Assembly: GCA_028289425.1 (NCBI GenBank)
Contig: JANQPL010000017.1
Span: forward strand, 496,001 to 560,000
DNA: 64,000 nucleotides
Direction of reading: 5' to 3'
From: Alphaproteobacteria bacterium
Lineage (GTDB): Bacteria > Pseudomonadota > Alphaproteobacteria > JANQMY01
Under the pieces are notes generated by a model. It was not told where the DNA came from. It did not search any database and saw nothing but the letters and a program-made list of their open reading frames with translations. Below are positions 1-64,000 of this stretch, piece by piece. Position numbers and translations under genes: made by a program. Positions within the stretch are counted from its first letter, which is position 1; each line of letters opens with the position of its first letter.

Positions 1-902
1 ACAATATTTCCGAAATTGTCCGTACACTTATGGACAAGTTTATCGACCGCGGCAATGCCGACATGGTGGAAGAGTATTCGATCCCAATTGCTATCTATGT
101 AATCTCTGATCTATTGGGCGTGCCCCGCGACCGCATCGACGATGTCAAAAGGTGGTCAGATGCGTCGGTCGGACCTCTTGGGCGCGGGATTACCAAGGAA
201 CAGGGTATCGCCTATGCCCGCGATACCATGGACATGCACCGGTTCCTCAATGAACAGATTCAAGATCGCCGTAAGACCAAGCGCGATGACATGATTTCCG
301 ATCTCGTTCATGCCCGCATTGACGATCCGGAAAATCCCACGCTGAGCTTCGCGGAGCTGCTTTCCTGTTCCGTTGGACTTTTGGCCGCCGGCAACGAGAC
401 CACGCGTAACGGCATTTCTTGGGGAACGCTGATACTGGCTCAGAATCCAAAACTTGTGACACGGCTGCAGAATGCTGAGGATCAAAATCGGGCGCTGCAA
501 CGGTTTGTGGAAGAGACGCTGCGGCTCGAGGCACCGGTACCGCAGTTGCCGCGGGTGGCTCTCGAAGACTGTGAAATCGGCGGGGCGACAATCCCTAAAG
601 GTTCCTTTGTCTATCTTTGCTGGGCGTCCGGGAATAGGGATGCGGAAAAATTCCAGGACGCGGATGTCTTCGATCCGGATCGAAAGAACGTTGGACAACA
701 CATGACATTCGGCGCTGGCATCCATCGGTGCGTCGGCGCCATGTTGGCGCGCATGGAAATGAAATGCGCTTTCCGAGAAATTGTGAACCGCATGGACGAT
801 CTCAAGTTGTCCGTTCCGGAAGAACAGCTCGACATTTGGGGAACGTTTGTTTTCCGTGGCCCCCGCTCTTTGCCGGTAACCTTCGCAAAGAGGCTGGCCT
901 AA
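1..902 (+). CDS. Cytochrome P450 (5' end outside the window)
   Basis: This is the C-terminal two thirds of a bacterial class I cytochrome P450, a haem monooxygenase that hydroxylates an unactivated carbon with electrons from a ferredoxin. The reading frame is open to the left edge (first full codon at base 3), so the true start lies upstream. Visible landmarks are the I-helix AGNETT, the K-helix EETLR (ExxR) and the haem loop FGAGIHRCVG with its cysteine codon at 729-731. About 300 residues remain of the usual ~400. The gene is followed 40 bp later by three SDR genes in the same direction. The adrenodoxin-type ferredoxin at 32683 is a possible electron donor. The substrate is unknown. Confidence 0.95.
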   Translation, partial: NISEIVRTLMDKFIDRGNADMVEEYSIPIAIYVISDLLGVPRDRIDDVKRWSDASVGPLGRGITKEQGIAYARDTMDMHRFLNEQIQDRRKTKRDDMISDLVHARIDDPENPTLSFAELLSCSVGLLAAGNETTRNGISWGTLILAQNPKLVTRLQNAEDQNRALQRFVEETLRLEAPVPQLPRVALEDCEIGGATIPKGSFVYLCWASGNRDAEKFQDADVFDPDRKNVGQHMTFGAGIHRCVGAMLARMEMKCAFREIVNRMDDLKLSVPEEQLDIWGTFVFRGPRSLPVTFAKRLA

Positions 903-942
903 GACGGCACCACGCAAGTAAACACATTAAGGGAGGAGAGCG

Positions 943-1779
943 GTGGCAGGTGAATTAGACGGCAAAGTCGCCATTATCACTGGCGGCGCACGCGGGATGG
1001 GCGCGGCAACGGTCCGGCTTTTCGTTCAGGAAGGCGCGAAGGTCGTGGTTGCCGACATCTTGGAAGATGTCGGTCGGGATCTCGCCGGCGAGTTGGGCGA
1101 CAGCGCCGCTTTTGGAAAATGCGATGTGTCCAAGGCGAATGAGGTCGAAGCGCTGGTGAATTTTGCCGTCGACCAATTTGGTGGGTTGGATATCCTCTTC
1201 AGCAATGCCGGCGTCATGGGTGATCCGCAGCCGAATTTTCTCGAAGAAGACTTCGGACACTTTGTGCAAACCATGTCCGTTGATCTATTGGGGCCATTAC
1301 TGGGTGCAAAATATGCCGGCCGGTATATGGCCAAGAATGGTGGTGGTTGCATTCTGACGACAGCGTCATCGTCCGGACTTTATGGCGGACACAGCATAAT
1401 CCCCTACCGCGCGGCCAAAGCCGGCGTGATCGGTATGACCAAATCTCTGGCCATTGAACTCGGCCAATATGGCATTCGCGTGAACTGCATTTCGCCGGGT
1501 CCGACGCGTACGGAAATGACCGTTGCCATGGAAGGTGTACCGCAAGAAAAGCTGGAGCGGCTTCAGGACATCTCAATGGAAAATATGATGGGCCGCATGC
1601 CGCTCGGACGCATGGGCACGCCGGAAGATATCGCTCAAGCGGCGCTGTTTCTGGCTAGCGACCGCGCCGCGCAAATCACCGGTGTCAATCTTCCTGTTGA
1701 TGGCGGTGAGACTGCAGGGAATGTGGAAAACACGTTGGTGAAGATACAGGCGGCATTCGCTGAGGAACTCGGAAGTTAG
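943..1779 (+). CDS. SDR family NAD(P)-dependent oxidoreductase
   Basis: A classical short-chain dehydrogenase/reductase, expected to interconvert an alcohol and a ketone in the cytoplasm. The N-terminal TGGARGMG is the dinucleotide-binding glycine motif, NAG follows near residue 88, and YRAAK is the catalytic YxxxK. The GTG start at 943 follows the ribosome site GGGAGGAG. The C-terminus is about 25 residues longer than the ~250-residue SDR core. The next gene (1791) is its close tandem paralogue, sharing the same N-terminal pattern, the PYGP-like SPGPT loop and the long tail. The two probably act on related hydroxyls of one substrate. The substrate cannot be told from sequence. Confidence 0.93.
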   Translation: MAGELDGKVAIITGGARGMGAATVRLFVQEGAKVVVADILEDVGRDLAGELGDSAAFGKCDVSKANEVEALVNFAVDQFGGLDILFSNAGVMGDPQPNFLEEDFGHFVQTMSVDLLGPLLGAKYAGRYMAKNGGGCILTTASSSGLYGGHSIIPYRAAKAGVIGMTKSLAIELGQYGIRVNCISPGPTRTEMTVAMEGVPQEKLERLQDISMENMMGRMPLGRMGTPEDIAQAALFLASDRAAQITGVNLPVDGGETAGNVENTLVKIQAAFAEELGS

Positions 1780-1790
1780 CGGCGGATCAA

Positions 1791-2645
1791 ATGGCAGGCG
1801 ATCTCGCAGATAAAGTAGCTGTCGTTACAGGTGGAGCGTCCGGTATCGGTCGCGCGATAGTCGAGACCTTTGTCACGGAAGGTGCGCGTGTCGTTATTGC
1901 GGACATCCAGGAGGAACGCGGCCAAGAGCTTGTGAAGGATCTGGGCGATGCTGTCGATTATTGCCATACGGATGTTTCTCAAGGGGATCAGGTCGAGGCT
2001 CTTGTCACCCATGCCGTCGAGCGGTTTGGGCGCTTGCACATCATGGTCAACAATGCCGGTGTCGGGGGTGCGAGCCATCCGCGATTTCTGGATGACGATC
2101 TTGCCGATTTTCACAAGGTCATGAATGTGGATCTCTTGGGAGTCATGCTGGGATCGAAATTTGCCGGTAAACACATGGCGGCCCAACGCGGTGGGTCGAT
2201 CATCAATATCGCGTCGACAGCCGCCAGCTTTGCGGGTTTTGGCGTCATGACGTATCGCGCGGCGAAGGCCGGCGTTGTTGCGGTAACGAAGTCCCTGGCG
2301 ATCGACTTTGGGGAATACGGCATTCGTGTCAATTCGATTTCGCCAGGCCCCACTAAAACAGAGATAACGACGATGGGCGCTGGCGGTGATATGAGCGCCG
2401 AAACCATCGACGCGCTACAGACGGTGTCAATGCAGGCGATGATGGGCATGCAGCCGCTGAAGCGGATGGGGCAGGCGGGCGACATCGCCCAAGCCGCATT
2501 GTTCTTGGCAAGCGATCGGGCCGCTCAAATCAGTGGTCTCGATCTTTTGGTGGCAGGGGGTTCGGCTGTGGGCGATACGGAAAACAGACTGGAAGTCATG
2601 CAGACTGAGATCGCAAAAGTCCTTGCGGCTGCGGCGGATGATTGA
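1791..2645 (+). CDS. SDR family NAD(P)-dependent oxidoreductase (tandem paralogue)
   Basis: A second classical SDR, beginning 11 bp after the previous gene. It has the glycine motif TGGASGIG, NNAGVGG and the catalytic YRAAK. Product start MAGDLADK mirrors VAGELDGK of the upstream paralogue, and both carry a C-terminal extension after the VDGG/VAGG strand. Here that strand reads VAGGS rather than VDGG, a small departure from the family. Its stop codon lies 2 bp before the ATG of the next SDR, so the three are translated from one message. The likely role is oxidation or reduction of a ring or side-chain hydroxyl. Confidence 0.93.
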   Translation: MAGDLADKVAVVTGGASGIGRAIVETFVTEGARVVIADIQEERGQELVKDLGDAVDYCHTDVSQGDQVEALVTHAVERFGRLHIMVNNAGVGGASHPRFLDDDLADFHKVMNVDLLGVMLGSKFAGKHMAAQRGGSIINIASTAASFAGFGVMTYRAAKAGVVAVTKSLAIDFGEYGIRVNSISPGPTKTEITTMGAGGDMSAETIDALQTVSMQAMMGMQPLKRMGQAGDIAQAALFLASDRAAQISGLDLLVAGGSAVGDTENRLEVMQTEIAKVLAAAADD

Positions 2646-2647
2646 CG

Positions 2648-3448
2648 ATGCGCATTGATGGCAGCGCGGCAATTGTAACAGGTGGCGGCAGCGGCATGGG
2701 AGCAGCCGCTGCTGCGCTGCTTACACAAAAAGGCGCAAGGGTGGCGTTGCTTGGACGCCGGGCTGACGTCTTGGAAAGCAAAGCAAGAGAAATCGGCGGA
2801 CTTGGATTGCCGTGCGATGTGGCAAACCCTGACATGGTCGACGCGGCATTCGAGCGTGCCGAACGAGAGCACGGACCCGCACGGATACTGGTTCACGCGG
2901 CGGCAATCGGGCATATGGCGCCATTGGTGCTCGCTGATGGTAGCATTAATGACCGGGAGGAGCTTCGAAAGATCGTTGAAACAAACGTGTTGGGCACGAT
3001 CTATGTAAACCAAGTCTTCGCATCACGTGTGTGTCATGAGCTGCCTGAAGGTGATGAACGCGGCGTGGTGATCAACGTTTCGTCGATTGGCGGGGAAGAC
3101 GGCGTGGTAGGCTCCATCTATGCTATGTCGAAAGCCGCCGTTAACGGATTTTGCTTGAGCGCCGCGCGAGAATTGGGCGCTTTTGGAATTCGTGTGATGA
3201 CGATCGCGCCCGGGTCGATCGATACCGAAATGTTTCGGGGCGGTGCCAACCCGGAAACCTATAAACTTGTTGAGCAGAGCGTGCCGCATCCCAGGCGCCT
3301 GGGAACACCGGAAGAGTTTGCGGAGTTGGTGGTGCACATCTGCGAAAATGCCTATCTCAACGGCAGTGTCATTAGGCTCGACGGCGGCATGCGGGTGCCG
3401 TTCGCAACAAATATCGGTGGTGGAAGCGAGGTCGGGGCGCAGCGTTAG
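2648..3448 (+). CDS. SDR family oxidoreductase (third in tandem)
   Basis: A third short-chain dehydrogenase of about 266 residues. It has TGGGSGMG near residue 11, a VSS serine strand and the catalytic YAMSK. I chose ATG 2648 rather than the in-frame TTG at 2642, because it sits just behind the preceding stop codon and gives the expected N-terminus MRIDGSAAIVTGG. It is more divergent from the two upstream SDRs than they are from each other. It shortens the hallmark NNAG to HAAA, which is unusual for classical SDRs. It is transcribed with the oxygenase genes downstream. Confidence 0.9.
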   Translation: MRIDGSAAIVTGGGSGMGAAAAALLTQKGARVALLGRRADVLESKAREIGGLGLPCDVANPDMVDAAFERAEREHGPARILVHAAAIGHMAPLVLADGSINDREELRKIVETNVLGTIYVNQVFASRVCHELPEGDERGVVINVSSIGGEDGVVGSIYAMSKAAVNGFCLSAARELGAFGIRVMTIAPGSIDTEMFRGGANPETYKLVEQSVPHPRRLGTPEEFAELVVHICENAYLNGSVIRLDGGMRVPFATNIGGGSEVGAQR

Positions 3449-3472
3449 CGTTCCGCAATCAGGATAGCGGAA

Positions 3473-3970
3473 ATGGGAACAACGGAAGCTGCGGATGAAG
3501 CGATTGGGCGCGGCCACATCCTCAACATTTATCACATCAACATCAATTGCCGGGATCTCGATCGTTCCGAGAAGTTTTACGAGCAGCTTGGGTTCCGAAC
3601 CGTTGCGCGTTTTGCAGAGCGATGTGCGAACTTGGATCGCGGCTTGGGATTCAATGGACGCGAGGAACCCACCAAATCGCGGGCGGTGTTCATGAAGCTG
3701 GGGTTGGGACAAGGCGTGCCGGAGACCGTACTTGACCTTTGCGAATGGGAGGATCCGGCCGCTGAAGGCGAAGCATCCGGCCTTCTCAACTACGGTGTGC
3801 CCCGTATCGCGTTGCGTGTAGACGACATCGAAGCGATCGTGGCACGGCTCAAAGCCCAGGGCATCAAGTTTTTCTCCGAGCCACAGACGATAACGACGCT
3901 GGAAAGAAAACCGCGGTTCGCGTGTTTCAAGGACCCGGACGGTGTCATTCTCGAATTGGTGCAGCCCTAG
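3473..3970 (+). CDS. VOC family (glyoxalase/bleomycin-resistance fold) protein
   Basis: A vicinal-oxygen-chelate protein with two beta-alpha-beta-beta-beta modules in 165 residues. The first opens at INCRDLDRSEKFYEQLGF and the second at RVDDIEAIVARLKAQG, and the protein ends in DPDGVILELVQP, whose glutamate is the usual metal ligand. Members include ring-cleaving dioxygenases, epimerases and lyases, so the reaction cannot be assigned. It lies between the SDR trio and a Rieske oxygenase operon. It differs clearly from the other two VOC proteins in the window (28584 and 31102), so it is not a recent duplicate. Confidence 0.85.
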   Translation: MGTTEAADEAIGRGHILNIYHININCRDLDRSEKFYEQLGFRTVARFAERCANLDRGLGFNGREEPTKSRAVFMKLGLGQGVPETVLDLCEWEDPAAEGEASGLLNYGVPRIALRVDDIEAIVARLKAQGIKFFSEPQTITTLERKPRFACFKDPDGVILELVQP

Positions 3971-4021
3971 CAAAATCATCGGCCCCAACGCAGAGGCCGG
4001 CATAAAATCCAGGTGACAAAG

Positions 4022-4360
4022 ATGGCCAAAAGTTTTCTTCCGAAGCAGTTTCAAGACTTGGATCCATTTGCGAAAGAATGGGATATCACGGCAACGAATG
4101 AGCGCTATCTCAAACGACTCAGTTCAAGTGTGGAAGAGTTAAGGCCACTTTACGACGCGGTCTTCGAGCGGTTCGAGGAGCTGAAGACCTATTTGGATTC
4201 GAAGCCGATGGATGCCTTCACGGAGGAGGACAAGCGTCTAGGGCGTCTGATGTTTGCATTCGCCGTTGTTGCACCCGCTGTCATCACATTCAAGGACGTT
4301 CGCGTGCCGGACTGTGAATCCGTGCCCATGTTCGATGTTCAGGTCGAAGTCGAAATCTAA
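4022..4360 (+). CDS. Small conserved protein preceding a Rieske oxygenase (copy A)
   Basis: An uncharacterised protein of 112 residues with no signal peptide or membrane segment. It is predicted to be mostly helical, with RYLKRLSSSVEEL, YDAVFERFEELKTYLD and EEDKRLGRLMFAFAVVAPAV. ATG 4022 is preceded by AGGTG and is preferred over the upstream in-frame GTG at 4013. It aligns along its whole length with the product of 14174, sharing LPK.F, the RY..RL.SS and LMF.F blocks, at roughly 40 % identity by eye. Both copies stand directly upstream of a Rieske oxygenase alpha-subunit gene. That suggests a partner protein of the oxygenase. It does not look like the NTF2-fold beta subunit of classical dioxygenases. 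Confidence 0.8.
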   Translation: MAKSFLPKQFQDLDPFAKEWDITATNERYLKRLSSSVEELRPLYDAVFERFEELKTYLDSKPMDAFTEEDKRLGRLMFAFAVVAPAVITFKDVRVPDCESVPMFDVQVEVEI

Positions 4361-4384
4361 GCCAGCTTAGTCAGGAAGATCCCT

Positions 4385-5680
4385 ATGAATAAACAAGACA
4401 TTCATTCCTTCGAGCTCAACAAAGATCTTTGGGAGAGGAAAGAGGATGAGACGTGGACGGAGAAATATCCAGAATTGGGTACCGGCCCGATCGATCTCGA
4501 ACGTGCCGTCTCAAAAGAGTTCTTCGAGGTAGAGAAAGAAGCTGTCTTCCGGCGCAACTGGCTGTATATGGGGCGCGTTGAACAAGCGGCGAAGCCCGGC
4601 GATTATTTCACGCAAGAGGTTGAGGTCTGCAACACGCAGCTCATCATTGTGCGGGGCAAAGACGAAAAAATCCGTGCATTTCACAATGTCTGTCCACACC
4701 GCGGCAATCAATTGGTATGGAAAGGGCACCCGGCCAAGGAGACGTCCGGGCACTGTGGCCGGTTCGTGTGCAAGTATCACGGCTTTGCGTTCAATCTCGA
4801 CGGCAGTTTGTTCCGGGCGACCGATTCGCAAAACTTCTTTGATGATCAGGCCCAAACGCGACGCTTAGCAGAAGTGCCGTGCGAGGTGTGGAACGGATTC
4901 ATCTTCATCAATTTGGATCCGGACGGTCCAAAGGAGTCGCTGCGGGAGCAGATTGGTGAGTTTTTCTGGACGGGGCTTGATGGATTTCCCTTTGAAGCAT
5001 TTACAGAGCGGACCGTCTCGGTCGGCACGTGTAAAAGCAATTGGAAAACGCTGATGGATGCGTTCACTGAAGGGTATCACGTTCAGTATCTGCACTTCCA
5101 AACGTTCAGGCTTCACACCATGGGAATGGACGAAGTCAATGCCCGCATGCAGCATTTCAGCATTCACGAGCGAAACCACGTGTCCGTCACCGACCGCATT
5201 CCAGACGAGATGTACTCGTACGACTTCGAGAGGATGATGCAGGCGCATGGGGCGGCGCCGACAGTTAAGCCGTCTATCGACATCGAGGATTTACCGCCCG
5301 CGGCAAACCCTACACGTTTCAAGAATTGGGGGAACAGCACGATAACCTTCTTCCCGAATTTCGTGCTGCAATTTTATTATCCGATTTGGTGGCTGACCTA
5401 TCGCTTCATTCCGATCGCGCACGATGAAATGCGCTTCGAAATTGCGCATTTCCTACCGCCCGCGGAAAAGTTCTCGGATCTTTTGTCCCACTACAGCTTC
5501 CTATCGATTATGCGGGACGCCGCATTGCAGGACGTGAACACACTGGAAGCCACACAACGGGGCATTGCAACCGGGGGGATGAAGGACGGTTTTATTCTAC
5601 AGGATGAAGAGTTCAGTATACGCCATTTTTATAAAACCATCTTTGATACCGTCGACGAGTATTCGGCACAGAACAAATGA
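4385..5680 (+). CDS. Rieske non-haem iron oxygenase, alpha subunit (RO1)
   Basis: Terminal oxygenase of a ring-hydroxylating or demethylating system, 431 residues, cytoplasmic. The N-terminal Rieske [2Fe-2S] site is CPHRGN followed by CKYHG (C-x-H ... C-x2-H). The catalytic domain has DAFTEGYHVQYLH, giving the H-x4-H iron ligands. The residue three before the first histidine, which bridges the Rieske and iron sites, is Glu, as in carnitine and betaine oxygenases, instead of the Asp of naphthalene-type enzymes. No beta subunit follows. Reductase is not encoded nearby. The operon starts at or before the window edge and ends here, facing a convergent PQQ dehydrogenase 14 bp away. Confidence 0.95.
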   Translation: MNKQDIHSFELNKDLWERKEDETWTEKYPELGTGPIDLERAVSKEFFEVEKEAVFRRNWLYMGRVEQAAKPGDYFTQEVEVCNTQLIIVRGKDEKIRAFHNVCPHRGNQLVWKGHPAKETSGHCGRFVCKYHGFAFNLDGSLFRATDSQNFFDDQAQTRRLAEVPCEVWNGFIFINLDPDGPKESLREQIGEFFWTGLDGFPFEAFTERTVSVGTCKSNWKTLMDAFTEGYHVQYLHFQTFRLHTMGMDEVNARMQHFSIHERNHVSVTDRIPDEMYSYDFERMMQAHGAAPTVKPSIDIEDLPPAANPTRFKNWGNSTITFFPNFVLQFYYPIWWLTYRFIPIAHDEMRFEIAHFLPPAEKFSDLLSHYSFLSIMRDAALQDVNTLEATQRGIATGGMKDGFILQDEEFSIRHFYKTIFDTVDEYSAQNK

Positions 5681-5694
5681 TGGCCGCAATTGTG

Positions 5695-7722
5695 TTAAGG
5701 CCTTCGGGTGGACGCTAGCACACCCGCAGCGTTTGCTATCAGGATCAAGGCAACGAGCCCAATGGCGAGTATACCACCGGTGGGAGCTCTTGCCGTGCTT
5801 TCGTCAAGCGCATAGGCGACCATGTAATCGCCAGGTGTAGCGTTTTGATAGTAGATGTGGCCGCCGGCGGCAATGACGACGAACTGCCTGCCGTCAATTT
5901 TGTAGGTCATTGGCGTTGCTTGACCACCAGCGGGCAAGCGTGTTTCCCACAATTTCTCGCCGGTCGCGGTGTCGAAGGCGCGGAACTTGTCATCGGTCGT
6001 TGCCGCAATGAATGTAAGCCCACCGCCCGTAGAAATCGGGCCACCGGCAATGGGCGTGCCCATTTCCCAATTAACGAAGGGGACGGACGTTTCATTTTCG
6101 ATGGAGCCCAGAGGCACCTGCCATTTGAGGGCGCCGCTATCGAGATCGATTGCGCTTAATCGCGCCCAGGGCGGCTTTGTGCACGGTGCGCCCAAAGACG
6201 ATGTAAGGAATTGCAGCGTCCCGACATAGGGCGTGCCAGTGAGGGGAAACTGCATTTTTGACGCCGCGCTTGAGACCTGTCCGGCCGAGGCTTCTTCCCG
6301 AGGCACCAGGGTCACGATTGCAGGTGTGTGCAATGTGGGCACGATCAGCAGATTTGCATTGGCATCAACGGTTCCGCCACCCCAATTCATGCCGCCTGCT
6401 CCGGCCGGGTTGAGAAGGCTGCCCTGGATAGATGGCGGCGTGTAGAGGCCTTCATTGCGGATACTCTTCAGCTTTTCAATGCAAGAATTCCGATCGAACC
6501 ACGTAAATCCCCACATATCGTCTTCGGTCAGGGTGAGGTCGTTGAGCGGGGCGGGCGTGGAAACAAATGGCTGGGTCGGGGAGAGCCACTCGCCCGGAAC
6601 ATCCGTGTCCTGAGGCACCGGCCGGTCTTCGATAGGAAAAATGGGTTTCCCTGTGAGACGGTTGAACACAAAAATCATGCTCTGCTTCGTCAGAACGATG
6701 ACCGCCGGTATCGTTTCGCCATCCTTCGATATGTCCGCTAGGATAGGCTGGGCCGGCAGATCATAATCCCAAATCCCGTGTCGGATGATTTGATAGTGCC
6801 AAACCATGTCGCCCGTACTGGCGCGCAGTGCGACAATTGAGTTGGCATAGCGATTATTCCCCGGCCGGTCACCGCCATACCAATCCACGCTCGCGGTTGT
6901 GGTAGGCAAAAACACCAGATCATTTTCCGGATCTGCCGACGTGAATGACCAAACGTTGGCGGCACCAAAGATAGATGCCGAATTCTTACCCCAGCTCTCG
7001 AAGGCCGGATCTGCGGGATCGCGTGGAATGGGATCAAATTCCCACAACAATTCCCCCGTCCGTGTGCTGAAGGCGCGGACTTTCCCGCTCGGGCTGTCGA
7101 TGCGGTACAGGTCAAATAAAGCGGTGCCGAATATGGCCACATCGTTGACGATGCTGGGGGGGCTGTGGAATTGCACCTCATCATGTTCGTCAAGGGGCTT
7201 GCCGGCATCCACCGTTACAATTCCGTCCTGCCCAAAACCGGGGCAAGGCTGACCCGTCGCGGCATCAAGCGCAATAACCCGAAGGTCGTTGGTCCCGTAG
7301 ATCACCCGTGTGTGGCACAATGCGCGGGCCGCCCCCTCTTGGTCCGTCCACATTGAGACGCCCCGGCAGTTCATGTTCACCGCCCCGTAAGCGGACGGCT
7401 CGTATTTCGGATCATAGGTCCATTCTTCCTCGCCAGACGAAGCATTCAGCGCGAATACATTCCCCGCGGGACCACACCCGATCAACATTTCGCCCACAAG
7501 AATCGGTGTCGTCTGAAACTTACGCGGCACGGGGCCTTCTCCGGTCTGATAGGTCCAGGCACGCTTGAGCCGGCCGACATTTTCCGTGGTGATTTGATCA
7601 AGGGGTGAGAATTTGGTGCCTTCCGCATCGGCGCCGTAGTGCGGCCAGGCTCGGGCATCCCCATGGGCGTACATCGCCATCAAGGCTACGCAGCAAACGA
7701 CCAACAACGGATGTGGCTTCAT
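5695..7722 (-). CDS. PQQ-dependent dehydrogenase, membrane-anchored (glucose dehydrogenase type)
   Basis: A quinoprotein dehydrogenase of 675 residues that should oxidise an alcohol or sugar in the periplasm. The N-terminus MKPHPLLVVCCVALMAMY is a signal peptide. Mature protein starts near WPHYGADAEGTKFSPL, typical of the eight-bladed PQQ propeller. NCRGVS resembles the membrane glucose dehydrogenase group. The adjacent-cysteine pair of PQQ alcohol dehydrogenases is absent, and there is no cytochrome domain. The C-terminus (GGILAIGLVALILIANAAG) is a single transmembrane anchor. ATG 7722 is chosen for the signal peptide and a GGGAGAC ribosome site; an upstream ATG at 7782 lacks both. Divergent from the cupin gene across a shared operator. 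Confidence 0.88.
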   Translation of the reverse strand: MKPHPLLVVCCVALMAMYAHGDARAWPHYGADAEGTKFSPLDQITTENVGRLKRAWTYQTGEGPVPRKFQTTPILVGEMLIGCGPAGNVFALNASSGEEEWTYDPKYEPSAYGAVNMNCRGVSMWTDQEGAARALCHTRVIYGTNDLRVIALDAATGQPCPGFGQDGIVTVDAGKPLDEHDEVQFHSPPSIVNDVAIFGTALFDLYRIDSPSGKVRAFSTRTGELLWEFDPIPRDPADPAFESWGKNSASIFGAANVWSFTSADPENDLVFLPTTTASVDWYGGDRPGNNRYANSIVALRASTGDMVWHYQIIRHGIWDYDLPAQPILADISKDGETIPAVIVLTKQSMIFVFNRLTGKPIFPIEDRPVPQDTDVPGEWLSPTQPFVSTPAPLNDLTLTEDDMWGFTWFDRNSCIEKLKSIRNEGLYTPPSIQGSLLNPAGAGGMNWGGGTVDANANLLIVPTLHTPAIVTLVPREEASAGQVSSAASKMQFPLTGTPYVGTLQFLTSSLGAPCTKPPWARLSAIDLDSGALKWQVPLGSIENETSVPFVNWEMGTPIAGGPISTGGGLTFIAATTDDKFRAFDTATGEKLWETRLPAGGQATPMTYKIDGRQFVVIAAGGHIYYQNATPGDYMVAYALDESTARAPTGGILAIGLVALILIANAAGVLASTRRP

Positions 7723-7799
7723 AAATTTCGGTCTCCCAACTCTCGGGAACAATGCATCAAAACAGTTGTTCCTCTTGATCATCTATGCTTGATTATAGG

Positions 7800-7810
7800 C
7801 AACAGTGTTG
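7800..7810. promoter_or_regulatory. Operator palindrome CAACAGTGTTG (site 1)
   Basis: A perfect 11-bp palindrome around a central base, identical to site 11 at 32621. It lies in the divergent gap between the PQQ dehydrogenase (minus) and the cupin-BVMO operon (plus), so it could control both. It belongs to the family of eleven related sites described in the findings. Confidence 0.7.
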
Positions 7811-7928
7811 ATTAATCAAAGCCTAAGTACAGGCCGCCCATGGCAGCGAAACGGGGCTCGTCGCGACAGCATTTCCGGGCGGTTGAGGCGGATATACGTT
7901 CGGACCGCCGGGAGAGAGAAGGTGTCGG

Positions 7929-8387
7929 ATGAACATTCACAGATACATGCAGCCCGTCGATAAGACGATCGGTGATTTGTTGGTGCGCGCAGATGATGGG
8001 GCTTGGGTGCAGACAGACAAGGACGGCAAAGCGCACATGAAGCCGTTGTGGGCCAATCCCGGATCAGGCGGATGGGCTGTCCTATATCGCTGGCAAAAAG
8101 GCTACCAGGCGCCCGCCCATAAGCATTTGGGTGCCATTCACGCCTACATCATCTCCGGCTGCCTGAAGCTGCGCGATACACAGCTGAAAGCCGGCGATTA
8201 CATGTACGAAGCGAACGGCATTATTCACGATGAAACCGTCGCCCTGGAGGACACGGTCCACCTCAACATCGCTGATGGGCCGATCTTGTTCTTCGACGAC
8301 TCTGCCATCACTCATTATGTGGGATGGGAACAAATTCAGAAACTGTTGAATGCCGACAGCCAGTCAAGAGAGAAAAATGAAGATTGA
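7929..8387 (+). CDS. Cupin-domain protein, dihydroxyacetophenone-dioxygenase/ChrR-like
   Basis: A single-cupin protein of 152 residues. The first metal motif is HKHLGAIHAYIISG and the second lies at GDYMYEANGIIHDE, giving the usual three-histidine/glutamate site. The pattern resembles the 2,4'-dihydroxyacetophenone dioxygenase group, which cleaves C-C bonds next to ketones, but related cupins include anti-sigma factors and epimerases. Its last 11 bp overlap the start of the BVMO gene, so the two are translationally coupled and probably act on the same ketone. A second in-frame ATG exists at 7947. Confidence 0.8.
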   Translation: MNIHRYMQPVDKTIGDLLVRADDGAWVQTDKDGKAHMKPLWANPGSGGWAVLYRWQKGYQAPAHKHLGAIHAYIISGCLKLRDTQLKAGDYMYEANGIIHDETVALEDTVHLNIADGPILFFDDSAITHYVGWEQIQKLLNADSQSREKNED

Positions 8388-10206
8388 TCCAGCCATCAAG
8401 ACACTCGTCGGCGACGTAGATTTCGACCCGACAGAACTTCAGCGCCGGTACGACCGCGAACGTGATATTCGGCTTCATCCAAAGCGCAACAAGCAGTTTA
8501 TCGAGGTGACGGCTGAATTTTCCCACTATGTGGACGATCCTTACGTGGAGCCCGCTCCCACGCGTGATCCAATTACGGATGAAATAGATATCCTCATCAT
8601 TGGTGGAGGGTTCGGCGGCGTATTGGCCGGCGCACGATTTAGACAGGCTGGATTCGACAATATCCGAATTGTTGAAAAAGGCGGCGATTTTGGAGGCACG
8701 TGGTATTGGAATCGATACCCTGGTGCCTTCTGCGACACGGAATCCTACGTGTACTTCCCAATGCTCGAAGACGTGGGGTACGTGCCGAAACAAAAGTACT
8801 CCCCCGGCTACGAGATTCGCGAACACATTCACAGAATCGCAAAGACGTACGACCTCTATAGCAATGCATGTTTACAGACGGCCGTCACGGAAGTGCGGTT
8901 CGACAGTTCGGCTCAACAATGGATCGTCTCGACGAACCGGGGCGATGCATTGCGCGCGAACTTTGTTGTTATAGCGAACGGTCCCTTGGATAGGCCTAAG
9001 CTCCCAGGCATTCCGGGTATCAACGAATTCAAGGGGCATACGTTCCACACCAGCCGGTGGGACTATGGCTATACGGGCGGTGATGAGGACGGAAACCTCG
9101 TGGGGCTTGCCGACAAACGCGTCGGCGTCATCGGCACCGGTGCGACAGCCATCCAGTGCATTCCCCATCTTGGCGCTTCCGCAAAACAACTCTATGTATT
9201 TCAAAGAACGCCTGCAGCGGTCGACGTGCGTGCCAATCGGCCAACGGATCCGGAATGGGAGAGTTCTCTCGCATCCGGATGGCATAGCGAGCGCATCGAA
9301 AACTTCAATCGCGTCGTCACAGGAATCCCCCAAGAGGTTGATATGGTCAGTGACGGGTTTACGGCGGTTGGCCGCCTCCTTGATCCGACCGCGTCTTGGG
9401 CAGCGGCTTTGATCGGCCGGGATTTGACGGAAGAAGAGGGCGAATACATCAATGAGATTCTCGACGATAAGAAGATGAATGAGATTCGTGCACGGATCGA
9501 TGAGGTCGTCGAGGATAAAGCGACAGCGGAAGCCCTAAAGCCCTGGCATCGGCGTTGGTGCAAGCGGCCTCTGTTTTCGGATGATTATCTGCCTACTTTT
9601 AATCGGTCAAACGTCACGCTGGTCGATACGGGCGGCAGGGGCGTAGAGCGTTTTACGAATCATGCAGCCATCGTCGATGGCCAGAGCTACGAACTGGATT
9701 GCTTGATCTTTGCGACCGGATTCGAAGTGGGAACAGCCCTTACGCGCCGCACCGGCTTCGACATTGTTGGACGTGACGGACTAAAGCTAAGCGATCATTG
9801 GTCCAATGGCATGCGCACATTCCACGGTCTTCATGCCCATGGCTTTCCCAATTGCGTTTTTATGGGATTTGGGCAAAACGCCAGTGCGACAAATTTCGTC
9901 TTCATATTGGACGAACAATCGAAACATGTCGCTTACACAGTAAAGGAAGCGCGGGCGCGTGGATCAACTGTTGTCGAAGCCAGCGAGAAAGCCGTCGCAG
10001 ATTACGTGGCCGAAGTAAATCCGCTCGCGTTCAGCATGAACAAATTTTGGGTGGAATGCACGCCAAGCTACTTCAACGGCGAAGGAACGCCGGACGATCC
10101 AAATGGCTTCTTCGCCAACGTCCATCCAGCAGGAACCGTCGGCTTCTATGACATGCTTCGGGAATGGCGAGAGCAGGGCGAATTGTCCGGACTGGAACTT
10201 TCGTGA
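8377..10206 (+). CDS. Flavin-containing Baeyer-Villiger monooxygenase
   Basis: An FAD- and NADPH-dependent enzyme of 609 residues that inserts oxygen next to a ketone, giving an ester or lactone. It has the FAD motif GGGFGG (residues 76-81), GGTWYWNRYPG (near 106) and the type I BVMO fingerprint FKGHTFHTSRWD (218-229: F-x-G-x3-H-x3-W-D). A second nucleotide motif GVIGTGATA lies near 250. ATG 8377 is used because it follows a purine-rich AAGAGAGAAAA. The 70-residue N-terminal extension is typical of the steroid/cyclopentadecanone-monooxygenase-size group. Downstream lie an esterase and an acyl-CoA synthetase, a natural order for ketone to lactone to hydroxy acid to acyl-CoA. Confidence 0.95.
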   Translation: MKIDPAIKTLVGDVDFDPTELQRRYDRERDIRLHPKRNKQFIEVTAEFSHYVDDPYVEPAPTRDPITDEIDILIIGGGFGGVLAGARFRQAGFDNIRIVEKGGDFGGTWYWNRYPGAFCDTESYVYFPMLEDVGYVPKQKYSPGYEIREHIHRIAKTYDLYSNACLQTAVTEVRFDSSAQQWIVSTNRGDALRANFVVIANGPLDRPKLPGIPGINEFKGHTFHTSRWDYGYTGGDEDGNLVGLADKRVGVIGTGATAIQCIPHLGASAKQLYVFQRTPAAVDVRANRPTDPEWESSLASGWHSERIENFNRVVTGIPQEVDMVSDGFTAVGRLLDPTASWAAALIGRDLTEEEGEYINEILDDKKMNEIRARIDEVVEDKATAEALKPWHRRWCKRPLFSDDYLPTFNRSNVTLVDTGGRGVERFTNHAAIVDGQSYELDCLIFATGFEVGTALTRRTGFDIVGRDGLKLSDHWSNGMRTFHGLHAHGFPNCVFMGFGQNASATNFVFILDEQSKHVAYTVKEARARGSTVVEASEKAVADYVAEVNPLAFSMNKFWVECTPSYFNGEGTPDDPNGFFANVHPAGTVGFYDMLREWREQGELSGLELS

Positions 10207-10243
10207 TTGCTCAGGCAGCCTCTGGCACCCTTGTCAAAGTGAA

Positions 10244-10254
10244 CGACACTGTTG
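10244..10254. promoter_or_regulatory. Operator palindrome CGACACTGTTG (site 2)
   Basis: This matches the CAACA-N-TGTTG family at nine of ten arm positions. It lies in the 215-bp gap between the BVMO and the esterase genes, so the esterase-ligase pair may have its own promoter. Confidence 0.6.
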
Positions 10255-10421
10255 ACTTACAATAGGCCAGCGATATGATCATTCGCAGGCCTGGTGTTGT
10301 GCTTGTTCCACAATAGTGCACACCGCAACTGCTTCCTCCCTGAGTGACTCAGGCTGACCGGGCTGTGCCGGTTTACGGCATGCTCGGACTATTCTTGAAC
10401 GGCCAAGATGCGGAGGTGAAA

Positions 10422-11324
10422 GTGTCTGAAGCGCAAGTCAAAACTGTCCTCGACCATTTCAAAGCGATGGAAGCGGGCTGGTCCGAAGACACCACTTTGG
10501 ATCAAATGCGCGGCGATCTCGAAGCACTCAGTTCCAAACTGTCATCGATGTCAGCCAAAGCATGCGTTGAGGTCGTTGCCAATGGCGTATCATGCGAGTG
10601 GGTCGGGTCAGTGCAACCGGATAAATCGCCGATCGTGCTCTACTTCCATGGCGGTGGCTATGTGGTGTCGTCTGCCAAAACGCATCGTGATGTGGCCCAT
10701 CACATAGCGCAGATGACAGATGCGCGCATCCTGACCGTGGATTATCGTTTGGCGCCGGAGAACACATTTCCGGCGGCTCTCGAAGATGCTGAAAGCGCCT
10801 ATACCTGGCTGCTCCAAGAGGGTATCGAAGCGGCACGCATAGCCCTTGCAGGTGATTCTGCGGGCGGTGGACTTGCATTGGCGCTCCTTCTCAAGCTACG
10901 GGACGACGGCCAGCCGCTTCCCGCTTGCGCGGCTCTTTTTTCTCCGTGGGCTGATCTTACCTGTTCCGGAGAAAGCTACACTGCCAACGCCGACAAGAGT
11001 CCCGTTGGCAGCAAGGAGATGGGACTTGGCATGGCTGGCCAATATTTGGGTGATGACGGCGATGCCCAGAATCCGTACGCATCGCCTGTGTTCGGAACCT
11101 ATGCGGGCCTGCCGCCCTTATTGATCCAGGTTTCCGACAGAGAAGTCTTTCTGGACGACAGCCTGACCGTCGCGCGTAAAGCAAATGAGGCCGGTGTCGA
11201 TGTGACGGTCGATCAATGGCCTGGTGTTTTCCATGCATGGCAGATTTATGCAAGCGCGATTGATGAAAGCAGAGACGCCATTTCGAAGATGGCTGCCTTT
11301 ATACGGGAAAAGACTCTTGGTTAA
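10422..11324 (+). CDS. Alpha/beta hydrolase, hormone-sensitive-lipase family
   Basis: An esterase/lactonase of about 301 residues, cytoplasmic. It has the oxyanion motif HGGG (residues 76-79), the nucleophile elbow GDSAGG (Ser146), and the rest of the triad at Asp239 (SDREVF) and His271 (VFHAWQ). The GTG at 10422 is chosen because it follows a near-perfect GGAGGTGA at proper spacing and gives a normal HSL N-terminus. An ATG at 10380 and a GTG at 10344 are also in frame but lack ribosome sites. Following a BVMO, it most likely opens the ester or lactone product. Confidence 0.88.
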   Translation: MSEAQVKTVLDHFKAMEAGWSEDTTLDQMRGDLEALSSKLSSMSAKACVEVVANGVSCEWVGSVQPDKSPIVLYFHGGGYVVSSAKTHRDVAHHIAQMTDARILTVDYRLAPENTFPAALEDAESAYTWLLQEGIEAARIALAGDSAGGGLALALLLKLRDDGQPLPACAALFSPWADLTCSGESYTANADKSPVGSKEMGLGMAGQYLGDDGDAQNPYASPVFGTYAGLPPLLIQVSDREVFLDDSLTVARKANEAGVDVTVDQWPGVFHAWQIYASAIDESRDAISKMAAFIREKTLG

Positions 11325-11378
11325 GGAAGTTCGTGACGCTTGCGAATGCACTGCGAAGATGTGGCCGCAACTGGGTGA

Positions 11379-13121
11379 ATGATGCCGTCGACGATCGATC
11401 TGATTCAGGAATTCGAGAAAGATGAGAAAACCGTACTGGAAAAGCTGAGTGCGTGGTGTTCATCCGGCGGCGAACGTAACTTTTTCCTCTATGGCGAACA
11501 AGACCGGCAATTTACCTACAGTGAGTTTGATCTCTACACAAACCGAATAGCGAACGCCCTCAAATCGCTTGGTATTGGAAAGGGGGACAGAGTTTCCTTG
11601 CTGACCAAGAACGGCCTGGTGGCAATTAGTGCCATGTTGGGTATCTGGAAGTGCGGCGCTCTCTATTGTCCGATCAATAACAGGATCACCGGCGATCTAT
11701 TGGCGTATGTGATCAATGACACCGGCCCAAAACTGTTGATCGTCGACCAACCGTCGCTCCAATCCGTCAATGACATCGCCGATCAGCTGACCCAGCTTCC
11801 GCGTTTGGTTATACACCAGCCCCATCGTGATGATCACGATTATGATGCGGCCAGCGCCGGGATTTCTCCATTGTCTGTATTCCAGGCCAATACGTATCTA
11901 GATCTCCTTTCCGGCGATGTTGGCGCGTTACCCCTTGTCATCGGCGCAACGGATCTCTCGAGCATCATCTACACATCAGGCACCACAGGGCATCCGAAAG
12001 GTGTGGTCCATCGGCATGCGTGGTTGCACAATTTGTGCCTTCCCCTCAGTCTGATGACCCATCCCGACGATGTGCTCTATTGCGATTTGCCCATGTATCA
12101 CATCGGAGGCGCATTCTCGAATGTGGTCCGGGCGTTGTGGGCGGGTGCGTCGATTGGCGTGTGGGATCGCTTCAGCCCCAAAGACTTTTGGCCGCGCATC
12201 CATAAAACAGGCGCAAGTATCACTATTCTGCTTGATGTGATGTGCGATTGGATCATGGAGCAGCCGGAAAGGCCAACAGACCGGGAGAACACAATTATTC
12301 GCGCGCATATGCAGCCCTTGCCCGATCATCACCATAAAATGTCGCGCCGGTTTGGTTTTGATTTTGCTGCGGTGGGGTATGGGTCGACAGAACTCGGCAT
12401 TGGATTCACCGGCTTGGTGGATGAGTTTGTCGGTGCCCAAGGAACGCCGGAGCAGCTTTGGAAGGGATACTCAAAGCAACAGATCGTCGATCGCGTGATC
12501 TATCTTACCGGACCGGCCGCAGTGGTCGACGGGGCGACGGATGTGTCCAAAGGGTTTATGGGCATGCCGCTCGGATCGTACGCGCCCAGTGTTGTCGGGA
12601 ATAACGGCACGCCCGTCGGGTTTGATGAGGCTGGACAATTGGCCATGCGCCCCAAAATTCCGAACATCCTATTTGCGGAGTATTTCAATAAGCCTGCCGA
12701 AACATCGGAAGCGGTAAAGGAGGGCCGGTTCTTCCCTTCGGACATTGTGAGCTTTGATTCTCAAGGCGCTTACTATTTTAAAGACAGGAAGCAAGGTTTC
12801 ATCCGTGTACGTGGTGAAAACATTGCGGCGACCGTGATTGAAAGCGAGCTGAACAAGCACGAGAAAGTCAGCCATTCCGCCGCATTTGCTGTGCCGGCAG
12901 CGCAAGGAAGCGAGGATGACATCGCCGCTTTTGTCGTTCCACGGAAGGGAAGTGCGTTGACCGCAGCGGACCTTCATGAGTGGTGCGACAAATCGATGGC
13001 CAAGTTCATGCGCCCCAGGCACATTCGCATCGCTGATTCGCTTCCGGTCACCCCCACCATGAAAATTGAAAAATACAAGCTTCGGGAAAAGCTGCTCGCC
13101 GAATTGGGTGAACGTGGTTAA
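11379..13121 (+). CDS. AMP-dependent acyl-CoA synthetase
   Basis: A 580-residue member of the acyl-adenylate superfamily that would activate a carboxylic acid with ATP and CoA. The phosphate-binding loop is YTSGTTGHPKG (residues 198-208), YGSTELG is the second core motif, and RVRGENI opens the C-terminal domain. The PVTPTMKIEK segment carries the C-terminal catalytic lysine. The usual acidic residue of the hinge is displaced (KDRKQGFIRVRGEN), so the adenylation/thioesterification switch may differ slightly. It lies 54 bp after the esterase and is the natural next step for the hydroxy acid. It would also supply the LvaE-type activation step for the kinase module at 20.8-24.3 kb. Confidence 0.93.
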   Translation: MMPSTIDLIQEFEKDEKTVLEKLSAWCSSGGERNFFLYGEQDRQFTYSEFDLYTNRIANALKSLGIGKGDRVSLLTKNGLVAISAMLGIWKCGALYCPINNRITGDLLAYVINDTGPKLLIVDQPSLQSVNDIADQLTQLPRLVIHQPHRDDHDYDAASAGISPLSVFQANTYLDLLSGDVGALPLVIGATDLSSIIYTSGTTGHPKGVVHRHAWLHNLCLPLSLMTHPDDVLYCDLPMYHIGGAFSNVVRALWAGASIGVWDRFSPKDFWPRIHKTGASITILLDVMCDWIMEQPERPTDRENTIIRAHMQPLPDHHHKMSRRFGFDFAAVGYGSTELGIGFTGLVDEFVGAQGTPEQLWKGYSKQQIVDRVIYLTGPAAVVDGATDVSKGFMGMPLGSYAPSVVGNNGTPVGFDEAGQLAMRPKIPNILFAEYFNKPAETSEAVKEGRFFPSDIVSFDSQGAYYFKDRKQGFIRVRGENIAATVIESELNKHEKVSHSAAFAVPAAQGSEDDIAAFVVPRKGSALTAADLHEWCDKSMAKFMRPRHIRIADSLPVTPTMKIEKYKLREKLLAELGERG

Positions 13122-13222
13122 TGCGCAGAAAATGGCCAATGGCGGTGCAAATTGAGCGGGCATCTTGTCTCAGCAGGCAGTATTGCCTGTGAATTTGACG
13201 GTTTATCCGGTAAATAATTGCA

Positions 13223-13233
13223 CAACCATGTTA
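13223..13233. promoter_or_regulatory. Operator-like palindrome CAACCATGTTA (site 3)
   Basis: Eight of ten arm positions agree with CAACA-N-TGTTG. It lies 32 bp before the TetR start, the position expected if that regulator represses its own gene. Confidence 0.5.
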
Positions 13234-13264
13234 ATTAGATGGGTGGCCAGAGGAGCATCGCTGA

Positions 13265-13879
13265 ATGGTTGTCGTTCGACAGGAGCGCGTGGACAATGGG
13301 AGGGATCCCGACCGCACGCGTAAGGCGATACTGGACGCAGCCAAGGAGCTTATCGCGAGCGAAGGGGTTGACGCGGTCAGCGTTTCCAGCGTTGCGCGAT
13401 TAGCCAACGTGAATCGTGGTACCGCATATCTGCATTTCAAAGACCGCGAAGAATTGATGGACGCGACGATCTCGTCCGTCGTCAGCGAGCTCAATGAAGC
13501 CATTCGAAGTGTCTCGACCCATATTCAAGATTGGACGCCAGGGGATGACTCTGTAATGGAGGCGATCGCAAAGACCCTTGGTAACAACACCACGTTAGTC
13601 AAAGTGGTGCTTCAAGAAATGATCATGGGGGAAACGTCACACACCGACGAACTATGGCAGATCTGGCAAGATGGACTGCATGCGTTGCTGGATTTGCCCA
13701 ATGTATCAAAAGACGTGGACTTTGAGGTGTTGACGGTAATAGGTGTTGCCGGATCATTTCTTTGGCCGATCGTCACCGACGCCGAAAATATGTCGAAGGC
13801 TAAGCGTGATCGCTCCTCCAAGAGGTTTGCGGCCGCTTTCGACCGGATCGTCCTCGAAGGTATTCTCAAGCGCTCTTAG
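13265..13879 (+). CDS. TetR family transcriptional regulator
   Basis: A 204-residue DNA-binding repressor. The N-terminal helix-turn-helix spans about residues 20-60 (RKAILDAAKELI, VSSVARLANVNRGTAYLHF), and the rest is a ligand-binding helical domain unlike other genes here. The start follows GAGGAG by 9 bp. It is the only TetR gene in the window and stands in the middle of the zone marked by eleven palindromes, one of them in its own promoter. It is therefore the best candidate to bind them, with a pathway intermediate (perhaps an acyl-CoA) as inducer. That link is inference. Confidence 0.93.
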   Translation: MVVVRQERVDNGRDPDRTRKAILDAAKELIASEGVDAVSVSSVARLANVNRGTAYLHFKDREELMDATISSVVSELNEAIRSVSTHIQDWTPGDDSVMEAIAKTLGNNTTLVKVVLQEMIMGETSHTDELWQIWQDGLHALLDLPNVSKDVDFEVLTVIGVAGSFLWPIVTDAENMSKAKRDRSSKRFAAAFDRIVLEGILKRS

Positions 13880-14031
13880 TGGCGCGCGGCCTCAAGTTTC
13901 AAAAATTTTTCGGTAACATCAACGCGCGAAGACCGTGTGCTGCCCAATGTTTGGCCAATCACAAAGCGGCTAAGCTCAACGGCATTGCGGCTGGTGGTCG
14001 CCGCTGCGCCCATATCGATGGCACGGATCAT
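13876..14031 (-). other. Short minus-strand open frame, possible gene remnant
   Basis: A 51-codon frame on the minus strand, starting ATG at 14031 and ending TAA across the TetR stop. It stays open for about ten further codons upstream. The composition is protein-like (ELSRFVIGQTLG, DVTEKFLKLE), and the end vaguely recalls the C-terminus of crotonase-type enzymes. No ribosome site is evident. It is either a small unknown protein or the tail of a decayed gene in a gap of about 290 bp. Confidence 0.25.
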
Positions 14032-14084
14032 TTTTGTTTCGATTAACCCCTTGAACTATATCGATACTGTGATACGTTACCCAA

Positions 14085-14095
14085 CAACGGTGTTG
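14085..14095. promoter_or_regulatory. Operator palindrome CAACGGTGTTG (site 4)
   Basis: Nine of ten arm positions agree with the family consensus. It lies about 80 bp upstream of the second small-protein/Rieske oxygenase operon and probably governs the transcription unit that runs on to 19.7 kb. Confidence 0.65.
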
Positions 14096-14173
14096 AGTAC
14101 TTAAGGCATCAAAAGGCCACTGCATCGCGGCCGATGGGGAGATGCCGTAATCTGACCGCGAAGGATGACATTC

Positions 14174-14509
14174 ATGGGTGAACCGCTCCTCCCGAAAGAA
14201 TTTGCGCAGTTGGAGCGCTTTGTCGACAAGTGGGACTTGCCTGACATTAACGCGCGCTACCGCGAACGGCTCGCGAGTTCAATGGAAGACATGCAAGAAT
14301 TTAATGATGCCATCGTCGCCTGCGCGGAAGACATCAAGGCTTATTTGGATGGCATTTCGTTCGAAGACTACTCGGATGCAGATCGCCGCCTGGCGAGATT
14401 GATGTTTTCATTTTCGATCGTGGCGCAATCCGTTCAGATTTATAAGCAGCCCGCAGTTCCCGACGCGGGCCGCCGGATGTTTGATGCGGTAGTTGAACCG
14501 AAGATTTAG
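14174..14509 (+). CDS. Small conserved protein preceding a Rieske oxygenase (copy B)
   Basis: A 111-residue paralogue of the product of 4022, uncharacterised. ATG 14174 sits 9 bp after GAAGG and aligns exactly with the start of copy A (MGEPLLPKEF against MAKSFLPKQF). The earlier ATG at 14165 is too close to the same ribosome site. Conserved positions cluster in RY..RL.SS, the K.YLD helix and RLxRLMFxFxxVA. It ends 32 bp before the second Rieske oxygenase gene, repeating the order at 4 kb. No cysteine or histidine pairs are shared, so metal binding is unlikely. A structural or regulatory subunit is a reasonable guess. Confidence 0.8.
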   Translation: MGEPLLPKEFAQLERFVDKWDLPDINARYRERLASSMEDMQEFNDAIVACAEDIKAYLDGISFEDYSDADRRLARLMFSFSIVAQSVQIYKQPAVPDAGRRMFDAVVEPKI

Positions 14510-14541
14510 GGAAGGCATTCGGCCTCAGCGAGGAGATAGGG

Positions 14542-15855
14542 ATGAGCGACAATAAACCGGTCTATGCAAATGGGATCGATCCTTCTCTGCTAACCAAAGC
14601 GCCGGGAGAAAAATGGACGGACAAGTATCCGCACCTTGGCACGGAACAGGTTAGCTACGAAGACGCAACCTCTAGCGAGTTCTACCAGCTCGAAAAAGAA
14701 GCCGTCTTTCGACGGAATTGGCTTTACGCCGGTCGTGCGGAATGGGTCGATCGACCGGGCAAGTATTTCACCAAAGAATATGAGGTCTGCAATACCTCTG
14801 TGATCGTCGTTCGCGGCAAAGACGATCAGATTCGCGCGTTCTACAATGTATGCCCTCACCGCGGGAATAAACTGCTCTGGAAAGACGAACCCACGGAGCC
14901 CGTCGAAGGAAGCTGCAATCGCTTTTATTGCAAATATCACGGATTGGGTTTTGGCCTGGACGGCAAGATCGAAGTTTTGACTGACAAGGAGTCTTGGTTT
15001 GGTGACCAAGGAACCGATCTGGGTCTGGCCGAAATTCCCATCGAAAGTTGGAACGGTTTTCTATTCGTCAATATGAGCCCCGAAGGTCCCGCCGAAACGC
15101 TTCGCGAGTTTTTAGGGGAATATTACTGGTCAGGATTTGACGGCTGGCCATTTGACAAATTTACGGAAAGATTCACGGCAAGAGGCTCCACCAATTGCAA
15201 TTGGAAGGGCCTGATGGACGCTTTCAACGAAGTCTATCACGGTGTTTATGTGCACCGGGAAGCGTTTCCGTATTTGCAGAAAATGGACGTGGATGCACTC
15301 GCTGCGATGCGGGTGGAGTCGGCCGTGCTGGTCGGTAAGCACGGATTTTACATTTCGCCAAGAAATCCCCAAGGTCTGTTTGTCACAGATATTGAGCGGA
15401 TTGCTCAGTGTGCAGGAACTGGGCCTCAATATCCGATGGCGGAGGATTTCAGCAAAATTCCGCCGGCGGCTAATCCAACCGATATCGAATGGGGCACCAG
15501 CAGCCACTTCATTTTTCCGAACATACAAATCCAGTTCTACTATCCCGGATGGTATTTGATTTACCAGTATTGGCCGCTTGCACACAACAAGATGCGCTTC
15601 GAAATTGACTGCCACTATCTGCCGTCCCGAAACTTTTCGGAGTTGATGTCTCATTACGGGCACGTCGCCACCTTCTGGGATGCAGCGCTTCAGGACATTA
15701 ACAATCTGGAAGCAACTCAGCTGGGACTTGAGATGGGCGCCTTCAAATCCTGGCCGCTAACCGACGAAGAAGTCATTGTCCGTGGATTCCACAAGCAGAT
15801 CTATGATCATGTGAATTCATACAAAAGCGAGAAACTGGGAGTTGCCGCGCAATAA
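14542..15855 (+). CDS. Rieske non-haem iron oxygenase, alpha subunit (RO2)
   Basis: A 437-residue Rieske oxygenase homologous to RO1 throughout. The Rieske ligands are CPHRGN and CKYHG. The mononuclear iron site is in DAFNEVYHGVYVH (H-x4-H), again with Glu at the bridging position. RO1 and RO2 share the WTDKYP N-terminal block and the CH-rich middle, but differ in the segment around residues 250-300 that usually lines the active site. They therefore probably take different substrates or positions. It is followed by NTF2-like, FAD dehydrogenase, SDR and ferredoxin genes. The ferredoxin (18986) may feed it electrons. Confidence 0.95.
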   Translation: MSDNKPVYANGIDPSLLTKAPGEKWTDKYPHLGTEQVSYEDATSSEFYQLEKEAVFRRNWLYAGRAEWVDRPGKYFTKEYEVCNTSVIVVRGKDDQIRAFYNVCPHRGNKLLWKDEPTEPVEGSCNRFYCKYHGLGFGLDGKIEVLTDKESWFGDQGTDLGLAEIPIESWNGFLFVNMSPEGPAETLREFLGEYYWSGFDGWPFDKFTERFTARGSTNCNWKGLMDAFNEVYHGVYVHREAFPYLQKMDVDALAAMRVESAVLVGKHGFYISPRNPQGLFVTDIERIAQCAGTGPQYPMAEDFSKIPPAANPTDIEWGTSSHFIFPNIQIQFYYPGWYLIYQYWPLAHNKMRFEIDCHYLPSRNFSELMSHYGHVATFWDAALQDINNLEATQLGLEMGAFKSWPLTDEEVIVRGFHKQIYDHVNSYKSEKLGVAAQ

Positions 15856-15937
15856 GAACAAGGCTCAAAGCGTATCGTGCGTGCTCTGGACACGATCTGG
15901 AGCGGTGCGCAGTTGAGGACCGAGAGGAGAGGTGTTG

Positions 15938-16354
15938 GTGTCCGAAAGCCGCAATGTTGAGGTGACTCGTACGGTCATCAACCTCGTTTGTGATTTCAGC
16001 TTTGATGAAATCGAGCAGTACATTCATGAGGACATTGTGATGGAAGCGCCCTATCAGGCGTTTCATCAAGGCCCCATGAAGCGGGGGCGTGAAGGCTTTA
16101 TGGCCAGCTTTCGTTTTGTCCCCAACGTGTTCAAGAGCTTTAAGCTCAACATCCACGAAATCTATGATTGTCCTGACAAGGACGTGGTGGTCTTCGAACA
16201 GACCAGCTTCGGGATCTTTGCCGCCAATGGAAAGTCATACCAAAACCGATACATCATGGTCTTCGGATTTAGGGATGGAAAAATTGTTCTGTGGCGGGAG
16301 TACTTTAATCCTGAGCTCATGAATGCCGGTATGGCCTTTATGGCGGAGTCATAG
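15938..16354 (+). CDS. NTF2-like (SnoaL/ketosteroid-isomerase fold) protein
   Basis: A cone-shaped alpha+beta protein of about 138 residues. It contains DIVMEAPYQ, NRYIMVFGFRDGKIVLWREYFNP, the last a hallmark of the SnoaL group. GTG 15938 lies about 8 bp after GAGGAGAGG; an upstream GTG (15932) is too close. Members include isomerases, cyclases, dehydratases and non-enzymatic partners. Position between a Rieske oxygenase and a KstD-like dehydrogenase would suit an isomerase or hydratase of a ring ketone. It is paralogous to the product of 19342. Confidence 0.82.
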   Translation: MSESRNVEVTRTVINLVCDFSFDEIEQYIHEDIVMEAPYQAFHQGPMKRGREGFMASFRFVPNVFKSFKLNIHEIYDCPDKDVVVFEQTSFGIFAANGKSYQNRYIMVFGFRDGKIVLWREYFNPELMNAGMAFMAES

Positions 16355-16406
16355 TCGAGCGCCGCACGCTAATTGGCGCAAAGCGGCTCCTTCACAGCGA
16401 AACAAG

Positions 16407-18140
16407 ATGACACAAACTGAAAGCGCTTACACGTCCAACATTGAGCCCCCTCTGAGAGTGGCGGACGCCGCAGAGGTTGAATGGGACGATGAAGCGGAAA
16501 TTGTCGTTGCGGGTTTCGGCGGTGCAGGCGTGGTGGCGGCAATCCATGCTATGGAAGCGGGCGCCAATGTCATCGCCGTTGATCGCTTTTCAGGCGGCGG
16601 GGCCACAGAAAAAAGCGGTGGCGTGGTTTATGCGGGCGGAACCAAGTACCAGCATGAAGCGGGATATCAAGATACCGCTGAAGAAATGTACAAATACCTG
16701 TCCTATGAGGGGACGCCGGTTCGGCCAGAGACACTGAAGCGGTTTTGCGATACCAGTGCCCCAAACATAGCATGGCTCGAAAAACAAGGCGTGCAGTTTG
16801 CGTCCGGTGTGTTCGAAGAGCGCATCGCGTATCCGCCGGACGGATATTTTCTCTATTACTCCGGCATGGAAAAGTTTCGCGGCGATCACGCAAAGGTCGC
16901 GCCCCGCGGTCATCGAACCTTCGGCAAAGGGGCGACGGGAAAGAACTATTTCAAGCCGCTGCGCGACAAAGCATTGAATATGGGGCTTCAGCTTATGACA
17001 CATGCCCCGGTTCGCCGTCTGATCGTTGATCAGCATGACCATGTTGTGGGTGTGGAAGTCCATCAGATCCCTGAGGATGAGTGGGAGAAACACCAAGCGT
17101 TGTTCGAAAGGGTCAATCCCTACAAGATGCTGAACGGATCCGAAGCAGAAAAAGCAGTTGCGGACTGCCGCGAATTCGAGCGCGGTGTGCCTCAAACGCG
17201 CCGCAAGATCCGCGCGACGGGAGGGGTGATCCTTTCCGCCGGGGGCTACAACTACAATCTGGACCTGTTCGGTCGTTATCGGCCAATTGTCAAAGAAACT
17301 TATCCGGAACTTGTGCGGGGCGGGTCCATGGGCTGCGACGGTAGTGGCATCGAACTGGGCACGACGGTCGGTGGCGGTCTCAGTCATATGGACCGTTTGT
17401 TTGTAACCAAAGCAATCTCGCCGCCTCACGAATTTATCTTCGGTGTCCTGGTCAATATGGACGGGCAGCGTTTCATCACAGAGGATGCCTATCTCGGCAA
17501 TGTGGGCTGCGCGATTTCAGAACAAAGTCAAACGGGGTCAGCGTGGCTGATCTTGGATGCCAATACTTTCTGGGCGGGTGTGAAACAAGCGGTTTGGCCA
17601 CTCAAGAACGCAGTTTCTTGGTGGGGGATGCCGGCGCTGCTCAACATCGTCCTCGGCGGCACCAAACGGGCATCGTCGCTGGCCGGCCTTGCGCGGAAAG
17701 TGGGGATTGATCCGAGTGCGTTGGAAAAGACGGTCGAAGAGTTTAACAGCCATGCGCGTTCGGGAACTGATCCGGTGCACGGAAAGATGCAACAGCACCT
17801 GCGTCCGTTGGAGACGAGCACCTGCTATGCCGTGAATTTGTCAGTTAAAAACAAATGGGGTTTCTCGGGCACCATGCCCTATGGCGGATTGACGGTGGAT
17901 GAGGATACCGGCGCCGTCACGCGCGAAGATGGCACTCCGATTGTCGGACTATATGCTGCCGGGCGTACCGCTGTCGGCGTGTGTTCGGAAAGCAATTTTA
18001 GTGGGCTTTCTATTGCCGATACGGTGTTTTCGGGCAGGCGGGCGGCTGATGCCATCTTGCGGTCGAATGACGCCGGCGATCTCGGGAAGGACGCCGACAT
18101 TTTGCCGTTACGTCAATCGTCGGGCGCCAGCGCGGGATAG
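16407..18140 (+). CDS. FAD-dependent dehydrogenase, KstD/Kst4D-like
   Basis: A 577-residue flavoprotein of the FAD_binding_2 superfamily that includes 3-ketosteroid dehydrogenases and fumarate reductase. The FAD motif is GFGGAG (residues 36-41), followed by SGGVVYAGGT. YYSGMEK and APRGHR match the Kst4D-like group. The C-terminal GLYAAGR closes the flavin site. It would introduce or reduce a C-C double bond next to a ketone. The start at ATG 16407 removes 28 poorly conserved codons that overlap no ribosome site. Presence beside NTF2-like isomerase-fold genes hints at steroid-like chemistry, though FAD_binding_2 enzymes take many substrates. Confidence 0.85.
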   Translation: MTQTESAYTSNIEPPLRVADAAEVEWDDEAEIVVAGFGGAGVVAAIHAMEAGANVIAVDRFSGGGATEKSGGVVYAGGTKYQHEAGYQDTAEEMYKYLSYEGTPVRPETLKRFCDTSAPNIAWLEKQGVQFASGVFEERIAYPPDGYFLYYSGMEKFRGDHAKVAPRGHRTFGKGATGKNYFKPLRDKALNMGLQLMTHAPVRRLIVDQHDHVVGVEVHQIPEDEWEKHQALFERVNPYKMLNGSEAEKAVADCREFERGVPQTRRKIRATGGVILSAGGYNYNLDLFGRYRPIVKETYPELVRGGSMGCDGSGIELGTTVGGGLSHMDRLFVTKAISPPHEFIFGVLVNMDGQRFITEDAYLGNVGCAISEQSQTGSAWLILDANTFWAGVKQAVWPLKNAVSWWGMPALLNIVLGGTKRASSLAGLARKVGIDPSALEKTVEEFNSHARSGTDPVHGKMQQHLRPLETSTCYAVNLSVKNKWGFSGTMPYGGLTVDEDTGAVTREDGTPIVGLYAAGRTAVGVCSESNFSGLSIADTVFSGRRAADAILRSNDAGDLGKDADILPLRQSSGASAG

Positions 18141-18189
18141 GACGCGCTGGTGGTGACTTGGGATCGAAAACGAGCAACGGGGATCGGCC

Positions 18190-18993
18190 GTGTTTGAAGG
18201 AAAGGTCGCAATTGTGACCGGTGGTGCCTCCGGCATCGGCCTGGCGACAGTAGAATGCTTTGCCCGCTCGGGCGCGCTCGTTGTCATCGCGGACATCGAC
18301 GCTAATGGCGGTGAAAACGCGGCTCAGAACATAAATGGTGAAGGTGGTCGGGCACTCTCTATTACCACCGATGTCAGTGATCCAGAACAGATTTCTGAGA
18401 TGGTAGAAAAAACCCAGTCGGTTTTTGGGCGGATCGATATCTTGGTCAACAATGCGGCTGCTCTTTCGTTACTGATCGAAGACGACCACCTTCTAAACAC
18501 GGAAATCGACGTTTGGGATCAAACGTATCGCGCCAATCAACAGAGTGCGATGGTGGCGTCCAAATGCGTTCTCCCGTCCATGTTGGAACAGGGCGCCGGT
18601 GCCATCGTGAACGTTTCCTCTGTAGACGGTATGTCGGGGGACGACACGCGGTTTGCATACGCCATGACCAAGGCAGCCCTCAATCAACTCACAATGATGG
18701 TGGCCACGCGCTACGGCAAGCAAGGCATCAGATGCAATGCGGTTGCCCCCGGTCTCGTGCTGTCTCCCGCTGCGGACGCGGGGCTTACGCCGCCGGTGCA
18801 ACAGGTATTCGCCGACAATTCCCTTGTACCGGCTCATGGCGCGGTCCCAGACGAAGTTGCCGCCGTGATCACCTTCCTGGCGAGCACCCAAGCCTCATTT
18901 ATCAACGGTGAGATTATCCGGGTGGACGGTGGATTGTTGAGCCATGTGAGCCATTTGGCCGGCATCAGATCGATTGCGAATACCGATGGATAG
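18190..18993 (+). CDS. SDR family oxidoreductase
   Basis: A classical SDR of 267 residues: TGGASGIG near residue 10, NNAA, VSS serine strand and YAMTK as the catalytic YxxxK. The start codon is GTG, behind GGGGATC. Its last 8 bp overlap the start of the ferredoxin gene (ATGGATAG), so the two are translationally coupled. It belongs to the RO2 transcription unit, and a dehydrogenation of the diol or alcohol made by RO2 would be a natural role. Confidence 0.92.
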   Translation: MFEGKVAIVTGGASGIGLATVECFARSGALVVIADIDANGGENAAQNINGEGGRALSITTDVSDPEQISEMVEKTQSVFGRIDILVNNAAALSLLIEDDHLLNTEIDVWDQTYRANQQSAMVASKCVLPSMLEQGAGAIVNVSSVDGMSGDDTRFAYAMTKAALNQLTMMVATRYGKQGIRCNAVAPGLVLSPAADAGLTPPVQQVFADNSLVPAHGAVPDEVAAVITFLASTQASFINGEIIRVDGGLLSHVSHLAGIRSIANTDG

Positions 18994-19276
18994 TTCCGAA
19001 CCAACCGCCGTTAAATTCAAACAAGGATTGCGCGTTCAAAAGGCAAGGTATTATGCAGGTGAAACGATACTCGAGACTGCCCGCCGTCACGGGCTGAAGA
19101 TCAATACCAACTGCGTTCAAGGGTATTGTGGAACCTGTTTGGTGTTTTTGCTCAAGGGCAAAGTTCATATGAGAAAGAATAAGGCCTTGACCCAACAAGA
19201 GCTGGACAATGGGTCGATATTGGCGTGTCAAAGTGTGCCCGAAACCGACGACTGTTTAGTCGAAATTGATGGGTGA
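18986..19276 (+). CDS. [2Fe-2S] ferredoxin, plant type
   Basis: A 96-residue electron carrier. The cluster ligands follow the plant-type spacing C-x4-C-x2-C in NCVQGYCGTC, with the fourth cysteine in ILACQS. It starts inside the end of the SDR gene by an 8-bp overlap. Being in the same unit as RO2, it is probably the electron donor to that oxygenase. No ferredoxin reductase gene is found anywhere in the window, so reduction must come from an enzyme encoded elsewhere. Confidence 0.9.
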   Translation: MDSSEPTAVKFKQGLRVQKARYYAGETILETARRHGLKINTNCVQGYCGTCLVFLLKGKVHMRKNKALTQQELDNGSILACQSVPETDDCLVEIDG

Positions 19277-19341
19277 TCGAATTCGTCGGTTGATCTGTCG
19301 CCGACAATACTGCGTCGCTTAACATCAAGCGAAGGGACCGT

Positions 19342-19743
19342 TTGGATATGACCGAGGACGTGTCATCGAATATTGAGCGTGCGCAGCAGCTGGTATCTTG
19401 CCTGTCCGTCGGTGGATTATCGGGATTAAACGAACTGCTCCATGATGACATCGTGATGGAGCTGCCTTTCGCATCTGATCCATCGGTGCAAGAGACGATT
19501 GGAAAGCAGGCCTGCCTTGAAAAACTTGCCTTTGTAGACGAAGCGTTTGATCTTTTTGCCATTACGCCTCATGAGATCTATGAGGCACCCGCACGAAACG
19601 CAGTCATTTTGGAAGCCACGTCCTTTGGCCGGTATAAGGGCGGCGGCGCGATTTATCAAAACCGCTATGTAATGGTCTTGTCGTTTCGCGACGGTAAAGT
19701 CATCTCGTGGCGCGAATTCTTCAACCCGCTGCGTGTCGGTTGA
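19342..19743 (+). CDS. NTF2-like (SnoaL-fold) protein, second copy
   Basis: A 133-residue paralogue of the protein at 15938. It shares DIVMELP, the H-E-IYE block and NRYVMVLSFRDGKVISWREFFNP. The start is TTG 19342, six bases after GAAGG; ATG 19348 is also possible. It ends 6 bp before the stop of a convergent hydrolase. Two paralogues in one operon suggest either two isomerisation or hydration steps or a heterodimer. Confidence 0.8.
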   Translation: MDMTEDVSSNIERAQQLVSCLSVGGLSGLNELLHDDIVMELPFASDPSVQETIGKQACLEKLAFVDEAFDLFAITPHEIYEAPARNAVILEATSFGRYKGGGAIYQNRYVMVLSFRDGKVISWREFFNPLRVG

Positions 19744-19749
19744 GGCTGC

Positions 19750-20631
19750 CTACAGAAACTCCTTGAAGTATTTCACCGATTGATCCATGGCGTAATCGAG
19801 CAGTTCGCCGGCGTACATGTCATAGTGCCCGCATTCCACTTCGATGAGGCGCTTGGGTTCACGCGCTGCGTCGAACAGTTCGCGATAGCTTTCAGGCGAT
19901 CCAGTCGTATCGTTTGTCGCCAGAATCATGCACGTGCCGCGGCCTTCTGCGCGATGAATAATATCGATGGGCCGGAAGTCCATCATTCGACCGACAGAAT
20001 CAAATCCGAAATAGTTGCGCCATTTGGGGTTGGCTTCCCAAGCCGCCGGTTCCCATTCCATGCTTTGATCGTCAATGAAGATGTCCATCACGCGTAGGCA
20101 ACGGTCGACTTCATTTGAGCGTACGCGGCGGCGCCTGGCTTCAGCCACCTTTTCTTCCCATTCCTTCATTTGTTCCGGCGTGCGGCGATTGGTGACGGCT
20201 TCATAGCCGTGTGCCACGCCCACCATCCCTACCGTGGCCTTAACGCGGGAATCCATGGCCGCCGTGTATGGACCGATTAATGCACCAAAACTCGCGCCGA
20301 ACACGCCAAGCCGTTCATTGTCGACGAAGTCCAGCGTTTCAAGATAGGTGAGCCCATTCCGGACATCTTCGACCTGCTGAAAAGGATCCAGGCGGCCACG
20401 CTCGCCACCGCTATCGCCCCAGCCCCGGTAGTCGATCGCCAGTGACACGAAACCCCCATCGTCGACAAGATATTGAGCGAATTCGGGCTGCACCATCTCT
20501 CGAATGCCGGTAAATCCCTGACATTGAAGGATTGCGCCGTACGTCTTCGTTTCTTTGAAGTCGTCGGGAAGATAAAGATCACCAACGATCACATCGCCTT
20601 CGCTATAATATGTAATTGTTCGACTTTTCAT
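19750..20631 (-). CDS. Alpha/beta hydrolase (acylaminoacyl-peptidase/xylan-esterase-like)
   Basis: A serine hydrolase of 293 residues. The nucleophile is in GASFGA (G-x-S-x-G), an Asp lies in ATNDTTGSPES and the His in CGHYDMY. DYRGWGDSGG is the typical strand after the oxyanion turn. ATG 20631 is preferred, since the 28 codons upstream are basic and unlike the family. It is divergent from the acyl-CoA dehydrogenase operon across the palindrome at 20724, which probably regulates both. Substrates could be esters, lactones or cyclic diketones. Confidence 0.85.
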   Translation of the reverse strand: MKSRTITYYSEGDVIVGDLYLPDDFKETKTYGAILQCQGFTGIREMVQPEFAQYLVDDGGFVSLAIDYRGWGDSGGERGRLDPFQQVEDVRNGLTYLETLDFVDNERLGVFGASFGALIGPYTAAMDSRVKATVGMVGVAHGYEAVTNRRTPEQMKEWEEKVAEARRRRVRSNEVDRCLRVMDIFIDDQSMEWEPAAWEANPKWRNYFGFDSVGRMMDFRPIDIIHRAEGRGTCMILATNDTTGSPESYRELFDAAREPKRLIEVECGHYDMYAGELLDYAMDQSVKYFKEFL

Positions 20632-20723
20632 GTGCTTGTTCCGGATTTCGACTTTGCGCGGATGATGTTTTGTTCGGCGATGTGCAGCCCCTTCGGCTTG
20701 CACTCTCACCGGCAACTAATATA

Positions 20724-20734
20724 CATCATTGTTG
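20724..20734. promoter_or_regulatory. Operator-like palindrome CATCATTGTTG (site 5)
   Basis: Nine of ten arm positions agree with CAACA-N-TGTTG. It stands in the divergent gap between the hydrolase (minus) and the kinase-module operon (plus). Confidence 0.55.
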
Positions 20735-20830
20735 AGTAGCAAAGCACTGGCAGCGGCCGGAAGTCAAGCCTTTGAAGGGTACCCGTTCGGCGGCGCTTTG
20801 TGATCCCGGATTTCGATAGGAGTGGGGAAC

Positions 20831-22036
20831 ATGGATTTTCAATTCAGCGCCAAAGTAACCGATTTGATCGGTCGGCTGACACGTTTCATGGATGAGCACA
20901 TTTATCCATTGGAGGCAGATTACGGCCGCCATGTGGAGCAAGCAGGTGGCTGGGAAACGCCGCCCATCATGGATGAGCTCAAGCAAAAGGCAAAAGATGA
21001 AGGATTATGGAATCTGTTTCTGCCAGAGGAGGCGTATGGCGCGGGGCTGACGAATCTGGAGTATGCGCCGCTTGCGGAGATTATGGGGCGTGTGTCGTGG
21101 GCATCGGAGGTCTTTAACTGCAGCGCGCCGGATACAGGCAATATTGAAGTGTTGGCTCGCTATGGCAGCGATGCGCAAAAAGAAAAGTGGCTGATGCCGT
21201 TGCTGGACGGACAAACGCGGTCCTGCTTTTCCATGACGGAACCCGCCGTTGCGTCGAGCGATGCGACCAATGTGGAATGTCAAATCGTTCGCGACGGCGA
21301 CAGCTACCTGATTAACGGTCGAAAGTGGTTCTCTTCCGGCTTTTCCAATGAGCGGTGCGCCTTTGCGATCGTGATGGGTAAATCCGATCCGGACAATGAT
21401 CAACGGCATCTGCAGCAATCCATGATCATCGTGCCCAAAGGCACGCCAGGCATGATATTGGTGCGCGACATTACGACCTTCGGCTATAAGGGGCAGCCTG
21501 GCGGTCACCCGGAGATCCTGTTTGAGAATGTTCGCGTGCCCGCGGAAAACCTGATCCTGGGCGAAGGAAGGGGCTTTGAGGTTGCCCAAGGGCGCTTGGG
21601 GCCGGGGCGCATTCACCATTGCATGAGGTTCATCGGTTCAGCGCAACGGGCGCTGGAGCTCATGTGTCAGCGCGCGGAACAACGCTATGCCTTTGGTAAA
21701 CGTCTGTCGGAACACGGGTCGTTGCGTGAAGATATTTCGCGGTCGTTTTGCGAGATTGAACAAGCCCGTCTGCTGACGCTCAAAGCAGCCGACAAGATGG
21801 ACAGAGACGGCAACAAGGCGGCGCGCGATTTGATTGCCGCCGCCAAGATTGTCGTGCCCAAAATGGCGACCGAAGTGATTGACCGGGCTATTCAAGTGCA
21901 TGGCGCCATGGGCTTCACAGAGGATACGTTCCTCGCGAAAGCCTATGCGAACGCGCGATACATTCGTGTCGGCGACGGCCCCGATCAGGTTCATCTGGCG
22001 TCGCTCGCGCGCCAGCTTCTTCGCCGATACAATTAG
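20831..22036 (+). CDS. Acyl-CoA dehydrogenase family protein, ACAD11/LvaC-like
   Basis: A 401-residue flavoprotein of the acyl-CoA dehydrogenase fold. [23 protein letters not shown] and VGDGPDQVH are marks of the ACAD10/11 and LvaC subgroup. At the position of the usual catalytic Glu (EGT-SEI in ordinary family members, as in 56986) this protein reads GDGPDQV, as expected for enzymes that eliminate phosphate from 4-phosphoacyl-CoA instead of simply desaturating. ATG 20831 follows AGGAGTGGGG. The next three genes complete the levulinate-type set. Predicted step: 4-phosphoacyl-CoA to an enoyl-CoA, then 3-hydroxyacyl-CoA. Confidence 0.9.
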
Positions 22037-22047
22037 AGGGGTGATCG

Positions 22048-22809
22048 ATGACCGACTCCTTGTTTGACCTTTCCGGCCGTGTTGCCCTGGTGACCGGGTC
22101 GACCCAGGGATTGGGGGAAGCAACGGCGCGCCTGCTGGGCCAACAGGGAGCACATGTTGTGATTTCGAGCCGCCATCGTGATCGCTGCGAAGAAGTGGCA
22201 GGGCAGTTTCGCAAGGAGGGCATTGCCGCCAGTGCCATTGCCTGCCACATCGGGCGTCAAGACGACATCGATGCTTTGTTCGGACAGGTGACGGAACAGC
22301 ACGGCCGCCTTGATGTGTTGGTCAACAACGCCGTGCTCAGTCCCTGGCGCTCGATTGAGGAAACGGAGCGTGCCCTTATTCTGAAATCGCTGGAAGTAAA
22401 CATTGCCGGCTATTGGGCAATGTCCATCGGTGCCGTTCAGTTGATGAAAGCCCAGGGCAAGGGAAGTATTGTCAATATTTCGTCCACAGCCTCGCGGATA
22501 TCCAGCAAGGGATTGGGGCTTTACTCCACGTTCAAGTCTTCGCTTGACGGCATGACCAGATCGTTTGCCTATGAATTCGGAGGGGGCGGCATTCGGGTGA
22601 ACACCATCTTGGCGGGATTGTTTGCGACCAGCTTGGCAGATGCCTTCTCGCCGGAGCAGAAGCGGGACATTATCGACCGCATACCGCTGGGGCGTGCGGG
22701 CCATCCGCAAGAACTCGCTAGTGCTGTCCTGTTTCTCGCCTCTGATGCAAGCGCCTATGTCACGGGTACCAATCTCGTCGTAGACGGCGGGCGCCTGACG
22801 AGCGGCTAA
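22048..22809 (+). CDS. SDR family oxidoreductase, LvaD/DHRS4-like
   Basis: A classical SDR of 253 residues with TGSTQGLG near residue 16, NNAVLSPW, VNISS and the catalytic YSTFK. It starts 11 bp after the acyl-CoA dehydrogenase stop, behind AGAGGGGTG. In the levulinate pathway an SDR supplies the 4-hydroxyacyl-CoA by reducing a 4-ketone; by position, this one may do the same or oxidise the 3-hydroxy product. The family alone does not settle direction or substrate. Confidence 0.9.
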   Translation: MTDSLFDLSGRVALVTGSTQGLGEATARLLGQQGAHVVISSRHRDRCEEVAGQFRKEGIAASAIACHIGRQDDIDALFGQVTEQHGRLDVLVNNAVLSPWRSIEETERALILKSLEVNIAGYWAMSIGAVQLMKAQGKGSIVNISSTASRISSKGLGLYSTFKSSLDGMTRSFAYEFGGGGIRVNTILAGLFATSLADAFSPEQKRDIIDRIPLGRAGHPQELASAVLFLASDASAYVTGTNLVVDGGRLTSG

Positions 22810-22825
22810 TGCTGAAGCAGCCATC

Positions 22826-23860
22826 ATGACTCAAGATAAAAATCCGTATACCGAGTTAGAGAGACTTCTGGCCGAGCGGGTGGCCGCTCAATACGGACGG
22901 GGTGCCACGATCGCCAACCTTACCAGGCTTTCGGGCGGCGCGAGCCGGGAGACCTGGTCTTTCGATGTGCTTTGGAACGGGGTGCCACTCCCCCTTATTC
23001 TGAAGCGCGACCCCATCAAATATGAGGCGGACGGCACAATCGCGATTGATGCGAAAGATGATTTGAGCATCGGCGTGGATCGGTTGACGGAGGGGAGATT
23101 AATCGAAGCAGCACATGCGGCTGGGGTGCCGGTTCCCGAAATCGCTTTCTATTTGGAAGAGTCAAGTCTCACCTCCGCGGGATTTGTCATGCAGCGGCTC
23201 GAAGGGGAAGTGCTCGGGCGGCGCGTGCTGCGCGACGAATGCCTTGCGGGGGCGCGAACCAAACTTGCCTTCCAATGCGGGGAAGCGGCGGGACGATTGC
23301 ATGGCGTTTCGCCTTCCGGCTTTAGAACTCTCGAGCGGATGACCGTGCTCGATCAGATTTCACACTATCGAAGCCAATTGGACGCCGTAGACCATCCCTA
23401 TCCCGGCTTCGAGTACGGATTGCGCTGGCTGGAAGAAAACGCCGAACAGGCGGGCGATAACATGTCAATCGTTCATGGCGATTTCCGGCTCGGAAACCTG
23501 GTGGTGGATGAGAGCGGATTGCGCGGCGTGTTGGATTTCGAACTTGCGCATCTGGGAAATCCAATCAGCGATCTTGGATGGATCTGTGTGCGCTCCTGGC
23601 GGTATGGCCAGATAGACAAGACGGTCGGAGGGTTCGGCGAACTTGAAGAATTGCTGGATGGCTACGAAGCGGCGACGGGAACGCGCGTTGCCGAAGAAGC
23701 AGTGAAGTACTGGGAGATATTCGGTGCACTGCGCTGGGGGATGATGTGCATCAACATGGCATTCAGTCACCTTAGCGGACCACACCCGTCACTGGAAAAA
23801 GCCGTGATCGGCCGCCGCAGTGCGGAGACCGAGTACGATCTTTTGACTCTCATAAACTGA
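22826..23860 (+). CDS. Phosphotransferase (APH fold), LvaA-like hydroxyacyl-CoA kinase
   Basis: A 344-residue kinase of the aminoglycoside-phosphotransferase/choline-kinase fold. The catalytic loop is HGDFRLGN and the metal-binding motif is LDFELAHLGNP. Members of this subgroup beside an ACAD11-like dehydrogenase and a DUF6285 protein are exemplified by LvaA, which phosphorylates 4-hydroxyvaleryl-CoA with ATP; mammalian ACAD10/11 fuse the same kinase and dehydrogenase domains. An antibiotic-resistance role is unlikely in this context. The 4-hydroxyl acceptor is inferred, not seen. Confidence 0.88.
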   Translation: MTQDKNPYTELERLLAERVAAQYGRGATIANLTRLSGGASRETWSFDVLWNGVPLPLILKRDPIKYEADGTIAIDAKDDLSIGVDRLTEGRLIEAAHAAGVPVPEIAFYLEESSLTSAGFVMQRLEGEVLGRRVLRDECLAGARTKLAFQCGEAAGRLHGVSPSGFRTLERMTVLDQISHYRSQLDAVDHPYPGFEYGLRWLEENAEQAGDNMSIVHGDFRLGNLVVDESGLRGVLDFELAHLGNPISDLGWICVRSWRYGQIDKTVGGFGELEELLDGYEAATGTRVAEEAVKYWEIFGALRWGMMCINMAFSHLSGPHPSLEKAVIGRRSAETEYDLLTLIN

Positions 23861-23873
23861 AGTTTGGACCGTC

Positions 23874-24254
23874 ATGCCGAATGATCGCCCCTCACCGAAA
23901 GAATTGCTCGAAGCCGTACGTGACCATTTGCAGAATCATGTTGGCCCAGAACTTAAAGGCCAAGCGGCATTTCATCTTCGGGTCGCGGTGAATGCCATTG
24001 CGATTGTCGAGCGAACTTTGGAAGATGGGGCCACCCTGAACGACTCGGAAACCGCCAGGCTGCAATCTTTGCTTGGCACAAATGAAACTGATCTCGATCA
24101 GTTGAATCGTGCTCTTGCTGTGAAGCTTCGCGAAGGCGCGATAGGCGAGGACCGTCAGGCGCTGCTGAACCATCTCAGGCAGACCGCCGAGGAAAAATTG
24201 GGTCTATCCAACCCCAACTATCTGAAAAGGCCATTAGACAAGAGCAAAGGCTAA
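23874..24254 (+). CDS. DUF6285 protein, LvaB-like kinase partner
   Basis: A 126-residue helical protein. The N-terminal pattern P-x-ELLEAVRDHL...LKGQAAFHLRVAVNAIAIVERTL matches DUF6285 as I know it. In the levulinate operon LvaB has this size and position and is needed together with LvaA for kinase activity. Here it follows the kinase by 13 bp and ends the operon. I expect it to form a complex with the kinase. Confidence 0.82.
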   Translation: MPNDRPSPKELLEAVRDHLQNHVGPELKGQAAFHLRVAVNAIAIVERTLEDGATLNDSETARLQSLLGTNETDLDQLNRALAVKLREGAIGEDRQALLNHLRQTAEEKLGLSNPNYLKRPLDKSKG

Positions 24255-24444
24255 CACTCCTGGCGCCGTGTCACCTCCGCCGAGGCGATGTCTTTGGCCG
24301 CATGAAACAGCTCGATATGGCGTAAATCAACGCCACCATTCGACGCCTTCAGGCCCGGCGGGTTGAACCTTCGATCAAAAAATAAAGTATAAGTTTCAAT
24401 TGCTTAGGGCGCAAATCGGGGTGCGCTCAAATGTTGCAAATCGA

Positions 24445-24455
24445 CAACAGTGGTG
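24445..24455. promoter_or_regulatory. Operator CAACAGTGGTG (site 6)
   Basis: Nine of ten arm positions agree with CAACA-N-TGTTG. Site 7, 13 bp away, is its exact reverse complement, so the pair forms a larger inverted repeat in front of the TonB receptor. Confidence 0.65.
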
Positions 24456-24468
24456 ATTCAATAATAGA

Positions 24469-24479
24469 CACCACTGTTG
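24469..24479. promoter_or_regulatory. Operator CACCACTGTTG (site 7)
   Basis: The exact reverse complement of site 6, with 24 bp between equivalent positions, a little over two helical turns. It lies about 90 bp before the receptor ATG. Confidence 0.65.
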
Positions 24480-24569
24480 ACTGTCTTGGCGGCCAGTGTA
24501 AAACATCACAATAGAACACACAAAGGTGCGATCTCGCATTCAAGACGAGATCATGGGGAGGAAATAGTA

Positions 24570-27047
24570 ATGGCAAAGTCCACCAAATATTTGCTCGGTC
24601 TTAGTGCGATTGCGTTATCGGTTGCGATGCCGGACATGACCGCATATGCCCAAATGGACGAAATCATCGTCACCGCGCGGAAGCGGGAAGAGAGTTTCCT
24701 GGATGTGCCGGTAGTGAGCAGCGTCTTTTCGGGCACTCAGCTTGAAAAGTTTGCTACGTCGGACTTCTTTAATCTCGCAGAACGCATTCCTGGTGTGGTC
24801 GTCGGCAATAACGTCGGCAGTACGGGTGCTAACGTCACAATTCGCGGTATCGGCAGCTCGTCATTTAATCCGTCCACGGATGGTGCCGTATCGGTCAATG
24901 TAGACGGGATGCAATTTAGCCATGGCGACGTATTGCGCTCGAGTTTCTTTGACGTTGCGCAAGTGGAAGTATTGAAAGGGCCTCAAGCCCTGTTTTTCGG
25001 CAAGAACAGCCCCGGCGGTATTCTCACGCTGCGTACAGCGGATCCGGGCGATGAGTTTGAGACACTTGCGCGTGTTGGCTACGAGTTTGAGGCGGACGAG
25101 ATCCTCAGTGAGGCAGTCGTTTCGGGTCCACTCACGGAACAGTTTGGCGCGCGCCTTGCCGCATCGTTCTCGGACCAAAAGGGTTTCTTTGAAAACGTCG
25201 CGCAGCCGACCCCGGGTTTGGGCGGTGCCGGACCGCGGTTCGACCGTTTCCCCGATGCGCAGACCCTTTTCGGCCGGCTCACGCTCAAATTTGAACCGAA
25301 TGAAATTTTCGATGCTCGACTAAAGGTCAGCTACGAGAAGCGAGAAATTGAAGGGGATGGCGGGACGGCGCAGATTGTTGGCTGCGACGTCGCCTTTGAT
25401 CCCTTCGAAAACTGTGCTCTTGACGACCAGATCGCCGTCTCCGACCTCGATCCGGCCGTATTCGGTGGTATCCCGGGACTCATTCCGGGTGTTCCCGGCG
25501 AAGGCGTTCCGTTCCAAGACACCTATCTGGCGTTCACGTCTTTGGAAATGAACATCAACCTAACCCCTGAGGTAACATTCACGTCGGTGACCGGGGCGTC
25601 GTTCAACGAGCACAATTTCTTGATCAACGGTACGTTCCAGCCGGGCACCGTCGATCAGCTCACGCCGTTTTTGCTACCGTTTCCGGGAAGTACAACCATT
25701 GCGGCGGCCAACGGTCACTATCAGCGCTACTTTACGCAGGAGGCCCGCCTCACCAGTGACTTCGAGGATCAACCGGTCAATTTCATGTTCGGCTTCTTCT
25801 TTGAAGATGGATACCAAAATCACGTGCGGGGCGTTCAGGTACCTGCCTTTGGCATCTTCAATCGGGATACCAATGAAGTTGATATCCGCACTTTCTCGGG
25901 CTTCGGCCAGCTTATCTGGGACGTCACGGACACGATCGAAGTTGCGGGTGGTCTTCGGTACACCAAAGAAATCAGAGATCTCCGCACATTTGATAGCGGC
26001 TTCGCGTTCACGCCGGGGCTAACGCCTGGGCCAGGTCTCGTGGCAAATGCGGTGCCGCAGATTCGAGCCGATAATGTGTCGCCGGAAGCGACCATCACCT
26101 GGCGCGCCCTGGATAACGTCACTGTTTTTGGTGCGTATAAGGAGGGTTTCAAGTCGGGTTCGTTCAATGTGGACCAGCCCTTGCCGACCGACCGTTCGTT
26201 TTCACCGGAAGAAGCTCGTGGCGGTGAAATTGGCGTTAAGGCTGCGTTGTTGAACGACACGCTACGCGTCAATATGGCGGGCTATTACTACAAATATGAC
26301 GATCTGCAGGTAAGCCGGCTCGTCAGCCTGCCTGGCGGCACCGGCACGCTGCTGCAGGTGGTCAACGCAGCTTCTGCGAAAGCCCGCGGCGTGGAAATGG
26401 ACATCACCTACGCGCCCGATCGTTTTGAGGGTCTTACCCTGTTTGGCGCGTTCAACTACAACAAAGGGGAGTTTGATGAGTTCAGAGACGCGGCCTGTTA
26501 TGGCGGTCAGACTACCGCTCAGGGATGTAATTTGAACTTCAGCGCAACAGCGAACCAAGTTGCCCCGGCTGTTTTCTTGGGCGGCTTCACGGCCCAGGAT
26601 CTGTCAGGCCAGAACCTTCCACGGGCGCCGGAATGGTCGTTCAATTTCGGGTTCGATCTTGACCGGCCCGTGCCGAACTCCGGGCTGATGGTTGGATTGT
26701 CGTCTTCCACGTCATTCACGGATGAAATGGTGCTGGACTCTTCATACAATCCACGATCTTTCCAGGACAGCTTCTTCAAGACCAACGCAAGTCTGCGTCT
26801 GTACGCTGACGACGAATCTTGGGAATTGGCGGTCATCGGCAACAATCTCAACAATGAGATTACGGCTTCGACCTGTGCCACAGGTCCCTTCGATCAGGGC
26901 GGCGGCTTAGTACCAAACCCAAGCGGCCTTCCGGTGAACCCGGTTGTCCCCGGCAGTTTCGACCAGGCCTTGTGCTTTGCCGAACCCGGCCGCGAGGTGT
27001 GGATCCGCGCAACAATCCGTCCGTGGCAATTGCTGAATCGGAACTGA
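24570..27047 (+). CDS. TonB-dependent outer-membrane receptor
   Basis: An outer-membrane barrel of 825 residues for energy-coupled uptake. The N-terminal signal peptide (MAKSTKYLLGLSAIALSVAM) is followed by the TonB box DEIIVTARKRE. The plug domain has VTIRGIGSSSFNPSTDG and LKGPQALFFGKNSPGG. The barrel ends in an aromatic-poor WQLLNRN, a slightly unusual C-terminus. ATG 24570 follows GGGGAGG; in-frame codons upstream lie in the operator region. Position in the regulon implies that the pathway substrate, or a large precursor, is imported here. Similar receptors import sterol-, terpene- or aromatic-type compounds in sphingomonads and relatives. Confidence 0.95.
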   Translation: MAKSTKYLLGLSAIALSVAMPDMTAYAQMDEIIVTARKREESFLDVPVVSSVFSGTQLEKFATSDFFNLAERIPGVVVGNNVGSTGANVTIRGIGSSSFNPSTDGAVSVNVDGMQFSHGDVLRSSFFDVAQVEVLKGPQALFFGKNSPGGILTLRTADPGDEFETLARVGYEFEADEILSEAVVSGPLTEQFGARLAASFSDQKGFFENVAQPTPGLGGAGPRFDRFPDAQTLFGRLTLKFEPNEIFDARLKVSYEKREIEGDGGTAQIVGCDVAFDPFENCALDDQIAVSDLDPAVFGGIPGLIPGVPGEGVPFQDTYLAFTSLEMNINLTPEVTFTSVTGASFNEHNFLINGTFQPGTVDQLTPFLLPFPGSTTIAAANGHYQRYFTQEARLTSDFEDQPVNFMFGFFFEDGYQNHVRGVQVPAFGIFNRDTNEVDIRTFSGFGQLIWDVTDTIEVAGGLRYTKEIRDLRTFDSGFAFTPGLTPGPGLVANAVPQIRADNVSPEATITWRALDNVTVFGAYKEGFKSGSFNVDQPLPTDRSFSPEEARGGEIGVKAALLNDTLRVNMAGYYYKYDDLQVSRLVSLPGGTGTLLQVVNAASAKARGVEMDITYAPDRFEGLTLFGAFNYNKGEFDEFRDAACYGGQTTAQGCNLNFSATANQVAPAVFLGGFTAQDLSGQNLPRAPEWSFNFGFDLDRPVPNSGLMVGLSSSTSFTDEMVLDSSYNPRSFQDSFFKTNASLRLYADDESWELAVIGNNLNNEITASTCATGPFDQGGGLVPNPSGLPVNPVVPGSFDQALCFAEPGREVWIRATIRPWQLLNRN

Positions 27048-27077
27048 TTTGGGCGCAGAAATCCTCCGACTAGACTA

Positions 27078-27114
27078 GGGCATGATTATGTTTCTCAGAA
27101 ACATGATCATGCCC
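27078..27114. repeat. Long near-perfect palindrome
   Basis: Two 18-bp arms (27078-27095 and 27097-27114) around a single base, with one mismatch. The arms begin GGGCATGAT and end ATCATGCCC. It lies 30 bp after the TonB receptor stop and upstream of the terminator. It resembles dispersed alphaproteobacterial intergenic palindromes and may stabilise the 3' end of the receptor mRNA. Confidence 0.7.
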
Positions 27115-27181
27115 AGATTCTTTGTTGGTCGCGCGATCGGGCGGTTAACCGGATTCCACTTAACCTGATCGCGCTCAAGGA

Positions 27182-27214
27182 AAGGCCCGCCATGATCCGG
27201 CGGGCCTTCTTTTT
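27182..27214 (+). terminator. Rho-independent terminator after the TonB receptor
   Basis: A perfect 10-bp GC-rich stem (27182-27191 with 27199-27208), a 7-base loop ATGATCC and then CTTTTT. It ends the receptor transcription unit and insulates the P450 that follows. Confidence 0.9.
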
Positions 27215-27283
27215 GGCCGGACTTCGAAGCTTTCGGTTCCAAATTCCCTTTGTCGATCGGCTGCTGCTTATGCTAAAAATACT

Positions 27284-27294
27284 CAACAGAGTTG
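27284..27294. promoter_or_regulatory. Operator CAACAGAGTTG (site 8)
   Basis: Nine of ten arm positions agree with the family. It ends only 18 bp before the P450 start, so a bound repressor would block transcription or initiation directly. Confidence 0.6.
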
Positions 27295-27312
27295 TTCAAT
27301 TAAGAGGTTGCC

Positions 27313-28548
27313 ATGACCCTGTCGCAAGAATTTCAACCCATTGGACAAGACCACCCCCAGCTGCTCGGCTTTCTGAAGCGGGCGCGGGAGGAAGACCCCG
27401 TTTTCTTTTGGGAAGAACAGGGCATCTGGGTCGTCACCAATTATGACGATGTGGATACCGTGATGAGTGATGCTGACCATTTCACGGCCGAAGGCAATTT
27501 GGGCGTGATGAATGAAGGCTATTGCGACGAGGCGCGGGAGATACTCTCCACGGGCATCGATTGGATCAACGTGCCCCAGATCAACGACACGGAAGGTAAG
27601 ACACACGCACGATTGCGGACGGTGATGCAGGAAATTCTCTCGCCGAAACGTGTCCGCGACATGGAGCCCAAGATAAAGCGCAACGTCTCGGCGCTGATAG
27701 ACAAATTCGTAGACAGAAAATCATGTGAGTTTGTGCAAGAGTTTTCGTATCCGCTCCCGGTACAAGTGATCTTCGATTTGATCGGATTTGAGTCGACCGA
27801 TCACGACCTCGAGAAGCTCCAACTGTGGAGTGACGATATGTTCCGCCTGTGGCTTGCCCCTCTTACGGCGGAAGAACAAGTGGTGTGCGCCCGCCACGCC
27901 GTACAGTTTCAAGAGTACATTCGAACGCTCTTGAACGAACGCCGTCAATCGCCGCGCGACGACTTGTTGACGGGCTTTGCGCTCGAATTGGCGGGGAACA
28001 ATGCGCGCGTGAGCGAAGACGAAGTGATCCTCATGTTTCCCATGAACATTATTGGGGCCGGTCACGAGACCACTAAAGCGGCGCTGACAAATGCCCTCTA
28101 CCACATGCTTCACGTGCCGGAGCGTTGGCAGGCGATCATCGATGATCCTGACACCATTCCCAACACCGTCGAGGAAACGCTGCGTTTCGACGGATCGGTG
28201 TTGGCGTGGTATCGCACCGTTAAAGATGGTGTGACGCTCGGTGGCAAAGAACTTAGGCCAGGTGACAAAGTGATGGCCATCTTAGGGTCCGCTAATCACG
28301 ATGAATCCAAGTTCGACAATCCCAGCGACTTCTGCCCTATGCGGGCAAAGCGGCCAAAGCAAATGACGTTCAGTACCGGGCGGCATTTCTGTTTGGGCGC
28401 TCCGCTGGCGCGGCTTGAAATGCAGATTGCCCTGGAAGAGTTGTCTATCCGATTGCCGGGGTTGAGGCTGAAGAAGGATCAGCCGCTTCGCTACATGGAA
28501 TCCGTGGCAACCCGTGTGATTACTGAGCTCCATCTTGAATGGGATTAG
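27313..28548 (+). CDS. Cytochrome P450
   Basis: A complete 411-residue bacterial P450. The I-helix reads GAGHETT, the K-helix EETLR and the haem loop FSTGRHFCLG with the thiolate cysteine. A hydrophobic, relatively acidic N-terminus without membrane anchor marks it as soluble. It is distinct from the partial P450 at the left edge (shared only in family motifs). The ferredoxin at 32683 is a likely electron donor. The adjacent VOC gene follows 35 bp later in the same direction. Confidence 0.96.
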   Translation: MTLSQEFQPIGQDHPQLLGFLKRAREEDPVFFWEEQGIWVVTNYDDVDTVMSDADHFTAEGNLGVMNEGYCDEAREILSTGIDWINVPQINDTEGKTHARLRTVMQEILSPKRVRDMEPKIKRNVSALIDKFVDRKSCEFVQEFSYPLPVQVIFDLIGFESTDHDLEKLQLWSDDMFRLWLAPLTAEEQVVCARHAVQFQEYIRTLLNERRQSPRDDLLTGFALELAGNNARVSEDEVILMFPMNIIGAGHETTKAALTNALYHMLHVPERWQAIIDDPDTIPNTVEETLRFDGSVLAWYRTVKDGVTLGGKELRPGDKVMAILGSANHDESKFDNPSDFCPMRAKRPKQMTFSTGRHFCLGAPLARLEMQIALEELSIRLPGLRLKKDQPLRYMESVATRVITELHLEWD

Positions 28549-28583
28549 GTCCCGATTTTGGACTACCCGCGTGAGAACAAAAC

Positions 28584-29081
28584 ATGCAGCGTCCATCAAG
28601 GCAATTTGGCAAGTTTCTCAAGGACACAATACAGATCGCTTATGTGACGCACGATTTGGAGGCGGCGATCGATGTACTAAGCGAAAAAGTCGGCATTCGC
28701 GACTTTATGAAAACGGGTGCCGTTGAAGCAGATTTGGGGGGCGGGGCCATCGGCGAACTGAGTGTCGCCATGGCCTATTGCGGCAACACGCAATACGAAC
28801 TTATCCAACCAATCTCCGGTGCGGTGGACGTACATCGGAACGGTCTGCCGACGGATGAAGGGTCGGTACTCGTATTTCATCATGTGTCCTACTTTGCGCG
28901 CAGCCGGGAGGATTTAGAAACGGTCCGGCCGATTGTTCTTGGCGACCGGACGGCGCCGGTTTTCGGTGAGTTCGGTGAAGAGTCTGCTTTCTTCTATGTG
29001 GATGAACGCCCCACGCTCGGACACTATGTGGAATACCAGTATTCAGAACCGGCCTATGATGCGCTGATCCCACGCAACTGA
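28584..29081 (+). CDS. VOC family protein (glyoxalase-like)
   Basis: A 165-residue VOC-fold protein. The first half has IAYVTHDLEAAIDVLSEKVGI, read as a VOC opening strand, and the second half HHVSYFARSREDLE; the end YVEYQYSEPAYDAL supplies a glutamate. It aligns with 3-demethylubiquinone-type/glyoxalase_4 proteins rather than with ring-cleaving dioxygenases. It is transcribed with the P450 and convergent with the mutase genes, whose small-subunit gene ends 7 bp away. The function is not assignable. Confidence 0.78.
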   Translation: MQRPSRQFGKFLKDTIQIAYVTHDLEAAIDVLSEKVGIRDFMKTGAVEADLGGGAIGELSVAMAYCGNTQYELIQPISGAVDVHRNGLPTDEGSVLVFHHVSYFARSREDLETVRPIVLGDRTAPVFGEFGEESAFFYVDERPTLGHYVEYQYSEPAYDALIPRN

Positions 29082-29088
29082 CAGAGGC

Positions 29089-29499
29089 TCAGGCGGTTTC
29101 GGTTCTCTTTGATCGGACGAGATCGCGCAGCGTGTCGATGATTTGATCGTCTGACGGCGCGCCGTTGAAGACTGCACTCACGCCAAGTGCTTTCATTCTT
29201 TCCGCATCCGACGCGGTGATCACGGAGCCGCCGATGACGACGGGGCGGTCATCGCCGCGCTCCTTCAGTTTTTCAAGGAGCTCCGGCACCATGTCCAGAT
29301 ATTCCCAAGAATGGCAGCTAATGCCGATTACATCGACACCTGCTTGGGCTGCCTCTTCTGCTATGCTGTCGGGCGTATTAAAGCGACCCACATAGGTCAC
29401 ACGCATCTGTGCTTCTTCCAGCATTCGGCGCACGGCAACGGCACCGTTCTCATGCTGGTCAAGACCAAGCGTTCCAATCAAGAAGTGCTCGCGTTCCAT
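29089..29499 (-). CDS. Adenosylcobalamin-binding small subunit of an acyl-CoA mutase
   Basis: A 136-residue B12-binding domain, the length of the small subunits of isobutyryl-CoA and 2-hydroxyisobutyryl-CoA mutase. The cobalt-ligand motif D-x-H-x2-G is LDQHENG (Asp14, His16, Gly19), followed by GISCHS and VIGGS, the S-x-L and GG equivalents. The ATG at 29499 overlaps the large-subunit stop (TGATG), so the two subunits are translationally coupled. No GTPase chaperone (MeaB type) is encoded nearby. Confidence 0.92.
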   Translation of the reverse strand: MEREHFLIGTLGLDQHENGAVAVRRMLEEAQMRVTYVGRFNTPDSIAEEAAQAGVDVIGISCHSWEYLDMVPELLEKLKERGDDRPVVIGGSVITASDAERMKALGVSAVFNGAPSDDQIIDTLRDLVRSKRTETA

Positions 29500-31091
29500 C
29501 AAGCGACTGCTTTCATTGGGGGCTCGACCCGGCCATAATAGTCATAGTCGAGGCCAAGGGCTTGTCGAGCCGTGCCTTTGAGTTCGCCGAACGTAACGTC
29601 GGCGCGCAGCGCATCGCGCACCGCTTCAATAATGTTGGCATCGCCCTCAACCGCATCGGCAAATCGTTTCAGTGCGTCATTCACGCGGTCCATCGATCGA
29701 GTCTTCTTCCAAGCGATAATCTCTTCCACATGTGAAAGGTACGGTTCGATCTTTCGTTCCGCCACGTCACGCAACAGGGTGTCTTGCTCCTCGGGAACGG
29801 CGTGGCAGTTCACGCCCACCACCGGTTGCCGGCCCTTTGAAACATCGCGCTGCTGTTTTGCCATGGCTTGTTGAAAGACGTCGGCAAAGACACCCTTTCT
29901 TTCGAGCTCCTCCGGATCGCCCATATCCTCGAACTCTTTCACGCGCGCGACGATGCGGTTTTCCATTTCGTCTGTGAGGCTTTCAACAAAATAGGACCCA
30001 CCCAGAGGATCGGTGACCTTTCCGGGCAATGCCTCAAGCGACAAGATTTGCTGCGTGCGCAGACCGACCATATGGGCTTCCGGCGATGGCGTGCGGAAGG
30101 CTTCGTCGAAGGTGGAAATTTCCATCGCTTGGACGCCGGCCAAGGCCAGCGCCATGGCCTGCATGCTGCCGCGAATGATATTGTTTGCCGGTTGTTGCGC
30201 TGTGAGCGACAACCCTGAAGTATGGCTGGTCACCACAACGGCCAGGGAGCGCGGGTCTTTTGCCCCGAACTCGTCGCGCATCATCTTTGAGTAGATGCGG
30301 CGTGTGGCACGGATCTTTGCAATCTCTTCGAAGAAGTCCATCCCGCAATTGACGAGAATGGCGATGCGTGGGGCGAAGGAATCTATATCCAGCCCGCGCT
30401 CCAACAGGCGGCGCGTGAGAAATCTGATCTGCAAGAATCCAAGTGCCATTTCCTCGACCGGATCGTTGCCTGACTCGCTGAAGAAATAGGTGTCTTCGAT
30501 GTAAGAATGATATTTCGGCATGTACTTGGTGCAAAACTCGATGGAGTCGAGCGCAACGCGTGTACGAAACTCCACCGGAAAATGCACCGCGTAGCAGCAT
30601 GACTCCACGTAGAGTGGGGCGTGGATCAAAGAGCCGCGCAACTTCTCGAGAGGGAAATTCAACTCTTCGGCCGCCAGAGCGGTTGCGGCAACGGTCGTCA
30701 GTGGATTGAGCGAACAGGAAATCGACACCTTATCGAGAGGAATGTCTCTCAGCAGATCCGTCATATCCTGCCGCCGGCACACGGAAACGCCTTGGGTGCC
30801 GCAGGAGACGCGAGCGAGCGGATGATCGGGATCCAGTCCCGCAGCGGAGCCGGCGTCACCGATTACGTCCAGACCGGTTGATCCGTGTTCGATCAAGTAT
30901 TTGAACTGTTCATTGGATTTCTTGGCGGGACCCTCGCCCGATAATTCGCGGTGTATCAATCCAGCCGCGGCTGTCGCACGGCGTCCGCGTGTAAAGGGAA
31001 ATTCGCCGGGCCGTTCGGCATTCTCGTCCGCATCCATATAGTAAGGCTGCAGTTCAATACCGGAGCGCGTTGTTGGATGCGCGTTGTTCAT
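29499..31091 (-). CDS. Acyl-CoA mutase large subunit, divergent
   Basis: The 530-residue TIM-barrel subunit of a B12-dependent carbon-skeleton mutase. Family landmarks are intact: FPFTRG (31-36), HTSGLSLTAQQ (290-300) and DPLGGSYFVE (361-370). The substrate pocket is not. The TMYRxRxWTxRQ stretch of known members is replaced by TAAAGLIHREL with a two-residue deletion. The QxDxxKEY helix reads IHAPLYVE, and the GYH motif reads TYF (His to Phe203). The enzyme should therefore rearrange an acyl-CoA unlike methylmalonyl-, isobutyryl- or hydroxyisobutyryl-CoA. ATG 31091 lies 10 bp after the epimerase-like gene. Confidence 0.88.
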   Translation of the reverse strand: MNNAHPTTRSGIELQPYYMDADENAERPGEFPFTRGRRATAAAGLIHRELSGEGPAKKSNEQFKYLIEHGSTGLDVIGDAGSAAGLDPDHPLARVSCGTQGVSVCRRQDMTDLLRDIPLDKVSISCSLNPLTTVAATALAAEELNFPLEKLRGSLIHAPLYVESCCYAVHFPVEFRTRVALDSIEFCTKYMPKYHSYIEDTYFFSESGNDPVEEMALGFLQIRFLTRRLLERGLDIDSFAPRIAILVNCGMDFFEEIAKIRATRRIYSKMMRDEFGAKDPRSLAVVVTSHTSGLSLTAQQPANNIIRGSMQAMALALAGVQAMEISTFDEAFRTPSPEAHMVGLRTQQILSLEALPGKVTDPLGGSYFVESLTDEMENRIVARVKEFEDMGDPEELERKGVFADVFQQAMAKQQRDVSKGRQPVVGVNCHAVPEEQDTLLRDVAERKIEPYLSHVEEIIAWKKTRSMDRVNDALKRFADAVEGDANIIEAVRDALRADVTFGELKGTARQALGLDYDYYGRVEPPMKAVA

Positions 31092-31101
31092 GTCTTTGCC
31101 G

Positions 31102-31545
31102 TTAGTCACTTTGCACGCCCCCTTTAAGCCATTCGGTGACGCCTTCCACAATGATTCCATTCGACGATTTTGGATGTGTGAGCCATCTGGGTTCATCTCC
31201 TTCGGTCGCGGGCGGGCGGGCGATCACCGTTAGTCCTTTATCTTTAAGGGTCGAGGCGGTGGCGTCCACATCGCTGACCACGCCGCACAAATGGTAAAAA
31301 CCCTCTCCGCTTCGCTTGAGCCGCTTGGCCACTGGATTTGACATATCCTCCTTGTTCAGCGGCTCCATGAATTCCAAAACCATGCGTTGTTCCTGGCCGG
31401 GTACGGCGAGCATCACGCAATGGATACCTTCGCTCTCCGACCGGTATTCTTTGACCCTTTCGAAGCCAAATGCCTCCTGCCACAGAGCCAATGCTTTGTT
31501 CATGTCTTGGACGACGATCCCAATATGACTGATGCGATCAAACAT
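31102..31545 (-). CDS. Methylmalonyl-CoA-epimerase-like VOC protein
   Basis: A VOC protein of 147 residues. HIGIVVQDMNKAL at the N-terminus, LEFMEPL, GEGFYHLCGVV, and HPKSSNGIIVE at the C-terminus repeat the layout of methylmalonyl-CoA epimerase, with metal-ligand candidates at the two histidines and the last glutamate. It is the first gene of the mutase operon, which strengthens the idea that it epimerises the alpha-carbon of the mutase substrate or product. Known mutase-epimerase pairs act on methylmalonyl-CoA; the divergent pocket of this mutase makes another acyl-CoA likely. Confidence 0.85.
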   Translation of the reverse strand: MFDRISHIGIVVQDMNKALALWQEAFGFERVKEYRSESEGIHCVMLAVPGQEQRMVLEFMEPLNKEDMSNPVAKRLKRSGEGFYHLCGVVSDVDATASTLKDKGLTVIARPPATEGDEPRWLTHPKSSNGIIVEGVTEWLKGGVQSD

Positions 31546-31581
31546 AGCGGTCTGCCCCAACATTGAATATTTCTAACTAAA

Positions 31582-31592
31582 CAACATAGTTG
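31582..31592. promoter_or_regulatory. Operator CAACATAGTTG (site 9)
   Basis: Nine of ten arm positions agree with CAACA-N-TGTTG. It lies 37 bp upstream of the epimerase-mutase operon on the minus strand. Confidence 0.6.
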
Positions 31593-31640
31593 ATTACTAA
31601 CCAAAAAACAATATCGGGCTGGAAGGGCCAGCAGAGGCGA

Positions 31641-32438
31641 TCATTCCTCTTTTATGGTCTTCCGCATCCATTTCAGCCCCGCCTTGGCCTCGTCGCGCGA
31701 GAACATGAACCCCTCTATGGCCAACCAATTGTCCAGCGCGGGCCGTGCGCGTTCGAGCCAATGGTTACAGGCCCGTTTGGTCCACGCTAAGGCCATGTGG
31801 TCGCGCTGGGCTAATTCATCTGCCAATGACAGTGCTTCGTCCATTAGCTGCGCGTGGGGAATGGCGGCGCTGACAAGACCGATGCTCTCTGCCGTCGCTG
31901 CGTCCAACGTGTCGGCTTTAAACAAATGAAGTTTCGCCTTCATGGGGCTGGTGAGCAGGGGCCACAAAAACACTTCGGGTCCCGACAACACGCTCAGATT
32001 GAGTTGTGCGCCGGCCAAAATGCGGGCTTTGTCGGACATGAATACGACATCGCTGGATAGAGCCATTCCTAGCCCGCCCCCGAGCATGTCGCCATTGACG
32101 GCCGTGATGACAGGCTTGTCCAGATCCATCAGTTGACGGAGGACCCTTGCAAAGTCACGGCTTGAGGCAATGGAGCCATCGATGTCCTCTGTAAACGTGT
32201 CCAGAAGTTCAATATCGCCGCCTACCGAGAAGGCCTTCCCAGCGCCTGTCACCACAATGATTTTTGTTTCGGCATCGCGGTCAACTCGGTGCCACAATTC
32301 GCGCAGCTCGGAAACCATCGCTTCGCTAAACGCGTTGAGGGAATCCGGCCTGTTGAGGGTCACGACAAGGACGCCGTTCGGCCGGCGTTCCGCCATCAAT
32401 TCAGTGAAATCGGAATAGTCAAATCGGGTCTTCGCCAT
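31641..32438 (-). CDS. Enoyl-CoA hydratase/isomerase family protein
   Basis: A crotonase-fold protein of 265 residues. The oxyanion-hole strands are AFSVGGDIELL and NGDMLGGGLGMAL. The Glu usually found near the second loop is replaced (LSVLSGPEVFLWPLL), so hydration, isomerisation or a retro-Claisen reaction are all possible. ATG 32438 is chosen behind GGGCAG; a longer frame reaches 32600 but runs through operator site 10. It lies upstream of the mutase operon in the same direction and has its own promoter region. Confidence 0.88.
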   Translation of the reverse strand: MAKTRFDYSDFTELMAERRPNGVLVVTLNRPDSLNAFSEAMVSELRELWHRVDRDAETKIIVVTGAGKAFSVGGDIELLDTFTEDIDGSIASSRDFARVLRQLMDLDKPVITAVNGDMLGGGLGMALSSDVVFMSDKARILAGAQLNLSVLSGPEVFLWPLLTSPMKAKLHLFKADTLDAATAESIGLVSAAIPHAQLMDEALSLADELAQRDHMALAWTKRACNHWLERARPALDNWLAIEGFMFSRDEAKAGLKWMRKTIKEE

Positions 32439-32474
32439 GATTCTGCCCTTGGGCTGATGAGGGATATTAATAAT

Positions 32475-32485
32475 CGACAATGTTG
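32475..32485. promoter_or_regulatory. Operator CGACAATGTTG (site 10)
   Basis: Nine of ten arm positions agree with the family, and it extends to a 14-bp inverted repeat CGACAATGTTGTCG. It lies 37 bp before the minus-strand crotonase, the same distance as site 9 from its gene. Confidence 0.65.
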
Positions 32486-32620
32486 TCGGGTATCTTATCG
32501 TCCAACTGGGCGCCGGATCTAGCCTAATTGGCGGGATTCCTGCCCTTGGCGTAATCGAGCCGATTGCCGGTGTCGGTCTTCCGGCTTGAGTGCGGCTCAA
32601 TTCCTTGATAAGTTAATTAA

Positions 32621-32631
32621 CAACAGTGTTG
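32621..32631. promoter_or_regulatory. Operator palindrome CAACAGTGTTG (site 11)
   Basis: A perfect copy identical to site 1. It stands about 50 bp before the ferredoxin gene and opens the transcription unit ferredoxin-SDR-AveC-like. Confidence 0.7.
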
Positions 32632-32682
32632 ATCAATTCATTTTGGATGTGGATCCGCGTGGAGTGGTGGCGGGACCGGCGA

Positions 32683-33006
32683 ATGGTGAAAATCACTTTC
32701 GTTGAACATGACGGGCAGAAACACGTCATTGAGGCTGAGCCCGGTCAATCGGTGATGCAGGCCGCAAAATCGAATGATGTCCCCGGCATCTTAGCCGACT
32801 GCGGCGGGCAATGCGCTTGCTGCACCTGTCACGTTGTGGTGGAGCCCTCATGCATGCCCGAAGTGGGCGGTCCCAATGAGGTCGAAGAGGCCTTGATGCA
32901 AGTTTCCATCGAAATGGAAGAGACCAGCAGGTTGTCTTGTCAAATCCAAGTTAGCGAGAGCATGGATGGCTTGATCGTCCGCATCCCCGAAGAACAGCTG
33001 GGATGA
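32683..33006 (+). CDS. [2Fe-2S] ferredoxin, adrenodoxin type
   Basis: A 107-residue ferredoxin. The ligands fit C-x5-C-x2-C with the fourth cysteine in RLSCQI. An extra Cys pair in GGQCACCTC is unusual but not unique. This type normally donates electrons to bacterial class I P450s, and two P450 genes are nearby (1-902 and 27313). ATG 32683 gives the typical MVKITFVEHDG start. The reductase partner is not in the window. Confidence 0.9.
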   Translation: MVKITFVEHDGQKHVIEAEPGQSVMQAAKSNDVPGILADCGGQCACCTCHVVVEPSCMPEVGGPNEVEEALMQVSIEMEETSRLSCQIQVSESMDGLIVRIPEEQLG

Positions 33007-33037
33007 GGCCTGTGCTTCTGCGAAGAAGGGAAGACCC

Positions 33038-33775
33038 GTGAAGCGTTTCGACTTTAGGAATAAGACGGTCCTTGTTGTTGGCGGCACCGGCGGACTTGGA
33101 AACGGAATTGCCCGCGCCTTTAACGACCTAGAAGCGGATGTGTATGTTTGGGGGACGCGGCCAAATGCTGCAGACTATCAAGACGATCCGGACTCGGATC
33201 TAAGCGGCCTTACATTCGAGAACATGGATGTATCCGATCAAGTGGCTTTGAATGCTTACACGCCGCTCTTCGACCGTCTTGATGTGCTTGTCCTGTCCCA
33301 TGGTATCGTGATGTGGGGGGGCAAGGAATATCAAACCGAAAACTTCAAGCGGGTTATGGATGTCAATGTAACCGGCGTGTTGGCCTGTTGCGTCAAGTTT
33401 CAAGAGATGCTTGCGGCCAACGCGGGGACGATCCTCATACTGAACTCGGTAGGTGCGTTCCGTTCAAATCCGCAGCTACCCGCCTACAACGCCTCCAAAG
33501 CGGCCATCGAAAGCCTGACGCGCACACTAGCGCTTGATTGGGCGGGGGACGGCATTCGGGTTAACGGCATTGCACCGGGCATGGTGCCGACACGGATGAC
33601 CAAGGTAGCGGCGGATGATCCGAAGCGAGTCGCTGCCTATGTGGCGCGGGTGCCGCTCGGCAGGACGGGGAAGGTAGAAAATGTAGCCGACCTTGCGGTT
33701 TTTCTGGCGTCTCCTTCGGCTTCGTACTTAACCGGCCTGACTATTCCGGTCGAAGGCGGCCGTTTGCTGACTTGA
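33038..33775 (+). CDS. SDR family oxidoreductase
   Basis: A compact SDR of 245 residues. The glycine motif is GGTGGLG, the serine strand LNSVG and the catalytic YNASK. Start codon GTG at 33038 behind AGAAGGGAAG. The NNAG motif is replaced by SHGI, as in some FabG-like and cyclitol-type SDRs. It lies between a P450-type ferredoxin and the AveC-like membrane protein, probably in one unit with both. Confidence 0.9.
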   Translation: MKRFDFRNKTVLVVGGTGGLGNGIARAFNDLEADVYVWGTRPNAADYQDDPDSDLSGLTFENMDVSDQVALNAYTPLFDRLDVLVLSHGIVMWGGKEYQTENFKRVMDVNVTGVLACCVKFQEMLAANAGTILILNSVGAFRSNPQLPAYNASKAAIESLTRTLALDWAGDGIRVNGIAPGMVPTRMTKVAADDPKRVAAYVARVPLGRTGKVENVADLAVFLASPSASYLTGLTIPVEGGRLLT

Positions 33776-33794
33776 ATAGTTTGGACACAGGTCC

Positions 33795-34850
33795 ATGAGA
33801 GACGCCACAGCCACATCGACCGTCATTCGACAACAGCTGACGCCGGCGCATGTGCTGGCCATGTGGGGCGTACTTCTCCTCAGTGCACAGATATATACAT
33901 GGGTCGGCTTCTTTTTCCATGGTCCGGTTTCGGTAACACCTGAAGGACCGTTCGATCCGTTGGCGTATTGGGGGGCGAAGTTTTTCGAAGCGCAAGCCCT
34001 GATCATGCTGGTCGTCGTCCTCACCATCGTGATCAGACAAAGCTTCCGCGAAGGTCGGGTTACGTTCGATGCTCAGTTCTGCATTGCCGGAGCTCTGACA
34101 TATTGGTGCGATCCCATCGTCAATTTTTTTCAGCCGATCTTTTTCAACACGGCCTATTATGTGAACGTACGGGATTGGACCGGCTTCCTGCCGTTCATCG
34201 TGAACCCGGATGCAGGTAGGGTGCTTGAACCCTATGTCAGCTATTTTGCCACCTACACGGTTGGGTTTCTGACGTATGCCATGCTGCTCAATACCATTAT
34301 GGAGCGCGTCGAATCTCGGTATCCCAATGTCAGCATCTTTTCGTTGTTCGCGGTGGCATTTGTTGCCGGCGCCCTACTGGAGATCGTCGTCGAGATCATC
34401 TGGTTACGGTTGCATCTCATCTCCTATCCGGGGGCACCCGATTTCTTGGCCATTTATGTGGGTGATCTGAAAATGCCGTGGATTGAATGGTTCACCGGTG
34501 GGCTTGTGTTCGGGACATTCAGCTGCGTGCGTTATTACGTGAACGACCGCGGCCAGCGTGTTACGGAACGCGGGTTGGATCATCTGCCCAGACGCGTGCG
34601 TGTCTTCGTTTCGACCCTGGCCATGATGGCCATTCTCAATTCGCTGATGATCACGGCTTCTCTCATGGATGCAGTCGTTGGTTTGTATTCCGCCCCCTAT
34701 CGTCCGCAGCCGGCTCATTTAATTGTGGGCGCTTGTGATTATCCAGGTGGCCCAGTGGGGACCCGATATGGCCCGTGTCCCGGTTCGCCCGGTTACAAAA
34801 TGCCATTAGCCGGGTCGCTGGAAGGACCAAATCCCCATGGGCGGAACTAG
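33795..34850 (+). CDS. Spirocyclase AveC family membrane protein
   Basis: An integral membrane protein of 351 residues with about seven hydrophobic segments (near 17-39, 62-82, 94-112, 150-172, 188-214, 232-248 and 278-300). The motif LTYWCDPIVNFFQP and the W-T-x-F-x-P-F region recall the AveC/MeiC family, which in avermectin and meilingmycin synthesis closes a spiroketal. In a degradation cluster it may act on cyclic ethers or hydroxy-ketones, or it may have a different, undescribed role. It follows the SDR by 19 bp. The family assignment comes from motif memory, so a profile search is decisive. Confidence 0.65.
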   Translation: MRDATATSTVIRQQLTPAHVLAMWGVLLLSAQIYTWVGFFFHGPVSVTPEGPFDPLAYWGAKFFEAQALIMLVVVLTIVIRQSFREGRVTFDAQFCIAGALTYWCDPIVNFFQPIFFNTAYYVNVRDWTGFLPFIVNPDAGRVLEPYVSYFATYTVGFLTYAMLLNTIMERVESRYPNVSIFSLFAVAFVAGALLEIVVEIIWLRLHLISYPGAPDFLAIYVGDLKMPWIEWFTGGLVFGTFSCVRYYVNDRGQRVTERGLDHLPRRVRVFVSTLAMMAILNSLMITASLMDAVVGLYSAPYRPQPAHLIVGACDYPGGPVGTRYGPCPGSPGYKMPLAGSLEGPNPHGRN

Positions 34851-35193
34851 AGGCGATTGTATATCCAAATCCGACAGGGGCACCGTTGCTTGGCGATCGG
34901 GGCTGCGGGTTCTCGATTTGCGCCACGATTATCGGATCAAGCCGTCTTGCACGTGCAGAACGTGAACAAGAATAATGTGTTGTTGACCACCGCTCTCACT
35001 GATCGCGCCAAACCTGCAACAAATTGTGCCAACGCGCTCTTGCTGTTTCCACTACGCACGGCGTCACGATACCTATTCGCGATTACGTAGGTGGTTTCGA
35101 AAGGCAAATGAAAGGCCGGTTCTCCTCGCTTGGCTGTTCGTTCTACGAATTGAATGTGTAATCGGCGAGGTCGGTCTGTCATGAGAATTGTGA
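34851..35193. other. Intergenic region with AraC-type operator
   Basis: A 343-bp gap between the AveC-like and MDR genes. It contains the tandem GCCAA site at 35002-35032. Open frames on both strands here lack ribosome sites and family features. I see no RNA gene or terminator. Confidence 0.5.
35002..35032 (+). promoter_or_regulatory. Tandem GCCAA operator (AraC-type site 1)
   Basis: ATCGCGCCAAACC and, 21 bp later, TTGTGCCAACG. GCCAA boxes lie at 35007-35011 and 35028-35032. It is about 160 bp upstream of the MDR dehydrogenase and is one of five matching sites between 35 and 50 kb. Confidence 0.65.
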
Positions 35194-36336
35194 ATGGCAG
35201 AGTTTCCGAATACTTCGTTGCGACTGCAGACACTAATCAAGACTGACGGCCAGCTGGAACTGTCGCTCGCTGATGCGCCAGTGCCGCCGCCTGCGTCGGA
35301 TGAGGTTGTGGTTCAGGTGCAAGCGTCCCCCCTCAATCCCTCCGATTTGGCCATGTTGCTTGGCACAGCGGATGTGTCGACCGCAAAGCAGTCCGGCACG
35401 GCGGATCGCCCTGCCATAACGCTAGACATTCCTCCCCACGGTAGGGCGGCCATGGCGAATCGGGTCGGCAAAGCCTACGGAATCGGCAATGAAGGCGCAG
35501 GAGTTGTGGTGGCGGCCGGCGACTCCGATGGGGCGCAATCCCTGTTGGGAAAAACGGTGGCTTGCCGTGGCGGTGAGTTGCACGCGCAGTACCGCACGTT
35601 AAATGTTGCGCAATGCATGCTCCTGCCGGATGACATCTCGCCGGCCGAAGGCGCCGCGTGCTTCACCAATCCAATGACGGTCTTGGGCATGATCGAGACC
35701 ATGCGACTTGAAGGCCACACGGCGTTGGTGCATACGGCGGCGGCCTCAAACTTGGGCCTCATGCTGAACAAAGTTTGCACCGCAGACGGAATCGGGCTGG
35801 TTAACATCGTGCGGAAGCCGGAGCAAGAGTCTTTGCTGCGCACGTTGGGCGCCCGGCATGTGGTTAACTCCGAGTCGCCAAGTTTCCAAAACGATCTGGT
35901 TGCCGCAATTGGAGAAACCGGCGCGACGCTTGGGTTTGATGCGGTAGGGGGTGGCCGGCTGGCCGGCAACATATTAGGCGCCATGGAGATCGCGCTGGCG
36001 AAGAAGATGCCGGACTATAGCCGGTACGGGTCACCCCAGCACAAGCAGGTCTATATCTATGGGCGCTTGGATCTTGGCGAAGTGGTGTTGCCTTTTAACC
36101 TGGGCATGGCTTGGTCGGTTGGGGGCTGGTTGTCGACCTACGCCCTAGAAAAGATCGGACCGAAGGGCGTTGCCGCAATACGGGCAAGAGTGCTTGGTGA
36201 ATTGAAGACGACTTTTGCCAGCCGGTACTCCGCTGAAATCTCCTTGATGCAGGCACTGGACCTTGAAACGCTGAAGGCTTACAGCCGCAAGGCCACAGGC
36301 GAAAAGTATCTCATCGCGCCAAACAAGTCGGACTAG
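35194..36336 (+). CDS. MDR family (zinc-type/quinone reductase) dehydrogenase
   Basis: A medium-chain dehydrogenase/reductase of 380 residues. The N-terminal catalytic domain has PLNPSDLAMLLG and GNEGAGVVVAAGD; the nucleotide domain has VHTAAASNLGLMLNK in place of the standard GxGxxG, as in quinone reductases. The structural zinc cysteines are absent. It probably reduces an enoyl or quinone-like bond with NADPH. It is convergent with a crotonase gene and appears to be a single-gene unit behind an AraC-type site. Confidence 0.85.
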   Translation: MAEFPNTSLRLQTLIKTDGQLELSLADAPVPPPASDEVVVQVQASPLNPSDLAMLLGTADVSTAKQSGTADRPAITLDIPPHGRAAMANRVGKAYGIGNEGAGVVVAAGDSDGAQSLLGKTVACRGGELHAQYRTLNVAQCMLLPDDISPAEGAACFTNPMTVLGMIETMRLEGHTALVHTAAASNLGLMLNKVCTADGIGLVNIVRKPEQESLLRTLGARHVVNSESPSFQNDLVAAIGETGATLGFDAVGGGRLAGNILGAMEIALAKKMPDYSRYGSPQHKQVYIYGRLDLGEVVLPFNLGMAWSVGGWLSTYALEKIGPKGVAAIRARVLGELKTTFASRYSAEISLMQALDLETLKAYSRKATGEKYLIAPNKSD

Positions 36337-36381
36337 CGCTTCGTGATGTGGCGACCAAGGAGATGGCGCAATCCCACCAGA

Positions 36382-37125
36382 CTATTTTGATCGGTTGCCG
36401 CCGTACTCGGTATCGATCACCTGATCGGGCGTGATTGGAAAGTTCAGGAGCTGCCCCAAACGCACCTCTTTGAGTGCCGCTTCGCGGTCAGCGTCATTGT
36501 GCGGCACGTTTTGAATGACATGCTTGGCCGTGTTGAGCACGGGGCGATCGAAGCCGGCGATCCTTTTTGCGAGCGTCTTCGCCATATTGAGACATTCGCC
36601 GGGTTCGGACACAGCATTGATCAAGCCAAGCTCCCGGGCGCGCTCTGCCGGTAAAGGCAGGCCGGTGAGGGCCATTTCGGCGATCACTTTTTTCGGCAAA
36701 GCAAGATGCAGCATGCCCGCCGCGACGCCCCCATAGATGCCATGGCGAATCTGGGGCAAGGCCAAATTTGCCGTCGGCTCCGCGACTGCTAAATCGCAGG
36801 CGGCGAGCAATGTGTTGCCGGCCCCGACCGTCGGACCGTTAAGGGCCGCAATGAAAATGGTTTCGCATTTAAAAAGCTGTTTGAAAAAGCCCCATTGCTC
36901 TTTGCCCTCATTGTGGCCAACCGGTTCTTTTAGGTCCATGCCTGCACAGAAAGCCGGCCCCGCGCCGGTGACGATCACGGCGTTTGTATCGTCGGACAGA
37001 TTGGCGATGAAATCCTTGAACTCTTCACGCAATGCCCGGCTTAGTGCATTTCTTTGCTCAGGCCGATTGAGGATGACGGTCGCAATGTTTTCTTCTTTTT
37101 CGACGATGATGTTTTCGTAGTTCAT
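36382..37125 (-). CDS. Enoyl-CoA hydratase/isomerase family protein
   Basis: A crotonase-fold protein of 247 residues. The first oxyanion strand is AFCAGMDLKEP and the second NGPTVGAGNTLLAACDLA. The ATG at 37125 begins MNYENIIVEKEENIATV. Its closest relative in the window is the crotonase at 58367 (MKYENIAVETNETIATV), a clear paralogue. It is the last gene of a minus-strand unit crotonase-flavin oxidoreductase-crotonase that begins at 38926. Confidence 0.9.
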   Translation of the reverse strand: MNYENIIVEKEENIATVILNRPEQRNALSRALREEFKDFIANLSDDTNAVIVTGAGPAFCAGMDLKEPVGHNEGKEQWGFFKQLFKCETIFIAALNGPTVGAGNTLLAACDLAVAEPTANLALPQIRHGIYGGVAAGMLHLALPKKVIAEMALTGLPLPAERARELGLINAVSEPGECLNMAKTLAKRIAGFDRPVLNTAKHVIQNVPHNDADREAALKEVRLGQLLNFPITPDQVIDTEYGGNRSK

Positions 37126-37164
37126 CAAGACCTCGTAGAAGGCTGGTTTGACTGCTTGCGCGGC

Positions 37165-38109
37165 TTAGCTCGCCAAGGATTTCCGCATTTCGGATTTCGC
37201 AGTTTGGTATTCAGCGATGATCCGCTCACAAATATCAATCGCCGATTCCACCTGCTTGACCATCGCGACGCCGTGGCCGCAGCTTTTCACTTTCGAATAA
37301 CGTTCGCGGACAACGCCGGTCGACATCACTTCGCCGGGGGTGGTCGTTGCGAGTTCTTTCAGGTCCACACCGCACTCAATCAGGCTCGGCGTTATCCAGT
37401 TGGCTGGGGCACCGTCAAGGGCGGCGGAAAAGAAAACGTCTTTAGACGAACAATCGACCAGCATTTGCCGATAGTGATCGTCGGCGCCTGACTCGGTCGC
37501 GGCGATAAACCGCGTCCCCATATAGGAAAGAACGGCGCCCATTGCTTGGGCGGCCAACAGATCACGGCCGGTGCTGAGGGCGCCGGACAAGATGATCGGT
37601 GTGTCGGTGACCTCGCGGATTTCATTGAGCAAGGCGAATGGATTGATGGTGCCCGTATGGCCGCCGGCGCCGCCGCAAACGGCGATCAGCGCGTCCGCGC
37701 CCGCTTGAGCTGCCTTTTCCGCATGCCGCGCAGAAGCCACATCGTGAAAGATGAGCCCGCCATACTCGTGAATACGGCCAAACACATCATCTGGCGCGCC
37801 TTTGGACGTGAGCACCACCGGCACTTTGTGCTTGATGCAGAGTTCTAAATCGCCTTCCATCCGGTCATTGGTTTTGTGCACGACCAAGTTGACAGCCCAC
37901 GGGGCAGGTTCGTCCATCTCCGCCAATCCCGCTTCCATTTCGTGGAGCCAACCTTCGAAAACTTCCCGCGTGCGGGTGCAATGGGCGGGAAAGCTGCCCA
38001 TGACGCCCCGCGAACACGTGGCCAAGGCCAGCTTGGGGGTCGAAACCAGAAACATGGGCGCAGCAATCAGGGGAACCTTGAGCGTGCCGCCGAATGTGAA
38101 ATCGGTCAT
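37165..38109 (-). CDS. NAD(P)H-dependent flavin oxidoreductase, nitronate-monooxygenase family
   Basis: A TIM-barrel FMN enzyme of 314 residues. The N-terminal APMFLVSTPKLALATC, the central DALIAVCGGAGGHTG and the phosphate-binding LSGALSTGRDL are typical. Family members include nitronate monooxygenases and enoyl reductases of degradation pathways; here it lies between two crotonases, so an acyl-CoA-related reduction is more plausible than nitroalkane oxidation. It is paralogous to the gene at 53931, sharing nearly every motif. Confidence 0.9.
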   Translation of the reverse strand: MTDFTFGGTLKVPLIAAPMFLVSTPKLALATCSRGVMGSFPAHCTRTREVFEGWLHEMEAGLAEMDEPAPWAVNLVVHKTNDRMEGDLELCIKHKVPVVLTSKGAPDDVFGRIHEYGGLIFHDVASARHAEKAAQAGADALIAVCGGAGGHTGTINPFALLNEIREVTDTPIILSGALSTGRDLLAAQAMGAVLSYMGTRFIAATESGADDHYRQMLVDCSSKDVFFSAALDGAPANWITPSLIECGVDLKELATTTPGEVMSTGVVRERYSKVKSCGHGVAMVKQVESAIDICERIIAEYQTAKSEMRKSLAS

Positions 38110-38131
38110 GATGACAATTCCTATAGCGCGA

Positions 38132-38926
38132 TTACTTGCCTGAGAATCTAGGTTCGCGTTTTTCGATGAAGGCTATCACGCCTTCCTTGACATCGTCCGT
38201 CGACAGACAAACATTTTGCGCGTAGGTCTCATACTCAAGGGCGTCACGTAGATCGGCTTCCATCGCACGATAGATCGCGCGTTTTGACAAGCGGATGGAC
38301 ACCGGCGGGCCGGCCGCGAAACTCCGCGCCATTTCCTGCGCCGTGGCCAGCAGGTCCTCAGGGTCGGTCAGTTGCGATACAATACCCAACGCATTGGCCT
38401 CTTCAGCGTCAATCATGCGCCCCGACCAAATGAGTTCGCATGCTTTCGCGGTACCAACGATTTTGGGAAGGAAGTAGGTGCCGCCCCAATCCGGATGCAA
38501 GCCCCGGCGGGAGAAGGTTTGGCCAAACTTTGCGGCTTTAGAGGCGATACGAATATCACAAGCAAGGGCGATACCCATGCCACCGCCGGCGGCGGCGCCA
38601 TTCACAGCAGCGATGTATGGCTTGGCTGATCCGCGTATGGCCAAAATGATCTTGTCGCGGATGGGTTCCAATTTGTTGGACAAGGGGTTAACGTCGTCGG
38701 CCGATTTTGCGCCGGCCTTTTCTTTCATATCTCCGCCGGCGCAAAATCCACGCCCGGCACCTGTAATGACGACGGCGCGTACATCGCCGCGGCTGTTGCT
38801 TAACTGAACCGTCTCAAAGATTTCTTGGCGCAGGGTCTCGTTGAGAGCGTTGTACCGGTCTGGCCGATTAAGCGTGATCGTCGCTACGTTTTCGGCGACA
38901 TCGTAAAGGACTGTCTTGAACTCCAC
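38132..38926 (-). CDS. Enoyl-CoA hydratase/isomerase family protein
   Basis: A 264-residue crotonase. Oxyanion-hole strands are GFCAGGDMKEK and NGAAAGGGMGIALACD; RRGLHPDWGG follows, where the Asp replaces one of the two glutamates of true hydratases, as in isomerase-type members. The GTG start at 38926 follows GGGGAGAGAGGC. It is the first gene of the minus-strand unit and shares its upstream region with the divergent AraC gene and its operator. Confidence 0.9.
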   Translation of the reverse strand: MEFKTVLYDVAENVATITLNRPDRYNALNETLRQEIFETVQLSNSRGDVRAVVITGAGRGFCAGGDMKEKAGAKSADDVNPLSNKLEPIRDKIILAIRGSAKPYIAAVNGAAAGGGMGIALACDIRIASKAAKFGQTFSRRGLHPDWGGTYFLPKIVGTAKACELIWSGRMIDAEEANALGIVSQLTDPEDLLATAQEMARSFAAGPPVSIRLSKRAIYRAMEADLRDALEYETYAQNVCLSTDDVKEGVIAFIEKREPRFSGK

Positions 38927-39035
38927 GCCTCTCTCCCCTTAGCCAAGCGGTGTTTTTTGACGCCCGCCACAATTCGCGATCGTGAAGCGACGCACCGACA
39001 AGTCCCTACAATTAAAGCAAAGGCGGGGGGGCGTT

Positions 39036-39073
39036 CTTGCATATCGTGCCAAACCTATAACAGTTGGCGCCAA
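39036..39073 (+). promoter_or_regulatory. Tandem GCCAA operator (AraC-type site 2)
   Basis: CTTGCATATCGTGCCAAACC then GCGCCAAT 21 bp further on; GCCAA boxes at 39048-39052 and 39069-39073. It lies between the divergent crotonase unit and the AraC gene. The 27-bp part 39036-39062 matches the site before the second AraC gene at 25 of 27 positions by eye, at the same distance (102 bp) from the ATG. Confidence 0.75.
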
Positions 39074-39164
39074 TGGCGTGTGACGGCAGCGTGAGACCTG
39101 GACGGTTCATTCCGGCCCTGACAATAGAGAACTACTTTGATTTACAGCAGTGCCGCGACCAAAA

Positions 39165-40169
39165 ATGAACTCCATCAGAAAGGACCGATACCCTTTTGTG
39201 ACAGCGACCCAACGGGCGTGTCGTGTTTTGAAGCTGTCACCGGAGCGGGTGTTTCGGCGTGCCGGGCTTCCTGCCGATTCTCTCAGTCATGAAGGACGGG
39301 GACTTACGGCAAGGCAGTTTTTTGACGTGTGGAATGCCGAGTTATCGGAAGCCAATAGGGAAGACGCGGCCCTCTATCTCGCTCGGTCGACGGCTAGAGG
39401 TGCCCCCACCTCCACAACGTTGGCGTTTTCCTGCAGCGCGGATTTGGATACGGCTTTCAAGCGGCTCAGCATTTTCAAACCGCTTGTCTTTCCACTACAT
39501 CTCGGCATCGAAAAAACCGATGCGGGCTTCGACCTATCGCTCAAACCCGTCGATCCGGATGTGCCGATTCCGGATACATTTGCTGCGTTTGAAATCTACT
39601 ATTTGGTTGCTTTGGCGCGAAACTGTACGAACGAGAAGATCGTTCCCTTGTCCGTGAAAATTCCGGGAGCTTTGATGAACCGCGCGAACGCAGAACAGTA
39701 TCTAGGCGTTACTATTCGAGAAGGGCGCTACGCGCAGCTTCAACTTTCGGCCGAAGACCTTCGTCTGCCGCTCATTTCGGTGAATGAGGAAATGTGGGAG
39801 GAATTTGAACCGGGCCTGTATCAGAGGCTGCTTGATCGAGATCGGAATTCGGCGATGAGCATGCGCGTTCGTCGTGCTTTGATTCAGTTGCTGCCGAGCG
39901 GTCATGCTTCCGCTGATGCTGTTTGCAAACATCTTCATATCAGCAAAAGAAGCCTTTATCGCTATCTCAGAAGTGAAGGTGAAACCTTTCAATCGGTATT
40001 GGACGCAACGCGCTCCGAGCTTTCGCTCCACTACCTGTCCAACAATGATTTGAGCATTGACGAAATATCTTACTTGTTGGCGTTTCGAGATCCCAACTCG
40101 TTCTACCGTGCCTTTCGTGGATGGACCGGGATGACTCCCATGGAAGCCCGCTCTCGGCGCATACAATAG
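39165..40169 (+). CDS. AraC family transcriptional regulator
   Basis: A 334-residue regulator with an N-terminal arabinose-binding-like domain (PF12625 type: RAGLPADSL, LYLARS) and a C-terminal double helix-turn-helix. The first is near VCKHLHISKRSLYRYL and the second at ISYLLAFRDPNSFYRAFRGW. ATG 39165 is preferred over GTG 39150 by comparison with its paralogue at 44022. Regulators of this group normally bind direct repeats and activate in response to a pathway substrate. The 21-bp spaced GCCAA repeats are the expected sort of site. Confidence 0.95.
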   Translation: MNSIRKDRYPFVTATQRACRVLKLSPERVFRRAGLPADSLSHEGRGLTARQFFDVWNAELSEANREDAALYLARSTARGAPTSTTLAFSCSADLDTAFKRLSIFKPLVFPLHLGIEKTDAGFDLSLKPVDPDVPIPDTFAAFEIYYLVALARNCTNEKIVPLSVKIPGALMNRANAEQYLGVTIREGRYAQLQLSAEDLRLPLISVNEEMWEEFEPGLYQRLLDRDRNSAMSMRVRRALIQLLPSGHASADAVCKHLHISKRSLYRYLRSEGETFQSVLDATRSELSLHYLSNNDLSIDEISYLLAFRDPNSFYRAFRGWTGMTPMEARSRRIQ

Positions 40170-40193
40170 AGCAAAGTTACGTCTGGCGACCGG

Positions 40194-42422
40194 CTAAGCG
40201 CCCACATCAAATCTCTGTTTCGACAGTGGTAGCTCCCTTACGCGAACGCCGGTTGCCGCGTAGATGGCGTTGCACACGGCGGGCGCCAGGGGTGGCAATC
40301 CCGGTTCACCACCACCGCCCAAGGTTTCGCTGTCCCCATTGATAATGGACACCTCAACGTCCGGCATTTCGCTGATCCGAAGCATTTCGTAGTCATGGAA
40401 ATTGCTTTGCTCAACGGCACCGTTCTTGAGCGTGATTTCGCCGTACAGCGCGGCCGTCAGTCCGTACACGATGGAGCTTTCCATTTGGGTGGTGAACCCG
40501 AACGGATTCATGGCAAAGCCGGGATCGGCGGCGCAATACACTTTGGTAACGCGCGGTGAGCCGCTAGACATATCCACTTCGGCTACTTCGGCAACGATTG
40601 TACCGAAGGCTTGGGTGATGGCGATGCCGCGCCCGTATCCTCCTGCAAGGGGACTGCCCCAATCCGCCATCTCGGCCGCCGTGTCCAACACCTTTCGATA
40701 ACGCGGTGACCGGCGCAGCATCCTTCGCCGAAACTCATAAGGATCTTGCCCCGCTGCGACGGCCAGCTCGTCGATGAAAGATTCTTTGAAGAAGCCGTGT
40801 TGGCTTGCATCCACGGAACGCCAATCGCCAAACCGCAGATGCATTGATACCTCTTCAAGCACACGGATCTTTTGATGGGGAATATCGTAATATCCGATGA
40901 GGGCGGCGTCCGGCGGGTCTTTTTGGTGCAGGAACAAATTGTCCCAGCTCAATATGTCTCCCGCCTTGTTCAACCCGGCTTTAAGCCGGCTTGTGGTGCA
41001 GGTGCGATAGTACGCCTTCTGAATATCTTCTTCGCGCGACCAGATCGTCTTAACGGGAACACCGGCGGCTTGCGCAACGCGTGCGCCAAAAACCGCGTAG
41101 TCGTCGCGCAGCCGCCGACCGAACCCGCCCCCCAGAGCCATTTGATGAATGCGCACTTGATCCTTTTCGAAGCCAATAGCGTTCGCAGCCTCTGTGCGTG
41201 CACGCAGTGGAACCTGGGCCCCCGTCCAAATATCGCACACACCATCATGGACCCATGCCGTACAATTCACTGGCTCCATGGCGGCATGGGCCAGGAAGGG
41301 GACACGGTATTCCGCTACAACCTTGGTCGCCGCGTCGTTGATGGCGTTCGCCGCATCACCTTCGTCAACGAGTGTGGTGCCGCCCTCTTCGGCGGCGTCA
41401 TCGAGAGCGTCCCCGTAACGCTCAAATAGGCCGTCTTGGTCCAGATCATCATTGTCTGTCTTGGACCAAGTGGTCTCGATCGTGTTAATGGCTTGTTGCG
41501 CTTGCCAATAGCCATCCGCGACGACGGCAACGAAATCTTGAAGATTGAGCACCTGCCGGACGCCGGGCATGGATTTGGCCGTTTCGGCATTCATGGATGT
41601 GAGCGTTGCGCCGATCACTGGCGCGGCAAAGACAGCAGCGTACTTCAACTCATGTTCTGGGATGATTGCATCGATCCCGTACTGAGCGGAGCCGTCGACC
41701 TTTTCCCGCAGGTCCACCCTTGGAATGGGTTTCCCCATGAGTTTGAACTCACTGGGCTTCTTGAGCGCCGGATGAGTCGGCAGCGGTTGTTCCGAGGCGG
41801 CTGCGGCAAATTCCGCATAGGGCGCCGACTTGCCGCTCGCGTCGTGGAAAAGGGTGCTTTTTTCCGTACGAATTTCCCCGGTCGGTACATTCCAAGCGTC
41901 TGACGCCGCGCCGATGAGCATGTGCCGGGCGGCGGCCCCGGCAACGCGCATGCCCCGTTGGCCCGTAGATCTAACAGAGGCACTGCCGCCGGTGGCGTAA
42001 CCGTCCGCCATTTTGGCAAGGCGCGTGAAAACACCATCTATTGTGGGTTCAAGCCAGTTGGGGCCCCCGAGCGTGCCGGGCGCGACAAATAACCGGGCCA
42101 TGTGCTGCGAGACGTAATCGCCCGTTGTGGGGGCTTCGATAACGGTGACCTTTTCCCAATCAGCATCGAGCTCGTCCGCCAGCATTTGGGCAAGAGATGT
42201 CCGAACGCCCTGTCCCATCTCCGTATGCGGAACGATGGCGGTGACGACATTGTCGGCGTCGATTTTGACCCAACTGTTGATGAGCTCTTCGCCCTCACCT
42301 CCGGCAACCAGCGGTTTGAGTGAATCGACAGGATTGCCGGGGCGCAGGGCAACGCCGACCGCAAATGCACCGCCGGCGAGAAGCCCGGAACCGATAACCG
42401 CTCGTCTGGTCCATTTTCCCAT
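40194..42422 (-). CDS. Molybdopterin-binding subunit, isoquinoline-oxidoreductase (IorB) type
   Basis: A 742-residue large subunit of a xanthine-oxidase-family dehydrogenase that hydroxylates N-heterocycles or oxidises aldehydes, normally passing electrons to cytochrome c. The N-terminus carries a twin-arginine signal (TRRAVIGSGLLAGGAFAVG), so the complex is exported folded. GGGFGRR is a molybdopterin-contact motif and GEPGLPPLAPA lies near the C-terminus with the catalytic glutamate region. It follows its [2Fe-2S] subunit gene by 12 bp. A second such pair lies at 50158-52796. Confidence 0.93.
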   Translation of the reverse strand: MGKWTRRAVIGSGLLAGGAFAVGVALRPGNPVDSLKPLVAGGEGEELINSWVKIDADNVVTAIVPHTEMGQGVRTSLAQMLADELDADWEKVTVIEAPTTGDYVSQHMARLFVAPGTLGGPNWLEPTIDGVFTRLAKMADGYATGGSASVRSTGQRGMRVAGAAARHMLIGAASDAWNVPTGEIRTEKSTLFHDASGKSAPYAEFAAAASEQPLPTHPALKKPSEFKLMGKPIPRVDLREKVDGSAQYGIDAIIPEHELKYAAVFAAPVIGATLTSMNAETAKSMPGVRQVLNLQDFVAVVADGYWQAQQAINTIETTWSKTDNDDLDQDGLFERYGDALDDAAEEGGTTLVDEGDAANAINDAATKVVAEYRVPFLAHAAMEPVNCTAWVHDGVCDIWTGAQVPLRARTEAANAIGFEKDQVRIHQMALGGGFGRRLRDDYAVFGARVAQAAGVPVKTIWSREEDIQKAYYRTCTTSRLKAGLNKAGDILSWDNLFLHQKDPPDAALIGYYDIPHQKIRVLEEVSMHLRFGDWRSVDASQHGFFKESFIDELAVAAGQDPYEFRRRMLRRSPRYRKVLDTAAEMADWGSPLAGGYGRGIAITQAFGTIVAEVAEVDMSSGSPRVTKVYCAADPGFAMNPFGFTTQMESSIVYGLTAALYGEITLKNGAVEQSNFHDYEMLRISEMPDVEVSIINGDSETLGGGGEPGLPPLAPAVCNAIYAATGVRVRELPLSKQRFDVGA

Positions 42423-42434
42423 TGTGCTGCTCCC

Positions 42435-42890
42435 CTAGCTCGACGCGGCCGTCTTAATGGCTCTTCTGATTTGTGGGTAGGTCCCGCAGCGGCACACATT
42501 GCCCGACATGGCATCGTCGATGTCTTCGTCCGTGGGATTTGGGTTGTCTCTCAACAGCGCCGTTGCCGACATGATCTGGCCGGATTGGCAGTACCCGCAT
42601 TGGGGCACTTGTTCGTCGATCCAAGCTTGTTGCACCTTGCTCAACGAACCGTCCGGCGCTGCGAGACCTTCGATTGTCGTGATGGTGCCCCCATCCGCCG
42701 CGGAGATTGGCGTTGAGCAAGAGCGGATGGGATAACCATCCAGATGAATGGTGCAGGCGCCACATTGCGCAATGCCGCAACCGAATTTTGTTCCGGTCAT
42801 CTGCAGATTCTCTCGAACCACCCATAAAATGGGCGTGTCCGGATCCACATCGATCTGATGTGTTGTGCCATTTACCGTCACGCTAATCAT
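42435..42890 (-). CDS. [2Fe-2S] subunit, isoquinoline-oxidoreductase (IorA) type
   Basis: A 151-residue iron-sulphur subunit with two clusters. The N-terminal plant-type site is CGIAQCGAC, the C-terminal site QCGYCQSGQ with NVCRCGTY. It lacks its own signal and would be carried out with the Tat-tagged large subunit. It is the first gene of the unit, and a pair of GCCAA boxes lies 80-110 bp upstream. Confidence 0.95.
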
Positions 42891-42970
42891 GAAACTTCCC
42901 CTGCGCGTCTGTCGACGTTACCGCCCTGTATTGGATTTAGCGTAGGGCAGGGGCATAGCCGTTCAATAAC

Positions 42971-43004
42971 GGATCGCGCCAAAAAACTTGCGCGTCGTGC
43001 CAAA
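42971..43004 (+). promoter_or_regulatory. Tandem GCCAA operator (AraC-type site 3)
   Basis: ATCGCGCCAAA and GTCGTGCCAAA start exactly 21 bp apart (42973 and 42994). It lies in the short gap between the end of the second AraC gene and the start of the molybdenum enzyme operon, in reverse orientation relative to that operon. Confidence 0.75.
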
Positions 43005-43020
43005 GCGAAAAGGGAATTCG

Positions 43021-44022
43021 TTAGTGGGTGGTTTGGCTGCGGGCTTCCATCGGGGTCATGCCTGTCCATCCGCGGAACGCGCGGTAGAAAGAGTTGGGGT
43101 CGCGGAACGCCAGCAAGTATGAAATTTCTTCGACGCTGATGTCGTCTTTTGCCAAGTATTGCAGAGACAGTTCCGAACGCGTTTCGTCTAAGATCGATTG
43201 AAAAGTCTGACCTTCGGTTTTCAGGTGGCGTTGCAGGCTGCGCTTGCTCACATGAAGGCGTTCGCACACGGATTCCACCGAAGCCTGACCGCTGGGTAAA
43301 ATGGCCAACAAGGCATTCTTGACACGGTCGCTCATCATGGTTTCGCGATTGCGGTTCAAGAGCTTGGCCGTCAAGGTTTCTTGAAAGCCTGACCACAATT
43401 CCGCATTGGCTGAAACGAACGGCCGCCGAGCATCTTCCAGGCTGAACACGATCTTCGCTTTGTTTGATTTCGTCGCTTTGACGCCAAGATGATCTTCCAA
43501 TGCCATCTGAGCGTCGATAGGGGCTGGCATGCCGACGGACACGGGAATGATGTGCTCTGCCGTCAAAGTGCGGGCCACGTCGATGAAGTAAGCGAGTTCG
43601 AAAGCCGCAAGTCCGGATGGCAGAGGGACTTCGGGGTCGCCTGATACAAATGCCAACGTAAACGTTGACCGGTCGCTCTTAACTTCAAGAGCAATCGGGC
43701 CAACCAGCGGTTTGAACAAGGCCAGACGTTCGGCGCCCGCTTCCATATTTGGGCTGCAAGAGAAGGCGTACATGGCAACGTTGTACGGAACCCGCGCCTG
43801 AGCCCTTCCTAAAAACAGAGGCAGGTCCGGCCGTTTTGCTTCCGACATGAATGCGTGCCAGATCTGGTAGTGTTGCGCCGCAGGGATGCGATTGTCCTCG
43901 TGCTGTAACGCGTCTGCGGGGAGTCCGGCGCGGCGGAGCACGCGCTCGGGCGAGATTTTCAGTGCGGCGCAGGCCTTTCGGGTCGCGGCAACGAAAGGAA
44001 ACTTGTCTCTGCGGGGCGTCAT
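43021..44022 (-). CDS. AraC family transcriptional regulator (paralogue)
   Basis: A 333-residue paralogue of the regulator at 39165. The starts align (MTPRRDKFPFVAATRKAC against MNSIRKDRYPFVTATQRAC) and the last 60 residues, including the second recognition helix and FYRAFRGWTGMTPMEARS, are almost identical. The conserved recognition helices suggest both bind the same DNA motif, while the ligand domains differ more. ATG 44022 follows GAAGAGATC. It is divergent from the nitroreductase and followed by the molybdenum enzyme genes. Confidence 0.95.
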   Translation of the reverse strand: MTPRRDKFPFVAATRKACAALKISPERVLRRAGLPADALQHEDNRIPAAQHYQIWHAFMSEAKRPDLPLFLGRAQARVPYNVAMYAFSCSPNMEAGAERLALFKPLVGPIALEVKSDRSTFTLAFVSGDPEVPLPSGLAAFELAYFIDVARTLTAEHIIPVSVGMPAPIDAQMALEDHLGVKATKSNKAKIVFSLEDARRPFVSANAELWSGFQETLTAKLLNRNRETMMSDRVKNALLAILPSGQASVESVCERLHVSKRSLQRHLKTEGQTFQSILDETRSELSLQYLAKDDISVEEISYLLAFRDPNSFYRAFRGWTGMTPMEARSQTTH

Positions 44023-44112
44023 GATCTCTTCGTATTCATTGTCGCAATGGTCGTTCTTCGATAGTGAACGATGAGTGGGGGGCGTCCAGATGCATCGCTC
44101 AGCAAATCGGAT

Positions 44113-44151
44113 CTTGGCATCATTTGTTATAGATTTGGCGCGATATGCAAG
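44113..44151 (-). promoter_or_regulatory. Tandem GCCAA operator (AraC-type site 4)
   Basis: On the minus strand, CTTGCATATCGCGCCAAATC followed 21 bp later by GATGCCAAG. It sits in the divergent gap between the second AraC gene and the nitroreductase, 102 bp from the AraC start, as in site 2. Confidence 0.75.
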
Positions 44152-44296
44152 CCCAACCAAGGGCGTTGCGGTTTACTTCTTCTACAAATCACGACTGTGA
44201 TCTGGTCCAAAACAATCGGCCTTGGTTAAACAGAGCTTATTTGATAACGCCTGGTGCGGCGTCTTGAGCGGCTTGTCTGGCCGGGCGGAGCGTAAG

Positions 44297-44980
44297 ATGG
44301 AATTTGAAGAATTGGTCCGCACACGTCGAAGTGTGAGAGGGTACAAACCCGATCCGGTTCCGCGCGCGGTGATCGACGACATCATTGCGTTTGCGAAATG
44401 TGCGCCGTCCTCCATGAACACGCAGCCCTGGCATGTTCACGTGCTCACGGGTGAACCGCTTGACCGGGTGCGCCAGCGCAATATGGAAGAGATGCTTGCG
44501 GGGGCCAAGCCGCAGAGAGACATTTTTACGCATGGTCCGTACGAAGGTGAGCACCGCCGGCGCCAGGTAGAGATTGCCGTTCAACTGTTTGAAGCAATGG
44601 GCATTGCGCGTGACGACAAACCCCGCCGGCAGGACTGGGTGCTGCGCGGCTATCGTCAGTTCGATGCGCCTGTTTCGCTGGTCTTGACCTATGACCGGTG
44701 TCTCGATCCCGGGGCGACATGCCATTTCGATTTGGGCGCCTTGTCTTACGGCATTGTTTTGGCTGCCTGGAATCATGGTTTGGGGACGGTGGTGAATGGA
44801 CAAGGAATCACGCGCTCTGACATCGTGCGCGAGATTGCCGAAATACCGGATGATGAAGTGATTATGACCTGCATCGCCATGGGCTACCCGGATGATAGTT
44901 TTTCGGCCAACGGGGTCACGTCGGGGCGAGAATCCAACGAGAGTTTCGTGCGTTACGTGGGATTTGAAGAGGACTGCTAA
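44297..44980 (+). CDS. Nitroreductase family protein
   Basis: A 227-residue FMN-dependent reductase. The N-terminal RTRRSVRGYKPDPVP and CAPSSMNTQPWHVHV are the flavin-binding signature; GLGTVVNGQG and MGYPDDSF close the dimer-shared site. Such proteins reduce nitro groups, quinones, enones or act as dehydrogenases. ATG 44297 follows GGCGGAGCG. It is divergent from an AraC regulator and upstream of an MFS transporter gene. The substrate is unknown. Confidence 0.92.
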   Translation: MEFEELVRTRRSVRGYKPDPVPRAVIDDIIAFAKCAPSSMNTQPWHVHVLTGEPLDRVRQRNMEEMLAGAKPQRDIFTHGPYEGEHRRRQVEIAVQLFEAMGIARDDKPRRQDWVLRGYRQFDAPVSLVLTYDRCLDPGATCHFDLGALSYGIVLAAWNHGLGTVVNGQGITRSDIVREIAEIPDDEVIMTCIAMGYPDDSFSANGVTSGRESNESFVRYVGFEEDC

Positions 44981-45085
44981 ACGCGGATGCGATGAATGCG
45001 GTCCCAGCGTTGCCAGAGGCTTTGCCTGACCGCCACTCTCTCTTCACGACCAGATTAACCGCGCATGCTGCCGGGGAAGGAACGA

Positions 45086-46429
45086 ATGGAACAACCGAAA
45101 TTGAGCCAATCCTCGACCGCTGCGCAAGCATTTCGTCAACGGGCGGATCGATTGCGGCTTTCCCTTGAGAGCTCGTCCGGCAGCTATTTCCTTGGTTTGC
45201 TGTTCCTTGTCTCGGTTTTCAATTTCTTGGATCGTCAGGTTCTGTCGATCGTTCAGGAACAGATCAAGCTGGATTTGAGCCTCACCGACGGACAATTGGG
45301 ATATCTCGCGCTGGGGTTTGGTCTGATGCATGCCGCCTGCGCGCTGCCGATCGGCCGCGTTGCGGATCGCGTACCTCGAAAATCAGTCTTGGTGGGCTGC
45401 CTAACGGTTTGGAGCTCTTTCACGGTTTTTTGCGGGCTGGCCGGCAACTATGTGCAGCTTTTGTTGATGCGCATGGGTGTTGCGTTTGGTGAAGCTGGTG
45501 TCACGCCCACCACCTATTCAATGATTTCCGACAAATTCCCACTCAGTCGGCGTGCCACGGCGATTTCAATTTGCAGCGCAGGGATACCGGTGGGGCTTAT
45601 GCTCTCGCTCTTTTTGGGCGGAATCATCGCCGAGAATTTTGGGTGGCGCCTGACATTTGTTGCGTTCGGTTTGCCCGGCATTCTGTTGGCGCTGGTGTTT
45701 TATTTCACCGTGAAGGCGCCCCAGCGCGGCGAAGCTGACGGGATCAAGGAAGTATCAAACGCCAGTTTCCAGACGACGTTCTTTCATTTACTCGCCACAC
45801 GGACATTTCTGCTTGTGCTGATTGGGTCCGCCGTGAAAGCATTTGCGACCAACAGTGTGTTGCAATGGATGCCGTCCTTCTACATACGCAAATTTGATCT
45901 GAGCATGGCGGAAGTCGGGGTCACGCTGGGTCCAATCATCGGGATTGTTGGATTGGTCAGTCTGGTGGGTGCGTCATATCTCGCTGATCGCCTCTCTGAA
46001 AAAGACATTCGCTGGTATTCGTGGATCATTACCGGCGCGATGATCACGGCGTTTCCGTTCTTGTACCTTTCGCTCGTCAGCGGGAACTATGTGCTCTCCC
46101 TCGTGTTCTTCGGCTTCGCCATCTTCTGCGGCAACTCCATGCTGGGAATCTCCAACGCATTAATTCAAAGCACGGCACCGGTCCAAATGAGAGGCATGGC
46201 GTCCGCGATGAAGACGGTCGCGTTGAGCTTCATCGGCTACGGAATTGGCGGTGCTGCGGTCGGTCAGATGAGCGACATCTTCGCCACCGGCGTTCCGGGG
46301 GAAGGGCTTCAGACCGCTCTCGTCATCGCTTCGTTTACCCATTTAATTGCCGGCGGCTTTTTTTGGATGAGTGCGTCGAGCCTGCGCCGGGATGTGGATG
46401 CTGCAAAGAAAACTTCCGGTTCTGCGTAG
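45086..46429 (+). CDS. MFS transporter
   Basis: A major-facilitator protein of 447 residues with about twelve transmembrane helices. The loop 2-3 motif is GRVADRVPRKSVLVG, and DRQVLSIVQEQIKLDL resembles the spinster/hexuronate-type group that imports organic acids. ATG 45086 follows GGGGAAGGAACGA. It ends 5 bp from a convergent alcohol dehydrogenase. It probably moves a pathway acid or intermediate across the inner membrane. Confidence 0.93.
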   Translation: MEQPKLSQSSTAAQAFRQRADRLRLSLESSSGSYFLGLLFLVSVFNFLDRQVLSIVQEQIKLDLSLTDGQLGYLALGFGLMHAACALPIGRVADRVPRKSVLVGCLTVWSSFTVFCGLAGNYVQLLLMRMGVAFGEAGVTPTTYSMISDKFPLSRRATAISICSAGIPVGLMLSLFLGGIIAENFGWRLTFVAFGLPGILLALVFYFTVKAPQRGEADGIKEVSNASFQTTFFHLLATRTFLLVLIGSAVKAFATNSVLQWMPSFYIRKFDLSMAEVGVTLGPIIGIVGLVSLVGASYLADRLSEKDIRWYSWIITGAMITAFPFLYLSLVSGNYVLSLVFFGFAIFCGNSMLGISNALIQSTAPVQMRGMASAMKTVALSFIGYGIGGAAVGQMSDIFATGVPGEGLQTALVIASFTHLIAGGFFWMSASSLRRDVDAAKKTSGSA

Positions 46430-46434
46430 CGAAT

Positions 46435-47631
46435 TCAAACCGTCGATGCGAGCGCCAGCACGTCCCTCACATCTTCCGCCGTTGCCAAAGGCCGAAGATT
46501 GAATTTGGTGAGCAGCGGGTGGTCCAACGCTAAAGGCGCCATTTCGTCCAATTGAGCACCGCTAATGCCCAGGTCAGCGAATGTGGTTGGCATGTCCAAT
46601 GTTTCGAGCAGTTCCGCCAGAATGACATGGAATGGATCGTTTGGCCGTCCCAGCAAGGACTTGATTGCGCTGTGCTGTTCCTCAGCATACCCCTCCAGCC
46701 ATTTCGCCTGCGCGAGCATGAGGATGCAGGCCACATCGCTATGACCCACCGAGGCGTAGGGCCCGACAATGTGCACCATCCAATGGCTGAACCCATGGAT
46801 TGCGGTCATCTGACCGATACCGCAATAGGACGTGGCCAATTGGCACAGATGCATGGCGGTTCGGTCGTTGCGATCGGCTTTGAGGCGCGGCAGATTTTCC
46901 ACAAACAGTTTGATCGCTTGTTCCGCAAGTGTGCTCGCGATCGGATGCGGGCGGGCGGAGCATCTTGTGTTGATGGCGTGGTCCAATCCCCTGATCGCCG
47001 TGGACAACAAAAGTTTCTCAGGGGTGAGAGCAACAATGTCGGGATCGTAGATGATCGCCCGCGGCGCGCCGCCGACCACGCGATACCTTGCTTTCAAATG
47101 TGTGTCCTCATCTACCGGTGTGGACCCGGACGTCCATTCCGCCGTGGACATGGTTGTCGGGATGAAGACCTGGCGCACAGTGGGCTGGCGCAACGATCCG
47201 GGAATGATGTCTGAGAAATCGGGCTTTACGCGCGACTGAAGGTTCAGCAGCCGTTCTTTATCATAGCAATTCTCTGTGAGGCAGAGCTGTGCGACTTTGC
47301 ACAGATCCATCACCGATCCGCCACCGATTCCGAGAATGACGTCTGCTTGCGCGTCGCGGGCAGCTTCTGCGGCCGCAATGACATCCAATAACGGCGCGTG
47401 CTCCCCGACCTGGTCCGTGACCCCGACAAACTTGTCGCCCAAACAGGCTTCCAAATTGCGGACCACATCCGTTTTTCTGTTCACGCTTCTGGAGGAGACA
47501 ATAAAGACCCGGTTGTAGTCCTTATCCTCCAAGTACCAAGGGAGGATTTGCGTGGCATCCACATTGTGGAACACATCCTCGTAACCCGCGAAACGAAAGT
47601 GGTGTTCGCGTCGTTCTGTAGACTGAGTCAT
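46435..47631 (-). CDS. Iron-containing alcohol dehydrogenase
   Basis: A 398-residue group III dehydrogenase. The nucleotide motif is GIGGGSVMD and the metal site comprises GLDHAINT and the histidines in HGFSHWMVH and GHSDVACI. The central loop PTTMSTAEWTSG is typical of the maleylacetate-reductase side of the family. It is convergent with the MFS gene and divergent from the quinohemoprotein gene. The substrate could be an alcohol, aldehyde or maleylacetate-like keto acid. Confidence 0.9.
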   Translation of the reverse strand: MTQSTERREHHFRFAGYEDVFHNVDATQILPWYLEDKDYNRVFIVSSRSVNRKTDVVRNLEACLGDKFVGVTDQVGEHAPLLDVIAAAEAARDAQADVILGIGGGSVMDLCKVAQLCLTENCYDKERLLNLQSRVKPDFSDIIPGSLRQPTVRQVFIPTTMSTAEWTSGSTPVDEDTHLKARYRVVGGAPRAIIYDPDIVALTPEKLLLSTAIRGLDHAINTRCSARPHPIASTLAEQAIKLFVENLPRLKADRNDRTAMHLCQLATSYCGIGQMTAIHGFSHWMVHIVGPYASVGHSDVACILMLAQAKWLEGYAEEQHSAIKSLLGRPNDPFHVILAELLETLDMPTTFADLGISGAQLDEMAPLALDHPLLTKFNLRPLATAEDVRDVLALASTV

Positions 47632-47823
47632 CTCTCCTCACTTTGGCTTTGTGGATCGGACCAATTGCCGAAATGATGGGAATGACGGTGCTTTCGTATC
47701 AAGCTTCGCTGTCCGGAATGCGCCATTCATCGCGGTTGTGATGACTCAAAGCCATTGATCACTTGCGTTTTGTGACAGGTTCCAAAGCATGGAAATGTGA
47801 ACCGAAAGCAAAGGGAGCATTCC

Positions 47824-49968
47824 GTGACAGTCAGGGACATTTTGATAGCTTGCTGCGTCTTGTTTGCGTTGTCCGGATGTTCGGAGTCCGACGACGCCAC
47901 AACGGATTCGGCTCCGCCCGCCAAATCCGTCGCGACGACGCCGTCGGGTGACGAACATGGCGAGTGGTTGCTTCATGGGCTTTCGGGCGGCGAACAGCGT
48001 TTCTCGCCTCTGGACCAAATCAATGTCTCAACGGTCGATACGCTGGGCCTCGCGTTCGAATATTCAGACTTTGTAGTGCGCGGCAGCACACGTCGTGGTC
48101 CGGAAGCAACGCCCCTAATGGATGATGGGGTTCTTTATTTCACCGGCCCCTGGGATGTGGTTTATGCACTCGACGCGCGGTCGGGCAGGGAGCTCTGGCT
48201 GTACGATCCGGAGGTGGACGGCGCCCGCGCCCGTGTTACCTGTTGCGATGTAGTGAACCGCGGACTGGCCTTGCAGGGGAATGCCGTTTTTGTCGCGACC
48301 ACGGACGGTTTTCTGATCGCGCTCGACAAACAGAGCGGAGAGGTGGTCTGGAAGACCGACACGTTCATTGAACGCGACAGTCACCACACAATTACAGGTG
48401 CTCCCCGATTAGCGGGCGACGTAATTGTCATTGGCAATGGTGGCGCCGAAATGGGCGTGCGCGGTTATGTGACGGCGTTTGACATTGAAACCGGCGCGTT
48501 TCGATGGCGCTTCTTTACGGTACCGGGACCCGGGCCTGACGAAACCGTCGACATTACATTGGCGCGCACGACCTGGAGTGAGCAAACGCCTTGGGACCAT
48601 GGTGGTGGCGGAACCGCCTGGGATTCCATGGTCTACGAAGAAGCGACAGATACCATTTATGTGGGCGTCGGCAACGGCAGCCCCTGGCCGGGCTGGAAGC
48701 GGAGCGAAGGCAAGGTGTACGACAATTTGTACCTGTCTTCGATTGTGGCCCTTGATGCCGAAACGGGCCTTGCCAAATGGCACTATCAAACGACCCCTGG
48801 AGACAGCTGGGATTACACGGCAACCCAGCACATGATCCTGGCCGATATCGACTGGGAGGGAAAGCGCCGCAAGGTAATCATGCAAGCACCGAAGAATGGT
48901 TTCTTCTATGTGCTTGACCGGGAAACAGGCGAGTTGCTGTCGGCCGAACCCTTTGTCCCCGTTTCATGGGCGAGCCATGTGGATATGGAAACTGGGCGGC
49001 CCGTTCTGACAGAGAATGCGGATTATTCCCAAGTAGAACGGCTGATCGCCCCAGGGCCTGGCGGTGGACACAATTGGCCGCCCATGTCCTTCAGCCCACT
49101 GACGGGTCTCGTGTACATTCCCACGTTGGAGTTTTCGTCCAGGTATTCCACCTTGGATGATGGTGAGGGGTACCAACCCGGCAGCCGAAACACGAAAGCG
49201 CGATCGGTCATCGGAAACCCGAAAGATACGGATCCTGCGTCGGAACTACCGCCGATCACGCGCAACTCTCACGTATTGGCCTGGGATCCCGTCGCTGGGA
49301 AGCCGCGATGGAAAAGTGATGCACAGCCATTGGGGGGCGGCGGCATACTGTCTACGGCAGGAAATCTCGTTTTCGGTGCCAGTCTTGACGGGAACCTGAA
49401 CATCTTCAACGCCGAAACGGGTGCGCTTCTGCGTGAGATCAAAATCGGCACGGTCGCCTACGCACCCCCGATGACCTATGAGTTGGACGGTGAGCAGTAC
49501 ATTGCTTTGCTTGCGGGTGCGGGCGGCGTCGGCATGAGGGCGCACCTCCCGGGCAGCGCTGCGCTCGCCTATGAAAACTACGAAAGGCTTTTGGTCTTTA
49601 AGTTAGGGGGTGGAGACATTCCCTTGCCGCCGGCCTATCAAAAGCTGGAGGAAAACCCGATCCCCGCTGGATTGCCGACGGACGAAGAAACTTTGGCGCT
49701 TGGCGAAAGAAAATACGATCGCTACTGTGTACGCTGTCATCAGAAGCGGAACATTCCAAGCGGGTATCCCAATCTTTGGAACATGTCTCCGGATACGGAT
49801 GAACTGTTCGACGAAATCGTCCTGAACGGTGCCTTTGAATATGCCGGTATGGCAGGGTTTAGCGACCTTTTGACGCCGGAAGACACGTTAGCGATGCGCG
49901 CCTATATCGCCCAAGACAGGCGACAGGTCCAGGAAGGCGCCAAGGCGGAAGATCCGGAAGCCCATTGA
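47824..49968 (+). CDS. PQQ-dependent quinohemoprotein dehydrogenase, lipoprotein
   Basis: A 714-residue periplasmic alcohol dehydrogenase carrying PQQ and one haem c. The N-terminus ends in the lipobox LSGC (Cys19), so the enzyme is membrane-tethered through lipid. The propeller has the adjacent-cysteine pair at residues 140-141 (VTCCDVVNRG) and GDSWDYTATQ with a likely catalytic Asp. The haem site CVRCH lies near residue 635, in an ~80-residue C-terminal cytochrome domain. GTG 47824 follows AAAGGGAG; a GTG at 47797 is also in frame. It may deliver electrons to the same cytochrome pool as the molybdenum enzymes beside it. Confidence 0.93.
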   Translation: MTVRDILIACCVLFALSGCSESDDATTDSAPPAKSVATTPSGDEHGEWLLHGLSGGEQRFSPLDQINVSTVDTLGLAFEYSDFVVRGSTRRGPEATPLMDDGVLYFTGPWDVVYALDARSGRELWLYDPEVDGARARVTCCDVVNRGLALQGNAVFVATTDGFLIALDKQSGEVVWKTDTFIERDSHHTITGAPRLAGDVIVIGNGGAEMGVRGYVTAFDIETGAFRWRFFTVPGPGPDETVDITLARTTWSEQTPWDHGGGGTAWDSMVYEEATDTIYVGVGNGSPWPGWKRSEGKVYDNLYLSSIVALDAETGLAKWHYQTTPGDSWDYTATQHMILADIDWEGKRRKVIMQAPKNGFFYVLDRETGELLSAEPFVPVSWASHVDMETGRPVLTENADYSQVERLIAPGPGGGHNWPPMSFSPLTGLVYIPTLEFSSRYSTLDDGEGYQPGSRNTKARSVIGNPKDTDPASELPPITRNSHVLAWDPVAGKPRWKSDAQPLGGGGILSTAGNLVFGASLDGNLNIFNAETGALLREIKIGTVAYAPPMTYELDGEQYIALLAGAGGVGMRAHLPGSAALAYENYERLLVFKLGGGDIPLPPAYQKLEENPIPAGLPTDEETLALGERKYDRYCVRCHQKRNIPSGYPNLWNMSPDTDELFDEIVLNGAFEYAGMAGFSDLLTPEDTLAMRAYIAQDRRQVQEGAKAEDPEAH

Positions 49969-50044
49969 TAGTTCAACGATTCAAATAATGAGCCTGATTC
50001 AATGACTTTGCGGTTTCGAAAACCCGCCAACTAACCGGATTATG

Positions 50045-50083
50045 AATGGCGCGATTGGTTATAGGCTTGGCACCCTGAGCAAG
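50045..50083 (-). promoter_or_regulatory. Tandem GCCAA operator (AraC-type site 5)
   Basis: On the minus strand, CTTGC-N5-GTGCCAAGCCTATAAC followed by GCGCCATT, with the boxes 21 bp apart. It ends 74 bp before the second molybdenum enzyme operon, in reverse orientation to it, as at site 3. Confidence 0.75.
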
Positions 50084-50157
50084 AGCCGGACACTGCGATC
50101 GCGCGCTAGATTCTTTGCTGCTCACAAAACCCAAAAAGTAGTCAGAGGATCGGCGCG

Positions 50158-50616
50158 TTGGTCACATTCACCCTAAACGGCAAACAGGTTTCGTTCGACG
50201 GCGATCAAGAGATGCCGTTGCTTTGGTACATCCGCGATGAAGCCGAGCTAACCGGCACCAAATTCGGCTGCGGTGTTGCTGCGTGTGGTGCCTGTACGGT
50301 GCATGCAGATGGGGTGCCGATCAGATCCTGTTCGACACCTGTGGCGGCGGTTGAAGGACAAGCGATCAAAACGATTGAGGGACTGTCAACTGCGTCCGAG
50401 AAAGCGGTTCAGAGCGCCTGGCGGGAGTTGGAGGTTGCTCAATGCGGTTACTGCCAATCCGGCCAGATCATGTCTGCCGCCGCATTGCTCGCCGAAAACC
50501 CCGCACCGACCGATAGCGACATCAACGCAGCGATGGATGGCAATCTATGTCGGTGCGCCACCTATCACCGTATACGCGCAGCTATTCACGAAGCTGCCAA
50601 ACGGCAGACGGGGTGA
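50158..50616 (+). CDS. [2Fe-2S] subunit, isoquinoline-oxidoreductase type (second pair)
   Basis: A 152-residue two-cluster iron-sulphur subunit: CGVAACGAC and, later, QCGYCQSGQ with NLCRCATY. The start codon appears to be TTG at 50158, behind AGAGGATC; no ATG or GTG is suitably placed. It is paralogous to the subunit at 42435 and is followed 5 bp later by its molybdopterin subunit. Confidence 0.94.
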   Translation: MVTFTLNGKQVSFDGDQEMPLLWYIRDEAELTGTKFGCGVAACGACTVHADGVPIRSCSTPVAAVEGQAIKTIEGLSTASEKAVQSAWRELEVAQCGYCQSGQIMSAAALLAENPAPTDSDINAAMDGNLCRCATYHRIRAAIHEAAKRQTG

Positions 50617-50621
50617 AGACA

Positions 50622-52796
50622 ATGAACACCACGAATGACGTGACAGCTCAGAATCGCAGGACGTTCCTTAAAGTCACCGGGCTTGGAACCGCCGGTTTCA
50701 TGATCGGAATGGGATTGGACGGCTTCAGCACCGCCGCAAGGCCTGCTGACGGCGGAGAAATTATCAAGTCTGTCTATAATCCGTTTGTTCGCGTGTCTTC
50801 CGACGGCACAGTGACCGTTGTGGTGAACAAACTCGATATGGGGCAGGGGATCGTTACGGGCTTTGCAACCATCGTGGCCGAGGAGATGGATGCCAATTGG
50901 GGGCAGATGGATTGGGAATTCGCGCCCGCAGATGTTGAAACCTACAAGGATTCGACAGGCGTTCAGGCGACGGGTGGTTCGCGCTCGATCCGATTGGAAT
51001 GGGATCGGTTGCGTCAAATGGCGGCCAGCGCGAGATACATGCTGGTGCAAGCGGCAGCGGAGGCGTGGGCCGTCCCCGCATCAGAGATTTCAGTATCGGA
51101 CGGCGAACTGTCTCATCCCTCCGGCAAAAAGGGGCGTTTCGGCGACTTTGCGGTCGCGGCATCAAAGATCGAGCCGCCGGCGCAGCCTATGCTCAAGAAA
51201 CTTGCGGACTACAAACTGATCGGTACGCGGCTGAAGCGTCTGGATACGGATGAAAAGACGGACGGGACAGCCACGTACACCATCGATGTGGCGCTGCCGG
51301 GCATGCTGCATGCCGCCATTGCCCATTCGCCGAAGTTCGGCGGCAAAGTGATGTCATTCGATGATAGCGCCGCCCGAAAGATCTCTGGTGTTGAAGATGT
51401 GGTCCAGATCGCGTCCGGCGTGGCCGTTGTTGCAGACAGATATTATGTGGCGAGGAAGGCTGTCGAGGCGCTCGAGATCGAATGGGATTTCAGTGAGGCA
51501 GAAACGCGCAGTACCGATCAGATGTTCGCCGACTTCAGGGTGATGACGAACGGACCGGGTACCGTCGCGCGCAATGATGGCAACGTGGATGCGGCTTTTG
51601 CGCAAGCCGCCAAAATTGTCGAAGCGGAATACGAGTTGCCCTTCCTGGCGCACGCAGCCCTCGAGCCGATGAATGCGATCGTCGATCTGCGTGAAGACGA
51701 GTGCCACATCTGGACCGGCTCGCAAGCGCCCCAAGGGGATCAGCTGTACACCGCTCAAATTGTGGGTTTGCCCCTGGAGAAAGTGCATGTGCATACATTG
51801 TACGCAGGCGGAAGTTTCGGGCGGCGTGTCACCATCACCGGCGACTACAACAAAGATGCCGCCATGGTGGCGAAGGCGATTGGCGGCCGTGCGCCCGTAA
51901 AGCTGCAATGGGCCCGCGAAAACGACATGAAGGGCGGTAAATACCGCTCGATGACCTATGTCAAAATGCGTGGTGGGCTTGATCAGAATGGCAATATGAT
52001 CGCGTGGCACACGGTGCTTGTGACGCCCGCCTATGCAAAGGGCACGCCCTTCGAAAGCCGCTTCATTCATGACGGGATCGATCATCCGACGGTGGAGGGC
52101 GCGGACATCAACCCCTACGAAGTGCCGAACCTAAAGCTTGAAACGCACGATCCGGAAATGGGCGTGACCATGTCTCATTGGCGGTCGGTGGGTCACAGCC
52201 AGAATGGTTTCACCATGGAGGTCTTCATGGATGAAATGGCACTTGCCGCGGGGCAAGATCCTGTCGCGTTTCGGCGACGGCTTCTTGCCGACCACCCCCG
52301 CCATCTAGCCGTTTTGGACATAGCGGTGACGGAAGCGGGACCGGCGCCAACCGGCAAAGGCAAAGGGCGCGGCGTTGCGATGCATGAGTCGTTTCATTCC
52401 TATGTCGCCGAGGTCGCAGACGTGACGTTGAAGGATGACGGCAGCTATTCCGTCGACAAAGTCGTGTGCGCGGTCGATTGCGGCTTGGCGATCAATCCGG
52501 ACAACGTGATCGCGCAGATGGAAGGCTCTATCGCCATGGGACTCGGTGCTGCCATGCGCGAAGAGATCACTCTAACCGACGGCGAAGTCGATCAGTCCAA
52601 CTTCTACGACTATTTCCCCATGCGGATGAGTGACGTGCCGGATATTCAGGTTCACATCATTCCGTCTGCGGAAGCACCCACCGGCGTGGGTGAACCGGGT
52701 CTGCCGCCCATCGCACCGGCGGTGGTCAATGCCCTGCGCGCAGCCGGTGCTAAACCGATCCGGAAGTTACCGATTGGCGACCGTGTTGAGGTGTGA
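50622..52796 (+). CDS. Molybdopterin-binding subunit, isoquinoline-oxidoreductase type (second pair)
   Basis: A 724-residue xanthine-oxidase-family large subunit. The Tat signal is NRRTFLKVTGLGTAG near residue 14. GGSFGRR is the molybdopterin contact and GEPGLPPIAPA the C-terminal motif. It is clearly a paralogue of the protein at 40194 but differs through the middle third (residues ~330-480), so its substrate is probably different. ATG 50622 gives the signal peptide and overlaps no upstream coding sequence by more than a few bases. Confidence 0.93.
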   Translation: MNTTNDVTAQNRRTFLKVTGLGTAGFMIGMGLDGFSTAARPADGGEIIKSVYNPFVRVSSDGTVTVVVNKLDMGQGIVTGFATIVAEEMDANWGQMDWEFAPADVETYKDSTGVQATGGSRSIRLEWDRLRQMAASARYMLVQAAAEAWAVPASEISVSDGELSHPSGKKGRFGDFAVAASKIEPPAQPMLKKLADYKLIGTRLKRLDTDEKTDGTATYTIDVALPGMLHAAIAHSPKFGGKVMSFDDSAARKISGVEDVVQIASGVAVVADRYYVARKAVEALEIEWDFSEAETRSTDQMFADFRVMTNGPGTVARNDGNVDAAFAQAAKIVEAEYELPFLAHAALEPMNAIVDLREDECHIWTGSQAPQGDQLYTAQIVGLPLEKVHVHTLYAGGSFGRRVTITGDYNKDAAMVAKAIGGRAPVKLQWARENDMKGGKYRSMTYVKMRGGLDQNGNMIAWHTVLVTPAYAKGTPFESRFIHDGIDHPTVEGADINPYEVPNLKLETHDPEMGVTMSHWRSVGHSQNGFTMEVFMDEMALAAGQDPVAFRRRLLADHPRHLAVLDIAVTEAGPAPTGKGKGRGVAMHESFHSYVAEVADVTLKDDGSYSVDKVVCAVDCGLAINPDNVIAQMEGSIAMGLGAAMREEITLTDGEVDQSNFYDYFPMRMSDVPDIQVHIIPSAEAPTGVGEPGLPPIAPAVVNALRAAGAKPIRKLPIGDRVEV

Positions 52797-52851
52797 TGAC
52801 ACGCCGAACCTCTGCGCAGAGGAAGGGATGTATGGGTGTAGTGGCGGGACG

Positions 52852-53907
52852 ATGAAGAACGGGCGATGGAAGTCGATCAGATGGTGGGTGGCTATTCTGG
52901 TCGGCGCGGGGGTGATTGGGTCAGGTGGCGTAACGGCGGAAGATGCGCCGAATTCTGATTTTCGGCGGCTTCCGGCACCGACCACAATCACCCCTGAAGC
53001 GCAGGCCGTTTTGGACGCGCCCTACGACATTCAGTTCGCCACCACCATCCCGCACAGCGTTGCGGAATGGAAAGCACTTCAATCCCGGCAAGATGCGCAG
53101 ATGGCATCGAGAGCGGAAGGATTGGCCGCATCACTCCCGCTTACAGTCGAAGAAACAAAAATTGGCGGCGTTACCGTTCGCATCGTCACACCAAATGCTC
53201 TGGAAGAAACCAAGGCGTCGAAAGCTTTGTTAAACGTTCATGGTGGTGCCTACGCATTCAATGCCGGAATGGCCGGATTGGCGAGCCCACTACTCGTGGC
53301 AAGCCACGGCGGCTATCGCGTATATGCAGTCGACTATCGCATGCCGCCGGATCATCCGTTTCCCGCGGCCCTCGAAGATACCGTTGCAGTGTACACAGAG
53401 CTTCTGGAAACGTATCGCCCATCGGACATTGCCATATATGGAACGTCCGCCGGAGGTGGATTGGCCGCCGCAACAACGCTTGCGATCCGTGATCGTGGAT
53501 TGCCGTTGCCGGCAGCAATTGCCATGAACACGCCATGGTCCGATCTGACAAAAAGTGGCGACAGCTACGTCACGTTGGAAGGGCTGGATCCGGCACTGAT
53601 CACCTATGACGGTGTTTTAGGTGCGGCCGCCATGATGTATGCGGGCGGGGAAGATATGAAGAACCCGCTTATCTCCCCTATCTACGCCGACTATACAAAA
53701 GGATTTCCCCCCTCGATCTTGATTACCGGCACGCGAGATCTTTTCTTAAGTAACACGGTGCGACTTCATCGTGAGCTCAGAGACGCCGGCGCTGAGACCG
53801 AACTGCTTGTGTTTGAAGGCATGTGGCACGGCTTTTTCGGCGTCCCAGAAATGTATGTAGCCGTGGATGATTTCGTGGCGTTTTTCGACAAGCATCTAGT
53901 CGAGTAA
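52852..53907 (+). CDS. Exported alpha/beta hydrolase, hormone-sensitive-lipase family
   Basis: A secreted esterase of 351 residues. The N-terminus MKNGRWKSIRWWVAILVGAG is a signal peptide (cleavage near TAEDA), unusual for HSL enzymes, which are mostly cytoplasmic. The oxyanion motif is HGGA, the nucleophile elbow GTSAGGG, then an Asp in TGTRDLFL and the His in MWHGFFG. An earlier ATG at 52828 has a ribosome site touching the start codon, so 52852 is chosen. It follows a periplasmic molybdenum enzyme, so both may process a substrate outside the cytoplasm. Confidence 0.87.
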   Translation: MKNGRWKSIRWWVAILVGAGVIGSGGVTAEDAPNSDFRRLPAPTTITPEAQAVLDAPYDIQFATTIPHSVAEWKALQSRQDAQMASRAEGLAASLPLTVEETKIGGVTVRIVTPNALEETKASKALLNVHGGAYAFNAGMAGLASPLLVASHGGYRVYAVDYRMPPDHPFPAALEDTVAVYTELLETYRPSDIAIYGTSAGGGLAAATTLAIRDRGLPLPAAIAMNTPWSDLTKSGDSYVTLEGLDPALITYDGVLGAAAMMYAGGEDMKNPLISPIYADYTKGFPPSILITGTRDLFLSNTVRLHRELRDAGAETELLVFEGMWHGFFGVPEMYVAVDDFVAFFDKHLVE

Positions 53908-53930
53908 CAGCGAAAGGATCGAGGCGTTTA

Positions 53931-54872
53931 TTACCCGGCCGTGGCAATACTTCTTTTGGCGTCCTGGTACTCCGCGATGATCCGATCGCACAGGTCCGCC
54001 GCCGATTCGACTGCCTTGATCATGCCGATGCCTTGGCCGGCGGACTTGATCTTGGAATAGCGCGCTTTGGCGGCCGTTGCTTTCACGGTTGTGCCGGGTT
54101 TCATGGCCAACAACGCGTCCGGGTCGATGCCTTCTTCGATAAGCGTGGGGCGTACCCAGTTTTGGGGCGCGCCGCTGAGTGCGGTGGTAAACAAAATGTC
54201 TTTTGCCGAACAGCCGATCATCATTTGCTGGGTGTAATCATCCGAAAGGCTTTCCTTGGTCGCGATGAAGCGCGTGCCGATATAGGCAAGGCTGGCCCCC
54301 ATGGCTTCGGCCGCAAAGACATCGCGCCCGGTGCTCATGCCGCCGGCAAGAATGATGGGCTTGTCGGTCACGTCTCGGATTTCATTGAGTAAAGCGAAGG
54401 GATTGATGGTGCCGGTCTTTCCGCCTGCACCGCTTGCCACCGCAATGAGTGCATCGGCGCCCGCCTCCGCCGCTTTTTCCGCATGTCGGGCCGACGCCAC
54501 ATCATGAAACACCAGACCCCCATAGTCGTGGATTCGGCTGAACACATCCTTGGGCGCCCCCTTGGAGGTGAGGATGATGGGGATCTTGCGTTCAATACAC
54601 AGAGCGAGATCGCCCTCCAGCCGTTCATTTGTACCGTGAACAACCAAATTGACCGCCCACGGCCCAGGGTTTTCCAGCTCCGCAAGGCCCGCTGCCATCT
54701 CGTCGAGCCATTGGACGAAGCCCTCTCTGGTTCGCGTGGAGTGGGCGGGGAATCCGCCCATTACGCCGCGGGAACAAGCGGCCAAGGTGAGAGCGGGGTT
54801 GGACACAAGGAACATAGGCGCCACACAAAGGGGCGCTTTCATGCTTCCGCCAAATGTGAAGTCGACACTCAT
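53931..54872 (-). CDS. NAD(P)H-dependent flavin oxidoreductase, nitronate-monooxygenase family (paralogue)
   Basis: A 313-residue paralogue of the product of 37165: starts MSVDFTFGGSMKAPLCVAP against MTDFTFGGTLKVPLIAAP, and the glycine-rich segments agree almost throughout. The phosphate-binding region is LAGGMSTGRDVF. It is alone on the minus strand between an esterase and a MaoC operon. Having two copies of this enzyme near two copies of the paired crotonase suggests a duplicated pathway step. Confidence 0.9.
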   Translation of the reverse strand: MSVDFTFGGSMKAPLCVAPMFLVSNPALTLAACSRGVMGGFPAHSTRTREGFVQWLDEMAAGLAELENPGPWAVNLVVHGTNERLEGDLALCIERKIPIILTSKGAPKDVFSRIHDYGGLVFHDVASARHAEKAAEAGADALIAVASGAGGKTGTINPFALLNEIRDVTDKPIILAGGMSTGRDVFAAEAMGASLAYIGTRFIATKESLSDDYTQQMMIGCSAKDILFTTALSGAPQNWVRPTLIEEGIDPDALLAMKPGTTVKATAAKARYSKIKSAGQGIGMIKAVESAADLCDRIIAEYQDAKRSIATAG

Positions 54873-55044
54873 GGATATCTTTACTCTGATATTCGCATCT
54901 CACGTGACAGTGCCATTTTCCGCCCCTCTTGTAGAGGTTGCCGAATTTTCTAACGCATATGTGATCTTGTCGGGTGTTCGCTCCAGAGGCCGTTTTGAGA
55001 TGCAATAATCGCGGCGATCACTCAACTTTTTTGGGAGTCAATCA

Positions 55045-55569
55045 ATGGCCATTGATGTCAATGAGCTGAAGGCCAGCGCCACCTATCGGCCGCGGGGAAG
55101 GCTTTACGAAGAGTTTGACGTGGGGGAGACGATCTACCATCACTGGGGGCGGACGATTACGGAATCTGACACTATCGAGTTCACCCATCTCACCTTGTCC
55201 TACAACCCGCTTTATTTCAATCGGGAGTATGCCAAGGCGCTCGGCCATCCGGACATCGTTGTCAATCCGCAACTCGTCTTCAATGTGATCCTTGGACTGA
55301 CGGTTGAGGATTGTTCGGAAGGCATCGCCGGCCCGTTTTTGGGCGTCTACGAACTGACCTATCATCAGCCGGTTTACCCTGGCGATACGCTCACGGCGCA
55401 GTCTGTCACGCTGGAAAAACGCCTTTCCGAAAAAGATCCCAACAAAGGCATCGTCACTTGGCATTCGGAGGGGTTCAATCAGAAGGGCGAGCGGGTGCTC
55501 GACTTTAAGCGCAGCAATCTTTCCGACTTCAAGGCAGCCAAGCGCATGCGCGAAGGAGGGGACCGATGA
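55045..55569 (+). CDS. MaoC-like hotdog-fold protein (first half of a pair)
   Basis: A 174-residue hotdog-fold protein of the MaoC/hydratase-2 type. The catalytic block that normally reads GDxNPLH is LSYNPLYFN here, so the Asp and His of R-specific hydratases are replaced. It is therefore likely to be the non-catalytic or complementary half of a two-subunit enzyme with the next gene, which overlaps by 4 bp (ATGA). It would be the split form of a double-hotdog hydratase such as mesaconyl-CoA hydratase. Confidence 0.87.
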   Translation: MAIDVNELKASATYRPRGRLYEEFDVGETIYHHWGRTITESDTIEFTHLTLSYNPLYFNREYAKALGHPDIVVNPQLVFNVILGLTVEDCSEGIAGPFLGVYELTYHQPVYPGDTLTAQSVTLEKRLSEKDPNKGIVTWHSEGFNQKGERVLDFKRSNLSDFKAAKRMREGGDR

Positions 55570-56048
55570 GCAAACTCGCAAACCTCACCAGCAGCGATAC
55601 CTATTTCGAAGATTTCGAAGTGGGACAAACGATCCGGCACGCGCGCGGCAAGACAATCACCAATCTTGAGAACGTGAATTTCACCAATATGGTGATGAAC
55701 ACGGCGCAAGGACACTTCAACGAACACATGATGTCCAAAACGCCGCTGGGGTCCGTCATTTCCTATGGCGGCGTGAACTTTTCCATCGTCTTGGGCCTTG
55801 CTTCTCAGGACACCATCGAAAATGCGCTTGCCGAAATTGGCCTTGATCAAATTCGTCTGGCGTTCCCTGTCGTGCACGGCGACACGCTGTTTGCCTATAG
55901 CCGCGTGTTGGAAAAGCGGGACGCGGACCGGGAAGATGCGGGCATCGTGGTGTTTCAGCATTGGGGGCTCAACCAAGATGACAAATTGGTGGCCGAACTT
56001 CAGCGCACGGCGTTGATCAAGCGTAGAAGCCACTGGGCAGATAAGTAG
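55566..56048 (+). CDS. MaoC-like hotdog-fold protein (second half of a pair)
   Basis: A 160-residue partner of the preceding gene. NTAQGHFNEHM keeps the histidine of the catalytic block, and YGGVNFSIVLGLASQDTIEN recalls the mesaconyl-CoA hydratase family, where two such domains are fused in about 340 residues. Together with 55045 it makes up that length. The substrate is probably a branched dicarboxylic or enoyl-CoA. Confidence 0.88.
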   Translation: MSKLANLTSSDTYFEDFEVGQTIRHARGKTITNLENVNFTNMVMNTAQGHFNEHMMSKTPLGSVISYGGVNFSIVLGLASQDTIENALAEIGLDQIRLAFPVVHGDTLFAYSRVLEKRDADREDAGIVVFQHWGLNQDDKLVAELQRTALIKRRSHWADK

Positions 56049-56059
56049 GAAAAAGACAA

Positions 56060-56977
56060 ATGGCGAAATCGAATAAACCCATGCGCCTGCGGCGTTCTCA
56101 ATTAGCCGTGCCGGGTGTGAGTGAAAAAATGTTGACCAAAGCCGCTGCATCAAATGCGGATCACGTCTTTTGCGACCTTGAGGACGCCGTTGCTCCTTCC
56201 GCCAAAGCGGGGGCACGACAAACCATTATCGAAGCGCTTAATCAGCTCGATTGGGGCAAGACGGTGCGCTGTGTCCGCGTCAACGACACGACCACCCAAT
56301 GGTGCCACAAGGACATCATTACTGTCGTGGAAGGCGCCGGCGAAAACCTGGATACGATCATGCTCGCGAAACCCTTTACCGTTTCCGACGTATTGTTCGT
56401 GGACAAACTGCTCGATCAGCTTGAGCAAGGCCTTGGACTTCAAAAGAAGATCGGCCTGGAAGTGCTCATCGAAGAAGTGGAGGCCATGCACAATGTGTGG
56501 GACATCGCCCATAGTTGCGAGCGGCTGGAGTGCTTGATCTTCGGTATGGGGGATTATGCAGCATCCCAGGGCATGAGCGTCAAAAACATCGGCGTTGCCG
56601 GAGGGTATCCCGGCGATGTGTTCCATCATCCGCGCTACCAGCTCACGATCGCAGCACGTGCGGCGGGGATCGATGCAGTGGACGGTCCCTTCGGCAATTT
56701 CAAAGACACCGAACGCTATGTCGAGGAATGCGGCAGGGCCCTGACCATCGGCATGGTGGGCAAATGGGCGATCCATCCCTCACAAATCGAGCCGGCGTTG
56801 GAAGTGTTCTCTCCAACTCAGAAGGAAGTGGATTTCGCGCGGGAGATTATCGACGTCTACCGTAAGGCGGAAGCCGAGGGTATCGGATCGGTCGGCCACA
56901 AGGGCACCATGGTGGATGCGGCGTCGGCACGATTTTTTCAGAACACGGTCGATCGTGCCGACCTGATCGGAATGTGA
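56060..56977 (+). CDS. HpcH/HpaI aldolase/CitE family CoA-ester lyase
   Basis: A 305-residue TIM-barrel lyase. CDLEDAVAPSAK holds metal-binding acids, GLEVLIEE and GPFGNFKD complete the site and GKWAIHPSQIEP is a family signature. It resembles malyl-CoA/beta-methylmalyl-CoA lyases that split a hydroxyacyl-CoA into glyoxylate and acetyl- or propionyl-CoA. Directly after two MaoC genes, it suggests hydration followed by C-C cleavage of a mesaconyl-type CoA. It starts behind AGGAAAA. Confidence 0.92.
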   Translation: MAKSNKPMRLRRSQLAVPGVSEKMLTKAAASNADHVFCDLEDAVAPSAKAGARQTIIEALNQLDWGKTVRCVRVNDTTTQWCHKDIITVVEGAGENLDTIMLAKPFTVSDVLFVDKLLDQLEQGLGLQKKIGLEVLIEEVEAMHNVWDIAHSCERLECLIFGMGDYAASQGMSVKNIGVAGGYPGDVFHHPRYQLTIAARAAGIDAVDGPFGNFKDTERYVEECGRALTIGMVGKWAIHPSQIEPALEVFSPTQKEVDFAREIIDVYRKAEAEGIGSVGHKGTMVDAASARFFQNTVDRADLIGM

Positions 56978-56985
56978 GGTGGCCC

Positions 56986-58176
56986 ATGTCTGAATCGCAC
57001 ACCGGATACCTCACTGAAGAACGCGTCATGATGCGGGATATGGCGCGCGACTTCGCCCACAATGAAGTGCTGCCGGTTGCCAACAAGCTTGATCCGGAAA
57101 AAGGCGACATTCCCCGCGACCTCATCGACAAGATGGGTGAGCTCGGGTTCTTCGGCATCTTGGTCCCCGAGGAATATGGCGGGCTGGGCCTTGGCTATTT
57201 CGAATATTGCATGGTGGCGGAAGAGCTTTCCCGCGCGTGGATGAGCGTGGGCTCGATCATTGCGCGGGGGAATGGCCACTACAGATCGATCCCGGCGTTT
57301 ACGGAGGAAGAGCGGCGCGAAAAGATCGCCCTGATGATCCAAGGGCGGTATCTGGGGTCTCTCGCCATGTCGGAACCCAATGTGGGGTCGGATGTGGCGT
57401 CCGTGTCTTGCCGCGCTGTCCGGGACGGCGACGACTGGGTCATCACCGGCAACAAATATTGGTGCACCTTTGCAGACGGCTCCAATGTGATCAATGTGGT
57501 GTGCCGCACCAGCAACGATCCCGACAAGCCGGCTTGGCAGGGGCTTACTGTCATTCCCGTCGAAAAGGAACCGGGTACTTTGCCCGAAGGGTGTTCCGGC
57601 AGTCCCATCCCCAAGATCGGCTACTTTGGTTGGAAGACCTACGAACTTTCCTTCGATGGGGTGCGGGTGCCGGCGGCTCTTGTGGGCGATAATGAAGGCA
57701 AGGCATTCAAATCGATTGCCAGCGGATTGGAAGGCGCGCGGGCCCACACGGCGGCACGCTCTATTGGCCTTGCGCAAGGCGCTTTGGAAGATGCAACAGC
57801 TTACGCCCATGAGCGGGTGCAGTTCGGGCAGCCGATTGCGAACTTTCAGGCCATCAGATTCAAACTCGCCACAATGGCCACAGAGATCGAAGCCGCGCGG
57901 CAGCTTATGTATTACGTGTGCCATGAGATTGATTCCGGTCGGCGCTGTGACAAGGAAGCATCCATGGTGAAGTATTTTGCGGCTGAGATGGCGGAACGCG
58001 TCACCAGCGAGGCATTACAGATCCTCGGCGGCGCGGGATACACCACGTTACATCCCGTTGAACGCTACTGGCGCGACGCGCGCTTGACGAAGATTTTCGA
58101 AGGTAGCTCGGAAATCCAACAACGCATCATCGCCGACTCGATTTTGGGCAAACCAACAGTTCCGGGTGCTAACTAG
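56986..58176 (+). CDS. Acyl-CoA dehydrogenase
   Basis: A 396-residue flavoprotein with the standard architecture. SEPNVGSDVAS binds FAD, and IFEGSSEIQQRI carries the usual catalytic glutamate, in contrast to the ACAD11-like enzyme at 20831. It is shorter than methylsuccinyl-CoA dehydrogenase (~550), so it is either a general or a specialised short-chain enzyme supplying the enoyl-CoA for the MaoC pair. ATG 56986 lies behind GAGGTGG; a GTG at 56974 overlaps the lyase stop. Confidence 0.93.
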   Translation: MSESHTGYLTEERVMMRDMARDFAHNEVLPVANKLDPEKGDIPRDLIDKMGELGFFGILVPEEYGGLGLGYFEYCMVAEELSRAWMSVGSIIARGNGHYRSIPAFTEEERREKIALMIQGRYLGSLAMSEPNVGSDVASVSCRAVRDGDDWVITGNKYWCTFADGSNVINVVCRTSNDPDKPAWQGLTVIPVEKEPGTLPEGCSGSPIPKIGYFGWKTYELSFDGVRVPAALVGDNEGKAFKSIASGLEGARAHTAARSIGLAQGALEDATAYAHERVQFGQPIANFQAIRFKLATMATEIEAARQLMYYVCHEIDSGRRCDKEASMVKYFAAEMAERVTSEALQILGGAGYTTLHPVERYWRDARLTKIFEGSSEIQQRIIADSILGKPTVPGAN

Positions 58177-58276
58177 AGCCGTTTTGGTTTTGATTGAAAC
58201 GCAAAACGGCTCCAAGCTTTTTTTGCGCGTTTCCGGACGGTGAACCGGTTTCCACTTCACCTGGAAACGCTTTGAG
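58176..58276. repeat. Nested palindromic intergenic element
   Basis: Two hairpins in tandem. The first has an 11-bp stem (58176-58186 with 58202-58212) followed by CAAGCTTTTTTT, and can end transcription of the acyl-CoA dehydrogenase unit. The second has outer arms GCGTTTCC/GGAAACGC (58227-58234, 58263-58270) enclosing GGTGAA/TTCACC. The layout resembles RIME-like dispersed elements of alphaproteobacteria. It begins on the last base of the dehydrogenase stop codon. Confidence 0.8.
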
Positions 58277-58366
58277 CACCTTCAAAGAGGTCCGTGTCCC
58301 TCCAACGATATGGACACTGCGTAAAAGGCCGGCATTCCCCCGATGCCGGCCTCGTTCTTCGCCCAG

Positions 58367-59107
58367 CTATTTCTTGTATTTGCCGGTCTGATTGACGGGG
58401 CCGGAGGGCCGGTCGCGAAACAGGATGCGGTTCAAGTCCAAAGCCATGTCAATGCCCTTATCACGCGTTGCCGCATCGACAGGCAGTGTGTTGAGCCCCC
58501 GCTTGACGATGGCAAGGGTGGCGCGGTCCATCTTGGACACACGTTGGGCCAGTTCCTGCGCTTCTTCCAAAAGCGCATCAGGTTTTGAGACCTTGTTGAT
58601 GAGGAATCCCAGCGCGGCGCGCTCGGCAGAGATGACGTCGCCGGCGAGGGCAAGTTCCGCCACAAGTTTCTTGGCTGCGGCAAGCTGTGTTGTGGGCAAG
58701 GCTGCGGGCCCATAAAAACCATGCTTGGTCTCGGGGATGCCGAAAGTGGCGTTAGGGTCGGCAATGGCGAAATCACACGCATTGACGAAGGTGAGCCCCG
58801 CCCCGCGAACAATGCCGTTCACGGCGGCAATGAACACGACGTCGCTGTCATAGATCGCTTGCATCAGGGTCCACATCTCGCGGATCACATCTTCGCCGCC
58901 GCGTTCCGATAGATCCATGCCGCTGCAGAAACTATCCCCGGCGCCTGTCAAGATAACGGCATGGAGTGCCGACGTGTCTTCCGCGATGAAATGCCGAAGC
59001 TCATCGCGCAAGGCGACACTCAGTGCGTTTTTCTTAGTCGGCCGATTGAGGGTAACCGTCGCGATCGTTTCATTGGTTTCAACGGCGATATTTTCATATT
59101 TCATCAT
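58367..59107 (-). CDS. Enoyl-CoA hydratase/isomerase family protein (paralogue)
   Basis: A crotonase of about 246 residues, paralogous to that at 36382. The oxyanion strands are SFCSGMDLSER and NGIVRGAGLTFVNACDFA. Two consecutive ATG codons (59107 and 59104) are possible starts. It is a single-gene minus-strand unit between the palindromic element and the terminator of the TonB gene. Both glutamates of classical hydratases are absent, so an isomerase or other crotonase reaction is possible. Confidence 0.9.
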   Translation of the reverse strand: MMKYENIAVETNETIATVTLNRPTKKNALSVALRDELRHFIAEDTSALHAVILTGAGDSFCSGMDLSERGGEDVIREMWTLMQAIYDSDVVFIAAVNGIVRGAGLTFVNACDFAIADPNATFGIPETKHGFYGPAALPTTQLAAAKKLVAELALAGDVISAERAALGFLINKVSKPDALLEEAQELAQRVSKMDRATLAIVKRGLNTLPVDAATRDKGIDMALDLNRILFRDRPSGPVNQTGKYKK

Positions 59108-59128
59108 GCTGCTGGCCTGCTTCGGTGC

Positions 59129-59162
59129 AAAAAAAGGCCGGCAAGCATAACGCTTACCGGCC
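59129..59162 (-). terminator. Rho-independent terminator of the second TonB receptor
   Basis: Read on the minus strand, GGCCGG-t-AAGC, loop, GCTT-g-CCGGCC and then seven T. The stem pairs 59136-59146 with 59152-59162 around one bulged position. It ends the receptor message 31 bp after its stop codon, just before the crotonase start. Confidence 0.9.
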
Positions 59163-59192
59163 CATTGACGTACATCAAGTACGGGGAGGAAG

Positions 59193-61454
59193 TTAGTAAT
59201 TCACGGTTGCTTCAAATCCAATGATACGGCCTTTCGACATTGTCGCGTAGGTACTGCCGAGAATTGCCGGCAATTGTGTGTCACTGGTGAAGAGAACATC
59301 GTTGGTCACGTTTCGACCGAAGATCGAGAACTGCAAATTATCCGATAGCCCGGGTGTGAAACTTACGTTGAAGTCCAACGTGTCTTGGGTCGGGATAATA
59401 GAGTCCGTATTCGTGCCGAAGGTAATGTCCCGATGGGAGTAGGTGACACGAGAAGAGATCAAGCCTGTGTTGCCCAGATCAAGATCATAGATGATCGATG
59501 CCGACGTGGTTAGCTCCGGCGCGTTTGGCAGCGGCAGGGCCAAATCAGCGCCATCCACAATGCCGTCGCCCGTCAGGTCGAAGAGGACTTCCTGATACTC
59601 CGCATCCAGATAACCAACACTACCGACAAAGGCGAGGCTGTCGAGGATCGTGATGCGTGCATCTGCTTCGATGCCTCTCAGAATGGCCTCGGCCGTGTTC
59701 GCGATCCTCTGTACAGGTCCCGTTGGACCGACGGACAGAACCGCCCGCTGCAGGTCTTCCGCCTTCATCCGGAACGCTGAGACATTCAGCTGGATGCCGT
59801 CGATGAGTTCGGACTTTAAGCCAATCTCGAAATTGCCGATGGATTCCTCGTCAGAGGGTCCAGGAATGTCCGCAGGATCTGCATTTCGAAGATTGTAGCC
59901 GCCGGACCGGAATCCCGTTGACCAGTGGAAGTAGGTCATGAACTCCTCGAGCCACTGGTATTGGAAACCGAAGCGGTAATCGACGTTCGACCAATTGTCC
60001 GAATCCTCGAAGTCGAAGGGGCAAGTTCCCTGAGCGATGGAGCAGAAGCCGGTTGGAACCGCACCTGGTTTTGGCGCTTCCAGGCTGGTGATCCGGGCAT
60101 CTTTCCACTCTTTGGTGAACCGGATGCCGCCGTTAAGGGTCAGCTTGTCGGTCGCATGCCAATCCGTGTTCACGAACGCACCGAACACGTGATGCTCTTG
60201 AATGCCACCGCCGCTCTGGCGAACGGCACCGCCAAACAGGCTGCGGTTCTCGCTGTAGATGATGTCTTGTCCGAAGTAGAACAGCCCCGTTGTGAGATCT
60301 ACAGGGCCGAACGTGCCTGCATAGCGTAGTTCGTTCGAGATCTGATCTTGATCATTGAGCGGATCATCGAACGGAATTTCCGGTCCAATGCCGCCACCTT
60401 CGAGACAGACGGAGTTGAAGGCGGTGGCAGGCGTTGCGTCAATGTCGAGACAGGCGCCCTGTCTGTATTGGCGCCAGCCGAAGATATTGGTGATGACGCC
60501 ATTGCCAAAGCCGACTTGCTGGTTTGCTTCGAGGATGACCTGGTTCCATTCGCTGAACTGTTCGCCGCGATTGTTGATGGACAGATCATGTGTATCACGG
60601 TCGAGGCCAAGGCCGGGATTGCCCGCAGCATTGAGGTGCGATTGGGCCGCCGTGCCTTCGCCATCCTGCTGTCCATGTTCGAAGCGCAACAGGAACTCAA
60701 GACTGTCGGTTGCGTCCCATTCCAAGGCCGCACGGAACAGTTTGGTTTCGCTCTCGCCAAACTTTTCGCCGTCATTGATATTCTTAAACCAGCCTTCGTC
60801 TTTGTTGTAGTAGACAGCGATTTTACCGCGCAGGCGGTCGGTCAATGGGCCGGAAACGATGCCGTTAAACGTGTAGTCGACCCCGGTGCCGCGGAAGCCA
60901 TTATTGACCTGGCCTTGGAACTTGGCCCGAAACTCGTCCGTCGGACGTGTGGTGTTTACGAGAACGGCCCCGCCGATCACGTTACGGCCAAAGAGGATGC
61001 CTTGCGGTCCGCGCAGGACTTCAATGCTTTCAATGTCGAAATTGTCGAACATGACACCGGCATTGATGCCGTAATAGACACCATCCACGAACGCGCCGAT
61101 CGAAGGGTCGATACTGGGGATCGAATTGAGCGTCCCAAGACCACGGATGTTGAACGCTGCCACACCTTTGAACGTACCGATTTCACGCAATGTCGTATTC
61201 GGTATAAGCCCACTGATGCTGGACAGATCCTTGAAATTCAATGCATCCAATTGATCCGCACCGAAAGCACTGACCGCAATCGGTACGCGCTGCACGTCTT
61301 CAACTTCTCGCTTCTTCGTCGCGGCGATGACGATTTCGTCCATAAGCACGCCGACAGCACCCCGTCGCGGTGCCGGTTCGTCTTGTGCCAGAACATTTAC
61401 GGTTAACAACGGCAACGCAGCCGCTGCGGAAAGTAACGCAGTTCGAAAAGCCAT
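59193..61454 (-). CDS. TonB-dependent outer-membrane receptor
   Basis: A 753-residue outer-membrane receptor. The signal peptide (MAFRTALLSAAAALPLLTV) is followed by a TonB-box region DEIVIAATKKRE, the plug motif FNIRGLG and LRGPQGILFGRNVIGG, and a barrel ending in IIGFEATVNY with a C-terminal aromatic residue. ATG 61454 lies behind GGGGGAGGGG. It differs substantially from the receptor at 24570, so two distinct ligands are likely. It is monocistronic, with its own terminator. Confidence 0.95.
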   Translation of the reverse strand: MAFRTALLSAAAALPLLTVNVLAQDEPAPRRGAVGVLMDEIVIAATKKREVEDVQRVPIAVSAFGADQLDALNFKDLSSISGLIPNTTLREIGTFKGVAAFNIRGLGTLNSIPSIDPSIGAFVDGVYYGINAGVMFDNFDIESIEVLRGPQGILFGRNVIGGAVLVNTTRPTDEFRAKFQGQVNNGFRGTGVDYTFNGIVSGPLTDRLRGKIAVYYNKDEGWFKNINDGEKFGESETKLFRAALEWDATDSLEFLLRFEHGQQDGEGTAAQSHLNAAGNPGLGLDRDTHDLSINNRGEQFSEWNQVILEANQQVGFGNGVITNIFGWRQYRQGACLDIDATPATAFNSVCLEGGGIGPEIPFDDPLNDQDQISNELRYAGTFGPVDLTTGLFYFGQDIIYSENRSLFGGAVRQSGGGIQEHHVFGAFVNTDWHATDKLTLNGGIRFTKEWKDARITSLEAPKPGAVPTGFCSIAQGTCPFDFEDSDNWSNVDYRFGFQYQWLEEFMTYFHWSTGFRSGGYNLRNADPADIPGPSDEESIGNFEIGLKSELIDGIQLNVSAFRMKAEDLQRAVLSVGPTGPVQRIANTAEAILRGIEADARITILDSLAFVGSVGYLDAEYQEVLFDLTGDGIVDGADLALPLPNAPELTTSASIIYDLDLGNTGLISSRVTYSHRDITFGTNTDSIIPTQDTLDFNVSFTPGLSDNLQFSIFGRNVTNDVLFTSDTQLPAILGSTYATMSKGRIIGFEATVNY

Positions 61455-61735
61455 AAACAACCCCTCCCCCAAGGTTTTACTGAGTGTTGACCTCGTTTGG
61501 TGAGGCGACGGTAGCCATCATCAAACCGAAACAAAAGGAACGGACGCTAAGGATCGCGTACGCGATTGGTAGACCTGCGGAGGTTTATTGGAGGCGATTT
61601 GTGTGAGGAAAATGGTGTGAGAGAACATCGACGCAATCGGACGATCGGCTGGCATTGCCAGCTGTTATGCCGGGTCGTGCGTGACAGTCTTCAAAAGGCA
61701 CTATGGAGAGAGTTCGTACACAGAGAGTATGATGT

Positions 61736-62278
61736 ATGCCGAAGAATACGACCTATGACTATTGCGTGCCGAATATGCTGCTCGCGCTCAACAACATGCA
61801 GCGCTTTCTGAAAGTGACCAAGCAACACTGCGAAAAGCACTCAATCCACGAAAGTGCTTTCACGTCATTCAGGCTGTTCCCGAACATGCTGCACTTTGCC
61901 AAGCAGGTTCAAATCGGCTGCAATTTTGCGCTCAGGGGCGCGTATCATCTGTGCGGCAAGACCCCACCGAAGATGGGCTATGTGGAGGCAAGCCTTTCGG
62001 ACCTTATCGATACCATCGAAGAGACCAAAACCCTGCTTCTGGCGCTGAACCCTGACGAATTCGACGCCACAATCAACAATCCGGTCCATTTCAGCCTGCG
62101 TACGGGCACCAAAGTCACGTATCCCAACGGCGAACTGTTCCTCAAGGAATACGCGCTGCCGAATTTCTATTTTCATGTCACGACAGTCTTCAACATCATC
62201 CGCCACAATGGCGTGGTGATCGGAAAGCAAGACTTCATTGGAAGCGGAAGTGCCGTTGTCGAGGCCAAGGATTCCTAG
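61736..62278 (+). CDS. DUF1993 family protein
   Basis: A 180-residue protein with no signal peptide. FRLFPNMLHFAKQVQIGCNFA, ALPNFYFHVTTVFNIIRHNGV and IGKQDFIGS match the DUF1993 pattern, a DinB-like four-helix fold with unknown function. It lies 61 bp before the MmgE/PrpD gene and is likely co-transcribed with it. I do not assign a role. Confidence 0.85.
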   Translation: MPKNTTYDYCVPNMLLALNNMQRFLKVTKQHCEKHSIHESAFTSFRLFPNMLHFAKQVQIGCNFALRGAYHLCGKTPPKMGYVEASLSDLIDTIEETKTLLLALNPDEFDATINNPVHFSLRTGTKVTYPNGELFLKEYALPNFYFHVTTVFNIIRHNGVVIGKQDFIGSGSAVVEAKDS

Positions 62279-62339
62279 AGAATAAATAGACCAACGGCGC
62301 ACGCATCGTTGCTGTTACGGACAAGATCGGGAAAATAGA

Positions 62340-63758
62340 ATGGTTGATGCAACAGGCTTTCTGTCGGAATTCGTTTCGGAACTGGACCTCGACGCCATTC
62401 CGCCTCAAGTGCTCACAAACGCCAAAAGGTCGTTTGTCGATACGTTTGCTTGCGCCTTTATTGGATCGCTCGAAGAAACGGGGCAAATTGTTTCCGGCTA
62501 CGGTCGGGAGAATGCCGGAGCGGGCGTGTGTTCCGTTTTAGGAAAAGGCGGGTATCGGACGTCGCCGGCCGATGCGGCTTTGGTCAACGGTACGTTGGCA
62601 CACGCATTAGACTACGACGACACCTACTCGACGATCCGCTATGCCTCGGTGGGCAAAGGCGGCTCGGGAGACGCAACACCCGAGGGCATGAGCATCGGGC
62701 ACATGGGCAGTTGCCTGTTGCCGGCGGTACTTGCCATCGGCGAAAAAGTGGGTGCGTCTGGCCGCGACATATTGTTGGCCTATGTGGCGGGATTTGAAAC
62801 CGCTTGCAGGCTCGGAAATGCCATGGGCTTCCAGCACTATGCGAAAGGCTATCACAGCACGTCCACACTCGGTTCGATGGCGGCGGCTGCTGCTGCCGGT
62901 AAGTTGCTCGGAGCGAATGCCGGTCAACTGCGCGCGACTTTCGGTATCGCGGCGGCGCAGGCAGGAGGCTTAAGGGGTAATTTCGGGACGATGGCGAAAC
63001 CCCTTCAGGCGGGGAACGGGGCCAAGGCCGGCGTCTTTGCGGCTCTTTTGGCGGACAAGGGCTTCACGGCGGCTGACGATATTGTGGGAGGTGAGTTGGG
63101 CTTTTTGGACGTGCTGTCTCTGGGGGGGGGAAACGGCGCCGAAGAAGTAATCGCTGAACCTGATGGCGGCTTTTACCTACTGACCGGCAATTCCCTCAAA
63201 TTCCTGCCCTGTGGAAATGCCCTGCAAAGTTCGCTGGAAACCATGATCGAACTTGCGCGCCAGCACGACGTAAACCCTGAAGACGTGGAGTCGGTCAACC
63301 AAACGGTCCTGATGCCCCGATATAGGGTCTGCACCAAAGATGGCGTGACGTACCAAATGCCCAGGTCAGGGCTGGAAGGAAAGTTCGTACTGCCCTTCGG
63401 ATTGGCGGCTGCTCTGGCAGACCGGAAGATTTCACTGTCTACCTACAAAGATGAGACCGTTCGGCGTCCGGAATTGAGGAAACTTTTCGAGAAAACGAAG
63501 ATTACGCATGACCCGGAAGCTGGGCGTGAATCATTGTCAATACAGCTTGTTGATGGCACAAAAATAGAGTTGGAAATCGGCCCCTCCAAAGGCCACTGGT
63601 CCTCGGAATTTCCGGAACACATGCTGAAAGACAAGTTTGTCGATTGCGTGCAGGCCGCGGCACCCAGCATCAACGCGTTGGAACTCTACGAGTCCGCTGT
63701 CGCATTGGAGTCCGTTCCGACCATACGGGACATAACGGCGATGGCGCGTGCCGCCTAA
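62340..63758 (+). CDS. MmgE/PrpD family protein
   Basis: A 472-residue member of the 2-methylcitrate dehydratase/cis-aconitate decarboxylase/mesaconate-type family. HALDYDDTYSTIR carries the conserved acidic catalytic region, and GSMAAAAAAGKLLG and the long C-terminal domain follow the usual layout. With the MaoC-CitE genes nearby, a reaction on a branched dicarboxylic or tricarboxylic acid fits, but the family also covers isomerases and epimerases of other acids. It is convergent with an IclR gene 6 bp away. Confidence 0.92.
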   Translation: MVDATGFLSEFVSELDLDAIPPQVLTNAKRSFVDTFACAFIGSLEETGQIVSGYGRENAGAGVCSVLGKGGYRTSPADAALVNGTLAHALDYDDTYSTIRYASVGKGGSGDATPEGMSIGHMGSCLLPAVLAIGEKVGASGRDILLAYVAGFETACRLGNAMGFQHYAKGYHSTSTLGSMAAAAAAGKLLGANAGQLRATFGIAAAQAGGLRGNFGTMAKPLQAGNGAKAGVFAALLADKGFTAADDIVGGELGFLDVLSLGGGNGAEEVIAEPDGGFYLLTGNSLKFLPCGNALQSSLETMIELARQHDVNPEDVESVNQTVLMPRYRVCTKDGVTYQMPRSGLEGKFVLPFGLAAALADRKISLSTYKDETVRRPELRKLFEKTKITHDPEAGRESLSIQLVDGTKIELEIGPSKGHWSSEFPEHMLKDKFVDCVQAAAPSINALELYESAVALESVPTIRDITAMARAA

Positions 63759-63764
63759 AGCGCT

Positions 63765-64000
63765 CTACCGCTCTGCAGCGGAAAGCACTTCGTTTTTCAG
63801 CACCAAAGAAATCCGGTCGTGATTTAGCTTGCTGTTGAACGCGCAGAGGGCGTTTAAGATCTCGGTCTTTTTTTTCTCGATGCGTTCAATCGGTCCGGAG
63901 ACGGACAATGCAAGCTGAGTACGGCTTCCAGGTTGCCGCAATCTTATGGCGACGCCCGAAACGCCTTCTTTTGAGTGGCCGCGGGACATCGCATATCCAC
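63765..64000 (-). CDS. IclR family transcriptional regulator (C-terminal end)
   Basis: The last 78 residues of a regulator whose start lies beyond the right edge. GYAMSRG...EGVSGVAIRLRQPG and ALSVSGPIERI are the closing motifs of the IclR effector domain. The reading frame is open to base 64000. It probably regulates the operon to its right or the DUF1993-MmgE/PrpD unit, with which it is convergent. Confidence 0.85.
   Translation of the reverse strand, partial: GYAMSRGHSKEGVSGVAIRLRQPGSRTQLALSVSGPIERIEKKKTEILNALCAFNSKLNHDRISLVLKNEVLSAAER

Follow-up and report, generated by a model that had tools for sequence, protein, structure and literature searches.

To our knowledge, only a handful of specificities are described for B12-dependent acyl-CoA mutases. 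In methylmalonyl-CoA mutase (MCM), His244 and Gln197 hold the migrating carbonyl, Arg207 holds the free carboxylate of the substrate and Lys604 supports the cobalt-histidine ligand. Together with the glutamine contacts and Lys604, His244 is regarded as part of the catalytic core of acyl-CoA mutases. In the 2-hydroxyisobutyryl-CoA mutase HCM, Asp117 (MCM position 116) is the aspartate which holds the 2-hydroxyl. MCM is a chain with a fused B12 domain and IcmF a fused protein with a G-domain, whereas HCM (HcmAB of Aquincola, PDB 4r3u; Xaut_5021/5018) is made of separate large and small subunits. Subunits are also separate in the pair Xaut_5043/5044 of Xanthobacter Py2, which we take to be pivalyl-CoA mutase (PCM) following Kitanishi et al. 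The benzylmalonyl-CoA mutase IaaGH is likewise a two-subunit B12 mutase encoded in a catabolic operon, but its substrate is dicarboxylic.

The mutase studied here is encoded by two genes within a 64,000-nucleotide stretch of an alphaproteobacterial genome, referred to as the window (Table 1). The genes overlap by four bases. The large subunit matches Pfam PF01642 with 407.6 bits (cut-off 22.1) and belongs to this family; the small subunit matches the Pfam B12-binding domain with 71.4 bits. Although the open frame of the large subunit reaches 31196, we chose the ATG at 31091 as the start because it is supported by the homologues and follows directly on the stop codon with which the neighbouring VOC reading frame ends. 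The end at 31545 given in the initial annotation runs into this adjoining gene. Crotonase, VOC protein, large and small subunit probably form one operon, and their order is the same in the two nearest relatives, the loci L022 and L023. Compared with L023, which is 90% identical, dN/dS is 0.026 for the large and 0.011 for the small subunit (dN 0.061 and dS 2.3 for the pair; the ratios are rough as dS is high). Judged from these sequences, the mutase is under purifying selection. No RNA family, including the cobalamin riboswitch, was detected in the window at the gathering threshold.

Table 1. Genes of the mutase locus and of the surrounding island (positions in the window)
Feature	Position	Strand	Remarks
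Baeyer-Villiger-type flavin monooxygenase	8350..10206	+	best NCBIfam match PtlE, 733 bits, cut-off 1100
Rieske oxygenase alpha subunit	14542..15855	+	78% in L022/L014
FAD-dependent dehydrogenase	16323..18140	+	flavocytochrome c / 3-ketosteroid dehydrogenase superfamily
Acyl-CoA dehydrogenase, SDR, aminoglycoside-phosphotransferase-like kinase, DUF6285 protein	20822..24254	+	
TonB-type receptor	24477..27047		by sequence
Cytochrome P450	27313..28548	+	conserved with the mutase, 85% L023, 71% L014
Second VOC-like protein	28584..29081	+	convergent to the mutase
Mutase small (B12-binding) subunit	29089..29502	-	137 aa
Mutase large (catalytic, TIM-barrel) subunit	29499..31091	-	530 aa; MM_CoA_mutase fold
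VOC protein	31102..31563	-	directly upstream of the large subunit; methylmalonyl-CoA epimerase-related, TIGR03081 71.8 bits, cut-off 115
Crotonase (enoyl-CoA hydratase/isomerase superfamily)	31641..32600	-	first gene of the probable operon
[2Fe-2S] ferredoxin	32626..33006	+	likely P450 partner
SDR oxidoreductase	33038..33775	+	conserved with the island, 46-87%

We compared the substrate pocket with the MCMs of P. shermanii and human and with HCM (Xaut_5021) and PCM (Xaut_5043), the latter two drawn from plasmid pXAUT01. Residue numbers of the window protein refer to the 541-residue frame P0001 and are 11 above those counted from ATG 31091. The initial annotation had pointed to three altered motifs, and all three alterations were found again. 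The MCM-type TMYAxRPWTIRQ reads RATAAAGLIHRE in the window, with a net loss of two residues over this stretch, GTIQNDILKEY is replaced by GSLIHAPLYVE, and GYH by TYF, the histidine being Phe203 when counted from the ATG (Phe214 in P0001). The shortening by two residues is found only in the window, L022 and L023; most of the family is shortened less. Relative to P. shermanii MCM, Thr85 is changed to Ile57, Tyr89 to Leu61, Phe92 to Glu64, Ser114 to Asp86, Phe117 to Gly89, Thr195 to Ser165, Gln197 to Ile167 (or His168 in a register moved by one residue), Arg207 to Cys177, His244 to Phe214, Arg326 to Val297, His328 to Thr299, Gln330 to His301, Ser362 to Ala333, His364 to Glu335 and Asn366 to Ser337. 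The alignment between Gln197 and Arg207 is ambiguous by one residue, yet the arginine is lost in either register. Residue 168, one on from the Gln197 position, is Gln in 49 and His in 6 of 72 family sequences and may replace the lost glutamine one position along. The changes at 328, 330, 364 and 366 are additional to those of the initial annotation, and so are two in the small subunit, Lys604 to Thr and SxL to SCH. The earlier statement that every substrate contact is changed was too broad: the blocks are replaced, but Tyr243, Arg283 and Glu370 are kept, as is Arg87, the arginine of the RQ pair, in the window and in 61 of the 68 members. The initial annotation held that methylmalonyl-, isobutyryl- and 2-hydroxyisobutyryl-CoA mutases keep these blocks; His244, His328, Gln330, His364 and Ser362 are present in all MCM, HCM, PCM and IcmF references. 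The alignment leaves the pocket of the window enzyme unconserved.

An AlphaFold2 model of the large subunit, built with 40 family sequences, has a mean pLDDT of 83.5 and a pTM of 0.86. With Foldseek the best PDB matches are HCM (4r3u), human MCM and IcmF (probability 1.00, TM about 0.8; 0.82 for HCM and MCM). HCM is the best PDB match by sequence as well as by fold. The structure prediction called for in the initial annotation therefore agrees with an HCM/MCM fold, and it places the changed residues on or beside predicted barrel strands (57-62, 84-89, 164-168, 297-301 and 333-335); the substrate contacts which we ascribe to them are inferred from known mutase structures.

The mutase has many relatives. 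We scanned GTDB species genomes with an alignment of eight alphaproteobacterial family sequences and retrieved 71 loci from Pseudomonadota, Myxococcota, Acidobacteriota, Thermodesulfobacteriota, Rokuibacteriota, Actinomycetota, Chloroflexota and Bacillota. Many of the loci are MAGs, so single taxon labels may be wrong. In total there are about 70 close homologues of 50-90% identity in at least eight phyla, several of them from anaerobes. Novosphingobium sp. B1 and Desulfotruncus alcoholivorax DSM 16058 are named strains which carry the genes. Among the Alphaproteobacteria, two draws of genomes gave close relatives in 8 of 385 and 8 of 372; these were the same eight, the genome of the window included, and the scores drop from 581 to 305 bits with no match in between. 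Viral contigs yielded no relative of the family, and the 421 related records from plasmids all lie far outside the family clade (best about 35% identity). A Paraburkholderia plasmid long branch (L098) has His at 330, Glu at 364 and Ser at 195 and has lost Lys604; it may be a sister lineage. A literature search found no paper on this group. By its homologues, the mutase is a member of a widespread, undescribed subfamily and not a one-off.

The altered pocket is a property of the whole family. All 68 full-length members replace Tyr89 (by Leu), Arg207 (by a small residue), His244 (Phe in 46, Tyr in 22), His328 (by Thr, Ala or Ser), Gln330 (by His), His364 (by Glu) and Asn366 (by Ser). Invariant in all 68 are Leu61, Tyr213, Ser165, Arg253, His301, Glu335, Ser337 and Glu341, Arg253 and Glu341 being Arg283 and Glu370 in MCM numbering; Glu64 and Asp86 are nearly invariant. 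Because the pattern is identical or nearly so in 68 full-length homologues and dN/dS is low, it is far beyond chance. The small subunit gene adjoins the large one in 63 of 72 loci. In the window it keeps the DxHxxG motif with its histidine, which the small subunits of the family retain too, and the GG motif, and the SxL motif reads SCHSWEY; the family has S[CSAT]H, and nearly all adjacent small subunits read S[CSAT]HSWE(Y). Lysine at position 604 is found in none of 63 family small subunits.

The joint loss of Lys604, His244, His328 and Gln330 is unusual for an active mutase and counts against our preferred explanation given below. With so many catalytic residues gone, one might think of a non-catalytic or repurposed B12 protein which has kept the fold and performs no carbon-skeleton rearrangement, like the beta subunit of MCM. 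We consider this highly improbable: the large subunit has its own B12 subunit next to it, MeaB chaperones are encoded in operons of relatives, a second, intact large subunit is not a regular operon partner, and both Glu370 and Arg283 and the new residues His301, Glu335 and Ser337 are without exception in the family. With the Arg207 residue lost, dicarboxylate substrates such as those of ethylmalonyl-CoA and benzylmalonyl-CoA mutase are less likely, and the substrate is thus probably not a malonyl- or succinyl-type acid. Mutases for dicarboxylic acyl-CoAs are known or proposed in anaerobic alkane and indoleacetate degradation (PMC8360864). An enzyme for alkylsuccinyl/alkylmalonyl- or benzylmalonyl-type compounds would suit the anaerobic relatives and the epimerase-like VOC partner in the window, but the arginine is absent from all members, which already disfavours this reading, and we hold it to be very unlikely.

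The phylogeny of the large subunit, one of the checks named in the initial annotation, was calculated twice, with MCM, HCM, PCM and IcmF as references and RcmA, ethylmalonyl-CoA mutase and IaaG left aside. A quick tree of 82 rows, which flagged long branches meeting, and a second tree of 48 rows under a mixture model both give the family as one clade (SH-aLRT 100 in the former; 100/100 and a stem of 1.45 changes per site in the latter, where the row SRB_L144, though labelled "other", is a family member, the family copy of the L046 genome, and this label alone makes the accompanying table count two changes for the family). All references fall outside, and the family lies within no included clade of known specificity. 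The residues likewise speak against MCM, IcmF and HCM. MCM shares with the window enzyme the fold, Glu370, Arg283, Tyr243 and DxHxxG; the window enzyme lacks Arg207, Tyr89, His244, Gln330, Asn366 and Lys604, and Arg or Tyr at the positions of Cys177 and Leu61 occurs in 0 of 68 members. IcmF shares the fold and a non-dicarboxylate pocket, but keeps His244, His328, Gln330, His364 and Asn366; the window enzyme has no G-domain, reaches 139 bits with NF045497 (cut-off 1500) and has Leu and Cys where IcmF has Phe and Gln. HCM is 30-36% identical to the window enzyme and keeps TMYRSRxWTMRQ, QADILKEY, GYH, HxQ, HTN, Lys604 and Asp117, all of which are changed in the window; at its Ile90, Asp117 and GYH histidine positions stand Leu, Ile and Phe, and the family lies outside the HCM clade.

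Of the characterised lineages, PCM comes closest in both trees, with weak support, together with a few uncharacterised long branches, L098 among them. It shares with the family separate subunits, MeaB and ligases nearby, Leu at the Tyr89 position and the lack of Arg207. A PCM-like mutase for larger 2,2-dialkyl (quaternary) acyl-CoAs of terpenoid or steroid catabolism, as initially proposed, would agree with this leucine, present in all 68 members, and with the gene content of the window discussed below. However, PCM keeps His244, Gln197, His328, Gln330, His364 and Lys604, so that of the changed pocket residues only the leucine is shared, and the family lies outside the Xaut_5043 clade. The grouping has a support of just 91/96 at a point where long branches meet, so the exact sister is unsure, and nothing ties the anaerobic members to quaternary acids. 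We regard this proposal as possible, but doubtful.

We then consider the gene neighbourhoods of the relatives, for which genes in high-GC loci were called with composition and homology scores. Genes in the directional run of the mutase were compared with the other genes of the same loci. SDRs make up 18 of 117 genes in these runs against 17 of 740 elsewhere (p = 5e-8). Enriched as well are crotonases (13 vs 14, p = 1e-5), MeaB (7 vs 4, p = 1.5e-4), acyl-CoA ligases (7 vs 12, p = 0.009) and VOC proteins (3 vs 0, p = 0.0025). The SDRs are mostly orthologues, with 57-92% identity between Bacillota, Chloroflexota, Desulfobacterota and Proteobacteria, and the crotonases are of the PRK12478 type (64-84%); both are conserved about as well as the mutase or better. 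The fullest operons (L071, L049 and L074) carry SDR, large subunit, small subunit, crotonase and ligase, in some cases also TetR or MeaB. This gene context points to a pathway in which an acid is activated and rearranged, after which a 3-hydroxy- or 3-oxoacyl-CoA is handled.

These operons would also suit an HCM/RCM-like enzyme which converts a tertiary 2-hydroxy-2-alkyl acyl-CoA to a 3-hydroxyacyl-CoA, the linked SDR then forming the 3-oxoacyl-CoA. The partners enriched in the relatives do not include acyl-CoA dehydrogenases, and one operon (L087) also encodes a hydantoinase A/B-type carboxylase in which a gamma domain of acetone carboxylase is present. In Desulfococcus biacutus, too, the acetone operon combines an SDR and a B12 mutase (PMC4103992), which is RcmAB-like (PMC7176365). 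Against this stand the Ile at the Asp117 position and the distinct HCM-like paralogues of the same anaerobes, which are 42-54% identical to HCM, compared with only 36-37% for the family, and fall outside it (RcmA itself was not among the compared sequences). Sulfate reducers with a family member carry several of these HCM-like mutases, and the family can therefore not simply be equated with their RCM/HCM enzyme. Furthermore, the genome of the window has no orthologue of the family SDR (best 40%), although a PRK12478-type crotonase (61%) is found on another contig; the anaerobes and the window organism may therefore use different pathways or substrates. On balance a 2-hydroxyacyl-CoA mutase appears unlikely to us.

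In the window the mutase lies in a presumably catabolic island. The wider island, with P450, Rieske oxygenase, PQQ dehydrogenase, ligase, hydrolase and SDR, is common to L022 and L014, where the mutase is 72% identical. The set at 20822..24254 resembles, by gene content alone, the LvaC/D/A/B levulinate module; LvaABCD phosphorylates a 4-hydroxyacyl-CoA on the way to the 3-hydroxyacyl-CoA (PMC6692424). The steps required to break down a cyclic terpenoid or steroid are hydroxylation of the ring, formation of a lactone, hydrolysis and processing of a gamma-hydroxy acid. The enzymes of the island match what cyclic terpenoid- or steroid-like compounds would call for; this assignment draws on enzyme classes.

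Taking these results together, we think it probable that the window encodes an AdoCbl-dependent acyl-CoA carbon-skeleton mutase of an undescribed subfamily which acts in catabolism on an unfamiliar acyl-CoA. The fold, the pairing with a B12 subunit, the family-wide rewritten pocket and the place outside the MCM, HCM, PCM and IcmF references can be read from the sequences themselves. The initial annotation as a B12-dependent acyl-CoA mutase of unfamiliar specificity is thus borne out, and its pocket observation extends to the whole family. That the substrate would be a new acyl-CoA is well supported, and a new specificity is probable. The quaternary carbon is plausible but only suggested, by the PCM-like Leu at the Tyr89 position and the terpenoid/steroid-like island; the operons would be about equally compatible with a 2-hydroxy-2-alkyl or 2-alkyl-3-oxo acyl-CoA. 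As to the substrate class, a quaternary (2,2-dialkyl) acyl-CoA is a modest possibility, a 2-hydroxy-2-alkyl acyl-CoA somewhat unlikely, a 2-alkyl-3-oxo or 3-hydroxy acyl-CoA rather unlikely, and some other class would again be somewhat unlikely.

For the reaction we suggest the following steps. In the window, a cyclic terpenoid- or steroid-like compound would be hydroxylated, ring-opened by Baeyer-Villiger oxidation and activated to the acyl-CoA of the mutase, of which the epimerase-like VOC protein may provide the correct stereoisomer. Beta-oxidation would come to a halt at a branched or fully substituted alpha-carbon, and it is there that the mutase would act. From the fold, B12 would be bound with the cobalt coordinated by the histidine of DxHxxG, homolysis of the Co-C bond would give the 5'-deoxyadenosyl radical, and the thioester group would migrate between neighbouring carbons. 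Since His244, Gln197, Arg207 and Lys604 are replaced, the substrate and probably also proton and radical management differ from MCM. The leading candidates for the new contacts are His301 and Glu335, invariant and on neighbouring barrel strands, which with Glu64 and Asp86 probably take over those to substrate and adenosyl group. Tentatively, and with the chances somewhat against so specific a proposal, the subfamily might rearrange the carbon skeleton of a bulky alpha-branched or quaternary acyl-CoA in a way new to B12 enzymes, with the invariant His301/Glu335 replacing His244/Gln197/Gln330/Lys604.

General profile models still call such genes methylmalonyl-CoA mutase, and thus propionate metabolism may be over-called in the genomes which carry them. 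A subfamily which spans at least eight phyla, has replaced His244, the glutamine contacts and Lys604 altogether and has invariant residues of its own would show that the chemistry tolerates another design of the active site. It would also point to an unrecognised route by which branched compounds are degraded in soils, sediments, sponges and groundwater.

The genome that carries the window mutase encodes a second divergent mutase, in which the GYH block reads GYN and the positions of Gln330 and His364 (P. shermanii MCM numbering throughout) are occupied by Leu and Gly. Near it lie MeaB, its own small subunit, an aldehyde dehydrogenase, a CaiB-type CoA-transferase, a thiolase and a ligase. A conserved protein of ~207 aa adjoins several B12 mutases, this one among them; its L082 copy is without a Pfam match, and it is possibly a mutase-associated factor.

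In three further mutases (L101-L103) Arg207 and His244 are kept, and His328, Gln330, His364 and Asn366 are changed. The catalytic match starts only ~175-205 residues into these proteins, and therefore they perhaps carry the B12 domain at the N-terminus.

Within the window, one gene row resembles a methylmalyl/itaconyl-type C-C lyase module, and another, in gene content and order, the levulinate LvaABCD module. The AveC-like membrane protein is 91% conserved in L023, the locus of a close relative of the window mutase.

The Paraburkholderia plasmid mutase and that of L134 share with the window family His330, Glu364, Ser195 and the loss of Lys604. Their island comprises a Rieske oxygenase, acyl-CoA dehydrogenases, one of them 55% to window 20822-22036, a kinase and SDRs. 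The two mutases possibly form a sister lineage of the window family.

Mutases and gene modules with their locations
Feature	Location	Remark
Second divergent mutase	G000:C15:101095-102666 (L002, L020:8945-10693)	window's own genome
Conserved protein, ~207 aa	L082:12106-12729; L050:2648-3274; L020:8301-9041; L057:12027-12848	
Mutases L101-L103	genomes G278, G254, G157	
Mutase	L098:4926-6590; also L134	L098: Paraburkholderia sp. PGU19 plasmid
Acyl-CoA dehydrogenase, SDR, APH-like kinase, DUF6285 gene	window 20822-24254	LvaABCD-like
AveC spirocyclase-like family membrane protein	window 33795-34850	in catabolic island
MaoC-like hydratase, small ORF, CitE-type lyase, acyl-CoA dehydrogenase	window 55045-58176	consecutive; lyase module-like
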